A stretch of 64,000 nucleotides of DNA from Rhytidiadelphus loreus (lineage: Eukaryota > Streptophyta > Bryopsida > Hypnales > Hylocomiaceae): positions 18,724,001 to 18,788,000 of the forward strand of contig OX344764.1 in NCBI GenBank assembly GCA_947034895.1, in the 5' to 3' direction. How positions within the stretch are numbered: the stretch's first letter is position 1; every line of letters begins with the position of its first letter. The notes below the pieces were generated by a model. It had not been told where the DNA came from. It did no database searches and saw only the letters and a list, made by a program, of their open reading frames with translations. A program made the translations under genes and the position numbers. Positions 1-64,000 of this stretch are shown here, one piece after another.

Positions 1-13
1 TGAATGTCACGTT

Positions 14-113
14 GGTGGGTACCTTTTTGGGCAGGTCCAGCAAACCCCCGCCAGCCTCTAGTCAGATCCGACTAGGCTTGGGGTGGCAGCAACGAGACCC
101 CCCCATATTGGTA
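14..113. repeat. Foldback palindrome, copy 1
   Basis: An imperfect inverted repeat of about 100 bp is centred on the core TAGTCAGATCCGACTA (one mismatch from copies 2 and 3). Its arms begin with a GGTACC-type box and contain a GCAGGTCCAGC-like block on the left and GGTGGCAGC plus GAGACCC on the right. It shares the core and the GGTACC/GGTCC blocks with the palindromes at 341-458 and 5005-5106. No protein is encoded. It is probably a small foldback element or a dimeric protein-binding palindrome. The arms of this copy are more diverged from each other than in the other two copies. Confidence 0.7.
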
Positions 114-177
114 CCCGCGAGCGTGACACTCCATTCCGAGCTCAAAACTTTAGTTGTGATTTTTTTGGGAGAGACCC

Positions 178-280
178 TGATGCGTTGCGGGTTTGATTTT
201 GTGAGGCACTGCTGCGTTGCGGGTCCGATTTTGTGAGACACTGATTCGTTGCGGTTTGTGGGTCACTGATGCGCTGCCGG
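178..280. repeat. Short tandem repeat, about 33-bp unit
   Basis: About three head-to-tail copies of a unit resembling TGATGCGTTGCGGGTTTGAT followed by TTTGTGAGGCAC. The third copy is shortened. The array lies between palindrome copies 1 and 2. Nothing suggests coding function. Confidence 0.65.
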
Positions 281-340
281 TACAAATCTTTGAAGTTGAA
301 GAGCCATTTTTCACAGCCTCTCTCGTCAATGCAGTTGGTC

Positions 341-458
341 TCACTTGAGGGGTACCGATTTTGGCAGGTCCACCTAGTGCCACCCATGGCCTAGTCGGAT
401 CCGACTATAGCCTGAGAGGTGCTTGGTGGACCTGGCAAAATCGGTACCCCTCAAGTGA
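341..458. repeat. Foldback palindrome, copy 2
   Basis: The outer arms (341-374 and 425-458) are complementary over 34 bp with one mismatch: TCACTTGAGGGGTACCGATT pairs with its complement at the right end. The centre at 392-407 is a perfect 16-bp palindrome, TAGTCGGATCCGACTA. The inner arms pair less well. It shares core and box order with copies 1 and 3. Confidence 0.85.
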
Positions 459-544
459 CCATCTGGAAAGGATTCAAATTCGTTCTTTTTGATGCGTAAG
501 CATCTTTCAGCTCTGTGTGTGAGCTCGTCAATTTCAGTCATAAG

Positions 545-1290
545 TTAATCATCATGAACCTTGGGAGTTAGAGTGGTTCAGTGTCACTGAGCTCTTGGAT
601 ACGGATTATTTTCTTGAAAATTCTGGTTCTTCAACTGGATCGGTAGTTGCAGTGTCAGTTTTTGGATCACGAGGTCCAGTTTCTAATCTAGATTTGACTT
701 GGGGTTCTAAGGGTGCAAGAACTCAGATCATGAGCTTGAATTTTTTGTGAAATCTAAGCAGGTGCTGTTTAAGTTCAAGATTCGATCCTAGTGCGTTGCT
801 GTGAGTTTGAGCTCCTGGATACGGATTCGGAACTTGTGTATTCGGGATCTTTGAATGGATCGGTTGCTTGCAATTTCAGTTGTCGGATCATGAGTTCCAG
901 TTTCTAATCTTGATTTGTCTTGGGTTCTAGGGTGCAAGAACTCAGGTCATGAGCTTGAATTTTTTGTGAAATCTAGCCAGGTGTTGTTCAAGTTCAAGAT
1001 TCGATCCAAGTGCGCTGCTGAGAGTTTGAGCTCCTGGATACGGATTTGGAACTTGTGTATTCGGAATCTTTGAATGGATCGGTTGCTTGAAATTTCAGTT
1101 GTCGGATCATGAGTTCCAGTTTCTAATCTTGATTTGTCTTGGGTTCTAGGGTGCAAGAACTCAGGTCATAAGCTTGAATTTTTTTTTAAATCTAGGCAGG
1201 TGCTGTTCAGGTTCAAGATTCGATCGGAGTGTGCCGCTAAGAGTCTGAGCTCCTGGATAATTGGATATTCAGGATCTTTTACTAGATCGG
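545..1290. repeat. Tandem array, about 220-bp unit
   Basis: Roughly 3.3 head-to-tail units, starting near 545 (diverged), 762, 982 and 1201 (partial). Landmarks repeated in each unit include GTTCAAGATTCGATCC, GAGCTCCTGGATACGGAT, TGAATGGATCGGTTGCTTG and GGGTGCAAGAACTCAGGTCAT. The two central units are nearly identical, so the expansion is recent or homogenised. It lies about 1.3 kb upstream of the ParB/methyltransferase gene. 1291-2121 is AT-rich and contains TTAACCCTTAACCC near 1778; nothing else was recognised there. Confidence 0.85.
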
Positions 1291-2121
1291 GTCCACAAAT
1301 TTAAAATTCATACAATTTCGGTTCATATTTAATATTTAGTCTTGATTTTTTTATAGTTATAATGAAGAATGAATATTGAATATATTTATTATTATTTTCT
1401 TTTAATTATAGATTTTTTCATTAGATTTTTTCATTTTTTTCTTTTCATTTTAGATTTTTTTTATTAAATATTAAATATTATCTTATTGTTAGACTTTATT
1501 ATTTTAATTAATGATTTAATAATATTAGTTTCAGATCTAACTTTATTAATTTATAAATCTTTATCCAAACTCTCTCTGAAGTACAATATTATTTTTGTTG
1601 TAATTCCTTTATAACTTAGGTATGGGGTATTCTACCAATCTACCCTATAAGTAATGGAAGTTTTGAATAAGATTTATATCAGATACTGGAAATTTGAAGA
1701 GGAATCTAACACAAGTGGTTTCATATTTTTGGAAGCATTTTCTTGTTACTTATGGATTTTCAAAGGGTTTCTTTTTAACCCTTAACCCTTAACCCTATAT
1801 ATGTCTCAAGGTATTCTTTAAATCATTCACTTGCAATAGCTAAAAGAAAGTCATTTTCTTCAATCGGCTCTTACAATTAAATAGCATTTTTTTCATTCAT
1901 TCATTCAATGGGGTACATTCATAATGGTCACTTCATTTTAGAGACTCCTACCTTAGTAGAGAATTAAAAGACATTTGAATTTTTCATCTTCTTACCCTTT
2001 CGGGATAGAAATCCCATATGATGGTCTCTAGAGTTGAATAGCTCACAGATTTTCCATTCAAGTGCAAAATGGAATTTTTGTTTGAGTTTCAAGTACTAAT
2101 GTCCTTTTCTTTCCACTTGCA

Positions 2122-2623
2122 GATACATGCAGGCAGTGGAAATATAGCTCATGCTTCACCAGTCATGGTTGTAGATGGCATAGTCCCTGTTGGTGATGTG
2201 GCATGACCATCTCAGCCAAAGCTATCACTATCAAAGGCAAACTCTGACATCGAGATTTCCAGTGACAAATCGGGTGATGAAGATGATGAGCTTGATCTGG
2301 TAAGCTTCAATGACATCATGGATGCTGCTGATCGCGCTGTTGACCAATTTGAAGAAGAACCTGTGGCTAGTCATATTTCAGGCCCTCTGTCCCGGAAGCG
2401 GAAGGCACCCATTTTCTCAGATGAGAGCTCAGAGACAGAGTATAGCTCATCCAGCGAGTCATGCACTTTAGTTGGTGACAATATTAATACTTTTTGTAGT
2501 TGTGCAACCAGCGCCCCCATAGGCAGACATGAGGTGGTCATAATCCACCTCAGTTCAGATGAAGATGAGGATGTTGATGTCGATTCCTGTGGATTGGAAT
2601 TGATATCTATTGAGAGTTGGTAG
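2122..2623 (+). pseudogene. Acidic upstream exon(s) of the ParB/methyltransferase locus, interrupted by a stop
   Basis: An open stretch follows a good acceptor (TTTCCACTTGCAG, ending at 2121). In its frame a TGA occurs at 2204-2206. Downstream of that the frame stays open and reads like a genuine acidic nuclear protein: a Ser/Asp/Glu-rich segment, a basic SRKRKAP block, and a second acid run. An ATG at 2318 could start a 101-residue product ending at 2623. A GTAAGC donor-like site is at about 2300. I could not find a splice that joins this frame cleanly to the exon at 2822, so it may be a 5' exon broken by a CGA-to-TGA change, an upstream ORF, or an exon of an alternative transcript. Confidence 0.45.
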
Positions 2624-2821
2624 ATCAGTACATATTCAACAGAGACCTATTGAGTGTATGCAATTTTCATTGAGAGCTTTGCTTCATCTTGTCATAAAAG
2701 TTAATGCGTTTTATAGTAAAGAATGGTTTCTATGCTTTTATTTCATCTCTAAACTTTGTACACACTTCTATAATTGATTTTATATTTCAATATTTTGAAT
2801 AATTTATAAATGATGTTGCAG

Positions 2822-5800
2822 ATGGAATCCTCTCCTATCAATCAAACTCAAGAGGAGTGTATATTGGAGACCCCAGGGACAGATGACACCACTCAGCCAG
2901 AAATTGGGGTCCTAGGTGAAGGAGATGCAATGGACCTGGATGTTGTAGAGGATGAGGAAAAAGAGCTTCTTGAAGATGAACTCCGCCTCATTCAAAAGGT
3001 GGATTCTGTGGCAACACTTGCATCTTTGCAAATGCAACCTGAGAAGCTATTTCGGTTTCCAATCCCTTTGTGCAGGCTAGTGGCGATGCCAATGGTCCGA
3101 CCAACATTGGCTTGCGACATAAAGAAGCTGGAGCAGGAGTTTTGCCACGGGTACCGACCAGGAGCTGCCGCCCTTTACGTTTCCACCACAAACGAGGCAG
3201 GTGAGAGCATGGATTTCACAAATGAAGAAATGAGCAGTTGGGGACCGCTTTGGAGAAAGGCCAATGACGAGTTTGTGGAGCATATAAATTCACATGTGGA
3301 ACTGCATTTTTTAAAGAATGCTAAGCTCTTAGTATGTGACGGAAACCATCGTCTAAGAGCGTGGATGAGTCATATCCTTAGACTCCATCAATCAGAGGAG
3401 GTATGGCACATGGCAGTGGATTGTATAGTTCTTGACACCAAAGGTAAAGTGGAGTTGGTCATGCAAGTCATGCATGACATAAACAAGTAAGTCTATTTTC
3501 ATACAAATGAACCACTTCTATGTTTTAGTAGATTTTTTTTGACTTCACAGTACATATCTATGATATGTTCGAAAAGCAAATTGTAATTGGCTTCATGGAA
3601 ATACAGATCGACTGAGGACTCCCATGTGAAGACCAATTTGGTTCACACATTGTACAGGGTGCAGAAGTACGGCCTTCTACCCTTGCACAAGTTCATGGAG
3701 ATGTTGAGGCCATCAGAGGTGAAGAAGTGTATGGCACCAATTACTAGGAAAACCTGGTATTCAATGCCTGCTGATGTTTTCACAGCTTTCATGTTTCGGG
3801 TAAGATTTTAATTGTAAAAGTTTTCTTTCTAGAAAAAATGTTAGTGTTCACTATTATTTTTTCAAAGGTGGAGAATGTTTTCCTCTTTTTATTTTAATTT
3901 TGTTAATAAGACCTAGTTCATTGCAGCAAGAGATTTCAGTTGCAACGGATTTTGCGGGACGAAAATACACTGAGACGACCCCGGTGGGGGAGAGAAGCGA
4001 ACCCGGCATTGCAAATGCCATGAGAATGGGGGCTAAAGAGAAGGCAAACAAATTGTATATAAAGATGATGAAGTTAGTGGCAGTGGCTAATCCCGTCAAT
4101 GGTCCCCAATTCCTAGAAGAGGTAAATTGTTTTTCATACATTTGGCTTATAATAACATTGTACTTTGATCTTCATTTTTTATTTTAAATATAAACATATA
4201 TTATAATTTTGTAGGTAGAGAGGCACTGGAGTAATAATGAAGCCCCCGAGATGACACTCGAGAAATTGCAGCTAGTGGCTACTTGTCACACTACTCCTCA
4301 TCACAAGACAAAGTTCTTGAAGTGGTGGAATGCATCTCTGCCCTCTCGTGAGGCTCGGAAGTTTCTGGCAAAGCCGGTTTCGGAGACACTCCTTGGGCCT
4401 TTCTTGAACAGATGCGTATGGTGGGCTGGGGTAAGTACTTTGAAGGTAGTTTAAAGAGTTTAGTTTGAATTCATATTTCTTTTAAACAACGTTTTCTTTA
4501 CCACATTTACACGCACATGACTTTGTAGATGATGAAAGCTAATTTATGGTTTTTTTTGGAGAAGATTGAAGATGCAACGATGGAGTACTTTGAAGGGGTG
4601 GTGAGAGACGATAACATCCCAATCAACATGGTTGTTCCACAATGCCCAGAGCACTTAGTAGATTACGTGGAAGGATGGAGGAGGAAGATTTGGGAGCAGG
4701 GTTTCATGGCGCATTTAAAAGGAGCAAACTATTTCAAGAAGGGTGATTCCTTCATGAATTTTGAAGGCTCTAGCCAAGCAGTTCGTAGAGTTCTTTTCCG
4801 GTTTGTTTTCTGAACTTTCTATAAGTCAATTACCTAATGAAAGATGAAGATGCCAAGTACACCTCCAATTTTTGTTTCCAAATGGGGTTCCATTTCATTT
4901 TTCTTTATTCCAACTTACCTTTCTATGTTATTGGGAATCCTATTCATAAATTATTTATTGTATTATTTCCTTGGGTTCACTTCGGAACTAAGTGAAAACG
5001 AGTAGGTGTACCAAAAGTTGGGGGTCCAAGTGGTACCTCCAAGACCTTAGTCGGATCCGACTAAGGTCTTGGAGGTACCACCTGGACCCCCAACTTTTGG
5101 TACACCATGTGGTTTTAATGTTTCTTTCCTGATATCCATATTTTTTTAAATCATCATGTGAAATTCTTTATTGAATTTCTATTGTTTTATTTAATTACCA
5201 TTTTTTGGGGACATGTTTTTTTATGCACCAAAACTAATTTATTTCTACTAGAGGTTGGAACTTGTATGTAATTGATTTTTCGCATTGACCTTCAGATATT
5301 TCAAGTTGGAGCTCCTTCCAAAAGGTGCAATTTCCCAGAGTGATCTTCCTCCTTTTTTGTCTGCGTGGCTTGATCGTAGTTCGGCGGATTGCATGTATAC
5401 TACGAACCAACTTCGGACATTCACGACAGCTCATCTCAGTGGAGGAGGGTGGTATTTGGAATGCCACATCACCTTCACGCCATCGTCAGAAGTAGAGTAC
5501 AGGAAGTCATTTGACGGCCTTGGTGCCATTGACTTGGACGTTGAGGAGTTCGTCGGCCTCAGTGAGAGACAGAAGAGGAGGGCCATCAACAGGAGGGAGC
5601 ACAATGACAGAAAGAAGGAAGCTCGGGAGAAACTTATCTTCAGCACGAAGGAGAAAAAAGAAGCTGATAGAATCGCAAAGTTGGCAGAGAAGGAGCAGGA
5701 GAAGGAAAAGGAAAAGGAAGAGGAAGAGAAGGTAAAGGCCAAAGGCAAGAAAAAGGTGGACCCTAAAGCCCCAATTCCAGCATCTTCTACAGTGGATCAA

Positions 5801-7499
5801 GTCTCGCAAATGCAAGGCACTTCTCAGGTCAGAGTGAAGAGGAAGGCCCTCTCGCAGTTGACTGAGGACGTCATCACTCACAGAACCCAAGCTCTTGTCC
5901 TTCTTGAAGATGAGGAAGATGACATAGAGGATTTAATCCTTAACATCTCTGTTGATGACCTCGTGGATGACATGCGGTCTCCTAAGCCGACTTCGTATGC
6001 ACAGGTTTTGGATTTCTTGAAGAAGGTACAATTTCCTTTTTTTTTAGTAAATATGTATTTTGAGTGGAATGACATGAGATTCATTTGAATTCATAACTGA
6101 TTTTTGTGAATGCGACTTTATTGTAGGTATCACCAGGGAAGTCTCGATTTTTCGAAGGTGTAGTTAATCGAAGGCCAGGGGTGGATCTCATCTTCTTTGA
6201 TTGTCCGGAGAATCTACCTGTTCCGGAGATTTCTAGTCCAAAAAATGAGGTTCCGGCATGGAACGAAGACATTGAGTACGAGGCTATGCAGTCAATATTT
6301 GCTTTTGCGGAAAGGCATCTACAAGACCATGGATGTTTGATAATTATCCACTCATTCTCTGTGGCTTCCAAAAGCGCAATTAAAGGATTGTGCGAGGTTT
6401 ATCCAATGTTAAAGAAGAAGGAGTGGTTGGGCATGAATCGCCTGTATTTGACTTCGGCATTGGATAACACAACTACGGTAAGTATAATGTCAAATTTTTA
6501 GCAAAATGATGTTAGTTTATCATTCATTCTGTAATTCAATTCTTACATTGAGGGGGGGAGATGTTTGCAGACGCAGAAGTTTTCAATTACCCTTTTTGTG
6601 AAGGATTTGGGTGCGAAAGGGAAATCCAACTTCTCTTTCAAATACACACAGATGATGAAGAGTGCGGGTCTTGACATTGGACGTGACGATATCTTGATGA
6701 ACTTCACCAAAGAAAGCGACTTGGCGATGGATGGCCCTAAGCCATGGCGTGGGGCTCGCGAAAAAGACCCCCGGTTTTTTCAACTCCTCCTTGAAGCCAC
6801 AACCGATGAAGGAGATGTAGTGCTAGATTGCACTGCAGCTACAGGTGCAAATTGAATACTCTAACCACGGATTTGATTTGAAATTTGTAAATGCATCATT
6901 CAACTTATTTATTTGTTGTTATCCAATCTGGACAGGTGCATCTATTACGGCTTGTCGTGGTACAGGGCGTCACATTGTGGCGTTAGAGGAAGATGGGGAC
7001 ATTTTTAAAGCCATCCTTGAACCCATGAAGAAGTCTATCCCGGTTGTAGCGCCAACACAACTAGTAGTGGCAGTTCCGGAATTTGAAGATCCGGACGGTA
7101 TGCCCATTGTAGCTCGCAAGTTCGCCCGGAAGACACCGTTGAGTAAGTAAGTTTGCAACTTTTCTGTATTTTTTTTTTCCATGGCATGTTTGACGTTTTG
7201 TGATCTAAGATTGTTTCACTTCTACTTGCAGTCTTCAACGATTGACATCAGTAGGTGGATTGATGAAGACACGAAGACTTCTCTTGAGTCCAGAGAAGCC
7301 TTTTCATCTTCCTGTCTATGCCGAGCAGATGGCATCGGCATTTGCAGAGTTTGGTTGTTCTAAACCAAAACGCCGTAAAGATACGTATGCTTTGAATGTT
7401 TTGGATTTTATAGATGGTAGTGCATGTGAGAGTAGAGAGACTTCAGAGTCATCATCATCTACGACTGACGGTTCTGCGACAGCGTCCACTGTCACTTAG
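2822..7499 (+). CDS. ParB-like/DNA amino-methyltransferase-like protein, 10 exons
   Basis: Exons read as 2822-3486, 3607-3799, 3927-4121, 4215-4430, 4529-4800, 5296-6025, 6127-6477, 6571-6844, 6936-7146 and 7232-7499. All have GT-AG borders and matching phases, giving 1124 residues without a stop. An in-frame ATG at 2810 lies before the acceptor, so the true start may be further upstream. Residues 1-60 are acidic. About 75-205 resemble a ParB/sulfiredoxin-fold domain, with the signature CDGNHRLRAW at 172-181. The middle (about 220-600) is unrecognised. About 605-668 is a Lys/Glu coiled coil with basic, NLS-like runs. The C-terminal part carries amino-methyltransferase motifs in the order motif IV (FFDCPEN, DCPE at 782-785) then motif I (VLDCTAATGAS, 958-968) followed by RHIVALEED. 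That order is the one seen in beta-class N6-adenine/N4-cytosine DNA methyltransferases. DCPE replaces the usual (D/N/S)PP(Y/F/W), so activity is doubtful. The tail is Ser/Thr-rich with a basic PKRRK. Likely nuclear; the function is inferred only. Confidence 0.75.
5005..5106. repeat. Foldback palindrome, copy 3, in an intron
   Basis: A nearly perfect palindrome of 102 bp lies in the 4801-5295 intron of the ParB/methyltransferase gene. The arms start GGTGTACCAAAAGTTGGGGG and pair with one mismatch over about 50 bp. The centre at 5048-5065 is TTAGTCGGATCCGACTAA, which contains the same 16-bp core as copy 2. It can form a very stable hairpin in RNA or single-stranded DNA. Confidence 0.9.
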
Positions 7500-7909
7500 A
7501 CTCTTGAGATTCACATCTCTTGAGTTGAACTATTATGTGTGGATTTTTATTATGATTTGGATTTGTGTGTTTTATGACTATATCTTGGATGCTTGTTATT
7601 TGAATTTGAATTTTTTAAACCTAGTGACCTAGATGACTATTGACAATAATCACAATTTACTCTAAACCCTAAAACATCGTCCACATACATTTGCAAGTTC
7701 CTCAAATTCCATTATAATGACTCTATATTTTCTGAAATTTAAATATTCTAAATCCACGGTCATAGGTACCAACTTGTTTTTTCTTTGAAAAAAATTCCCC
7801 GCTCACAGGTTCACAGGCTCACAGGCTCATGCTCACAAGCTCACATGCTAGCAACCCTGGTGACTGGAAGCAAAAGTTAAACCACAAAAAGCCTAGAATT
7901 GAACTTGGC
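7500..7909. other. 3' flank of the ParB/methyltransferase gene
   Basis: AT-rich sequence with no convincing ORF. It includes TAAACCCTAAAAC near 7663 and a short run of CTCACAGG(T/C)TCACAGG repeats at 7801-7850. It probably contains the 3' UTR of the upstream gene. Confidence 0.5.
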
Positions 7910-8626
7910 GAGCAGCACAAAAAGTATTACAAAAACTCAAAATAAAATAATTTTTTTTTTTTCTCAAAGATTATGTTTTTTTCTACATCTGAAGCTTTGA
8001 TTCATTCCATTTTGATTAGTGATGTGAAAGTTATGAACAATCTTATTTTTCAGGCAATCTAAGCATCTTTTTGAAAAAATAACTTATAGGATTCATTTTA
8101 GAATGCAATTTTCAAATTTTTTTTTTTGAAAAGGTTAAATTTGCTTGCTAGAACAATCTCACCATTGGGATTATTGTATTTCAATCTCATCTAAGAGCTA
8201 TTAACAATTTAGTTTTTCTTTCAATCTTGAACCTACTTCTACTTGACAAATTTTTGAAGTATGAAAATCAATTTTTTATTTATTGAATTTTTTTCCTAGA
8301 CTCCCAACTCAATTCTTCATCACAATAAATTTTTAATTCAAATTCCATAGTGCACATTTTTTCCACAAATAGCAATCAAAGTCATCTAAAATTGCAGTCT
8401 AGTGTTCAAAAAAACTTATTTTTTCAACTTTGAATGCTCCTATCTCTCAATTTGTATGATCAAACTTCATGAAATTCTTACCACATAATCTCAAACAAGT
8501 AAAGTTCAAGATCCTATGGTTCAATTCCAAAAAAAATTTTTTTTTTTTTTTTTGGACAAACGCAATAGAAATGGCAGTTTTGAGTGGTTTTTGACAGAAA
8601 AATGGCCTAGGGACTTTAGGGGTTAA
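7910..8626. mobile_element. Truncated non-autonomous TTAA element
   Basis: This stretch aligns by eye along its length with 62560-63294, in the same orientation. Shared blocks include GCTTTGATTCATTCCATTT, AGGATTCATTTT-GAATGCAATTTT, AACAATCTCACCATTGGGAT and AACCTACTTCTAC. Its right end, GGACTTTAGGGGTTAA, matches the right end of the complete copy. The left terminus is missing. It has no coding capacity. The TTAA at 8623-8626 is shared with the next element. Confidence 0.75.
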
Positions 8627-8850
8627 CCCATAAACAACATTGAGGACGTTTTTGGTTGATGAATGACAAAGAATCTCTCCATCTGGGACAAAAATGAAAC
8701 TATTCATCCTCCAAATTTTGTGTGAAAAGGGAAGGTCTTTTACAGTAGTTTGATTTTCAATGAGAGCTTTTGCATTTTTTTATGCCAACAATTCACACGG
8801 TTCCAAAACTGCTGATTTCCACAATGAACAACTCGTCATTTAAGGGTTAA
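8623..8850. mobile_element. 228-bp TTAA-bounded miniature element
   Basis: It begins TTAACCC and ends GGGTTAA. Internal sequence (GATGAATGACAAAGAATC, AACTATTCATCC, TTGATTTTCAATGAGAGCTT) matches the neighbouring 8861-9090 element and the segment at about 40930-41060. Related sequence in inverted orientation is at 60150-60310 and 60960-61085. No ORF. Confidence 0.7.
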
Positions 8851-8860
8851 TTTTCCTCGT

Positions 8861-9090
8861 TTAATCCTTGAACGTTGACACGAACGCCAAACGTCCGATG
8901 GATGACAAGGAATCCTTGAGTGTAGGATGAAAGTGCAACTATTCATCCTTGGAATTGGGTTTGGAAAAGAGAGATCTCCTACAGTACTTTGACTTCCAAT
9001 AGGTGCTTTTGCTATTTCTTTGACCAATGATCCCCACGGTAATACAAAAGGATGATTTTGAGCATCACCCCTTCGACGTTCAGGGGTTAA
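8861..9090. mobile_element. 230-bp TTAA-bounded miniature element
   Basis: It begins TTAATCCTTGAACGTTGA and ends ACGTTCAGGGGTTAA, so the ends are inverted repeats of about 15 bp. The body is homologous to 8623-8850. The two lie head to tail with 10 bp between their TTAA sites. From 9091 to 11230 I see no gene: there is a short partial duplication at 9215-9400 (GCTGAAAGTCAAA repeated) and, further on, less AT-rich sequence that probably contains the VAPYRIN-like promoter and 5' UTR. Confidence 0.7.
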
Positions 9091-11230
9091 GCAGTGGGCT
9101 TCTGGGCTTCTTCCTGTCTGCATTCATATTTTTCCCCTTTTGCAACATAGCCAAATCATAGCCCACTAGAGTAAGCTTGTCAGAGTTAAAATGGAAGGCA
9201 GGTTAAAAATAGTTCGAGAATCTCCAGTGCCATCGATGCTGAAAGTCAAAAGCACAGTATATACCCTTGCAGTGTGTTTCCTTAACACGCTTGTGTCAAA
9301 AAAAAAAAAAAAAACTACACGAAGAAGTATGATCGATGCTGCCATTCTCCATTGCTGAAAGTCAAAGTACAGTACATGGAGAAATATTATCGATCCTCTG
9401 AGATCTTCGTGGAGCTTCAAATGTGCTCGTGCAATGCACCATGCCGCCACCCAAGGCATGCATGTGGCCCTGAGGGTACTGGATAAATTAAAACTCGGCT
9501 AATGGTTGGTGAATCTGAAGAGGCATTTGGAATTAGATTTTAATACACGTCTCCTTGTTCGATCGACGACTGACACTGCTGTCAATCACTATGATCTGCA
9601 TTGTCAATGTTGATGACGTGGTTTCGAACTCTTGAGTTTTCAATTCGATCTAGACTTCGACAGGTTCCAGCTGGCTAACGTAAGTGAGGCTGGTGTCACG
9701 AGCAATCTAATTCAAGCTCCCGATTCGTGTACCCTCACGACTGCACGCACAACAACATGCAAGTTTTAAAACTCTGCCAATGTTAGCCAAATACTTACTT
9801 AGAAATACTGGAGTTTTTTTTCCAGTTTTAACCTCCAAAAATAGATGTACTTTGCATTCTAAGTTACTGTGCGTTCTAAGAATGCAGTCACATACTGGCG
9901 ATGCCTGTGAAAAAGTCAAAAAAACTAGTTTGTTTTTTCCTATTGAGAGAAGGCAAACTGAAGTGGTCAAAGGTGGCACCATTGGTGAACTGGGGCTCCC
10001 TGTTGTCCGTCATGTCAGGGTTTAACTACTTAAAAATACCAGCGGCCCAAGTACTGTACCGGTATCCACATCTCCAGGCAGGTAAAATTTCAAAAGCCAC
10101 CGTCCTTGTGAGAGTCTTCGCGATGACGTGGTGACGGTTAACAACTCTAGAAACAGGCAAACCTCCGCTTGAGGATCGGAATCCATGCTGACATAGTCTT
10201 CCGCATTGATCAGATTCTCGAGGAACTGGACAATACTTTGTTTGTAATGGACTGGCTATTTTCTGCACGTACAGCGCAATCAAGGTGACGCCGGGCGGGC
10301 GAGGCGATCAAATGGTGCCAGATTTGCCATTCGTTTGACCACGAAATCAGGGTCAATCCGTCCTGCATCAGAAATTCAAGCGTTGTAGGGTGCGAGGTTT
10401 CAGTGGAGCGCCATTTGAATTGGTGTGCTCTATTTCGGAGCTAGCATCGGAGCTAGCAACAATCCTGAAAGCCGAATACCAAACAGTGGATAGACTATCG
10501 ATTCAATCTCACGGATTCAGAGATCTATAGATCTAGAGTGGAACAAGGGTCAGGCTATCGAAGTACTGTACAATTGCTGAATGATTTTGCAGCCGGCGTT
10601 CCAAGCTTGAATTAGATCACAGGTCCAACTATAATAGTACTAGACTAGACTTTCAGTGCAAGTGCAAGAGATCTGGATCGAAAGTCTTGAAGTCTCTCGT
10701 CTTCAATTCGAAGCGACTGGCAGGGTCTAGGTCGCCGAGAGTAATGATCGCTTGGCTGAGCTTGGTCCAACACTCAACTTGAATGTGCACAAGTTTCAGC
10801 TTCCACAAGGAATGTCACAAGGGTTGAGTGTGAGAACAGAGGTGAAATCTTCGATGTGCCATGGTACGTCTCTCAGTTTTTTGCTTTCAAGCTGCAATCG
10901 TTTTTAGCCTCTTGGAAGAATGTGAGGAGCCCTAGATCGATCTGTTCTGTGAATCCTGAACTTCTGGTGCAAACGGCTGATCATACAGATTGCGGTTCCC
11001 AATTGCGCAATGCATGATTGGGAATGAAAATGCTGTCGGAGCTCGGAAGACGAGTAATGGAGACCAGTGATGGGTACGAGTTGCGTGAATTCTTCGTCAG
11101 CTTCACGATTTTCATGTCGCCGAAGGAACTGCACTTGCAGTTTGATTCCGCCAGAGCTTTCAGATGAAGCCGCGGAGGAAAGCAGCTGTGTGATTACGCA
11201 GTCACATCGTGAGCCGATCAATCGACACCC

Positions 11231-13143
11231 ATGGCGGATAAGCAGCAGCCGCCGCCGCTCGTGAGCTTCGATGTGGACGAGGTGCGCATCCCGTTCGCGC
11301 TCGGGAAGCGCGTCACGTACAAAGTCCGCATCACGAGCTTAGTCTCCACGACCTCCGTGGCGTACAAGGTGCAAACCACGAGCCCCAAGAAGTTTGGCGT
11401 GAAGCCGCACACAGGCTTCCTCCCACCGCTCGCCACCGCCACCTTCATCATTTTCTTGCACCCCCAACAGGAAGTGCCCGAGGATTTTCCCATCTCCCGC
11501 GACAAGTTCCTCGTCACCACCATGCTCGTCCCTGGGGAGCAGTCCCCGCCACCATCGCTCGTCACGCTCAGCGAGTGGTTCGCCACCAAGCGACATCAGG
11601 TATGGCCAAAGTCGCTACATTACCAAATTTGTGTGATTCTAGCGAACCTAAACCCTAAACCAGGATTGTTACACAGATCTGTGGTTTCGGATGTGGAATA
11701 ATCCTCTTGAAATTTCGCCTTTTTCATGAATTTAGCGAACGTTTAGGTGGTGGTCGCTGTGAATTAGCGCCGTCAGATATGCCCAAATTCGTTACATTGC
11801 CAAAATTGTGTGATTCTAGTGAGCCTCAGAGCTTTAAAAGCCAGGATTGTTTCATAGATCTGGGGTTCCTGATGTGGAAGTCTCACGAAGTTCAGTGGTT
11901 AAACGTTCAGGTGGTGGTCGCCATGAAGATCCGCGTGGTGTACGTCGGCGGCGAGATTCTCCGTCTCTCCGCGGCGAAAGGATCCCGTGACTCCATCCAA
12001 GACGTGTTGTCCCGCGGAACGAACGTGAATGCGAAGGACGAGCAAGGTCGCACCGCCCTCAGCATCGCGGCGTTACGCGGCGATCCCCACGTCGTCCAGG
12101 AACTTCTGGACGCGGGCGCGGCCGTGGACGGCCCCCGTGGCGCGGGTCTGACCCCTTTGCAAGAAGCGTCTTTCGCCGGTCACTCAGCCATCGTCACGCT
12201 TCTGTTGCGAGCCAAAGCTAACAAGGAGCTTCCTTCGCATCCCCGCGGCTGGACGGCTCTCCATCTCGCAGCCTCGCGCGGCCGCGTTGGGGTGCTACGA
12301 ATCCTCCTCAAAGCCGGTGCGAATGAGAGCGCTTCTGATAAAGATTCACGAACCCCCTTGCATGCTTCGGTGACGGAGGGCCATACGAAAGCCGCGCTCC
12401 TGTTGCTTCAGCACGGCGCGGACGCGGATCCCCGCAGCCGCGACGGTCGCACGCCGCTGCACTGCGCAGCGATGGCGGGGCATTTGTCCGCCATGGAGCT
12501 CCTGATCGACTGGGGCGCCAGCAAGGAAATCAAGGATCGCGACGGGAAGACACCATTTGAGCTCGCGATGGAAAACGGACACACGTACGTTTTGGATCCA
12601 GTTCTTTTGTCCCAGTTTTTGCACAAAGCGGCGCGTGAGGGGAATGTGCAAGCGCTCCAGCGATGCTTGCTGCAAGGCGCGCTCGTGAACGGGTGCGACC
12701 AGTACGGGTTCACTGCGCTCCACCGCGCGGCGTTCAAGGGGCACGCCACCGTTATTCTTGTGCTCCTGGACAACAAGGCGGATGTGAACGCGCGTGACAG
12801 GGAAGGCTACTCCGCGCTTCATTGTGCGGCGATCTCGGGTCACGTCGAAGCGTGCGCCGTGCTACTCCAGAATGGCGCAGACACGAACGCGCGGTGCGTC
12901 AAAGGCGCCACGCCGCTGCACGTTTCGGCGGCGATGAACTTCATGACGGTGGTGTGCTTGTTGCTCGATTGTGGGGCGGATGGAACCATCCAAGCACTTG
13001 ATGGACGCACAGCGTTTGATATTGCCGTGGATGCGCGGCACCATGATCTCGTACCTGTGCTTATGAACCTCCACCAGGAAGTTGATGATTGTAGTCCTCC
13101 GCTTGCCAATGTCCCCCTCAAGGGTAAGGAAATTCTTATCTAA
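11231..13143 (+). CDS. VPY: VAPYRIN-like MSP-ankyrin protein
   Basis: Two exons, 11231-11599 and 11911-13143, joined in phase 0, give 533 residues. Residues 1 to about 140 form a major sperm protein (VAP-type) domain, from LVSFDVDEVRIPFALGKRV to the closing KIRVVYVGG strand encoded by exon 2. About 147-515 holds around ten to eleven ankyrin repeats, recognised by repeated G-TALH-AA-GH and LL--GA patterns. MSP plus about 11 ankyrin repeats at this length is the VAPYRIN layout. VAPYRINs act at endomembranes and are needed in angiosperms for intracellular accommodation of arbuscular mycorrhizal fungi and rhizobia; homologues exist in mosses. The coding sequence is much more GC-rich than its surroundings. 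A GTAAGG donor-like site lies a few codons before the stop, so a further 3' exon cannot be excluded. It is convergent with the DCL-like gene, 339 bp away. Confidence 0.88.
11600..11910 (+). repeat. Internally duplicated intron of the VAPYRIN-like gene
   Basis: The intron consists of two diverged direct copies. TATGGCCAAAGTCGCTACAT (11601) recurs as TATGCCCAAATTCGTTACAT (about 11779). The acceptor region ACGTTTAGGTGGTGGTCGC (about 11740) recurs as ACGTTCAGGTGGTGGTCGC at the real exon 2 border. The upstream copy therefore keeps a usable-looking acceptor, after which the frame meets a stop within a few codons. Confidence 0.8.
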
Positions 13144-13482
13144 CAGCGGCGACCAGCTTTGCAATTAGGATTTTTTTTTCTATCAAATCACGCGAACTGT
13201 TCAAATTACTCATCATTCGACCAAATAGTTGATGCATGCAAGCACATGACAGAACAGCTAGCTAGGTCGATCAGATGCACACGCAAATTGATTTATATAC
13301 AAATGCTTGATACATATTGATCAAAGCTCAACGAGTACAGATGGTACGTGTACTATATTCTTGTCAACGTGTTTAGGGGACCCATGCAAAGCATTAATTT
13401 AGGAAGTAGAACGATGTATCTAGAGCTTGACTCTCGAATGCTAACTGAAAGCTCCATGATATGATAGTGGCCTGTTTCTACA

Positions 13483-14570
13483 TCAAAAACGAGTATAGGC
13501 TCCATTGCGTTGGCTTGCACGCCGCGGTGCGTAGTGTTTAGAATCGTTCCGGTATCCAGGACACTCTTTGGCAGCTTTCTCCTTCAGGCACTTGTGGAAA
13601 CTGAAGTCTATCTCAGTGTCGTCCACGTGAACCACCCAGAAGCAGCGTGTTATGTCGTCGTAAATCTTTTGGATCTGCAGGGATTTTAATCGACATTAGC
13701 TTTCTATTGCATCCTATTTGAGCAGGCACCCAGAGTTTCAAAACTGTTGGGTTCACATCGATCAATGGAGATCAATTCGTAAAATCAAGGCAGTTTTTCC
13801 CAATTGCCAAACTGAGTTGCACAGGCATTACTTCCTTAGTTTGAACAACCGAGGACATGCCTGGGGTTGAGTTTAGTACAAATTGCACAAAGCTGCACCA
13901 AATTAAAGCCATTGAACTGCCAATGCCTGAAATGAACAAATGTCCCTTAATTGATTTACTTTAAAATGGACTGTTTTGATTTTACCTTGATGTAAGCAAT
14001 CCCCGGACCGGTCTTCTGTTTGCAATTGGGGTGGGACTTGAGGACATCACGAACTGCTATTTCGTCCCCAGGAGAGAGACGATCACCGTCCATGTACTTC
14101 CTGCACACACACACACACAGCAATCATCTTAACCTCTGGAGGACCTTGAAGCAAAAATTTATGGTTGAATTTAACCAACTCACACATGCAAAAGATCATA
14201 ATTATTGTGAATACCATAGAATTCAGATGGGACCAAATTCGGAAGAGCTTTCTTACGGATTGTGCAAAATTCCTCTCATGCGATGGTACAGGTCGTCAAT
14301 CTCCTGCCGCTTATCATGAATCTTGGTCCCCAAGGGCGCGTGAAACAAGGCATTGAAGGCACTCACTTCACCGGTTTGGGGGGCACTCCCTGACTTCCCA
14401 GAACTCTCCTTGGGTGGCGAGACTTGAATTCGAAAAAGCTGCGTGAAAACGGGTTCGAGCATCGCCATCACATCGTTCGCCTGCTCATCGACCCCGACTG
14501 GGGGTGAGACAGACTTCCCCTTGGCAACTGCATCCCCTTCGTCGACAACTACTTTTCTTTGAGAAGCCAT
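13483..14570 (-). CDS. DCL/DeCL-domain (DUF3223) protein, copy 1
   Basis: Three exons, 14570-14257, 14100-13986 and 13674-13483, give 206 residues. An in-frame ATG at 14612 would add 14 residues (MFSKLVKRGLSSEA) that look like an organelle presequence. The N-terminal half is variable. Residues from about 85 (LGTKIHDKRQEIDDLYHRMR) lead into the DeCL domain, with MDGDRLSPGDE, VLKSHPNCKQKTGPGIAYIK, TRCFWVVHVDD and IDFSFHKCL. This domain occurs in plant DCL (defective chloroplasts and leaves) proteins, which function in plastid rRNA processing, and at the C terminus of the RNA polymerase V largest subunit. This is a stand-alone version. A (CA)n run lies next to the exon 2 acceptor. The second copy is at 22292-23328. 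Confidence 0.87.
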
Positions 14571-14612
14571 AGCTTCGGAAGACAGACCGCGCTTCACCAG
14601 CTTCGAAAACAA

Positions 14613-15082
14613 CCACTAGCTCAAAAAAAATTAGCTCAGGAATGTGTGCGCTCTCTACTCAGGACACTCAGTCACAAAGCTGGCAAAGGCTTATATGCTA
14701 AGCTGAAGACGTCATATTCGTATCAGCTTGGACTCTAGTGGGTTAATTAAGTTAGTAGTTCTCTAGAATTACCTTCGTAGCATGCCCAGTACTGTGAGTG
14801 AGGCCGGTTTGAGTCATGAAGCGCAGACAATCAGCCTACGAGAGTCGTCATAACAATGAATTTCTTAGCCTACCATGCAAGCTCTTCGTAACAATGAATT
14901 TCAGAATACGTACAATGCGCTTCATGCTTCATGATTTGCAGCCGCCGGGAGCTGCAAGAACTATAGTTTTCAATGGGCGGCTTGACTAGCTTGCCATGTA
15001 AGTAAGTTATTTGAGAAGTTTCTGGAGGATTTAACTTTTTTGTATTTGAGTTGGGATCGTTAAGTTATTGTGTGTACGTTGA
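14613..15082. other. Promoter side of DCL copy 1 and end of duplicated block
   Basis: The sequence to about 14990 is homologous to 23385-23765, with shared blocks such as TACGAGAGTCGTCATAACAA and GCTTCATGATTTGCAGCCGC. It is therefore the upstream part of the duplicated segment. Beyond about 15000 the similarity stops and AT-rich repeat DNA begins. Confidence 0.65.
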
Positions 15083-15396
15083 ATTATGGGCAATTTTGTT
15101 ATAATGGTGAAATTCCGCAACTTTGGCAGTTTTTATAGTTCAAAACGGGCGGTATGAAATGTATAATTGTCTTAGATTTTAAAAATCTATATCTTTTTTA
15201 GATGTCTGAAATCTACATGTGTCATAGATGGTACTCTTACAATTCAAATCACACGGTTTGAAATCTACAATAGTCTTAGATTTGTGAAATTTATACCTAT
15301 CCTAGATGTCACTTTTATAGTTCATGATTGGGTGGTAAGGTGGTTTAAAAATGGCACACAGAATACTGCCGTTTTAACAAAATTCTCCATAATTAT
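15083..15396. mobile_element. Miniature inverted-repeat element, TCGTTAAAATGG family
   Basis: The left end ATTATGGGCAATTTTGTTAT is the approximate inverted complement of the right end GTTTTAACAAAATTCTCCAT followed by AATTAT. Termini and inner blocks (GAATACTGCC, AATGGCACA) match the element at 53496-53737. No ORF. Confidence 0.65.
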
Positions 15397-15844
15397 TAAA
15401 GAAGCAACATCTAATTCCACACCTTCAGTTTCATAGAAGAATGACTCAAGGGATTTTGTTACTAAGGTAACAACACCTAAATGTGTCCATTTAAAAACAA
15501 CTCAACATACTTCCCATTATTATATCAAAAAAGTTTTCATGAGGTCTTGTTGGTAGTCAAAAGGGGATTTTAGATTCTCTTAAACTACAATTTCTGAATA
15601 TTGTATGCATTAAGAAAAGAATCATCCCTCAAAAAACCCTCTAAGAAGTCCTTCTAAAAGACTAAAACTCATTAAAATGTACTTTTCAAGAAAATGGTGA
15701 AAATTTTCCCCTATCTTTGTTCATCCGTATAAATGTGTACAATACTTTAAATTTGATAATGCACTCCTATTTTACTTAACTTAATAGTACAGCCAATTTT
15801 TATTCTAATGGGTTGAATTGAACAACCTATAGTTAACTTAATAC

Positions 15845-16306
15845 AAGTACACTAAAGATGATATTTAGTGTCTTGTACACTAAATACGAAGGCATACACT
15901 AAAAGCCAATTACCCTATGAAAGTAAGTAACATTAAATGTCAATTCAAACACTAAATGTGAACTAGAGTTGTCATATCAGACGGAATATCACTGTTCACC
16001 GACAGAATCGGACCGATTAGGGCTAGGCGGCTGCAAACTTTAGAGCCTTGTAACTTTTGCAAAAATTCTTCAAATAAGGAAAATGAGATGTTTTTCGGCA
16101 TCTAAAATTTTTGTAGATGCCGAAAAACATCTCATTTTCCTTATTCGAAGAATTTTTGCAAAAGTTACAAGGCTCTGAAGTTTGCAGCCGGCACATTCAA
16201 GTCTAACACTAATTGTGGACAAGTTCAGATTTAGTGTTGTAGCTAGTAGGGGGGTAAAAACACTAAATGTCACTCAACACTAAATATCATCTTTAGTGTA
16301 GTACTT
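15845..16306. mobile_element. Miniature element with a long central hairpin
   Basis: The terminal inverted repeats read AAGTACACTAAAGATGATAT on the left and the complement on the right (near 16278-16306). The motif ACACTAAA/TTTAGTGT recurs several times inside. At the centre, 16028-16190 is a second, nearly perfect inverted repeat with arms of about 75 bp and only two or three mismatches, starting CGGCTGCAAACTTTAGAGCC. No ORF. The transcribed hairpin would be a plausible small-RNA precursor. Confidence 0.8.
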
Positions 16307-16559
16307 ATACTAATGTACTAATGTAACTATAGTTACCATCTACTATATGATGGCTCTCACCAATGTTCATCATGAAGTGCTTTAACTTTATAAGTTCTTT
16401 TAATAAATCAATTGGTATATTGAACAATTCAATAGAATAAAGGATTATGACAAGCTTTGAGAAACTCATACAAGATAGTTGTTATAGGTATTGTACTCAT
16501 CACTAATCACATAGCCTTCATAGCGTCCCTTGTCAAATGTTTGGAGCTCCAATAATAGC

Positions 16560-17095
16560 CTTCTATTTTTGCTAATTTGGGGGGGGGGGCACACTATTTA
16601 GTACCCCAAAAAAACGAAATTTGGAGGGAATGGTCTTCAAGTAGATTTGCACTCTATTATTAAAAGAAATTCTAAAAATAGTTAATTATATTTTGTATAG
16701 AAGTCTACAAAATAAAGTTTTTTCTGCTTGCATTTCAAAATATGTAAAATATTATTTGGGTGGTTCTTTTGGTGGATGACTATTTCAATAGAGTTTTTAT
16801 AAATGAATTATTTTTATTTTTATTATTTTTATTATTATTATTCCTATTTTTTTACAAATTGAAGCATTGAAGTATTTATTTTTTTGAAATTTTGCACTTT
16901 TTTTGTTCTCCTACTCATAGAAATTTTCTATGCTTTATCTTTCTAGAGTACAATCTTTGTAAAGGTGTATACATGGTCCATATTTTTTATATTATTATTT
17001 TTTTCTAATTTTAAAGTGCTCCAAAAAACTAAAAATGAGTACTATGAAAATGCAACAAAATCAATAGGTGTTTTTTGCTATCATCTCCTTATATA
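16560..17095. repeat. Left arm of a long inverted repeat
   Basis: This stretch is the diverged reverse complement of about 20345-20795. Shared blocks include TTTGCTAATTTGGGGG near the outer edge, GCACTATTTAGT-like sequence, GGTGGTTCTTTTGGTG, TTGTTCTCCTA and CAACAAAATCAATAGGTGTTT at the inner edge. Arms are about 450-535 bp and flank about 3.2 kb. Confidence 0.65.
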
Positions 17096-18679
17096 TTCTA
17101 GTCTATAATGTAAAATCTCTATTTATAAGAGCTTGGGATCACGTTTGAAACATCTATGTTTAGTACTTTAAAAATTCCTAATTTATTCATAGGGTATCCA
17201 AAAATGAATTCTAAGATATTCTAGAATTCCATTTTGACAATCAACAAGACCCTACAAAAAACAATTCAATGTAATAATGCAAATTGTATTGAATTGCATA
17301 TTTAGACAGATTTAGGTGTAGTTATCATGATCTCTACTCCAATTTCTCAAAAACAATAAAAGGAATTTTTTATTTATATGGAATTAGATCTAGAGATAGA
17401 AATACCAAAAAAATCACATAAAATAGCCCCAAGGAAATCTAGATTTGGATATTGGATGACCAAAGCACATTTTACTACCTCCATTGCAAGATTAAAAAAA
17501 CTATCAATACTTACAACAAACTTGAAGTGGACACTAATTTTCTAATATTGCAATGAAATTGTTTAAGCATGATTTGGTCATTCAATGTTCAAATCTAGAT
17601 TTTCCTATGTCTATTTTATGTGATTTATTTTATGTTTCCATATGTTTCTATTTTATGTGATATTTGGCAACATGATTCCTGTTATTATCGTAAGTTTTAT
17701 TATCGTAAGTTTTATTTCTATTGCCCTATTAGGTCTTATTAGGAATCAAGAAGATATTCAAAATTCTATTAGCATGATTTTTTGGACATCTTACAAATAA
17801 ATTATGAATTTTTAATGTGTTGAAAATAGGTGTACTCCAATAGTATTGTGTATTTTAGTAAAGAATTTGAGGGAAAGTTGGTTTTAAGAAGAGGTCGCTA
17901 TTAGCTCTAATCACCTTATTTTTACTTTTTAAAGTCTAGTTGGAACCTTACCATTAATGAATAAAAAATGATTCTATTTTGTTTTCACAATTAAAATCAA
18001 ATGTCTTTATTTGAAAAGTTGTAAAATTTTCAGATTTGTTAGTAGAGATTGGACATTATCATTAATTTTTTGATGGAAGTCATGAGATTTTTATCGATTA
18101 TAATTTCTCTCTAAAGATCTATTTCTCTTACTACAATTCATATTATAGAAGAAAACATTATAATCTAAACTTAATTTCCTTGTCATTCTATATTTTGAAA
18201 ATAAGATTTGTGAGAGTTGATAAACATGTTTACTTATATTTTTTATAAATCACTTAGTTCTAAGAAATTTCAATATTTCAAAGAGAAAGAAACACCAAAT
18301 TTCATATCCAAATTACACATGATATTTGTTGTGGCTTCATTTTAATTGCTAAAATTGGTATCATGAGTAAAAAGCTAGAAGTTGCTAAGATGTGCTAAAA
18401 TATAATCTATTTTAAACCATTATTACAATTTATTCCCTTAAAAGTCCAATAACAAACCAAATGCTTGGATTTGGCATGAATGCATGATGAAAATTAAACT
18501 TCATAAAAAATAAATTCAATTTAGTCCTCCATCATTTACGACTTGGAGATTGTCATTCATTGAATACATTTTGTACTGTACAATTGTCTTTATAACTTTA
18601 TAACTTTTAAATGACAAATATATATCATTCTATAGGAACTTTGGTACATTAATTAATTAACCTTAGGTACTACCAAAGG
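17096..18679. repeat. AT-rich dispersed repeat, no gene
   Basis: No ORF of significance. Sequence from about 17110 to 17960 resembles 24150-24800 in the same orientation (TATAAGAGCTT, TTCATAGTTTATTCATA-like, AATGTGTTGAAAATAGGTGTA), and in part 55980-56200 in inverted orientation. It looks like another old transposon-derived family. Confidence 0.5.
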
Positions 18680-19742
18680 CAACAAGTATCACAATGCAGT
18701 GAAAAGCGTCTGTACCAACCTGGTTTGTATTAGTCCCCCTCCTCTTCCAAAAAATTTAAAGGCTGTTGATTTTTTTTTAAATGCTTCCTTTTCTAGAATG
18801 CTCTCGATTTCTCAAAATTTCTCAAGCCATTGATCTTTGAGATTTAATCTGAGCCATCCATCAAAATATAGATACAGATATAGAATATGATTACGTATAT
18901 AGTACCAAAATATAGATACAAAAACTTGATATTGGAATATGGTACAATGTGGGGCGGATACATTACGGATACATTCGAGGATACATTACGGGTACAATAT
19001 GGGGTGGATACAATACGGGTGGGGTTTTCATTGTCCCATATTGTTTGTCAAGTTAACCTCGTTCAAAAAATTACAAGTATGGGAGAGGGAGGGGGGGGTG
19101 AAGAATTAATAAATTAATTTTAATTAATAATAATTTTTAAATCCGGGTCGGGGGGAGTTAATTTTTTTTAATTAATTAATTAAAATTTTGAGTACATTGT
19201 GACAGAAGTGTCACAGTGCACCTACAATCCAGTGAAAAGAGGCATACAACCCTGGTTTGCATTAGTTGCCCCCCCCCTCTTTCAAAAAATTTATAGGTCA
19301 TTGATTGTTTTAAAAAAAAAATATTGACCCTTGAAATTGCTGTTGATTTCTCAAAAAATCACAAGCCGTTGATCTTGTGAGATTTAATTTGAGCCGTCCA
19401 ATTAGCATTGATCTAGGCCGTCGATTTGGAATACGATACGGATACCGAAAACAGATACGGGTACAAATACAAGCGGGGTACAGATATGGGATATTGTACA
19501 GAACACGGGTACGGGTATGGGTATAAATATAGGAAGTAAATACCCATAATAGGATATCCCATATTGTTTGCAGTTCCTTCACCTCCCTCACAATTACAAA
19601 TAGGAGGGGGGTGGGGGGCAAAATCAAAATTTTGAATTTAAAAAAAAAATCAAATAAGGGAGTGGGGGTAAATAAATTTAAATTAAAAAAAATAGGAGGG
19701 GGTCTTTTGGGTGCATAGTGACACAATTTGTCACTATGCACT
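18680..19742. repeat. Tandem duplication of an element, about 520 bp per unit
   Basis: Unit 1 starts near 18681 and unit 2 near 19205. Both run CAGTGAAAAG, an ACC(A/C)TGGTTTG(T/C)ATTAG block, a C-rich stretch, TTTCAAAAAATTTA, then degenerate GATACGG/GGGTACAA minisatellite sequence. Each ends in a hairpin: GTGACAGAAGTGTCAC at about 19200 and GTGCATAGTGACACAATTTG with its complement at 19711-19741. No coding sequence is supported. Confidence 0.65.
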
Positions 19743-20344
19743 CAAAATGCACTTAGAAGTGGCTGTACCAGCTAGCCCCATGATATTGTGTTACAATTCA
19801 CATGAAAATGTCAAAAATTCAAAATTTTCCATATTAATTGTAGTGGCTCTTGAATCCCTTAATAGATGTGATAAACCCGGGCTTCAAATTTGGATTTTAA
19901 AAATATTGACTTGAAAAAAAGGGAAAAAAATTGTTGAATTGAGGCTTAACTTGGTGATTGAAATACACACAAATATTAGGGCATCCTCAAATGAACCAAC
20001 ATACTAAACCTCCAAATAAATTTCTATATTTTTATAGTTAGAAATTGAAATTACTATCATTGAAAAAGCAATGAAAAGTACCCTGAATAAGGTACAAGAA
20101 ATTGAAATTTAGACATTGGACCATCAAAATACCTCCCTTCAAAAGCAAGCAAAAAGACTAAAATTATAAAGTTTATTTTGGATATTAATCAAATTATGCT
20201 TAAGAAAGCAAAATCACTATGCCAAAATGTTGAGACAATTTAATAAAATTGATATTATCTAAAAAATTGTGACTTATATCTTCACAAAAGTTTAATTTTA
20301 GGCCACAAACTAAGACATGAATAGATTTTCAATTGAGTGGCTTG

Positions 20345-20795
20345 AACCACATGGGTGATTGCAAGAAACACCTATTGATTTTGTTGCATTTTAATATATA
20401 TATATATATATATGGAGTATTTTAAAATTAGGAAAAAAAATTTAAAATTAAAAAAATACAACTTTAAGATGAGGGTAACCACCGTACCAAAGAATAAGCA
20501 TAGAAAATTTTTCTAAGTAGGAGAACTAGAAAAGTGCCAAATCTCAAGAAAATAGATATTTTGATATTTTAATAATTTAAAAATATAAAAATATGAAAAT
20601 TTTAAAAATAATCTTTTTTTATTTTTAACAACTCTATAGAGATGGTCATTCACCAAGAGAACCACCAAAATAATATTTTTAGAATTCCTATAAACAATAG
20701 CTACAAGTCTATTAGAAGAAAATCTCCTCCAAATTTTAGCTCCAAACTCTTTTTTTGGGGCACTAAATAGTTCTACCCTCCCAAATTAACAAGTG
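20345..20795. repeat. Right arm of the long inverted repeat
   Basis: Reverse complement partner of 16560-17095. It contains AACACCTATTGATTTTGTTG near its left edge and CCCTCCCAAATTAACAAG at its right edge. A (TA)n run is at about 20393-20411. 19743-20344 and 20796-21339 are AT-rich with no supported gene. Confidence 0.65.
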
Positions 20796-21339
20796 TGATA
20801 TGAGGTGTGACATAAAATTGGGGGCTACTTTTGGATAGTAAATTTCTTTTGAAGATTGAAAAAAATTAGGCAAGTTTATAATAGTCATGAGTACCTTAGT
20901 ACCTTACATGTAAATCTAGAGTCATTTAGAACCAAAATGCAAAAGTTATGGCCCAAAACCAAATCAACATCCAAAGTATGATAAAAAAAAATAGGATAGA
21001 TGTTTTTTGCAATCACCTATGCCAAAATAATGGAATATTGTCAATTTAATGACATTGGATGCTCTTGGGTGCCCTCAACATGAGTGCTACCTACCCCTCT
21101 AAATAAACTTCTAACTTTTCATGGGTTAGTTTATAATTAGAATTTGAAATTTTCTATTAGTAGGTGAAACCACATTCCTATATAATTTTAGTCTTTTAGC
21201 TTACTTTTGAAGGAATTTATTTTCACTTTCAAATGTCTAAATTTGAGTTTCTTGTATCTGTTCAAAGTACTTTTGGATGCACTTCCAATCAATCCAATGA
21301 TAAAAAGCTTCAAGATTTTATTATAAACCCGTGAAAAGT

Positions 21340-21796
21340 GAGAAGTTTCTTAGATTAGAGGGCAGCTTACCGGTCCCGTTGAGCTTACACCCTTCGATCT
21401 TTATACAGTTTGTCGGGTATTTCCCGTTCCTGAGCATGCTCATTAGAGCTTCTAAAGATAAGAATATCACACAGTAATTCTGTGTGATATTGATTGAAGC
21501 AAGAGTGATGAGCACTTTCAATCATGTGCACTCGGGATTACATAATCCGAGAATTGATCTGCATACGATCGATTGAAGGCAATGCATGCTCCAGGAATTG
21601 AAGAATGCTAATTAGCATGACTTGGCTCAATGCCTTTAAGCCACTCAATTTTGAATGGAAATGGGATCGTCTACTGTTCCTTTAATATGAAGTGGTTTGC
21701 AACCTCCCACTTCGAAATTACAAGAGATTTTCAAACATGGTGATGAAAATTTGATTTTAACAAATTTGGCTCATCTACCTAAAAGATCTCTGGCAC
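21340..21796. repeat. Duplicated segment, related to 25640-26610
   Basis: Blocks such as TACTTCCCGTT-type sequence, TTTCAATCATGTGCACT, GAATTGATCTGCATACGA, CTCCAGGAATTGAAGAATGC, TTTGAATGGAAATGGGAT and ATGGTGA-GAAAATTTGAT occur in the same order in both places. The function is unknown. This segment abuts the VAPYRIN 3' fragment directly. Confidence 0.6.
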
Positions 21797-21940
21797 GGCG
21801 TTTGATATTGCCGTGGATGCGAGGCACCATGATCTCGTCCCTGTGCTTATGAATCTCCACCAGGAAGTTGACGATTGCGTTCCACCGTTTGCATGCCAAT
21901 GTCTCCCTGAGCGGTAAGGAAATTCTTATCTAACTGCGAC
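21797..21940 (+). pseudogene. VAPYRIN-like 3'-end fragment
   Basis: It encodes a diverged copy of the last ankyrin part and tail of the gene at 11231-13143 (TAFDIAVDARHHDLVPVLMN), then shifts relative to the parent and stops at about 21913. No upstream ankyrin or MSP sequence is present, so it is a 3' fragment carried along in a segmental duplication rather than a gene. Confidence 0.85.
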
Positions 21941-22291
21941 CCAGATTTGCAAATAGGATTTCTTTCTATCAATATTGCAAATCACGCGAACAGTCCAAAT
22001 TCCTCATCATTCAACCAAACAGTTGATGCATTAAAGCACTTGTAATTAAAACAGGTCGATCAGATCGAGAAAGCTGTTGACATGCAATTGATGTATATAT
22101 TCAAATGCTTGATACATGTATTATGTATTGATCGATCACGGGATCGATCAAAGCTAGCTCAACCAGTACAGATGGTACGTGTACTATCATCTTGTCAGTG
22201 TGTTTAGGGGACCCATGCAAAGCAGGTATTCAGGAACTAGAATAATGTAACTATCTAGAGCTTGACTCTCGAATGCAAACGGGTGCAGGCT

Positions 22292-23328
22292 TCAGTACGT
22301 CGGATTGAGCGCCGGCCGCGGTTTGTAGGATTTGTAGAGAAAATCGTACTGCTCAAGGAGATCTGGACACTCTTTGGCTGCTTTCTCCTTGAGGCACTTA
22401 TGGTAGCTGAAGTCTATCTCAGTGCCGTCGACACGGACCACCCAAAAGCAACGTGTGTGGTGGTTGGAAATCTGTTGGATCTGCGGGGTAAGTTTTCAAT
22501 CGACATATATTAGCAATGTGAACTGGCATCCAGAGGTTCACATGAATGGAGACACTTCTTAAGAGAAGACAGATTTCCCAATTGCCAAAACTGAAATGCG
22601 CAGGGTACTTCTTCCTCGATCAGGATAATCATAGGTTTAAGTCTTGTACAATTGCACAAAACTTTACCATTTGAAAAGCCACTGAAAACTGACAAGCAAT
22701 GAAATAAACTGTCCCGCAATGAGATATCAATCTTGATTTTAATATATATATGGACTGTTTTGGTTACCTTAATATATTCAATCCCCAGACCGGTCTTCTG
22801 TTCGCAATTGCGGTGGTACTTGAGAACATCACGAACTGCTGTTTCGTCCTCATGAGAGAGACGTTCACCGTCCATGTAATCCCTGCACACATAAAAAAAA
22901 AATAATAACCTCCGAGGTATCAAGCAAACATTCATGATTTGAACTTGACCAACATATGCAATTATAGTCAGATCATATTGTAATATATAATAGTCTAATT
23001 CAGAGGGGACCAAATTCAAATATGAAGGTTGAGACGAGTTTTCTTACGAGCTGTGCAGAATTCCTCTCATGCGATGGTACATCTTGTCAACCTCCTTCCA
23101 CTGAGGTTGAATCTTGGTCCCCAAAGGCGCTTGAAACAAGGCATTGAAGGCACTCTCTTCACCGCTCTTTGCACTCCCTGACTTCCCAGAACTCTCCTTG
23201 TCTGGCAAGACTTGAAGGTGTTGAGTGAAATCTTCGAGTACAGCCACCAGATCACTCGTCTGCGCATAGACTCTGGCTTGGGGTGAGCCAGGCCCTCCCT
23301 TGTCAACACTCTTCCCTTGAAAATCCAT
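22292..23328 (-). CDS. DCL/DeCL-domain (DUF3223) protein, copy 2
   Basis: Three exons, 23328-23048, 22882-22768 and 22480-22292, have the same phases as copy 1 and give 194 residues; an in-frame ATG at 23367 would extend it by 13. The DeCL domain is intact: MDGERLSHEDETAVRDVLKY, NCEQKTGLGIEYIK, TRCFWVVRVDG, IDFSYHKCLKEKAAKECP. VRVDGTEIDFSYHKCL is closer to the family norm than copy 1 (VHVDDTEIDFSFHKCL). After KECP the two copies have unrelated C-terminal tails. Open frames in both copies suggest both are under selection. The likely role is plastid or nuclear RNA processing, inferred from the family. Confidence 0.87.
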
Positions 23329-23399
23329 AGCGACGGTAGGCTGAGGCTTAGAAACATTCAGACTCACAGAAACTAAGCTTCAGCTCTCAAGAAAGTGTG

Positions 23400-24897
23400 C
23401 TCTCAGATCTCTACTGCAGACAGTCACAACTCACAAATGTGGCAAAGGCTTTCTATTCGTATCAGCTTGGACTCTCCTGCAGTTATTGAGGCGGTAGCAC
23501 TTGGGTTAGTTAAGTTAGTAGCTAGCTAGTTCTCTAGAATTACCTTCGTAGCACATGCAGTACTGTGAGTGAGGTTTGAGTCATGAAGCGCAGACATTAA
23601 TCAGCCTACGAGAGTCGTCATAACAATGAATTTCTTAGCCTACCGTGCAAGCTCTTCGTAACAATGAATTTCAGAATACGTACGATGCGCTTCATGCTTC
23701 ATGATTTGCAGCCGCCGGCCGGGAGCTGCAGAATTATAGTTTTCAAGACATGGGCGGCGTGACAAGACATTTGGGTTGGTATGTAACACTTGAGAATTTC
23801 AGGCTGATTTTACGAGCTCTCAAGCATCCACTTTGTGCATGATGAATGTAGTGTGAAAAGGGAACTTTATCTAGTAGTTAGTGTTCATTGAAGAAGTTTA
23901 AAAAATAATAATGTAATGTAATGTATCAATGGAAAGAAGGAAGAAAGAATTAATGCTTTACATGAATCAATGAAATAGAGATGTAGGTTAGGAAGTCTTT
24001 CAAATTAATATTTCATAATTAACAATTTCAAAATTAATCTTACTATCTTTAAGTGGAGTATTTAGGGGATGATTTTGTCTTGGATTTTGTATATTTGATC
24101 CGGGCTTGATAAGTTATTGTGTGCACGTTTGAGTTCTAAAGAAAATGGTCCCTAATTGCAAGTTTGCAACCTATTTCTAAAACTATCCCCTATGGATTCT
24201 TGCCTAAATTGTATAGCTTTTATTTGTAAGAGCTTAGGGTTCACAATTTTCATAATTCAAATTTTCACAACCCTATTTTCACAAATTTGAGTATTCATAG
24301 TTTATTCATATGATGTCCAACAAATGCATTTGATGATTTAAGGAGAATGTAAATTTTTTTTTTTAATACCAACAAAATTCAACAAAAATTTAGATAGTTT
24401 AATAATAGTATTTATGCACAAATGCTTATTTGGACAGTTTTAGGTACAATTATCTCATATGCAATATGCTAGTTACTTTATAATTTGAAATGATTGAAGA
24501 AAATTCTACACCTTTTCTTGGAAGAATGACATGAAGAATTTCTTGCAAGCTACAAAGTAGTTGCTTGTATTGTAAACCCACAAGCTATAATTTTCAATGT
24601 GTTGAAAATAGGTGTATCCTAAATTTTCCCTTGATTCACATGAATAAAGGTTGTGCATTTTAGTGAAAATTTTGTACGGGTTGGTTTTGTGAAGAAGTCA
24701 CAATTAGGTGTAACTAGTCACCTTATATTTAAATTTTGAAAGATTTGGCCTCTAATCATGCTATGAAGAATTAACAATTGTCACTTCTAAGCTTGCTTCT
24801 AAGCCTATGATTTGTTAAAAAAGAATGGTTCTATTCTATTTTTAACAACTTATAAATTAGTGTTATTATTATTTTTTCAGTAAATTTTGTTGTTGTT
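23400..24897. other. Upstream of DCL copy 2, then AT-rich repeat
   Basis: To about 23765 it matches the upstream part of DCL copy 1. From about 24130 to 24800 it is a copy of the dispersed repeat also seen at 17110-17960. No gene seen. Confidence 0.55.
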
Positions 24898-25126
24898 TTA
24901 ACCCTTAAGCACTCCAATGTCCATATTCTGGACAATGACAAGAGGACTTCGCAGCATTATTCTATCCAACTAACTTTTCATTCATCCAATATAACACTTG
25001 AATCTTGAAAAGACAGCCTTTCTTAATGAGCAATTTCATGAAATTGCGGTAAATGATATTTCTGTAGAAAGATATAAGCAAAAATGTGCCAAAATTAGAA
25101 AAAGGATAAAGGCATTAAGGGGTTAA
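24898..25126. mobile_element. 229-bp TTAA-bounded miniature element
   Basis: It begins TTAACCCTTAAGCACTCC and ends GGCATTAAGGGGTTAA. Length and termini resemble the 226-230 bp elements at 8.6-9.1 kb, but the interior is different. No ORF. 25127-25640 is AT-rich with no gene. Confidence 0.65.
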
Positions 25127-25639
25127 AGAATTGGTGCATTAGTTAATTAACCCTACATACTACAAAAACAAGAGGTGCCACAAATCACATAAAAATGTCA
25201 AAAATTCAATGTGTTCTATAATGTTGTCCATGGCTCCATGAGCCTCAGAAAGACATGGTAAATTTCATTTATTCTATGATATTATACACTATAATATACA
25301 CCTATCAATGGTGAAAATTTCAATTTCTTTTAGCATATTTTATATTCAATATGAATTTTCTTCACTTTCTTCTTAAAAGAATTCACAGTAATTTTAAATT
25401 TTCACCAAAAAAAATGGAATTTTTTATGAATCTTAGAAGAAATGTGATTTCATCTCTGCAAAATAAAAATAAAAAAATAAAAATTTCATTCGTATACAGT
25501 TGCAAAATGGCGACAAACAGAGTGAAGGATTGTGAGGCTTGAAATCTGAGAATTTTTTATTGAAGTTCTTCAATTCCTTGGACTAAGTACCCTCTACAGC
25601 CGTCAAGTTAGATATAAGTACGTCTCCATGGACACATCT

Positions 25640-26610
25640 ACATCTACACACAAATGGAGACTGCACATTAGCCAACCATTTAGATCTGTACACTTGTCTA
25701 GTACTTCCCGTTTCTTTGGCATGCTCATAAGAGCTTATATAAAAATAAAAATATAAGAGCCCACCTCACAGCATGTGTTCATAGTATACAAATCCTCAAG
25801 ACTTCTCAAGCTCTAAGAAAATCTATGTAGGATGAGAAGTTCTCTTGATAAACATTTTGCTTCAGCCGGTCCTCTATATGTTAAATGAAGATCGGGCCAT
25901 CTTCACATAGGCAGTCAGCACAGCCCTCCACACTAGCTGGAATGATCGAAAGCTGCAGTAAACGTAATTTGAGAGACTTTAGTTGCCCTGGAAGTAGTAA
26001 ACTTTATGCAAGAGTGATGCTTTCAATCATGTGCACTTGCGAAAAAATGATCAGAGGATTGATCTGCATACGATTGAAGGCAACGCTCCAGGAATTGAAG
26101 AATGCAGTTGAGGTACAAGAAAATTTCACCCAGGAAAAATTGAAGGTTGCAGTTATGGTGCTATTAGCAAAACCGGATGTGAAGTAGCAGCGCTTGGATT
26201 CCAGCCTGCCTGAGTCTTCAAGATAGTGTCATTGAGCTCTCTGAGTTGCTACCTTCATTGTCCTCTTCTTTTTCCAATATTTTCTGCTCAAGTATAGATT
26301 AGCCCAAATGCAATCGTCAGAGCATATACTGCTGGACCCAAGCAGCCAGTTAGGTAGAGGATATTAAAACCGTTAGGGACCTGATCCCGTCTTCTTAACT
26401 CAGCCCTGTTACCAACAGGAACTCATCTATTCAGACACTTGACACTTGGTTGGCCTTCAATTAGCAACCTGGGTGTAAGGCATTGCTAAGGCCACTCATT
26501 TTTGGATGGAAATGGGATAGTCTACAGTTCCTTCAATAAAAGTATACAACTTCCCACTTTGAAATAGCACGAGAAGATCATACATGGTGACAAAAATTTG
26601 ATAAACAAAT
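25640..26610. repeat. Duplicated segment related to 21340-21796; overlaps the CRM gene 3' end
   Basis: It shares a collinear series of blocks with 21340-21796, interrupted by extra sequence. A 100-codon open frame at 25885-26187 (+) lies in the duplicated part but resembles nothing I know and is not open in the other copy. The terminal exon of the CRM gene (26218-26283) lies within this segment. Confidence 0.5.
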
Positions 26611-29600
26611 TACCTAAAGCTCTCTCCACAGTTGTACACTGATCTCCCGAAAATTACAGTCCTACATGTGTTCGAAAGTGACACAAATAGTACTCGCTTC
26701 CTTACATTCATTCTGGACGAGACAAGGGAGGATTTCTGAAGAAGATTCAAAGCACATACCATATCTGCTTGTAATATTTTGAAGTCTCTCTCCAGCTTTT
26801 GTAGATGCCTTTCTAAAGACTGTAAGCCAAAACATAGGCGCTATCAGTTCAAGCACATGATTTATAATAGTATTACGTTTCAGCAACGATACGAAGCAAT
26901 ACGAGCTTAAAACCAAAAGTATCAGTTGCATGCACGAGCAAGAAAAACAAAACAAGGGCCCAAATGTTTATGTGAAGCAGTGTAACAGTCATTAGAAGTT
27001 GCTCAAGATTTTTAACTTTAACCCCTAATAGCCCGAAAGGCCTACTGCAATCGCTTCCATACCAGGAGTTGAAATAAGCAATTAGGAAGTTTTAAAGAAG
27101 GAAACAAAATGTACCAACACAAAGAAGAAAGCATACCCTTCATACTTAAACGATAGAAAAATGTTTTGAACGTTACTGTAATCGACTAATAGCTTCCAAA
27201 GTCGACTCTTTCTTTAAAATTTGAGCACTTGGGGGTTACCTACCTATAGCATAGTATCAAATCAAGGTGTTTATTTGCAGCACGAAGGAAGTGAAACTCC
27301 AGAAAGTAGGAATTTACCCGTTTTCTCCGCTTCTGATTGAAGCGCTGCCAGGCCTCCCTCTTAGTCAGCAATCCGCGTGGCCTTAACCCATTGGGGTGGC
27401 CCTGTGGGCTTATCCCATCAGTGGGGCGCTGATAATTCTTGCCACGGTACACAATGATGGCTTGGCCAACAGGGATGCTACAAATGCCGACCACAACCCC
27501 TCCACTCTCGATTTCAAGCATCCTCGCTATTTTCTCGACCGCGTCCTTTTCTCGATACATGAAGTAACTCTTCTTCACAATGATCTTCACTAGTTCCCTC
27601 CACTTCCAGTTTAGATGCATATTCTCTATTATCCCTCCAAATACTTCTCTCCTTCCTGAGCAGAACCGAAAAGTCTAAAATCAGAATCATGTTCAGATGT
27701 GACGAAACACAGACACCGTTTGCGAAATTTCAACTGCATTTAGGGGACAGGATAATCAGTAGAACCTACGATTTCTATCAATGATTCAAGTCTCAACCGG
27801 AAATGGTATAAGAAGTCTCTTCAACATAGTCTTTATTTCTTCACCCCTAAGTGCCCAAATCGCAGATCATATAGGAAGCTTTAAGGACGGTAAACAAATG
27901 TATCAATCGAAAAAATAATTCACGTTATATTTTTGGAACGATAGAAATGTGTTTAGGAAGTTATTACAATCGACAAATAGCTTCCAAATTCGACTTTCAA
28001 TTTTTAGTTTGGGCAACTAGGGTTAAACCCTCAAAGTTTTGATTTAATGCTTCCGCTCCATCTTCTAATACCTCAAGAGAAATCAGTGTAATCACCAATG
28101 ATAACTGCGCTAATTCTACACGTTGAAACAGCTCTACGATAATGGAATGAATCGTACAAGAAATAACAAAAAACAATATCTTACCTAGGAGAAGATATGA
28201 TTTCATACGCAGCCCAATCTTCCGCAAAATATATATTTCCTCCTCTGAAACTTGCTCATTAGCTACTTGCATACTTTTAGGTCTCACCTTTAAATCAAGA
28301 TTTTTCAGCTCTCTCTCAGTCCTATCTATCTTTTGAGCAACCTGAAGCAGACATACCACAGCATTAATCGAGGACAATCAAAATTCTTCCTAACAAGCTT
28401 TTATAAGTCCCGTAATCCCTATGACAAGTTCCTGTTACCACAAGAACTAACTGAACTGAAGGCCCATCTTTGAGTGACGTATCTTAAGAGTTTTTCAAGA
28501 ACATTCAAGATAATTAGTTCACTATTGATATGGCCAAGAACATACACAAGACGTCATATATCTTGCGATTATCGCCAACACTCCTCAACTTAGAATTAAC
28601 TCTTAGAATCATAGTATTCAGATGAACTCACCAGATTGAGTAATCTCTGCATCCTTTGCAAAGCTTGATCTCTTGCAGATTTCCGTATTTGAGTGGAACA
28701 ATCCTTGCTGTTTTTCCAAGGGTCCCACCTGGCCTTTTCCTCCAGTGACTCTGCTAGAGTCCCGGCATTCCTGTTCACAGCACAGGGAAGACAGAGAATT
28801 CACAAATAAACATCATAAAACCATGAACCACGCATCTCTAACCATCTTCACTTTTAAGTACATTAAATCGTTCAAACGGATGACAGTACCTAGGTTTTAA
28901 AGGTGCACCAACAACTGGAGGAGCATTGCAAAAGCCAGCCAAACGGGCCCTTTCTTCCTCCTCCAGGAATGTCGAAACCAAATGGCTCTTTTCCTCCAAA
29001 GTCCTCTTCACTACAGGCGGTAGAAAGTCGTTCCCTCGAAAGAGTGCAATATAACTCATGTTTCGGGTTATTAGGTCTCCTCCAGTAAGCCTCTGCACAC
29101 CAAAGCCACGCACACCGCAATGTCACATCTGTCCTCCCTTCCAAAAAGTAATCTGCATAAAACGCATATTTAAAAGATCCAGCGTAACTCACCATCAATT
29201 CTGCAGCCATACGGTCATTATCAATTCTCGAGACACTTCTCTTCATAACAACTTTAACAACTTCGCTCTTTTCCCACAACTTCACAATAGCTGAGGCCAG
29301 TCCTTCGAGTCCTCGGTGTTTCCCTGGAAAGAATCGTGCATATGAATTAACCCACATTTCAATCAAATATAGAGAGTGAGTATTGAAACTATGTACCCAA
29401 AGATCTTCCCACAACTCTATAAACCTCCCCAAAACCACACTCCTAGATATGTTCAAATGCATTAAGTGACGCAAATGTCTACCTTATGCAATAAAATCAT
29501 TTCACATAAAAGATAAATCTCCTTTATGCACAAAGAAGCGGTTTGCACATACTCACCAAGTGCAAAATGTGGAGGAAGTTTTATAGCCAGATGTCGCATC

Positions 29601-32600
29601 TCCGTCATTTCAAAGTTCGAAAGTCTAGGTCTCACTCCATACAGCAGTCGCCTAAAGGGACTTCTGAAACCCGAATTCGGAGGTAACAACAAATCTCCAT
29701 CAACTGGAACATGTCCATCCTCATTCCACTCTGTGTACTGTGGTCCCAGATCATCCAGAAGATCCTCGATTTCTGTCTCCAGGATCTGCAAGTCATAGGA
29801 AGTTTTATCTTTTTTCAACTGCTCTCTTTCATCTTCTTCATCCAAGCCAAGAGACTGTAGTCGCTCTCTGTAAGCTTCCTCCCTTTCCTCAAACTTGCGA
29901 ATCCAACCGGGGACGTAATCTTTTCCACGATAAATTACCACTGCGGGTCCCTCCCTCCATACGACTATTCCACCAGTCAATCTCTGCAAGCCGAACATAT
30001 CAAATCAATACCGTTGTAGGCACTGAGCTGAAAACTCATAGAGGGCTCAAAGTGTTCGTGAAACATGTGGAAGACTCTTCCTACTCTACTTTCTTATATT
30101 TGTGAGGAATTGCATAACATCAATAACCCCAACATGCAAAAATCAAAATGATAAAGATCATTTTGAAAACTCATAGTGAGAAAACTCATAGTGTTTCAAG
30201 ACATATTTTTGTCGTTCCAAAATGTAGGGTATGATTTCTTCTTTCTATCAGTACACTTTGTAACTTTTCTTGAAGCTTCCAAGCAATATATTTTAACTCC
30301 TATAGATATAGGTATAGACCACGATTTGGGCACGTAAGAGAGTAAAAGGACAGACTCTGCAACAACTCACGAAAAATCAAAACTCCATAAGACTTGACGA
30401 AGAAATTAGTGAACGTATAATAACTCATACAACAGCACCAAGCACTTAAATTATGCCACTTGTCAACTTTGATTCTTTCAACAAGCAAGATAAATAGATA
30501 GTTACTAACCTCAAGATCGTCATGGACCTTCCTCATGCTGCGTCCGGGTACTGTACATCTCACTTTTGCAATCTCAGACACAAGCCACTTACTATGGATC
30601 GACTTCACAATTCCCCTAGTGACCCCTTGGGTACCAATCGTCATCCAACCCCTTATTGTCGACCTTAAGGCACACAACCTCTCCAATTCATCTCGCGGTA
30701 TAGGTATGTCATCCTCATGTTCATCTACATCTTTTGCTTGCCTCCACATAACCAAAGTACTCGGATCATCGTCATTGCCTTTGTCCATCTTCGAAGGTTT
30801 ATCAACTTCCAAAACAGTGTTCCGCAGTGAATCCAAGTGAATTTCTTCTTCGGACCCAAGGTTTGAGATGTCTGTGCAATCTGAAGGCTTCTCTTCCAAA
30901 ATAAAATCCCAAGCACCGTCATCAGTCTTGACCTTCTCCAAGACGGAGTTAAGGTCATATTCAGATTCCTTCAATACCACTACTTCCTTGGAGTTGATTG
31001 CATTTTGCCATAATCTATCGAATTCTGATATTGCGTCCTTAGTTGCCATGACTGCAGTGGCATTCGTGCTTGATGTTACTGCATGCTGGTCTCTATCACT
31101 CATTACCAAAGCTTCTTCAGATTCCGCAAGCGCATTTTCTATGAATGATGAATCTCGAGCCTTGCTGCTAACTTGGTCTTCATTTTCTGATGTAAGTTCT
31201 TTATCAGAAGTGAGATCTGCGGTTTTAGCATATAGTTGCTCCTGAAGTAAGATGTCTTCAGATTGGAGATCAGATCTTGTTCCCTTGAGTGTGAAATCTC
31301 TATATTGGTTTCTCAAGCTACCAATCTCTGTATTAACATTATCTCCAAAATGTTCATCTTTCTGATTGCTACAGTATTGAGTAAAGTCATGTACGTCACT
31401 TTCATCATCTTGTGGGGTCATCTCTGCGCCATTTTCAGATATGATCATCTCGTAAGGTTCGGTCGCTGCACCGGAGATATTCTCATCGTCCTTGTTCTGG
31501 CTGAATTTCGACCCTCTCCACAGCAACATAAAGTGTCTGTCGAAAGAAAGAGGCACACATGGCACCAAATCCTGTCAGAATAAAAAATTCCATCAGAAGA
31601 GTAAGGGAAAAGAAAAATATGCGAAAAAGCAGTAGGAAATGAGTACCGGTAGTTGCAGTTGAAGGTTAAAGACTGTCAGATATCAACTATGAACCTCACA
31701 ACATCTCAAAAGATCCCCTAGTTAGCTTGACAAGTTATTTCAAGTTCATATTAACAGCTGCGAATGTGATGTCAAGTTATGGCTAATGGTACTAACATCA
31801 CACTCACATCAAGTTAACACCATTTGCATTGCACAAACATTGACTGAAAATGCACTCGACATATGGACTATATGAATCTAATGCCAATTCAGTTAATCCC
31901 TAAAGGACCGGGGTTGGAAAAAACCGTGTTGCAGAAGCCACCTGGTGGCCTTGTGGTCCTTTAGGGGTTAACGTTAAGACCTTCGTCATCTAATGGGGGT
32001 CTTTTGAGATGAATGTACTTCAGATAAAAGACAGGATCTCGAGAGAGGAGATGCTAATATACTGAAAATCATCCAGCGTATTATCAGGGCTTACCCTAAG
32101 TTTTGCACCAATTTTCTTCATATCACTTCTCTCTAACTCCCTACAGTCCACTTTGACGAGCTCGTCAATTTCGAATGCGTCCTTCACCATCTTCACCATG
32201 TTTTGGTACATCCCAGCCCTCTCTGAAAACCAATAGCTGGACTTGTTAGGCAGCTTTCAAACCTCTTGCAAGAAAAATTCAATCATTCTCACACTTCTCT
32301 TCTAAAATAAGATTCAAGTCTACTACAAGCATGTAGCACCAAGAGTTTGCTGCTGTATAGAGAGCAAAGCGCTAGAGGTGTTTTAGAAAACTTAGAATTG
32401 TAACGAATTTAGGGCAGTTTCTAACATAAATTTTGCCATTTGTAAAGCAGCCAAGTTTTTCTAGAACACCTCCAGGGGTGAGTTCTCTACAAGTGAACTA
32501 TTGTCACATGCCATGATCAAATTGCAACCTACTTTGATTATCCTTGCGCTTGAAATGTTCTAGATAGGAAACTTATAAAATAACAATGAGCATTCGAAAG

Positions 32601-35074
32601 CTACATGTGAACTGACAACTTATAAACGCATAGGTTGCTGCGGCTAACACCAATCTCACACAAACAACTATTCAATGTAGTTACTTCTAGATATGCTATG
32701 ATTTCAATGATATGTAAGCTTGATGCATTTCTTACTCAAGCGACAGAGGCAGTGAATGCGCCGCCCCAAGGCTCGCAGGTTGTCAGCTTCTTCCACACTC
32801 AAACCTTCGGGCACACGTTGCACAACTGGAGGATAAATAGGTGCGGGTGGTTTCCACAGCATCAATGGAATTTGGGGCCTTGTGTTCCAATTATAGTTGC
32901 GTCCACGAAACACATAGAGCATGCTCTTGGAACGGCGAATTATCTTTCCCCCAGACTTCTCCTGTTTCATGGAAACACTGCCATCAAACAACTGCTATAA
33001 TTGGCACATCAACCACAGAAACCCAAATCCGACGGCACTCTCAAACAAGCTAAGAAAGTGCGTAAGAAACGAAATTTAAGATAACCTTGCTCTCCTACAG
33101 CGAGTTAGTTGAACGGGTTGGGGAAATGTTCAGACCTCAATCACAGAACAGAGATTATTCATGTCCACGGTGGGAACCCCATAGCACTTAATTCTACAAA
33201 CACGTCGTCGCTTCCAGTGTCTATGCAATAGATCCAGCATGTTGTGCGTCAGCCCATCCTTCCCTTCATCAAGAACATTAAACCAAAAGACTCAGATCTC
33301 AGCTCAGTGTTGGTTTCGCATTTTGGGCAGTGTTGATTATGGGTGTACATACCTTACAGAGTTGCAAAAAGAAAACTTGCACAATATTATCTGCTAGATA
33401 AAACTTAAAATACAGCAAGGAAGGCCAGGATTTTACCTTACAGAGTTGCAGAGGCACACTTGCACAATACTATCTGCTAGATCAAACATAAACCACAGCA
33501 TGGAAAGCCAGGAATTTACCGAGATCAAGCTTCCGACGGCGCAAAACGCAAGCCTCCGCTACAAGCTCCCGCACTTCATCTTTACTCAACGGTTCGCCCA
33601 AAATTTCCTCCCGTGTACGTCCCAGACAGGGGCCTGTACCCTCAAGGAAGGGTCCAGGCGGTGCCACTTTTCTAACCTTGGTCATTGCCGCTGGTGGCAA
33701 GTTGAAAGAATCAAACTGCCGCGGGGCTCTCTTCGTTGGTTCGTAAGGGCGTTTGCCAGTCCAAGGCCTCGCCATGTTCTCAGGTCCGAAAGGCGAGTAC
33801 ACAGGCTCCCTCAACCCAATGGGAGCTACCTTCGGATGCTCGGAGTAACTGAACTGACAAGGGTGATCAGGCTTTATAACAGCAGGCACAAAGTCTTGGA
33901 AGAAAACGGACTTCTGCTTGAAGTAAGGCTGGAGTCGCAAATGGTTTTCCTTTTGTTGTTTCTTGACTATTGCAGAACGAGATTGGTCTCGGTTGGGATG
34001 CTTCCCTTTTGTGTACTTTGAAAATTTTGCAGGAATGGAAGGATACGATTTGGAGATTGTGAATTCAGGCCCATATCCGAGATCGTGTCGAGAATCCTCA
34101 TCATCCAAGTTCCAGGCCATAGAATCCTCTCTGCGCTCTTCACCAGACCAGAGGTCGTCCTCAACCTGCTTCCACAAAGTATTCGAATTCCATTTGATAA
34201 GAACATAACATTCTTGAGGAGCTGCCTGACCATCCTTGGAATCAATGTAACAGTGCGAACAGAGAGCCAAGAAAAGGAACAATCTTGAGTTCAGGTTATA
34301 TTTGCAAAGGTAGGTGTGGCTCGCATTAGAATTATTTCTTTCTTTCATCCAGCCCTTAGTTGGTATTTTCGCATGTGAGCTCATTTGCATGCCTGGCAAT
34401 GAAATAACTTGCTTCAAAAAAGGACTAGTTCTTCAATATTTCAGTGCTTCACGTTTCTTTTGGACTCCAGATTCTTTTTGTGTAAGCTGTATACTACTCT
34501 AGAATGTTGTAAATAAACACTGACGCCGAAGCAGAGCAACTAATCAAAAATACCCTGATCCTGCTACATGCGCGATTCATCCAGATTAGGTTTAAATATA
34601 GGATGGACTCACCTTTGGATCTAATGATGAGCTCCGATCCTCTTGATTACTTGTTTCATAATCTCGTATATCATAATCTCGTATATCCTCCACTTGACCA
34701 TCCCTTCGTCTCCGGACGAAAGAATTGCTATCCTTCCAGTCTTCAGCATCCTTGCCTTGGAGCTCCACTAGATCATTACTTAAGCCAGATTCCCGGCGTT
34801 GCTCCAGAATATCCAAAAATATACTCGACAACTTGTAAGGAGAACTAGTTTTGGCCTGCTCATTCCCTAAACCTTGTCGTTGCATCCATGGAGAAGATGA
34901 TGCAAGAACGGAAACTCTGGGTTGAGGAGGACGGTAAAATACTGAAGGTGACTGCACTCGTTTCCGAGAGATGAGACTACCCACGGAGGAAGTATGCAAA
35001 CACCAGTTTCGACGCTGAATATCTAGTTTGCAGTGAAACATCGACGTGGGTGATACAATAAGCCCCACTGCCAT
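26218..35074 (-). CDS. CAF/CFM fusion: five-CRM-domain plastid splicing factor
   Basis: Fourteen exons: 35074-34613, 34234-33520, 33263-33136, 32961-32736, 32222-32095, 31571-30510, 29983-29557, 29323-29193, 29092-28890, 28770-28632, 28341-28185, 27655-27318, 26819-26760 and 26283-26218. Phases agree throughout, giving 1413 residues. The N terminus looks like a plastid transit peptide. CRM1 (about 373-480) has [20 protein letters not shown] and [14 protein letters not shown]2 (about 490-575) ends [18 protein letters not shown]. Both are typical of CAF1/CAF2. After an acidic linker come CRM3 (842-930, [18 protein letters not shown]), CRM4 (about 1035-1118, [20 protein letters not shown]) and CRM5 (about 1240-1350, [26 protein letters not shown]), typical of CRS1/CFM2/CFM3. 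A coiled tail and a short acidic end follow. CRM proteins bind plastid group II introns; CAFs do so with CRS2. The single exon 31571-30510 encodes both the end of CRM2 and the start of CRM3. Confidence 0.88.
27018..27239. mobile_element. TTAA miniature element in a CRM gene intron
   Basis: It begins TTAACCCCTAATAGCCC and ends GAGCACTTGGGGGTTAC, an imperfect terminal inverted repeat. The body is homologous to 27840-28026 in the same orientation (ACGATAGAAA, ATTACAATCGAC-like, AATAGCTTCCAAA). It lies in the intron between the exons at 26819 and 27318. Confidence 0.7.
27840..28026. mobile_element. Second TTAA miniature element, adjacent CRM gene intron
   Basis: It begins TTCACCCCTAAGTGCCC and ends GGGCAACTAGGGTTAA. 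It is the same subfamily as 27018-27239, in the next intron (between 27655 and 28185). Confidence 0.7.
31893..31971. mobile_element. 79-bp TTAA mini-element in a CRM gene intron
   Basis: It begins TTAATCCCTAAAGGACCGGG and ends GGTCCTTTAGGGGTTAA, with little between the inverted ends. Its termini match those of the 0.85-0.9 kb elements at 53184 and 62384, so it looks like a strongly deleted member of that family. It lies in the intron between 31571 and 32095. Confidence 0.75.
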
Positions 35075-35903
35075 CTTCTCTTCTTCGTTCCTCTTTCTCT
35101 ATTTTACCATGTACTGCCCTCAGTCATCGAAATTGCCAGCCTAAATCCTGAACACAAGGTTTGTCCAAGCCCCCACAACCAGTAGCCACAACTCAGTTCC
35201 TTCACTCGCATTATCACGAATTGCAACAATTGGATACACGCAGACTTCAATTGAATACCCACTGTTCTAAATTCCTGAGTATTGCGTGCTAAACCCTAAG
35301 TCCTAAACCCTTAGCCCTAAAAACCCTGAAACCCTGAACTACGCGGCAGATACAATAGGCAAAGATTTTAGCCTAGATCAAGGATTGACAACGTAGACTG
35401 AGATTTTGTTGTACAAGAGAATTCCGAAGATTGAAAAGAGTATTGGAATCACACCTTGATTGAATTCTTTTAGTCAGACCCTGGATCAACGTATTGCAGA
35501 CGAAAGTGTTGCATGAACCTGTAAATTCGGAGAGTCGGCATCGAAGAAGAATTTTCAAAGAAGCTGCACAGCGCCATGACGCACTCACTCGCTACGAGAA
35601 GATTGTAGTTTATTTTAGCCTATATTGTGACTCACACTCGACCACCTGCCGCCCGCTCGCAACTAGCAGTTGCATAAATCTCTTATTTCTTAAGAAAATT
35701 CTAACGACACAACACAACACCAAGAACCCAAAGCACTAACTTTGTATACAACAAAAACTCTCCCAAGAAAGTTCACCAGACTGGGTTTCATGTCCAGTTT
35801 CATAGCCGGGTATCAACTTCATCTTCTTCCTCGTAGCATTTGGGCCATCCTCACTACTGTGGGCATCCTCATTCGAGATAGTGAAGCAGGACGAGTGACG
35901 ATC
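35075..35903. promoter_or_regulatory. Shared promoter between CRM fusion and S4 genes
   Basis: The two genes are divergent and their start codons are 829 bp apart. A cluster of telo-box-like motifs (AAACCCTAA and variants such as AAACCCTTA, AAAACCCTG) lies at 35290-35340. Such boxes are common in promoters of plant genes for translation and organelle biogenesis, which fits two genes for plastid RNA-binding proteins. Co-regulation is an inference. Confidence 0.55.
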
Positions 35904-38900
35904 ATGGCTACGGCGATGGCGAATGTGGTGCAGGCAAATCAAAGGATAGCAACGCACCTTTGTGGCGCCGCTGTGATTAATCCTCTTCGCTTCGTGCCTC
36001 AATTTCTTGTTGTTTCCAGAGCTCCAAAGCTCCGCTATGGCTACTCGCTTCGCAAAGCAGGTGAGGATGGATTCTAAATTAGGTCGTGGTGTTTTCTCAA
36101 AGCTTTCTTTCCGAATTCTTTTGTTCGTTTGGTTTTGAACTGGCCATTTCAAAGGTTGCCTCAGGATGCACTTCTTCTTCTTCGTCTTCCACAGGGCTAT
36201 GTTGTCATGCGGCCGTGCTTTCACGTGACGAGAAGAGCCAGCTTCTCATGGGTGTGGAGAAAAACCATGTGGAGGATGTTGCACGCGTTCTAGAGCTGGT
36301 ACATTTTACATTCCAACACATGGTTTCTAAATATTCTAATCCAATACATCTTCCAATTCTTTTCTTTTTTTTTTCTCTTTCTTTCGTTCAATTCCAATTG
36401 TGTACTGTTTATCCTGACCACCATAACATTTCTAGGGAAGATTTCTTGAGCATGAAAAGGAATTGGCATGAAAAGGAATCTCTGACACCTTGTTTTGCGA
36501 ATTTGAACAATTGAAAGTTCCTTAAGTCATTGAGCCATTGTCTTCACATGTGAGAGTATGTTAGAGCTTTATTTCACTTGATTTGGTATGACTTTGCTCT
36601 ATTAGCCCTTAAATGGTAATGTTTCAAGAGGTGCCATGGTACTTCAACTCAAGACTGTTGTGCATGGTTTCAATTATGGATAACCAAACCATCTTTTTAC
36701 GTATTTTGATTTTACTTTTTCTCTTTCATTCTTTCGTTCCACTTCTAAAGATGTATTTATCCAGGCACGAAGCGCAGCAGATAGATGGGAAGTGGCACAT
36801 TCAGCGTTTCTCACCCCTCCAGTGTTGAACGATGCCCTAATTGCAGTGCGCAAGTTGTCAGATGTGGGTGCTTTAGTCTCGGGTGGCTATGCCCAGGTAC
36901 CGTCTCTTCGTCGAAGCTTTTAATGCAAAGTCTCTTCTCTTTTCTGCATTTTTGTCTCATTTTTTAGCATTGCTAAGTACTGTTGACATAACATTCTTTC
37001 GAAGTCCACTGCTTCTCCCAGGAATCTATATCTATCATTCTCATTTAGGGTTTTCAGAGTGCGAGCTTTTCATTCCGAGAATGTAGGCAATTTGCTAACG
37101 CAAATTGAAAACTCTGTGGGGGGAGCCTTGAGGTCCGAACTCTCGTCATAGGTATTAGTCTACAGAGAATTTTCAAGTATAGTTAGAGAATCACTTCTTA
37201 TTGCGAACGCCAGTCTCATACTTCTTATTGCGAACACCCCTATTTGGGATGAGATTTTGATTCAGAATCGTGTGGGCCCAAATTTTAGATAGAAACAATG
37301 AAATCTCACAAATTGCGAAATCAAACACTCTCAATTTTATCAAATGTTTATGCAAATTTGCATGCTGGCTGTTATCTTGCTAGTACTAACATGGCAAAGA
37401 GCCAATAGGTCAGAAAGCGACCCAATATTAGGTCAGTTATGGCATAATGCCATGTTGATTCCGATTCTCAAAGTGAAGGATGCAGGCTTATTACGGCTAA
37501 CGAATGTTATGGAATATGGTTGTTTTTTGTGAGGAATAGTGTGAGGTGATTCGCTTCATGATGTTGATAATATGGGAGTGGAATATGTTGGGTACATTGG
37601 GGTAGGCAGAGAGGTGCCGGCTTTCAGTTGGACATGCAGAGGCCATCGAAGCAGCCAGTGTTGAAGGAGGGGAAGCTGGTTACCCCGGAGCAGTTTGTGC
37701 TTTGAGGTGTGTTTGTTATGGTTTCGATTTCCCAGTTTCAAGGTGTTTTTAGGTATCCAATGTGCAGGGATGTTTATGCAGGACTGTCATGATGATGACC
37801 TTGGTGAATTACAAGGTGAAGGATAAGTGGTTACTGATTATGAACTTATTTGTGAACATAATCAGCGTCTCTGGCAATTTCATGTTTGAAACGGCCTCGC
37901 ATGGAGATTTTCTCGGGTCTATCTTGGGCACCGGTGTCACCCGTGACAAAGTTGGCGACATTATTATGCAGGTATATTAATTCTGCATCTTGTGGAGTTT
38001 GTAAGCTTCAGTCTGAAGTTTTATTTGACTCCTGGCTTTTTCTGTGCGCTGTAAGTTCAGACTTTACTGAACAAGAGCAAGGTGAATTTCTACTTATTAT
38101 GACGTTGAATGACGATCATGGCCTGTGAAGTTTGATGATATTTTATCTTTAAATAATGTTTTCAGTAAAATTACACTTCTTCAGGAAATTTTAGACGACA
38201 TACAGAGAATCTTCCTCATGATTCAAGGGTAGGTCTTCCTACATTCAGTCACAGTGATCATACAAAAGCCTCCCCTATGTATCATGGGGAGGCCTCTATA
38301 AGATCACCATGACCTTAGGAAACCTCCCCATGAATCGGGTAAACATTCTCTCAATGACGTTGACTGAAACTCTCTAATTTTACTGCAAATCATTTAAAAC
38401 TTTTTTAGCATAATTGGTGACCTAAATGTTGCAATTGTTAAATTCAGGGAGAGAGAGGAGCCCAGGTTTTGGTGGTCCCTGAGCTCGTTGAGTTCTTTCA
38501 GTCATCACTGGTGCAGGTTTGTTCGTTTACAAAATCAAGCCTGCGCTTCTATGTTCTATATATCGCCACGATGAAATTACAGTTTCTGCTTGAATCCTCG
38601 TACAACACTTCAATATTGCATGAGCAGATGTCTTTGGACGAGTTTGCAACTACGATTTGAAATGTGCAGCTTTGTGCATCCTGTTGCTATATTGGTGTGA
38701 ATTGATTCTTTTCCATGCAGGTTCGTAATGTAGGAGTACAAACGACAGCTATACCACTGAGTGCACTCCAAGTAAAAGCTCCTAGGTTGGCCTTTTGCAA
38801 ACTTTAACTGCGACTTCCTCTTTTTATTCTAGACTTTGTGGTCCTGTGAATTTTGTCTCTGGTTTCTGACACTAACTGTTTATTTCAGGGTGGACACTTT

Positions 38901-39553
38901 CAAGTCAGTGGAGGCTTCTTTGCGCGTTGATGCATTGACGAGTGCTGGTTTTCGTATGTCCCGGTCCAAACTAGCTGACCTGATCAGGTTCGTGGTATTG
39001 ATTTACTATCATTCACCGTCCCTTTTCAAAAACACCCTAGTTTTGTGATTCATGGTGAGAATTATTTTGACTTAATAAGTCCTGGACACTATTTCTAACC
39101 TCTGAAATTTAAATTGTCGTTTGTGGTAATGCAGTAAAGGAGAAGTGAGGGTTAACTGGAAAGAAGTAACAAAGACTAGTCTTTCATTAAAGACTGGGGA
39201 TGTGGTTTCCGTACGTGGGAAAGGAAGGATACAGGTACAATCAACCTCAACTTGGCTTCTCCGTAATACAGTTTTGAGCTTTGTTGTCTTCAGGGGAGAA
39301 ACTAAGCAATGGTTGGAAAATGTAGAAAGTTGTGTTATCCAATGAAAATGATGCGAAAACTATGTTCTTCTTTAGACCTGGAAACTGTGGGACTTATTTC
39401 ACAACATTTTTCTATACATCAATCATGAAACCTTTTCATTCCCTTTCAGTGTCTACTTTCGGGAATGTTTATGAACGGTGTGAATTACAGGTGGGACAAA
39501 TTGTCATGACAAAGAAGGGGCGGTATGCGGTGGAGCTAACACGCTACTTGTAG
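35904..39553 (+). CDS. Plastid S4-domain RNA-binding protein (photosystem II S4 domain family)
   Basis: Ten exons: 35904-36060, 36195-36298, 36765-36896, 37606-37706, 37866-37971, 38448-38516, 38721-38785, 38889-38987, 39135-39234 and 39491-39553, giving 331 residues. The N-terminal about 50 residues resemble a transit peptide. Family landmarks follow: EKSQLLMGVEKNHVEDVARV, WEVAHSAFLTPPVL, GGYAQAERCRLSVGHAEA, VSGNFMFETASHGDFLGSIL, GERGAQVLVVPELVEFF, then an S4 domain (about 245-310, ASLRVDALTSAGFRMSRSKL to the final TKKGRYAVELTRYL). The family is conserved between cyanobacteria and plastids (YlmH-related). The protein probably binds RNA in the chloroplast, possibly on ribosomes; its exact role here is unknown. 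An in-frame ATG at 35742 is less likely than 35904. Every phase matches, so the gene looks intact. Confidence 0.88.
38175..38360. mobile_element. Small hairpin element in an intron of the S4 gene
   Basis: It contains a strong hairpin (AAGCCTCCCCTATGTATCAT pairing with GGGGAGGCCT, about 38267-38297) plus flanking GTGATCAT/GATCACCATGA inverted repeats. A related, diverged copy is at 43270-43400, with the same spacing of AGGAGGTTCCTCTATGATAA and AGAGAGGTC-type blocks. No ORF. Confidence 0.5.
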
Positions 39554-41790
39554 TGTGCTCATTCTTGTAGTGTAGGCAATGCCTTCAGTTGCATGCCATA
39601 AAATGGTGATGTGAAATGGGAATTCAATTTCAAGTAGAGGTTAGATTTTGTAGGTGTAGAACTCCCATTCATTGTCTGCTAGCATTCAAATCCACAAGGT
39701 GGTACATGTTAAATTACTTAACCAAGTTTGTGTCATAGAGTTTACAGGAGGCAGCTTGTGTTACTCTCAAGAACAACTTTTTTCTTTTATCTAAGGCCTA
39801 GAATGACAAGGATTATGGATTATAATGCTTTTCTCATTATTCCACGAGCCCTTGATACAATTGTCTTAACACCCAATTTTGGTAGCCTTTAGATGATTGG
39901 AAAGTTGTTGTGAACTATTATCCATCACTTTAAGAATTAGAATCAAATTTTGACATATCTAGTTTAAGATGAGCTACACTCTTCATTCTATTTAGTGTTG
40001 CTTCCAGAAGCAAATTATTTTAGGCTACATCTTTTCATTGAAGAAATGTTTATTTAATTTTTTACTTTATAACATTTTGACACCATGGTTATTTCTTGAA
40101 CTATCTTAGTTAGCAAAAAATTACAACTTAAAGGAAAACATGTAGTTCAAAGTCAAAATAATTTTATTTTGAAAGCTACACTAAATAGAATGAAGAGAGT
40201 AGCTTTCAAAACTTTGAATTTTATTAAGGTAGAATTACCTAAATCCACTCACTTAAACTAATGTGCATGGATTGAGTCAAAGTTATGATTAGGAGTTATT
40301 TTTACTTGTAGACAATTAAAAATCATAATTTTTTTATTTTTTTTTTTTTGGAGAATTTTTGTATTTTCTATGAATTTTCAAAGTCACACCTAAAAGTATT
40401 CTATGGGTGCATATTTGAACCATTTTCTAAATGATCCAAACTAAAGGCTCCTATCCTTTGCAACTATGTTCTACCATGTATAAAGTTGGAGTCATCGCAC
40501 ATAGATGGTTTAAGGTCATATTTAAAATACTTAAGAAGATCTATACATCCCAGAAATGGGGGGAATCAAAGTGGGTACAACTACCTTAAGAAAAAAAAAA
40601 GATTCCAACTTCTTTTTAAAATTGGCATAAATGAAGGGTTTGTTCATCTTGTGTCCCACAAATTATCCCAAGATGTAAAGCCAGTGACTCCAAGACTACG
40701 CATCTATGTTAGGAAAGAGACTCTATAATATCTAGTAACGTAGAGGGACAAGAGAGGTAAGTAGAGATTCATACATGTGAAGAAGTTGAGGTAAATTAAT
40801 GTATGATAAGTTGTATTGGAATTATATATATTAATATTGGTTTTTTGATGTGTGGTACATGTCCTTGTAAAAGTAGGCCCATTGCCAAATGTGATTGCTA
40901 CAACTACCTTAATCCAAGAAGGATGCCATGGACAATAATTGTCTGATGAATGACAAGGAATTCTCCAGTGTAGGACAAAACTACAACTATTCATCCTTGG
41001 AATTTTTTTATAGAATTTGGAGAACATCTACAATAGCCTAACTTCCACTGAGTACTTTTGGATTTTTTTATTCCAATGACTATCACGGTTACACAATGCA
41101 TGATTTCGTCAAAATGTTGAATGCAACACAATAACTTATTTCCAAATTATCATCAAAATCACAACTGGATGACAATTGAATGCCTGGCCATGCACCTCAA
41201 AATTGCAGAATATAACCAAACGTGTTGATAAGACATGCAACCTCAAATATCCCCATGCGAACAGCAATCGGACAACCAAACATCTTGTCAGTTGGGAGTC
41301 GCACATTGAATCAACAGATGCAGAAACAGCATTAATTCACAACCAGGAATGTAACCTTAATCTTTTCAGAAATTGCAAGATTTACCTCATGAATCGCTTC
41401 ACAGGAATATTAATGTAAACTGGCTCATGATTCTGCTCTACACAATTTTAAACCACCATCCAACTCAAATCAATCTCAAATGGTCCGCATCTGGACCTCA
41501 CCTCGTGTTCTGAAAAAAAAAATTCACTAATCTACGTCGGCGACAATTGAGTCCTATGGTACAGGCGTTTTCACTACATCTATCAAACTTCACATGAAGT
41601 CGAACCTCGAGCCTCAACCTCGCGTATGAAACAAGGAGTCTTCACCAACTGCATATCTTCCCATTTAACTTGAAGCATAACCAGGTATCCAGGAAGAATT
41701 GTTCTTCCAAAGCATGAGATGTCCTCACCTCCCTAACTCACACGATGTCCTTTGACCCTACATTATTTTCTCAGGTCTTCAGCAGAACCC
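39554..41790. other. Intergenic region with one dispersed-repeat copy
   Basis: AT-rich 3' flank of the S4 gene to about 40900. Around 40908-41060 is a degraded copy of the 228-bp TTAA element (TTAATCC, GATGAATGACAAGGAATTC, ACTATTCATCCTTGGAATT). From 41100 to 41790 the sequence is less AT-rich but has no supported gene. Confidence 0.5.
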
Positions 41791-41799
41791 CACATGTTC

Positions 41800-42475
41800 T
41801 GTTAAGAATGTTATGATCGCAGTTGAGAAACAAGAAGGGGCTCCAAAATCATAAACTCGTCATCTCATCCCCAACGCTTACAAAGAATTGTAAATCTCCA
41901 AGATCTGACAGGGAGGGTTGCAGGGAGGGTTCCAGGAAGGATTTAGGGCTTAAAGTTTGGGGGTTATGTCATACACACCCATCTATCCTGCCATCAATGT
42001 TGGGTACCAAGGATTTCAACATGGGCATCTCAACGATTCTGCTCGCACTGGACAACAAGCTATCCTGAGAGCCAGAGGTCGTTAAGAATGTTATGATTGC
42101 AGTTGCAACACAGGAAGGTTGTCCAAAATCATAACCCCGTCATCTCTTCCTCAAGACTCGCAAAGAATGGTAGGTCTCCAAGATCTGCCTGGGAGAATTA
42201 CACAGGCAGGGTTTAGGGTTTAACCATCTAACTCGCCACTAATGTTGGGTGTCATGGGTTTCAACGCAGAGGCATGTCCACAATGCTGCTCACACTGCAC
42301 AGCAAGCTATCTCCAAGATCTAGCAGGGAGGGTTACGTACAGAGGCAGGAGTTTAAGGTTTAGTGGTTTTGTCATGCGCACCCATCTACCTCGCCATCAA
42401 TGTTGGGTACCATTAATTTCAACGCAGCGGGATCTCCACAATTCTGCTCACACTGGACAGCAAGCTATCCCTTGA
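41800..42475. repeat. Tandem triplication of the receptor kinase 3' end
   Basis: Three direct units begin near 41806, 42080 and 42310 (the last running into the coding end of the kinase gene). Each contains TCCAAGATCTG-type sequence, CAGGGAGGGTT, TTAGGGTTTA-like sequence, CGCCA-CAATGTTGGGT, TTTCAACGCAG and TTCTGCTCACACTGGACAGC. The last block encodes, on the minus strand, the final residues of the kinase ([14 protein letters not shown] and stop). The two downstream units thus contain decayed copies of the gene's last codons and 3' UTR. Confidence 0.8.
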
Positions 42476-45400
42476 CCCCGACGGCGTGCTCCTAATATAC
42501 ACGGGCGAGTTTCGGTAGAGCTCCGTGGAACTGGACGGGAGCGTCAAGAAGGAGTCGAAGCTGGTGAAGGGCGCAGTCCCATCCCGTCGACTGTCCAAGT
42601 TGCTTTCGTCCCCCCGGAAGCGACTGAGGTCGGAGCTTTCGAAGTCCGTGTCGCCCTGCAGCATGGCCACCACTCGGGACATGCTGGGTCGCCTGTCTGC
42701 GGAAGTTTGTGTGCACAGGAAGGCGATTTCCAGGATGCGCAGCACCTCCATCTCTTGGTCGATTTGGAGGCTGAGTTTGGAGTCTAGCAGTTGCTTCAAG
42801 CGGTCATCCTCGCGCAGCGTCCAGGCCTGGAAGTATTCCAACTCAGACTTGTCAAGTAGGGATTAGGATTTCACTATGGGAGCCTCGCTATGGGAGGTTT
42901 TGATTGTGTATCATTCTTTCGTTTTTTCGAGTAAGTTCCTACTCAAACTTCTTTGCATTCACTCTCACATTCATTGTTGTCAATGTAGCAGATCTCAATA
43001 AGTCAGTAAACATCAATTCACAACATATCTTTGACACTTTAACAAAGCCTTCTTCCATTTGGTCTAAATATGACAATTCACATCTCAAAGTTGGCACCAT
43101 GTAGCCTAAAAAGATGCAACCCTATCACCAAGGTACCAAATCAAAAATTATCAAATTCATGGATAAATAGGTGCATTCTTTCTTTTTATAGTTTCTCTAA
43201 AAGTAATTCATCAAATTCTTTTCTTCCTTGACATCCTTGTTGCTTAAACATAACTTACACCAACCTTGTTTTTTTAATGGTGATAGTGATAATAAGGAGG
43301 TTCCTCTATGATAATTAGAGAGGTCTTTATATATCAACATGAGCATGAAGAGACCTTTCCATGAATTATAGGGTAGATTTTTTTGAATGCAATCATCAAA
43401 ATATTCTTGAAAAGGGATCATTTTAGTTAAAACTCTATTTTATTACTTGAGATGGAAAAAGAAAATATGACTGTAAAAAACAAACAAAGGTTGCAAATAA
43501 AACTCACCCAGTCCAAAAGGTACATTTCATGTGTTGGCAACTTCAGATCGATATTTCTTCTTCCACTCACAATTTCAAAAAGTAGAACTCCAAAGCTATA
43601 CACATCTACTTTCTCGCTAAGTTGTCCTAACGTTGCATATTCTGGGGCTAAATAGCCTCTGCATAGTCCACATTTAAATATCAGCCAAAGTGTCTCCAGT
43701 CAAAGATTACAATTGAGTGTATATAGATTAGATAGTACACAATCTTGCAATTCATGGTACAATGTTTTCATTCAAAAAGTTAGAAGATTGAAGCCAAACT
43801 TACCTAGTGCCAGCTACATGAATTGTCATAATGTGGCTTTGATCATCCGGAAACAATAGAGCTAAGCCAAAATCAGCAATTTTGGGCTCTAGATTCTTGT
43901 CCAACAAAATGTTACTTGCTTTGATGTCCCGGTGAATGATTTTTGGCTGAGCTAAAGAATGCAAGTAGTGGATGCCATTTGCCACTCCAAAACAAATATT
44001 TCGGCGCACAGTCCAGGGAAGATCGACATTCCGTGTATTCTCTACATAAAAGCAACCACACAAAAGTAAACATTAGAATAGAATAAACAAATGAAGCTTT
44101 GATTTACTATAAATATATATACCAACACTACAAATGCAACATGGTCGGCATTAGTAGAGATTCCAATCATTTGACCACCAAGACTCTTTGAGCCCTATTT
44201 CACTTATTGCAAAATCCAAAGTTTTGCAAGATGACAAATGTTCTACATGATAAAAAATTCCTTGTTAGCAAAAACTCTAAATCTTAATAATAAGTGCTAA
44301 GTATGAATTTTCAAAATCAACAATGCACTTCAAAGTGACACTAAATATTGTTGTTAGACATTTGGTGTCCCTAAATGTGTGATTTTGGAATGTAGAGAAT
44401 GCTGGAATTTTAGTTTGTTGGTTTGGGGAATATTTATCCTAAGCCAAACACGTGGTCAACTACTTGGAAACTAAAGGAAACTCAGGACCAAATATGCAAA
44501 GCTTCCTTCTAATGGAGTCACAGATGAAGTTCACAGCCTGAGTATAAAATATCCATCAAATATATAATTTCTGTTGCAAGATTAAGAACTTACCGAACAA
44601 CACTTGCTCCAAATCACCCACTTCGACATACTCGTGTACTAGAAGGCGCTGATCTTTACGAATACAGCAACCTCTCAGTTTCACAAGGTTTCGATGCTTG
44701 ACCGCTGCCACCAGCACAATTTCGTTGAGGAAGACATCCAAGCTCTGTTGTGACTTCGAAAACAGTTGCTTCACCGCAACTTCGGTCCCATTCGGCAACG
44801 TGCCCTGCGCTCAGATTCAACGTGGATGACTCTCAGAACCTAAGATGAAATCAGCTACAAGCACCTGATTTTTGAGTCACATACGTAAGGTAGAGGACAC
44901 TATTTGCGTCCCTTTTGAGCATGTAAACCAATTTGTAAGAATGTGGTTTTTTGAAGACAGGTATAGAGTGGTGGAGATATCTTCGTGTACAAGCGGAGCC
45001 AAATCTGAGGAGATCAAATTTTTTATCACTATGTATGAATTTCTAATCCACTTTGAAAGGAGTTTGTAGACCACTATAATTGACATTAGAAAACTCCATT
45101 TTCATTAATGATGAAAGGTCAGAAATTCAGTCAAGTCATGCTTACACCTCTTGCTAATTGAAGGTCAACCAAAAATATGAAAGATGAGTTGCAGTCGAGT
45201 ATGAAACATTGATTTCCTAACAGTTTTAGTAACCTCTCCCTTCATTACTCAAATGCACGCAAGAACTCTTCTGTGCTTAGAACTCTATAGGCACATACCT
45301 TGTAAACCGCACCGTAATGGCCTTTCCCAAGCTTCATATCTGGATGGAATTCTCCAGTGGCAGCTCGAATTTCACCGAATGTATAAATCGTGGGCTTAAC

Positions 45401-48400
45401 TTCATATTCCGCAAATTCTGAAAATTGAGGCATAGAGCAACGATTTGCAGTTTAAGTCAAAACGTCTATATAATCTCCAGTCAATAAAATGACTTTACCA
45501 GGAGTTCAATTTGAGGAAAAGACTCAAGGTGACAGAATCCAAACGGATCAACTTTTGACCATCAAAATCTTTGATCTACAATCATATGCTAAGCGAGCAA
45601 TAAATTCCTAGAAAGAATCGAATAATTTGAGTTCAAAAGCTTACTCTGGTTAGCTTCACAAATAAGTTTCTTTCTCTCTTTCCTGCTCCGATAGAAGAGA
45701 CCACTGTAGATTAGAATGACACAAGCGCATACAAATCCGCTGACGACAGTCGCAATGATGATGACTTTCTTGTTACTTCCAGTTTTTCCTGTCAATGGAT
45801 GGGCCACAGCAATAATATTAGAACGGGACATCGGAGCTCAGTGATGACCCTAAAACTCTTTAGTCATTTGGCCCCCAAGACTATTAGTTCCCAATATTCA
45901 CTATTGTACTACCCCTGAAAAACTTTGGTTTTGTATGATGACAGATGTACAAAAATATTTTTTCAGCAGACTTAAAATCTTGATATATGTGAAGTTTTAA
46001 AACTTGGATAGTCGACTACTTGGGAACCAAATCGATCAAATTTTCAAAAGTTTTCTTCTAACCCAAATTCAAGAATATCTGAATGAAGAAAATTCTTGTG
46101 CATCAGTTAGGTATCAATCATGATCCTTTTCAACAACACACATTGAGCTGAAGGTGTAGAACTGGAAGTTGGCATGCTTATATTACCAGTGACGAAGCAT
46201 TGTTGCTGACAGACACATCGTCGTAAATCATTTCTGTTTCGACTATCCATCTGGTCACAATAGGGATTGCCTGATAGACTGTCACACAAACAGGAAGCAA
46301 ATTTCAGTTGAGAACGATGGTATGTGAGTTATCAGAAATGGAAAATGACCCAAAAATAATAATAAAAGCTAAAGTATTAATTTCAACCTAATAAGCTCTA
46401 CTGGTATGCAAACCATGCTTTATTATATAGAAACAATGAAGATCAGTGAACTCACTTGACTTTGAAATTGAGGTTGTCAATGCTATCAGAGTAAGCAACG
46501 TTGGAGATCTTGTTGTTGGTGAGGCTTACTAGTTTCAGACTAGGGTTTCTCTTGGCCGCAGCAAGAATAAGGTTGATATCTAGAGTACCAGTGAAATTGT
46601 TGTCGTCTAGAGCTCTGGCAGTCATTTTGCGAAGTACAGAAATTTAGCATTGACGATTCAAATGACTAGCACGTCTCTAATGTCAAAGCATTTAAAATCA
46701 TGTGTGGACTCAACGGTGCATGATGCTCACAGATATGAGATTGTCGTCATATCCATGAAATTGAAAAACTTCAAGAAATTGGCCTATTATTAGGCGCCCA
46801 TGTGGAACCTCAGATCTACACCAGTCCTCTACTATTAGGGCCTGGTGAACTTTAACGTTAAATTTAACGTAAATGACCGTAATATTTGTGTGCCTAACTG
46901 AATGTCCAACTTTCATGACAGAAAAACACATTAGTCCAGTCCAAGACTTGTAGATCTCTATTGTATCATGACCAAGGATGAGTGAAGCTTACAATGTCTG
47001 TAAGTCCGGAAATCGAACCAGGACAGAGGAAGGGACAGCACCAGTAATAGAGACTCCTCGCAACAATCTGTCAACATTATGAACAAAAAGTGTCAGATTC
47101 ATTGAATAAGTGGGCAAACATCATCATCAGGTTCTTTTACATAGAGAAATCTCGAGAAATTGGCGCTCTGTTTAGATATTAGTCTGAAACCCTAGATCTA
47201 TACTGATTTTAAAACTCTGTGCACTTAGATGTTACAATTTTGGCACTTTGAAACAAGCCATTTTAATGAGTATAAACATTCGTCTCAGTGCATTTGAGTA
47301 ATACTTACAATGTCTGTAGGTTCTTCAAATTCTGAGTCCAAGAAGGAAACGGTCCAGGTGTGAAATTGTTGTAGCTCAAGTCTCTGCCAATATGTAGATA
47401 CCAAGAAAGTAAGCAAAGAAAGCATTGACCCAAACGACACATTTTGAGCCAATTAATAAGCTCAATCCTCCCTATTCACACTTCATGGGGACGAATTCAT
47501 GTGTTCACAACTTTAGATGTGAAAGTTGTCCAAATAGATGTGTACACAACATGATAGATTCTCAAGACATATTAGAAATGTGCAATTACAGAGTATGCAA
47601 TTAGAGAGGGTTAAGTGTAAGCTCTCACATAGTTCTAATAACATTTCTAGAGCTGAAATTGACTTACATATATTCAATATTCTCCAACAAGCTCAAATCA
47701 GGAATGGCACCCGTAAATTGATTGCTCGAAAGATCCAATGTTTTTAACGTAGGGACGTTCGACAACGACGATGTGTCAAGCCCACCAGAGAGTAGGTTCC
47801 CACTGGCATTACTGCAGAATTTCACATGATATTAAATTAATGACCATGCTGTATTAATAACATTCTTAGCCATTGAATGCACTGCACCCTTTCTACTAAG
47901 AAGCGCTAAGATATTGCACTAATAAAGTATTGTTCTCATTCGGTGCTACAATCACTCAATTACAGTACAATGCTTACATCATTTTCCTTTTTAACATCTC
48001 AGTCTTAGCTTTCTATCATTATATAAAGAATTTTGACAGGAGAATGACATCATGGATGCCCAAGATTCAAGGCATCAAGGCTAATTCCCAGATGTTGCAA
48101 TTTGAACCATTTTAACAAGTTATATATACGATGGGACAAAGATTTAGTACTACATCTCATTACGATAATCAGATCAGAAGAATTTTGATCTGAGATCAGC
48201 ATAAATGAAATGTATGTTGCAGGTAGTTCTACTACCTATGCCACAAGGACACATACAGTGCTACCATAATCAGATCATGCGAGGGATATGGCACTCACAA
48301 GAATCGAATTGTTCGGTGTCCTGACATTGTGGGAAGTGAACCATTGAAATGGTTGTCAGAGAAGTCCCTGAAATCACTCCAGGTTCAAGCAATTAGTATC

Positions 48401-51400
48401 TTTCAGTAAGTGTAAAATCTGTTCTAACCAATCACTCAAATCATATACATGTAGACTCCATGACTTGAGAATCAAATTCATATTGCCCTTGTTAACCAGC
48501 TTTAGAAGAAGATTAACTCTGGCCCTAAAACAAGCGTGAATGAAGAGTCTGTTACATGATTTTACGACGTCACATGGATACAGTCATGCAGATAGCAAGT
48601 GCTAACTAGCATTACAACATCCTATCTTAATTACAAGATTACAATATAAAAAGACAATTTTAACGTGTATCATTTAAATGTCAAATGGGACAAAATAGGT
48701 TTTCAGTTAACAGACTTCACCACTTGAGAGAAAGGTCATCAAAATATAATTTACTCACAGGTCTAAGATCTTCGTTTCGTTTGGAGATATCATTCCTGGA
48801 AGGCCACCAGTGAAGCTATTGTGGGACAAGTCCCTGCAAATTTGTGGCATCGTATGACAAAAACTTAATAACTATGCTTGTGTTGCAGTATGTCCGGAAG
48901 TGAACTATTCCTAACAACTGCACAAATTTCAGAAAAAATAAGCCATGAAAGCATAAGTAAGATTCTTACGCTGTAACTAAATTTTGAAGATACATAAGAA
49001 AATTGGAAGGTACTGGCCCAGTAAACAGGTTGGTGGAGAGATTCATCGTCTGAATAGTCCGATACGAGACAGAATTATTATGTGGAATCACTCCTGTCAG
49101 TCGATTGTCACTCAAGTCGCTGCAGCAAAAGTAAGATCACCCACAATTATTTCCTGAACCTAAAAAAGAAACGCTACTTCGGAAGCAGACAATATTATAA
49201 CACATATAGAGTATTAACATTTAACACTTATGAAAATTGATCTTGATAATATGAAACATTTTACAAAAACAACATTTATAAGACTTCAAAAGTAAATATG
49301 TAACATTTACAAATATGAGTCATCGTTCATTTAAGCTAGTTGAAAGAAAGAATTTATAATAGTTTGATGAGATTCTTCTACACACCAAGATTGAACTTGC
49401 TTTTGCTCCAAAAATTTCTCCAAAGTCTCAAGTGCACTCTCGGCATCTTAGAATCCCACAACTTTTTCCAACTTCATCTTAACTTTTTTCAACTTTATTA
49501 CTTATCAAAGTCAAATCAATGAAATAGGGAGCTAAACAATTCATATCACTTAACACTTGATAGTGTATATTTTACAAGAGCGCAAATTTCCATTTACAGA
49601 AATAACATTTATATTGCTTGTGGAGATTTTAACACTTATGGAAGTAACACTAATGGAGGGCTGACTGTAAGAGTAAGAGATCAGACTGAACAAGGAATTA
49701 GGTCAGAAAACAAAAGAGACCCGGACCTCGAATATCAAAAACCCGGTCCTCAAATTGTGCAGAGCCGTAAAACAAGTGCCACAAAATTGTCCGTACTTAC
49801 ATTGATTGCAGAAACCCGAATGCAGAGTAGAAGAACGTCGGAAGAGGTCCCGAGAAATTATTACCGTGCAAATCTCTGTCGAAGATGACATTTCCAACAA
49901 ATCGATTGGGAATTAGAAGCAAAACATGATGCAATTACAAAACCGCAATCAGCTGAACTTTGAGCACAACTTATTTCCCCAAACCGTAAATCCCAAGAAC
50001 AGTTCTGCTTACATGTCAAATAAGCTCAGTAACTGGCCGAGCTGTTCAGGAATTCGACCGTTAAGTCCAGGGTTATTCGTTAGGGTTCTGCACGGCACAA
50101 CAACAGTAAAAACTCATTTAAGCAGAGGACTTCAGTGAAATTGGCGCAGTTTCAGACCCCCAAATGAAACCTCAGAACTACACCAGTCCTAGTTTCAGAG
50201 CTCTGGGAACTTGAACGTCACAAATTTGGGGCTCGGAGACAAGCAAATTTTGCAATTACGGCCATAAATGCAGAAAACTAGTCATGCCCACTCTGAGTGT
50301 ACACTTCACTGGCATGGCCCAGACGAAAGGTTGTGTTTCTAAACTCACAAAGTGACGAGATTGGTGAGATTTCCAATAGCCGCCGGCAGAGAGCCAACAA
50401 TCGAAGAATTTCTCAACGTCCTGTAATCCAAAACACTCATCAGAACAAGAACAAGAAACCACCAATGAGCGTACAAAGCTCGAGTAAACCCTAAACCCAC
50501 TCGAGTCAAAAATCTAAGCGTTCGGTTAGATAAGGAACTAGGGCAAAGGTGCTTCATGGATATAAGCACTTGCGACTTTCAGTGGTAGCCCGAGGTATGG
50601 AAGCTTGTTCCCATAATGCCCCTGTGCTGCTCACGCAATATACAGAAACCTCGCAAGAAGTGTAGTTCATGAAGCACAACACATGCCGCAGGCTCTTACA
50701 CAACTTCACTAGCTAGAAGGGATGGGACTCACGGAAGCAAGTCCACAATCTACTACAGAAAACCACTCACTAATGCAGAGTTCTTTACAGACAGGAATCT
50801 TACAAGCCCATAATCTCAAAGGCCCACGCTGCGACCCCATATGTCGAAATCCTCTTGGCGTTACAAAATACCCCTTTCCAAGGACTGGTTTGCGCGCAAG
50901 GTGGATTCGTGGACACCATGTCATTCCACCCGGCCAGGTTCTCCTGCGGATCCGGCGTGCTCTCACCCCATGCACCCCAAAGTTGCGCCAAAGCATACAC
51001 TGCAAATTCAAGGCAAAAAATTTCACTCAACAATCACAAGTAACTGCCCTGACGTACAACAGGCACGAAATCCAAAGTGTTCAGCCTAACCCACACCCCA
51101 TCAAACAACCCAACCCTACTGAAAATCGGTGATCCTGTGGCTCTTGGAAAACAATATTGTTTGGCTTTTGTTTCGTTTTGCTACACAAGTTGAAATTCCT
51201 TTGACGACACAAGAATAACGTCTACTGTGTTCAGCCTCGCTAATGCTCTTGTGGCTCCTGGAAAAACTAAGAAAATTGTTCACTGGCGCTACTAACAGTC
51301 ATGATCGAGGGAGGGTTGGAGAATTACAATCGGAATCGATATAACTATTATTGGCACTGGTCTCTTGAGCCTCCACCAAGCTCTGGCAGAGAATCTGAAC

Positions 51401-51487
51401 GGCAAGCAAACCCCAGAGCACAACTACCCCACTAGTTCTGCGGCCCATATTGCTCCAGTTTTCTTTCTCACAGCCGAGCACCTCCAA
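42419..51487 (-). CDS. LRR receptor-like kinase (LRR-VIII-like)
   Basis: Nineteen exons: 51487-51358, 50999-50804, 50420-50349, 50087-50013, 49875-49801, 49119-48970, 48833-48759, 48367-48299, 47811-47668, 47383-47309, 47067-46993, 46614-46456, 46278-46187, 45788-45645, 45417-45299, 44804-44594, 44041-43804, 43658-43508 and 42847-42419. They sum to 892 residues; an internal ATG at 51448 (879 residues) gives a better signal peptide ([20 protein letters not shown]). An LRR N-cap with WKGVFC is followed by about 12 LRRs, most on single 69-75 nt exons. A Cys-rich juxtamembrane part (YCDQ, CVCQQQC) and a transmembrane helix (about 470-490) come next. The kinase has GKGHYG, VAVK (K562), HRD (657-659), DFG (677-679) and APE, so it should be catalytically active. 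It acts at the plasma membrane; the ligand is unknown. The last acceptor (42848) is the least certain. Confidence 0.88.
43270..43400. mobile_element. Diverged copy of the 38.2-kb hairpin element
   Basis: It shares block order and hairpin-forming AGGAGGTTCCTCTATGATAA / AGAGAGGTC sequence with 38175-38360. It lies in the last intron of the receptor kinase. No ORF. Confidence 0.4.
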
Positions 51488-53183
51488 CCTCTCGCCCTGC
51501 TTTCATGCGGTGCACAAGAGTAAGTCACCAACAGAGTCTAGAATTTGCAGTCGTTTCTGATCGCTCCGCCATGCCAATTGCCAAACACCCCTGCCGGCCA
51601 CTAACTCAGCTAAACCCTCTCTCAGCTAAGCCCTTCAATCAATCCAACACTATATGCTACAACCGTCCACAGCAACCTGAAATTGAGATAACGTTTTGCA
51701 CTGTGTGCCTCAATATTTAATTCATCAGCAAGCTAGCCCAGTCCTCTGTGAACACGCGCTCTCACTGCCGCTTCTCCCAGAAACTGTCTGAATTTGATTT
51801 CCCCGAGAAACTCAACACGAGTACGTCAAACGAGTTGATTTTCCAACAGACACAAGCTCGACATAAGCTTGCTGATGATGCCCGAATATTAGATGAAGCT
51901 AACAAGCTACTGTAAGTTAGTACTACTACTACCAAAACCGTCAAGTCTCTCGCCTTCAAGCAGGTCACAGGTACCCCAATAAATATAAAATTGCAGGAAA
52001 TTGCCCTCGCAATTCAAAGTCGGTTCAACGCTATATCCCCAACTGATCGATATATGTGCAGGATTCTTGACTTGTAGAAACGTAGTTCCTGACTGTCTAT
52101 ACGTGACCGGAGTTTCGGCTGTGTCAATTGAAGCTCGACATCGACCACTAGACCTGAATCCCGGCGGGGCCGGCATTCCTAAACCGCCAGTCGGTATTTG
52201 GAAGTCTGCAAACTGTCACGTGATGCAAACTCCCCTTTTTCTGGCTGAAATTGTTAAAATATTGGATTGAAATGAACTTTGCATTAGCTGGAATGGGGGA
52301 AATGGAGTCTGTGATTCGATATGGCTAGCTGCCGCGCGCTAGCTTTGTTAGCTAGTTTCGTGGCAATCCTGAGCAATAATTTGAGGATACGATCGAAAGC
52401 GGGGAATCCTGAAAGCTTTCGGAAAATTGAACACTTGATTAAAATGTGCGTTATGGAAACTGCCGATCGATGCGCAGGGCGCGCCTTCCGCTTTAATCGA
52501 TCAACGCTGACTGCCTGCCTTCGTTCAATTCTCGAGGACTCGGACCGGGCAGCGCAACGACTGGCATGGCATGGGCCCAGCAACCAATCTAACGTAGTCA
52601 CAACAGTCTCACTCGGTTGCCCCCCGCCCCTCCGTCAGCCCCCCAGCCCCACTGCCCCACACTGAGCCCCACACACACACACTATTTTCTTAATACAGTA
52701 TTTCACACTACTTTATGTAACCCACAATTGAAAGTGATGAATATATATTGGGTTTCTATTATGTACCTGTGTTGTAGATTTTGAAATCTAGTTTTTCAAC
52801 ATGTACTTAGACCAATTTCATGTACATATATTTTCAGCACTTTGATAATTCATAGTTCATTCATAACAATGTCCAACCACAAAATAACACAAGAAGGCTG
52901 AGAATCCATTTTAATTTTTTTAAATATCCTTTTGTCTACAGAAAAACAACTCTTCTCCCTGCTTTGAATCTAGGACAGTCCAAACTCCAATGTTAAGAAA
53001 TTTTGCCACTTATGGTGATATTTTCCACCTAATTAAGAAAGGCTAGGATAAGAATATTGATCAATATAGGTTAGTGCTAGACAGCCATATCTCATCTTGT
53101 GGTTCCCAAGGTGAATATCTACCCCCTATTTTGAAGAACTCAAATTTTTTATTTCTTAATCTCCTCACTCTAATTTGTGGTCT
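51488..53183. other. Upstream of the receptor kinase; no gene seen
   Basis: This contains the kinase promoter. A 114-codon open frame at 52321-52665 (+) has low-complexity Pro-rich C-terminal composition and no recognisable domain or splice context, so it is not called. A (CA)n run is near 52668. 52690-53183 is AT-rich. Confidence 0.5.
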
Positions 53184-54028
53184 TTAACTCCTAAAGGACC
53201 AAGGTACAATTTTGAACACAAATTGTGAAAAATTGTCACTTTTTAGGGTAGTAAGAGAAAAAAATGTAATAAAAAAGTTTATTTTCAAAATTCAATTGTA
53301 CAAAATGTATATTGGACCATTATGGGAACGTGTAGAAAAAATTTCAAAACTTTGACTTCACAAATTGAAAGATTATAATGTTTGAATTTAGAAGGAAAAA
53401 AAAATTGATCTTTGCTTGATAGGACCAGTAGACTTTTAACTCCTCCTAAAGTGAGATTTTTACATTATGCATGGGGTTTTCTTTTCTACCTTTATGGTCA
53501 ATTTCGTTAAAATGGAGGTATTCCGCATGCCATTTTAATGGAATATCTTCTATAAATGGAGAATAAGTGTGCCATGATAGGGTCAAACATGTGCCAATTT
53601 TATGCCTAGCACATTCAAATCACTCCTAGTTCATGCATTTCCACTCCCTTTGGGCAATCTTTCCATTGTTTTCATTCTTTCAGTGGTTTCATTTTGTGCC
53701 ATTTTAATGAAATACCTCCATTTTAACGAAATTGACCATCTTTGCATCTTATATCATGTAAGTTTCATACCTACCAAATTCCAAAATTACTATAGGAGTT
53801 TTGCACATGCTATTAACTCGAAGCTACCGAGTTGCTTAAAAAGTTCAAGGTAGTATAACTTTTGATCCTTGCACCCGAAAAAAAAATTATATTCCCATTT
53901 AGGAGGTATTACATGCTTACACCTTGTGTCAAAATCTCATGAACATCCAACCAAAATTGACTTTATGTGTAACTATTTGGGATCACCTCTGCACATGTTC
54001 CACAATCATTTGGTCCTTTAGAGTTTAA
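53184..54028. mobile_element. 845-bp non-autonomous TTAA element with a nested insertion
   Basis: It begins TTAACTCCTAAAGGACCAAG and ends TTTGGTCCTTTAGAGTTTAA: inverted termini of about 18 bp inside TTAA sites. A second, different element (53496-53737) is inserted in it. A truncated reverse-oriented relative is at about 59700-60110. No transposase is encoded. Confidence 0.8.
53496..53737. mobile_element. 242-bp miniature element, TCGTTAAAATGG family
   Basis: Terminal inverted repeats of about 27 bp: GGTCAATTTCGTTAAAATGG plus AGGTATT at the left and its complement at the right. An inner GCCATTTTAATG block is also inverted. It is related to 15083-15396 and nested within 53184-54028. No ORF. 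Confidence 0.85.
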
Positions 54029-54174
54029 TCTAGATCACATGAGTTCAAAAACTTCCAAATTTCATCAGTGAGGATAAATAAATAAAACTTCCTGAGTTTT
54101 CTCAAGGGTTTAAAACTTTAAAAAATCCACAAGCCCAGATGTCGGTGGTCACAAGAGGGGGATTGTCCAATTAG

Positions 54175-54211
54175 GAATCTTCCGGAATCTTCGGAACCTT
54201 CGGGAATCTTC
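54175..54211. promoter_or_regulatory. Array of eight alternating heat-shock element units
   Basis: GAA units start at 54175, 54185, 54194 and 54204, and TTC units at 54180, 54190, 54199 and 54209. Spacers are 2 bp everywhere except one 1-bp spacer. This is the textbook nGAAnnTTCn layout bound by heat-shock factors. A TATA-like ACTATATTTTAT lies at about 54342. No heat-shock protein gene or other ORF follows in the window. Confidence 0.7.
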
Positions 54212-54774
54212 CGGATAACGAGACACACACGGGGAACAGTCACAGTCACTCAGTCACCGCCTTGACTCGACCAACTCTCAATGTTCACCACTGGCGGGAA
54301 TTTGACCTACGTGGCAGCTTGAATTCCAACTAGATTAAATAACTATATTTTATCAGAATATTCTATTGGTCGAGAATTCCTAGCTGGGACTCCTGGGAGG
54401 TCCAGATGGCTCCGATTATATTTTATGAGTTTTTTCTGTTTATTCCATGGTATATTTGTTATATGTTTCCATTATTTTTTTTATGGGTGGTGTCACCTTG
54501 AGATGGTCGTTGCCTAGGCATGGGGTGTGGACCACCCTAATTGTTTTTGGCGGTTTATTTGTCACAAAAGTCAATGACAAGGGTATATTAGGAATTTTCA
54601 AGGGTTTTTTGGTCATAGAGAGAATCGTCAATTGTATCCCATCCAAGATTTTTGATTGATTGGCTTTGTCCTTTGGAAAGAAACTATGATATCCACTCTT
54701 GCATTGATTGTGATTTTTTGAATCCAAGTTTCCAAAATCCTATCTACAACCCCGTACACATTGCACTATGTACA

Positions 54775-54873
54775 CTGAATAGTGAAATTAGGTTGCCCCA
54801 GACTATAGTTGACCATGTCTGAAAGTGTTAGATATGAGAAATTAGTGTGGGGCAACCTAATTTCACTATTCAA
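54775..54873. repeat. Perfect-arm hairpin, about 26-bp arms
   Basis: TGAATAGTGAAATTAGGTTG then CCCCA (54777-54800) pairs perfectly with TGGGGCAACCTAATTTCACT then ATTCA (54848-54872), around a 47-bp loop. It abuts the next element closely. No ORF. Confidence 0.8.
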
Positions 54874-54884
54874 TGTAGTTAGGG

Positions 54885-55182
54885 CATTAGAGGAGTTTTC
54901 GGGGTCGGGGAGGGCTGCGTGTTCCCCTAGCTGCCAGCAGCGGGGGAACAGCAGCGGCAGCCGTTCCCTGGCCTGGGTGACGTGGATTGGAGACTGCCAC
55001 GTCACCCACCAAAAAAAAAAAAAAATCTGTTTTTTTTTGCATTTCAGACGTAAAAAAAAATTTTAAATTAACAAAAAAAAAAAAAAAAATCTGACAGCGC
55101 CTGTTCCCGCGATCTGCCAGCGGGACAGGGTCGGGGGAACAGGCCTGAAACGGCCCTCCCGAACCCCAAAACTCCTCTAATG
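54885..55182. mobile_element. 298-bp GC-rich miniature inverted-repeat element
   Basis: Terminal inverted repeats: CATTAGAGGAGTTTTCGGGG at the left and CCCCAAAACTCCTCTAATG at the right. The inner part has GTGACGTGG/CCACGTCAC and GTTCCC/GGGAAC hairpins and A-tracts. It stands out as GC-rich in AT-rich DNA. No ORF. Confidence 0.85.
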
Positions 55183-57130
55183 GTTTTCATGAGAAATTGT
55201 CAAAACCCAACATTTTTAGTACATTGCCTAAAATTGAAAGTAAAAACTTTTTTTTGAATTTCAACCATAGAAAAGTATAGTAGACTATTATGAAACTATC
55301 TAGGACAAATTTTAACCCCATTTGAGTATGTGGATTGAATGATTATGATCTTTCAAGTCAAAATAATTTTTTTCTTTATTCTTGCAAAATAGGGTCAGCA
55401 AACTTTGAGCCTTTTTGCAATAAATATTTTGTCTTTGATGAATTTGTGTCTTTCCATCATTGAATTGGCTAAATCTTGTCAAGTACACTCATGCAAACTT
55501 TTAGATGATAATATGGAATCTAGCACCCTCTAAATCACTTTCTATTGTGAATTTTTCAAAATTTTCAAATAGTATAACTTTTGATATGGGCATCCAATTG
55601 GATTTTTTTTAAACTCCCATGAAGGGGGGGAATGTTCCCAGCTCTTGTCAATATTTTTACATTAAAAATTGACTATATATGACCCTACCTAAGTTTTCAA
55701 GTAATAGGCACTTAATTGTTAAGAGGTGAAAGAGGTTAATGTAGGTACATTGTGTTTTAACTAATTGTTTTGGTTTTCAAGTTGATAGAGTTAGACACCT
55801 TAGAATGCATACAAGAATGCATAATTGTTGAGAGTAATTGGATAAAATCACCCTTGTGTGTACATTCATCTGTAAATCATCTAGTCACTTCATCACAATA
55901 TTGGTGGAATTAGGACAATATTGTTTTTGAAACAAAGATTTGACAATTTCATCTGTTTTCTTTAATGTCCTTTATTTTTTGAGTGTTACAATAGTCCAAT
56001 GCCAACACAAAGTAAGATAACTACACCTAGTTGCAATTCATTTCAAAAACCAACCCCTAGAATATCTTGCCTAGAATGTGCAACTTCTATTCAACATGGA
56101 ATAGAGTCAATATCGGATACGCATATTTTCGACTTCAAGAGTTCATAGTTGATTCATCAAATGTCCAAAAAATTCAAAAGTATAGAATCAATAATACTCT
56201 TTTGACTTCTTACAAGTTCCAACAACAAAATTAGGCAATATTAATCAATAATAGGAATAGTGTTCAATTCCTTATTGGGATGCATTGAAGGGCCACTTCT
56301 CACTATGTCTCAAGCCTAGCCAATTTTGTCAAAATCAGAGCTCAAAATCAAGGCTTGGGGCTTCACACTATGTACTCAATTTTGGAAAGTTCTACATAAA
56401 AAGGAAAGTAGATGATATTTATTGTGTACTAGAATGTTCTCACCATTGGAAAAAATAACTCTCAATTTCTTGTAAAGGTTATTAGTTCTGTTTAGTTTTT
56501 TTCCCATCCAATACAACTTTCCACTTCAAGATTTCTTTTAAAGACAAAGATGAAGTTCTTTTAGTTAATTTTTTTGTTTATTCTCTATCCATCTTTTGAC
56601 ATATTGACTAAAACACGCAAGTTATGGGACATGCATGCTTTTTTTTTAAATGTTGAAAGGCAAAACTTCACCTTTGGAAAGAACTAGAAAATACATTTAG
56701 CCACGTTGAACTTGAAATTAGTGGGGATTTTCACTTTAACATTTTGAAAGATATATGTGCATATAGGTTGTAGATTATTTATTACTCCAACATTTCAATT
56801 GTTAGGATTGGAAATTTTCAATTCCATGACTAAATTCTTAACAATTTAGTATTTTTAAGCATACTTCAAGTCTTTCTACTTACTATATTTTCAAATATGA
56901 ATAAGAAATATTTTTTGTTGAATTTTTTATATGTATTCCCAACTTATTTCTTCAACATATTATGGAGAGATGCAAGTTGTAGGACATACACAATTGGGGG
57001 TAAAAAGTCTAAAAGATGCCAAACTTAGCCATTTGAGAAGAGTGAAAAATACCTCATTTTGAAATTCAAGCATCATGATATTACAAATAGTAAAGTTTCT
57101 TATTCTGAAATTTTTGGAAGGTGTACTCTA
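55183..57130. other. AT-rich repeat DNA, no gene
   Basis: 55190-55740 is a diverged relative of the 53184-54028 element (GATTATGATCTTTCAAGTC-type and TATAACTTTTGATATGGGCA-type blocks). 55980-56250 is an inverted relative of the 17.1-kb and 24.2-kb repeats. The rest shows nothing recognisable. Confidence 0.5.
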
Positions 57131-57693
57131 AGGGTTGCTTTACACCTAGGGGTCAGGTCGATTGCTCAAAATTTTAGTTTCTTTTGGGCTAGAGGCCATC
57201 CTCAACTCTCAGCCTCAACTACTCATTTGAATAAGATTATAATGGGGCCAATTTTTCCATATGTAAAGGCATTAGGGCCAAGAAGTTGTGCCGATTCAAT
57301 AATACCTAGAAAAGAGAGAGAAGGGCTGAAATTTCAAGGCCGCTTTACACCTAGAGGCCAGACCAATTCCCCTTAAAGCCAATTGCACAACATCCAAAAT
57401 ATCTGATTTGTTGAAAATAATAATATTTTATAAGAAAATGTTTTCTTAATTGAAAACTTGGCATTGGCCCCTAGGCCAAGAATTGGCCTCCCATTTTTGG
57501 TGCACCTAATTTAACAAGCTCAAGCCATATCAGATCATGTCTTTAAGAATTAAAAAATTTATTGCACCAAATTGGCCCAGCCTCTAGGTGTAAAGGGGAT
57601 GGAACCAATTTCAAGGTTTTGTCCAATCACAAGTGAGGATTATTGGCCTCTAATATAGCAAATTGGCCCAACTTCTAGATGTAAAGCCACCCT
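57131..57693. mobile_element. Nested pair of elements with GCTTTACACCTAG ends
   Basis: Outer ends: AGGGTTGCTTTACACCTAGG (57131) and the inverted CTAGATGTAAAGCCACCCT ending at 57693. Inner ends: CCGCTTTACACCTAGAGGCC (about 57340) and the inverted GGCCCAGCCTCTAGGTGTAA near 57575-57598. This looks like one member inserted into another of the same family. A 105-codon open frame at 57059-57376 crosses an element end and is not credible as a gene. Confidence 0.75.
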
Positions 57694-59704
57694 AATAAGG
57701 TAATTAAAGGCCCCTATGGTTGGATTTGTTAATGAAAAAATATAGATGAAGATTTTAGCCTTGTTGTGGATATGAGTATTTTGAAGCAGTTTTGGTCCTA
57801 AAAACACCATAGATCTTTAGGGATTCATAGTCTAAAAGTTGATAAATTTAATATATTATTAATTATACATTTTAATGTTGCACGATTTAGAAATCTTCTA
57901 CTCCTTACTTGTAATATATATAAGGTAGGGACTTCCAAATTAAAGCGTCGTCTTCACTAGATATACATCACAAGTAAACCTTAAAGGACATTGAGGTTGA
58001 AAAGTGGTTGATAAATGGCTTCATTGTTTGCTGTGAAAACCAAGAATGCACCTCATGGTCCAATAATCAAAGCAATTTTGGAGACTACCTTGGTCATGGG
58101 GGCTACATCTTTTTTTTAAGTATTAATAAACCATTGAAGAAACGATTTTTAGAACATCAGTCTACCCAAAAGAATTTTTACCCCCTTATAACTTTTGCAT
58201 GCAATATCCAAATGAAATAGTTTTGGGGGCATCAAAATCCTCTTTGAGCTACCAACCAAAGAAAATATATTTTATGTCTCAAGTCTAATTATTACTAATA
58301 CGTGATTCTAAAAGTAGTCCTTGAAATTCAATAGTAGGACTTATGTCTTCTATGATCTGCACAAAAAAGTGTCACTTTTGCAAGTCCCTAAACCTTTGAG
58401 GTTTGACTATGTTACTATCCAGACCCTTCTCAATAAGAGTACACATGTACATGCATGACCCTGTCTCTGCAAACCATGTTAATAAGTTATGCAGGGACTG
58501 AGTTTCATGGAAAGAGGTTCTTTTTGAGGTGAGGTTGGTTCCATGTTTTGTTTTTTTGCGGTCCCAGACTACCTGCCGAGCAAGACTGACAGCAGGCCCT
58601 TTCTGTTGGTAACTGAATGAACTTTCTTTCCATTGTGTCTAACATAGGAGGCTCTTAAACCGACCATCTAAGGGATAATGGACCTTTGTACGAAAATCAG
58701 TAAAATCAGTAGAGTATAATATTTTTCACATATTTTTGGTAGAAAGAGAAAAGAGAAACAGTTGATTGACAATTTAAATCGTAATTTTTCTGACTCAGAA
58801 TGAATTAACTATGAATTTTCAAAGTAAAAGGTGTGTAGGTAGCTATTGGTGCTCATAGACTAAATCAATCTTAAGCCAAAGTCATCCTTTGAATGGAGCA
58901 CTTCAAACTTAGGAAGTTTGTATAATTTTGAGTCTTAGAGAATGATCCACATGTCATGTATATTTTACTCAAAGGGATTTAAGAACACAATTAAAAAGCA
59001 AAAAGTGTATTGAAAGGAACTGTTGAAACTTTGTGCACTATTCATGATAGTTCTACTGGGCAATTGTAATTGCCCCTCCAACATTTGAGCCTCCTACTTT
59101 AAGTTAAAACCCCAGAAGGATGAGCTGGTCACTATGAAAAACTGGAAACTAGCCATTAGATGAGATTTAGCCCTTGTTAAGGGCTGCGAGTTCTCTCTGC
59201 ATTTTCTGGTTGTTGCTTGACTTTGGGTACAAATTCTGGGCACAAAATTTAAAAAATTAAAAAGAAAATTAAATTTAAAAAAAAGATTGGATTGTCTTTC
59301 AATATTTATATTCAAAACTAAGATCATTATAGTCAAACAAAAATTATAAGAGAAATAGCTCAAAGTGTATTGAATTGTCTACTGTTGAAAAACTTACTAT
59401 TTGGAGAAATTATTGGTATTTTCATTACTTGATCTTATGTATTTTTTCACAAGTCAATAGAAAACACAATTTTGACCAAATAAAAGAAATCAATAGAAAT
59501 TGTGTTTTTGGTGAATTTTTGAAGTTACATCTTCAAAATTCATTTAAAGAGAATCTAAAAATAGTTTTGTAATTTTGACCATATGGATACTTTCTAATTT
59601 TCATGCTTCACATTATCTTCTTTGATGCTAACTTCAAGAAAGCTATAGAATTTATATTTTATAACACATTTGTGTTTTGTCCAAATCCCTTGGACTTTTA
59701 GGGG
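57694..59704. other. AT-rich intergenic DNA, no gene
   Basis: No ORF with domain or splice support on either strand. One right-end terminus of the TTAA family (GGACTTTTAGGGGTTAA) is at 59692-59708; the matching left end was not located. Confidence 0.45.
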
Positions 59705-61210
59705 TTAATGGAAATTTAATTTTTTTCTTATTGGATGCTTGGATCAAAAATTATGTTGCCCTGAACTTTTCTGACAATTGGGCAACTTTTGCAAAGCTTC
59801 TCCTTTATTTTTGAAATTTCTTAGGTATGTAACTTACATGATATAAGATGCAAATGTCAAGAAAAATGACCATGTATAATGTAAAAATTTCACTTGAAGA
59901 GGAGTTAAAGGTTGTTGGCATGTTGGACAAAGTAAGAAAAACACTTTTTCTTTTTAACTTCAAATGTTATAATCTTTCAATCCGTGCAGTCAAAGTTTCT
60001 AACATTTTTTTCCACACCCATTTCTATAGTAGTCTAGTAAAAATTTGTATGGTTGAATTTTGAAAATAAAAAATAAAAAAATAAAAAAATTCTCACTGCC
60101 CTAAAAAGTGTCAGTTTTTCACAATTCCACTTAAAATATGCCTCTGGGCTTTAAAAAACTCAAGAGCACTCATTGGAGTTCAAACTATTGTAACAAAACC
60201 TCTCATTTTCACTCAAAATTTTGAAGGATGAACAACTACACTTCTGTCCTCCATAGAAGGATTCTCTCTATCATCCATCAGACACGTAGTGCCGCCTACG
60301 TCCTTCTAGGGTTAAAACATGAGGTATGGTTCTGGTGAAGATTCGCCAATTTGCAGTCTTTGTTCCTGTGAGCTCAGAGGAAGGGCTTTTTTTTTCCAGA
60401 CCCGTGTCCCCCGTGCTAGCTTGCTTCACTGCAAAGGCCAGTTTTTTCGGAGGGACGAAGCCAGAGAGGTCAGATTTCTGACAATTTGGCGAAATTTCGC
60501 CCCCGCCCCCCGGCAAAGCCCTGCTAGTCACGGGTGCACAACTGAGCATTTCTTGTACAATTGTTGTTGTCCTAGTAGAGCTTCCATGGAATGTGGGCTA
60601 CCACGCCAGATGCATGGGAAGGACAGATGGAGGACGACGGAACTGAATGAATCAGCGTCCGTTGCCCACACGTTGGTTGGCTGGCTGGCTGGCTCAGTCT
60701 GTTTCCCTCAGTCAAGGCTCCTTTGGCATTGGAAGCTTGACTTTTATAAATGAGGCCTACTTTTTCTTCACTTGATGAGTTTCAAGTCAAGTTGTTTGAG
60801 GCAAGGTACATTGCGGCGGAACCCCATTGCATATTTGCATTTTTATTATGAGTTTTGCGGTGTGGTCAGTAACCCTGAAATGCCAGGCTGGTCACTTTGT
60901 GGAAAAATTGTCCTTTTTGGTACGGTGTGAATCATTTGATTAAAAATAAATAAATAAAAAAGCACTCAGTGGAGGCCAAACTACTTGCAAGAGAGCTCCT
61001 CTTTCCACACAAGATTCCAAAGATGAAGCATTTGTAGTTTTGTTTTATATAGAAGGATTCTCTAGCATCCATTGGATACTATTTAGCCACCGCATTGCTA
61101 ACTAGGTTGAGCCTTGAAATGTTGCAAAGACCAAAAAGAGACTTTCGAGATTATTGTAGAGATGACAAATGCACCTATTATGGGTTCAAAGATCGGATCA
61201 TTTTTGGTAA
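59705..61210. repeat. Decayed TTAA-family copies in inverted orientation
   Basis: About 59709-60110 resembles the reverse complement of the 53184 element (TTGGATCAAAAATTATGTTG, TTCAAATGTTATAATCTTTC). 60150-60310 and 60960-61085 resemble the reverse complement of the 228-bp elements (AAGGATTCTCT, ATCCATCAGAC-like, TCTAGGGTTAA at 60310). Between them, 60320-60750 is less AT-rich but has no supported gene. Confidence 0.55.
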
Positions 61211-61490
61211 AGAACCTAGCTTTGTGATAAGGTAGACCAACCCATTTACACCAATTGCCTATTTTTGTTATCCCACTTTGGCCCTAATTCCGCCACAAAA
61301 CTCATCCAAATTTGTTCATTTTTTTTTGACAAAATCAATGCATTGATGCCAACAAGGGATACTATGTCAATCTTTTATTGGTGAGTACTTAAGTGCCAAT
61401 AGATACATGGAAAGGCGGTTATCGGTTGTTTGTGGGATGTTTATGATTCCACTCTATGGGTGGTTTTGTAATTTCAGGGCAGACCACTTC
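61210..61490. repeat. Dispersed repeat, paired with 63720-64000
   Basis: It is collinear with 63720-64000 in the same orientation: TTTGGCCC-AATTCCGCC, GACAAAATCA, CAACAAGGG, TAGGCGGT-AT-GGTTGTTT, CACTCTAT--ATGGTTTTGTAATTTCAGG. 61491-62383 shows no gene. Confidence 0.65.
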
Positions 61491-62383
61491 AAAAATTCAC
61501 AAAAATTACAATTTAATTGGAAAATTATAGTTCCACTTGTGTTTCATTTGTAAAACAAGCATACACCTTTGAAAATTACATGCCCCTCTTGGAGTTGGAT
61601 CCAAAATATTCAAATTGCAAAGCAAGGCGGTGATAGACTTGTCTACCTTAGATCTTGTCCTTAAGATCTTGTCCTTTCATACTTGAATTCATTTTTGGAA
61701 TTGTGAACATTTTATTTATATCTTTGAATGGATATATGTATTTTTATCATCAAATTGATCACCAAAAAATATTGTCTTTCACTAATTCCAATATCACTTT
61801 AAATATTAATGAAAAGTTATTTGGACAAAACATTGCCTATAAGTGACTTTTTCATCATCAATCAAGAATAATGACTTCAAAACTCATAGGGGTAAAAAAA
61901 AGTGCTTAATGGAGAGATGGAAACCAGCTAAGCAAATCAATAATGGAAAAAAAATCTACATTTATTCAGTTGATGCATGTTTTCCACATATGATTAGATC
62001 CTAAGTCTATATAGATTGCAAGATTATGATGGTCAAAGCTATCCCCCAATACATATATTTTTAACGTTCTCCTTCTTTTGAATGTATCAAACAAAGTCCA
62101 AAACTTCATTTTTGAATATTTTTAATTAGTTGATGATATTCTAAATTCTTTTTATTAGTAGAAAGGAGGTGTTTGAGCATCAAAAAATAAGGTTAGTAGC
62201 ATGGTGTCCTAAACCAAGCTAATACTCAATTGTCCATATCAACCCTTAATACCACGTTCATATTATTCCTTGGTGCTCAAGTACTTATTTTTTTACCAGT
62301 GTTTAAGGACATGATGAAAGTTGTAATTTCAAACCTCAATGGAGAGGTCCAGAGGGGCACAATTTACATGATGAAAGGAAGAT

Positions 62384-63294
62384 TTAACCCCTAAAGGACC
62401 ATTGTCCTTTTGGAGGACAAATAGGATTTTGGGTAGGTATCTATAGACTGAATTTTTGTCATGATTTTTTGAATTTTTTTTTGAAAATAGAAAAAATGAT
62501 TAGCTTCATGGATATATAATTTTTTTTCAATTGATGCCCAAGATCAAAAGTTGTGCCCAAATAAGCTCAAAATAGGAGAAAGGGGGCAACAAAAAAATAT
62601 TTCAAAATTTGAATTTTTTTTCTTTAATGTTTTTTTTCTTGTAGATTATATTTTTTCCTACATTGAAAGCTTTGATTCATTCCATTTGGATTTGTTACAA
62701 GAAAGTTATGGACAATCTTGTTTTTTTGGGCAATTAGAGCATCTTCTTGAAAAAATAACTTGTAGGATTCATTTTTGAATGCAATTTTTACAATTAAAAT
62801 AAATAAATTTACATGGTTTAGTTTGCTTTGTAGAACAATCTCACCATTGGGATTAGTGCGTTTAAATTCCATTTTAGAGATATTAATAATTTAGATTTTC
62901 CTTCTATCTCAAACCTACTTCTACATAATAATTTTTTAAAGAATTAAGTTTTTTCGAATTTTATTTTCCCCTTAAACTCTGAACTCAATTCCCCACAAGA
63001 AAGATTTAAAGCTCAAAACGCTGTAATGCAAAAAATTTAATTTAAGAAGGTTCAAAGTCAAATAATCTAGTCCCGCAAGATGATGAAAATTTTGTTTTTT
63101 CACTTCAAATGCATATATCTTGCAATCTATAGGGTCAAAATTTATGAATTTTTTTCACACATTCTCATATTAGTTACCTGTAAAATCCTACGGTAAGATG
63201 TTAAAAAAAAAAAAAAAAAAATCAATTTTTTTTACTCTTGCTATAAAAATGGCAGTTTCAAGTGCCAAAAAGGCCTTGGTTCTTTAGGGGTTAA
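62384..63294. mobile_element. 911-bp non-autonomous TTAA element
   Basis: It begins TTAACCCCTAAAGGACC and ends GGTTCTTTAGGGGTTAA, with 13-17 bp inverted termini flanked by TTAA. The body is homologous to 7910-8626. It has no transposase. Together with 31893-31971 and 53184-54028 it defines the terminal sequence of the family. Confidence 0.82.
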
Positions 63295-63719
63295 ATCACT
63301 AATATTTTTAACATAAAGTTGAAATTACATGCTGAGGTCGATTGCAAGAAATATATATATTTTTGTTCCATATTTATAATGCTTGGTGATCAAAGTTGAG
63401 GATTATGAAAAAATTGTTTTGGAAGAAAAAATGAATCTTAAGAATTAAATTTTTTTTTGAAGCATATGCCAAATCTCTTTTCTTGATTTTAATTATTAAT
63501 TTGGCATGAAATACCAACCTTATCACCGGGTACAATAATCCATTTTCAACCAACAATTTTGGAGTAATTGTCCTATGTAGCTTAAATTCATGGTGAATGT
63601 GAATGCCAAGATTCTGGTTTCAGATTGTATTTTTTGTGTTTTTTAAAACCTTTCTAAAATTAAAAAGATAGTTTTACTACTGAGACAATGGTTAGGAGTA
63701 CTTTTGAGTAAGGTCAAAA

Positions 63720-64000
63720 CACCCATTACCGTTCTGCAGTCCAATTCCATCAAGTAGACCAGCCCAATTCCGTCATCAACTTTGGCCCCAATTCCGCCTA
63801 AAATCCCCTCCAATTCCCTTCCTTTTATGACAAAATCAGAGAATTCTATGACACAATCAGGGATTTTTATGACAACAAGGGTTACGTGTCACTCCATTAA
63901 TAGAGAATATCTACAGTAGTACTTGATTAGGCGGTAATGGGTTGTTTATGGGATAATTTTGACCCCACTCTATAAATGGTTTTGTAATTTCAGGACTGAC
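63720..64000. mobile_element. Miniature element with ACCCATTACCG ends, at window edge
   Basis: AACACCCATTACCG (from about 63718) and its complement CGGTAATGGGTTGTTT (about 63930-63947) form terminal inverted repeats about 225 bp apart. The similarity with 61210-61490 continues beyond the right repeat to the window end. No ORF. Confidence 0.6.

Follow-up and report, generated by a model that had tools for sequence, protein, structure and literature searches.

The window considered here, 64,000 nucleotides of the genome of Rhytidiadelphus loreus (Bryopsida; contig OX344764.1, positions 18,724,001 to 18,788,000), begins inside a class II DNA transposon that is large and present in many copies, the genome being of plant type. 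The gene at 2822..7499, whose product joins a ParB-like domain to a DNA methyltransferase-like (MTase-like) domain, belongs, as one copy, to a large family of repeats, and because of copy number, sharp ends, and target-site duplications it is almost certainly an accessory (non-transposase) gene of that transposon. The protein probably helps the transposon to handle or protect its own DNA.

The evidence for the transposon comes from its copies. A search of the genome's own 407 Mb with exon 1 of the gene gave 150 scored matches and 1376 candidate places, the best 20 matches being 93–100% identical and lying on five large scaffolds. The copies have a right end in common, exactly at 7859 of the window, and the left end lies 8.4 kb before the window, at L042:3610, the whole transposon measuring 16,250 bp (Table 1). 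Its terminal inverted repeats consist of 14 exact bases accompanied by short subterminal repeats, similar ones occurring at the left end, and the outermost seven bases of the two ends are unlike (CAGGGTT on the right, CAACGAC on the left). All four copies in which both ends were read are flanked by target-site duplications, of 9, 9, 10, and 10 bp. The transposase-like gene is oriented divergently to the ParB-MTase gene, and the tandem repeats in the non-coding middle are different ones in other copy groups.

Table 1. Features of the transposon and its ParB-MTase gene. Positions are those of the window unless stated otherwise.
Feature	Position	Strand	Remarks
In-window part of the 16,250-bp transposon	1..7859	+	sequence common to the copies stops exactly at 7859
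Remainder of the transposon, 8,391 bp	upstream of the window (L042 from base 3610, and L041)		carries the left end and the transposase-like gene
219-bp tandem repeat, 2.8 copies	636..1259	+	non-coding middle of the element
Acidic exon/ORF	2123..2623	+	stop at 2621-2623
ParB-MTase exon 1 (as modelled)	2822..3486	+	acidic N-terminus and ParB/Srx-like domain, about residues 75-213
CDGNHR motif	residues 172-177		within the ParB/Srx-like domain of exon 1
ParB-MTase exon 2	3607..3799	+	
ParB-MTase exon 3	3927..4121	+	
ParB-MTase exon 4	4215..4430	+	
ParB-MTase exon 5	4529..4800	+	
ParB-MTase exon 6	5296..6025	+	middle region, charged and acidic stretches
ParB-MTase exon 7	6127..6477	+	start of MTase-like domain; motif IV position DCPENL
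ParB-MTase exon 8	6571..6844	+	MTase-like domain, motif X/I region (PWRGAREK ... VLDCTAAT)
ParB-MTase exon 9	6936..7146	+	end of MTase-like domain (GASITACR...HIVALEED)
ParB-MTase exon 10	7232..7499	+	C-terminal tail, stop
Subterminal short repeats (CTGTGAGC type)	7801..7849	-	
Right terminal inverted repeat	7839..7859	-	14 bases (GCTAGCATGTGAGC) identical to the left end
Target-site duplication GTGACTGGA, 9 bp	7860..7868	+	partner copy in L042, immediately outside the left end

A preliminary description, made from the letters of the window, had joined ten exons in phase into 1124 residues, and this model is confirmed by the GT..AG borders of all introns and by the other genomic copies. When combinations of exon boundaries were compared, one of the eight, the ten-exon model alone, gave an open frame. 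The model is not due to chance, because 17 of 20 other copies of the gene could be followed through all ten exons, the exceptions being two incomplete copies (L024 and L033) and one with an insert of 591 bases (L025). Exon lengths in the other copies are mostly the same as in the window (exon 6 commonly differs by 6 bases), and the intron site preceding exon 9 is the same in relatives. The motifs CDGNHRLRAW and VLDCTAATGAS stand where that description placed them, and its reading of ParB/Srx-type and amino-MTase-type folds within one intron-containing gene is supported by predicted structures. The modelled N-terminus is probably incomplete, with one or more further 5' exons upstream, since an AG acceptor immediately precedes the "ATG" at 2822, where several of the aligned relatives, inspected by eye, have I or V. 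The acidic ORF, which is open in 15 of 20 other copies and interrupted in the window copy, is possibly a second product or an alternative 5' exon.

The predicted structure of the N-terminal domain, of moderate confidence, is an alpha+beta fold of the ParB/sulfiredoxin type, for which the Foldseek support is weak when taken alone. In an alignment of the window protein with 30 relatives picked among the 120 listed, CDGNH is invariant and the R that follows is at least 90% conserved; beyond that alignment, copy L035 has CNGNHR and L043 has WDGNHR. The active-site Arg of the superfamily sits in a G-x-x-R motif. Judged from motif and fold, the R of CDGNHR would be the conserved active-site Arg that PMC5512222 describes for the superfamily, and the assignment of the domain to the ParB/Srx type is supported by the structural model. 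The profile PF02195 (ParB_N) found no match in the window protein at E 10 nor in the 31 aligned sequences at E 1, and in a search of the genome itself it matched at only five places, on small contigs. The catalytic Cys of sulfiredoxins lies in the motif GGCHR, and its position is occupied by Asn in all 31 aligned sequences, unlike a sulfiredoxin. The domain probably binds nucleotides and DNA.

The C-terminal domain is predicted to adopt a permuted fold of the beta-class amino-MTase type, with motif IV before motif I, a prediction made on the partial domain of a relative. Among the active enzymes that it matches are CcrM, MboIIA, and the N4-cytosine enzyme of a bdelloid rotifer (PDB 8s9m), and assignment to the beta-class DNA amino-methyltransferase type is supported by modelling. 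Sequence-profile searches of solved structures gave CcrM at E 0.85 and otherwise unrelated matches. The motif I region is matched by phage DNA-MTase profiles and, below cut-off, by PF01555. The fold matches and these profiles, along with the D and second P retained in motif IV and the acidic residue retained at the motif II position, speak for an active DNA amino-methyltransferase that would place 6mA or 4mC on the element's DNA or on that of the host, so that the element is marked, protected, or derepressed, the ParB-like domain acting as a targeting or NTP-switch domain. Against this, the catalytic motif IV of DNA N6/N4 methyltransferases has the signature [DNS]PP[YFW], and in its place D-x-P-E is found in all 25 sequences where the motif was located, 17 of which are copies fetched from the same genome and hence not independent (motif IV was unreadable in three further copies, L024, L033, and L039). 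In the window copy, motif I also has Ala in place of its first Gly. With D-x-P-E instead of DPPY, ordinary base methylation appears doubtful, and I regard the active enzyme as an unlikely explanation.

The preliminary description had proposed a dN/dS test; run between two close groups of copies, it gives 0.22–0.25, demonstrating that the protein is constrained between the groups. A distant relative (L043) keeps both the ParB/Srx and the MTase domain at 26–40% identity. The constraint weighs against passive cargo, that is, a gene acquired from the host or from a foreign source in the manner of Pack-MULEs and without a role in the element, as do the 367 relatives of exon 1 in other samples and the finding that, also in five pairs only 63–66% alike in exon 1, the gene follows the left end on the same strand. 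Captured sequence is frequent in plant Mutator-like elements (MULEs) according to PMC6446971, and the gene is interrupted in 14 of the 21 copies examined, both of which speak for passive cargo; it is nonetheless very unlikely.

The module may have been captured from bacteria or viruses; the searches gave no relative among prokaryotes or viruses near enough to identify a donor. A search for full-length homologues gave nothing at E ≤0.001 (pieces of the protein did find relatives), and NCBIfam gave no match for the four proteins searched. A bacterial donor was rejected: a scan of genome_contigs with the MTase alignment alone matched only two short contigs of a cyanobacterial metagenome bin, and these would be misbinned eukaryotic DNA, because the relatives on them are broken by intron-type gaps, one at a site used in the window gene. 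In viral_contigs the exon 1 pattern matched 137 stretches and the MTase pattern 87, none of them confirmed with the two alignments. A viral origin, with the element as what is left of a giant virus or of something phage-like that had integrated, would fit the occurrence of ParB and methylase in one bacterial protein and the recurrence of both domains in phage polyvalent proteins (PMC5512222), but the unconfirmed viral matches and the transposon ends and duplications make it extremely improbable. Just as improbable is an ordinary single plant gene, a chromatin or defence factor: its clean intron-exon structure is countered by the many dispersed copies, the sharp termini, and the target-site duplications, which refute it at this locus, and the "plant gene" that the preliminary description took to be captured and domesticated is here the cargo of a multi-copy DNA transposon. 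A domesticated element gene was among the options which that description named.

The class of the transposon was sought in its ends and its transposase-like gene. The right end, read inward, begins with CAGGG, recalling hAT transposons. These make target-site duplications of 8 bp, and the hAT reading was dropped because the duplications here are 9–10 bp and the left end lacks CAGGG. Duplications of that length fall within the 8–11-bp range of MULEs. Like MULEs, the element has terminal inverted repeats, but those of MULEs are commonly hundreds of bases long, unlike the 14 bases and short subterminal repeats seen here. A local MULE profile aligns with the D region of the transposase-like protein, without significance, and a SWIM-like zinc finger appears at E 0.033, below cut-off. 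PF10551 (MULE transposase) matched 30 places in the genome, none of them at the transposase-like core, in which respect the element differs from MULEs; membership was not demonstrated by profile search.

Mutator-like plant transposons have 8–11-bp target-site duplications and an extra gene beside the transposase, according to PMC6446971. The present element likewise has an accessory gene next to a transposase-like gene, as do MuDR (mudrB) and Arabidopsis VANDAL/Hiun (vanB, vanC), but its protein has ParB/Srx- and MTase-type domains, unlike the accessory proteins of those elements, and a word search of the text of PMC6446971 found none of "parb", "methyltransferase", and "methylase". Rapidly diverging non-coding tandem repeats are the targets of VANC (PMC10398659), and in the present element, too, the tandem repeats are non-coding and vary from one group of copies to another; VANC is compared here by role alone. 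Bce_0392 of Bacillus cereus, a ParB domain fused to an adenine methylase and with nicking activity (PMC5512222), is like the present protein, by domain description alone, in having both domain types in one polypeptide, but here the gene contains introns and is borne on a transposon, and in its product the middle region is long and motif IV degenerate. A survey of titles and abstracts in the searchable literature (exclusive of subscription papers and preprints) found none on a eukaryotic transposon with a ParB-MTase gene. Eukaryotic transposable elements with a DNA-methyltransferase-type gene are reportedly present in dinoflagellates and charophytes, as retrotransposons with C5-cytosine DNMTs, in contrast to the beta-class amino-MTase fold, ParB-like domain, and DNA transposon found here. 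The N4-cytosine methyltransferase of bdelloid rotifers, reported to deposit 4mC as an epigenetic mark, differs in that it is not known to have a ParB domain or to be borne on a transposon.

The accessory protein would, then, act on behalf of its transposon. The ParB-like domain may settle on element DNA, where either the subterminal TGTGAGC repeats or the tandem repeats specific to each group are candidate sites. The MTase-type domain would contact element DNA and perhaps SAM, most likely binding or remodelling rather than methylating, because it lacks the ordinary DPPY motif, and the acidic regions might recruit partners. In this way silencing of the element would be relieved, or its transposition helped, as with VANC in VANDAL or mudrB in MuDR. 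Taken whole, this account (ParB loading, a non-methylating MTase-type domain, silencing relief or help in transposition) is somewhat favored over its negation. As to role, the best guess, by analogy with mudrB or VANC, is an anti-silencing factor or a helper that binds DNA; it falls a little short of an even chance, and the exact biochemistry is held with less confidence still. Rather unlikely, if less so than active methylation, is that the protein is a dedicated, sequence-specific anti-silencing or DNA-marking device, its ParB-type domain loading on the element's repeats and its MTase fold so remodelled that DPPY gives way to a new conserved signature, D-x-P-E-[ND]-[LF]-P-[VI]-P. If true, a counterpart of the VANC system would have been invented a second time and independently, from domains known in prokaryotic conflict systems.

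Accessory genes of transposons are known, but to my knowledge few have a known action, VANC among them. A conserved, high-copy transposon gene with a ParB-type domain and a remodelled amino-MTase fold is a testable candidate for countering silencing or managing transposition. It is also a warning: where plant annotations show bacterial-like "ParB-methyltransferase genes", these may be carried by transposons and not be domesticated horizontal transfers.

The preliminary description took the ten-exon ParB-MTase gene (window 2822-7499), which joins a ParB/Srx-like domain to an amino-methyltransferase-like domain, for a single plant gene, a reading refuted at this locus by the many copies of its exon 1 in the genome together with the sharp ends and target-site duplications described below. 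A search with exon 1 of the R. loreus assembly (407 Mb in 489 contigs, five of them 51-94 Mb long) gave 1376 candidate places, and the best 150, which were scored, all matched. The top 20 rows, 93-100% identical, are spread over all five large contigs. I compared 20 copies of 10 kb, comprising rows 2-17 of the exon 1 list, one copy that is 90% identical and three that are 66-68% identical. Five matches to the Pfam ParB family PF02195 (L001-L005) also occur in the assembly, on the small contigs C234, C293, C199 and C308, which are probably bacterial contaminants.

The copies share a right end, the motif ...CTAGCAACC[CT]TG, found in 18 of the 20 (one copy has G for T) and not in L024 or L033; past this motif the DNA is different in each copy. 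An inverted match to the right end marks the left end at L042:3610, in the DNA upstream of the window, and 8,391 bp of the element therefore precede window base 1. Querying the genome with the left end gave 45 rows, of which 40 were analyzed, five second fragments being left out. Of the 40, 33 begin at the proposed end (within the first 11 query bases). At least 26 of the 40 have a copy of exon 1 on the same strand 7.3-16 kb downstream (a lower bound, as the count used just 31 of the 150 exon 1 rows, chosen by eye), as compared to a chance expectation of about 0.03 per row. L024 has the left end, and its right end was not found in the DNA covered. With both ends and their target-site duplications located (see table), the element of the window measures 16,250 bp.

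Features of the element, its copies and the rest of the window
Feature	Location	Remark
Element right end	window 7859	end motif common to copies
Element left end	L042:3610, outside window	inverted match to right end
Target-site duplication	window copy	GTGACTGGA
Target-site duplication	L021	CTATGAAGT
Target-site duplication	L023	CTAACTTACC
Target-site duplication	L030	AAGTTTAAAA
Tandem repeat, 219-bp unit	window 636-1259	
Tandem repeat, 566-bp unit	L028, L031, L036 (L036 69-1734)	
Tandem repeats, 267, 85 and ~43-bp units	L038 (267-bp unit at 1839-2325)	
Acidic ORF	window 2123-2623	immediately upstream of ParB-MTase gene
Ankyrin-repeat-like protein ORF	window 11213-13140	by eye
CRM-domain RNA-splicing-factor-like ORF	window 27243-31574	by eye
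Receptor-type-kinase-like ORF	window 42422-42862	by eye

Divergent to the ParB-MTase gene, L041 (upstream DNA) holds two long minus-strand pieces of one frame (408 and 320 aa), and L042 adds more open pieces. By eye, the frame has a region rich in Cys and His as well as a core resembling D..A..C-x2-H, and judged from its sequence the gene looks like a transposase. In all three other copies compared, this core is present where expected, at 85-96% identity. No Pfam or NCBIfam family matched the frame above its cut-off; a SWIM-like finger fell under it (E 0.033), and a CLU match (E 0.008), also below cut-off, seems spurious. The MULE profile PF10551 hit 30 places elsewhere in the genome and not the element's core, to which a local MULE profile aligned without significance. 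Because MULE profiles gave no significant match at the core, the element is assigned to the class II transposons, its duplications being Mutator-like and its membership in the MULEs unproven. The window copy has a premature stop in this frame, at a place where the three other copies have none; one of these, L059, has a stop elsewhere.

The exons proposed in the preliminary description do join into a single open frame of 1124 aa, ending at 7499, with GT/AG boundaries. Just one of eight combinations of GT/AG boundaries tried gives an open frame. This model is not a matter of luck, because 17 of the 20 other copies can be traced across all ten exons, because most aligned rows from other samples stop at or close to the end of exon 1 (by eye), and because metagenome relatives, L043 and the window gene share the position of the intron that follows motif I (CTAAT|GAS). 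Exon lengths in the traceable copies are mostly identical to the window's, exon 6 commonly differing by 6 bases; L024 and L033 are truncated and L025 has a 591-base insert. The frame is uninterrupted in 7 of 21 copies, counting the window. Three of these have lost an acceptor AG (L021, L023 and, by alignment, L031), and four are fully intact (window, L029, L035 and L036). One splice acceptor each was lost in L021, L022, L023 and L028 by CAG to CAA, changes that would fit silenced copies whose methylated cytosines have decayed.

The dN/dS comparison of homologues proposed in the preliminary description (pairwise NG86) gave 0.22, 0.25, 0.24 and 0.25 in the four pairs between two close groups, and 0.85, 0.73 and 0.72 in the three pairs within groups, where changes are few; the copies compared all had uninterrupted frames, a choice that favors low values. 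The protein was therefore kept while the groups diverged, and single copies decay later. The C-terminal tail is near 1 (0.84-1.41) in between-group pairs. The acidic ORF is open across its stretch in 15 of the 20 other copies and is likewise constrained between groups (dN 0.027-0.040 vs dS 0.118-0.174, five pairs); it may be a separate, third protein of the element or part of alternative 5' exons.

Beyond this genome, exon 1 found 367 relatives at E ≤10 among 508 candidates (metagenome and genome proteins), the best 120 of the 367 all at E ≤1.2e-57, and the MTase piece found seven. No relative among the matches listed has a Pfam annotation, and none on a viral contig was confirmed. Two contigs of a cyanobacterial metagenome bin ("Synechococcales"), L043 and L044, carry interrupted, intron-type relatives and are likely misbinned eukaryotic DNA. 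L043 retains every part of the architecture, at 26-40% identity; a single in-frame stop interrupts its longest piece ahead of the MTase part.

A short palindromic unit (GGTACC with AGTCGGATCCGACT) recurs at window ~1-128, 338-459 and 5005-5116 (one in intron 5) and at L041 ~60-130, and has the look of a MITE-like family of small inverted repeats. Elsewhere in the window, two similar small minus-strand ORFs (14256-14615 and 23047-23379; ESSGKSGSA...SAFNALF.APLGTKI, by eye) are apparently a duplicated gene. The ankyrin-, CRM- and kinase-like ORFs look by eye like ordinary plant genes adjoining the element.

The ParB-MTase gene is thus carried as cargo by a transposon, and it is conserved between groups. 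Additional ORFs are known from MULEs (PMC6446971), and C5 methyltransferases from retrotransposons (PMC5890265). Word searches found neither ParB, methyltransferase nor methylase in the text of the former, nor ParB or methyltransferase in that of PMC7466625, which deals with transposons of P. patens, and searches of the openly available literature listed no description of a ParB-MTase gene in a eukaryotic transposon. Between the transposase-like and ParB-MTase genes lies non-coding DNA with group-specific tandem repeats (none seen in the stretch of L040 examined). Their units, differing between groups, resemble the fast-diverging non-coding tandem repeats on which VANC, the anti-silencing protein of VANDAL elements, acts (PMC10398659). 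A bacterial ParB-methylase with nicking activity is reported in PMC5512222. These parallels suggest tests and prove nothing for this element.

Two folds are supported for the protein by prediction. Its action would be directed at DNA, in the transposon's interest. The favored reading is a non-methylating DNA-binding or remodeling factor, for anti-silencing or transposition. Less probably, the protein is a methyltransferase that is active despite a changed motif IV, or the gene is passive cargo.
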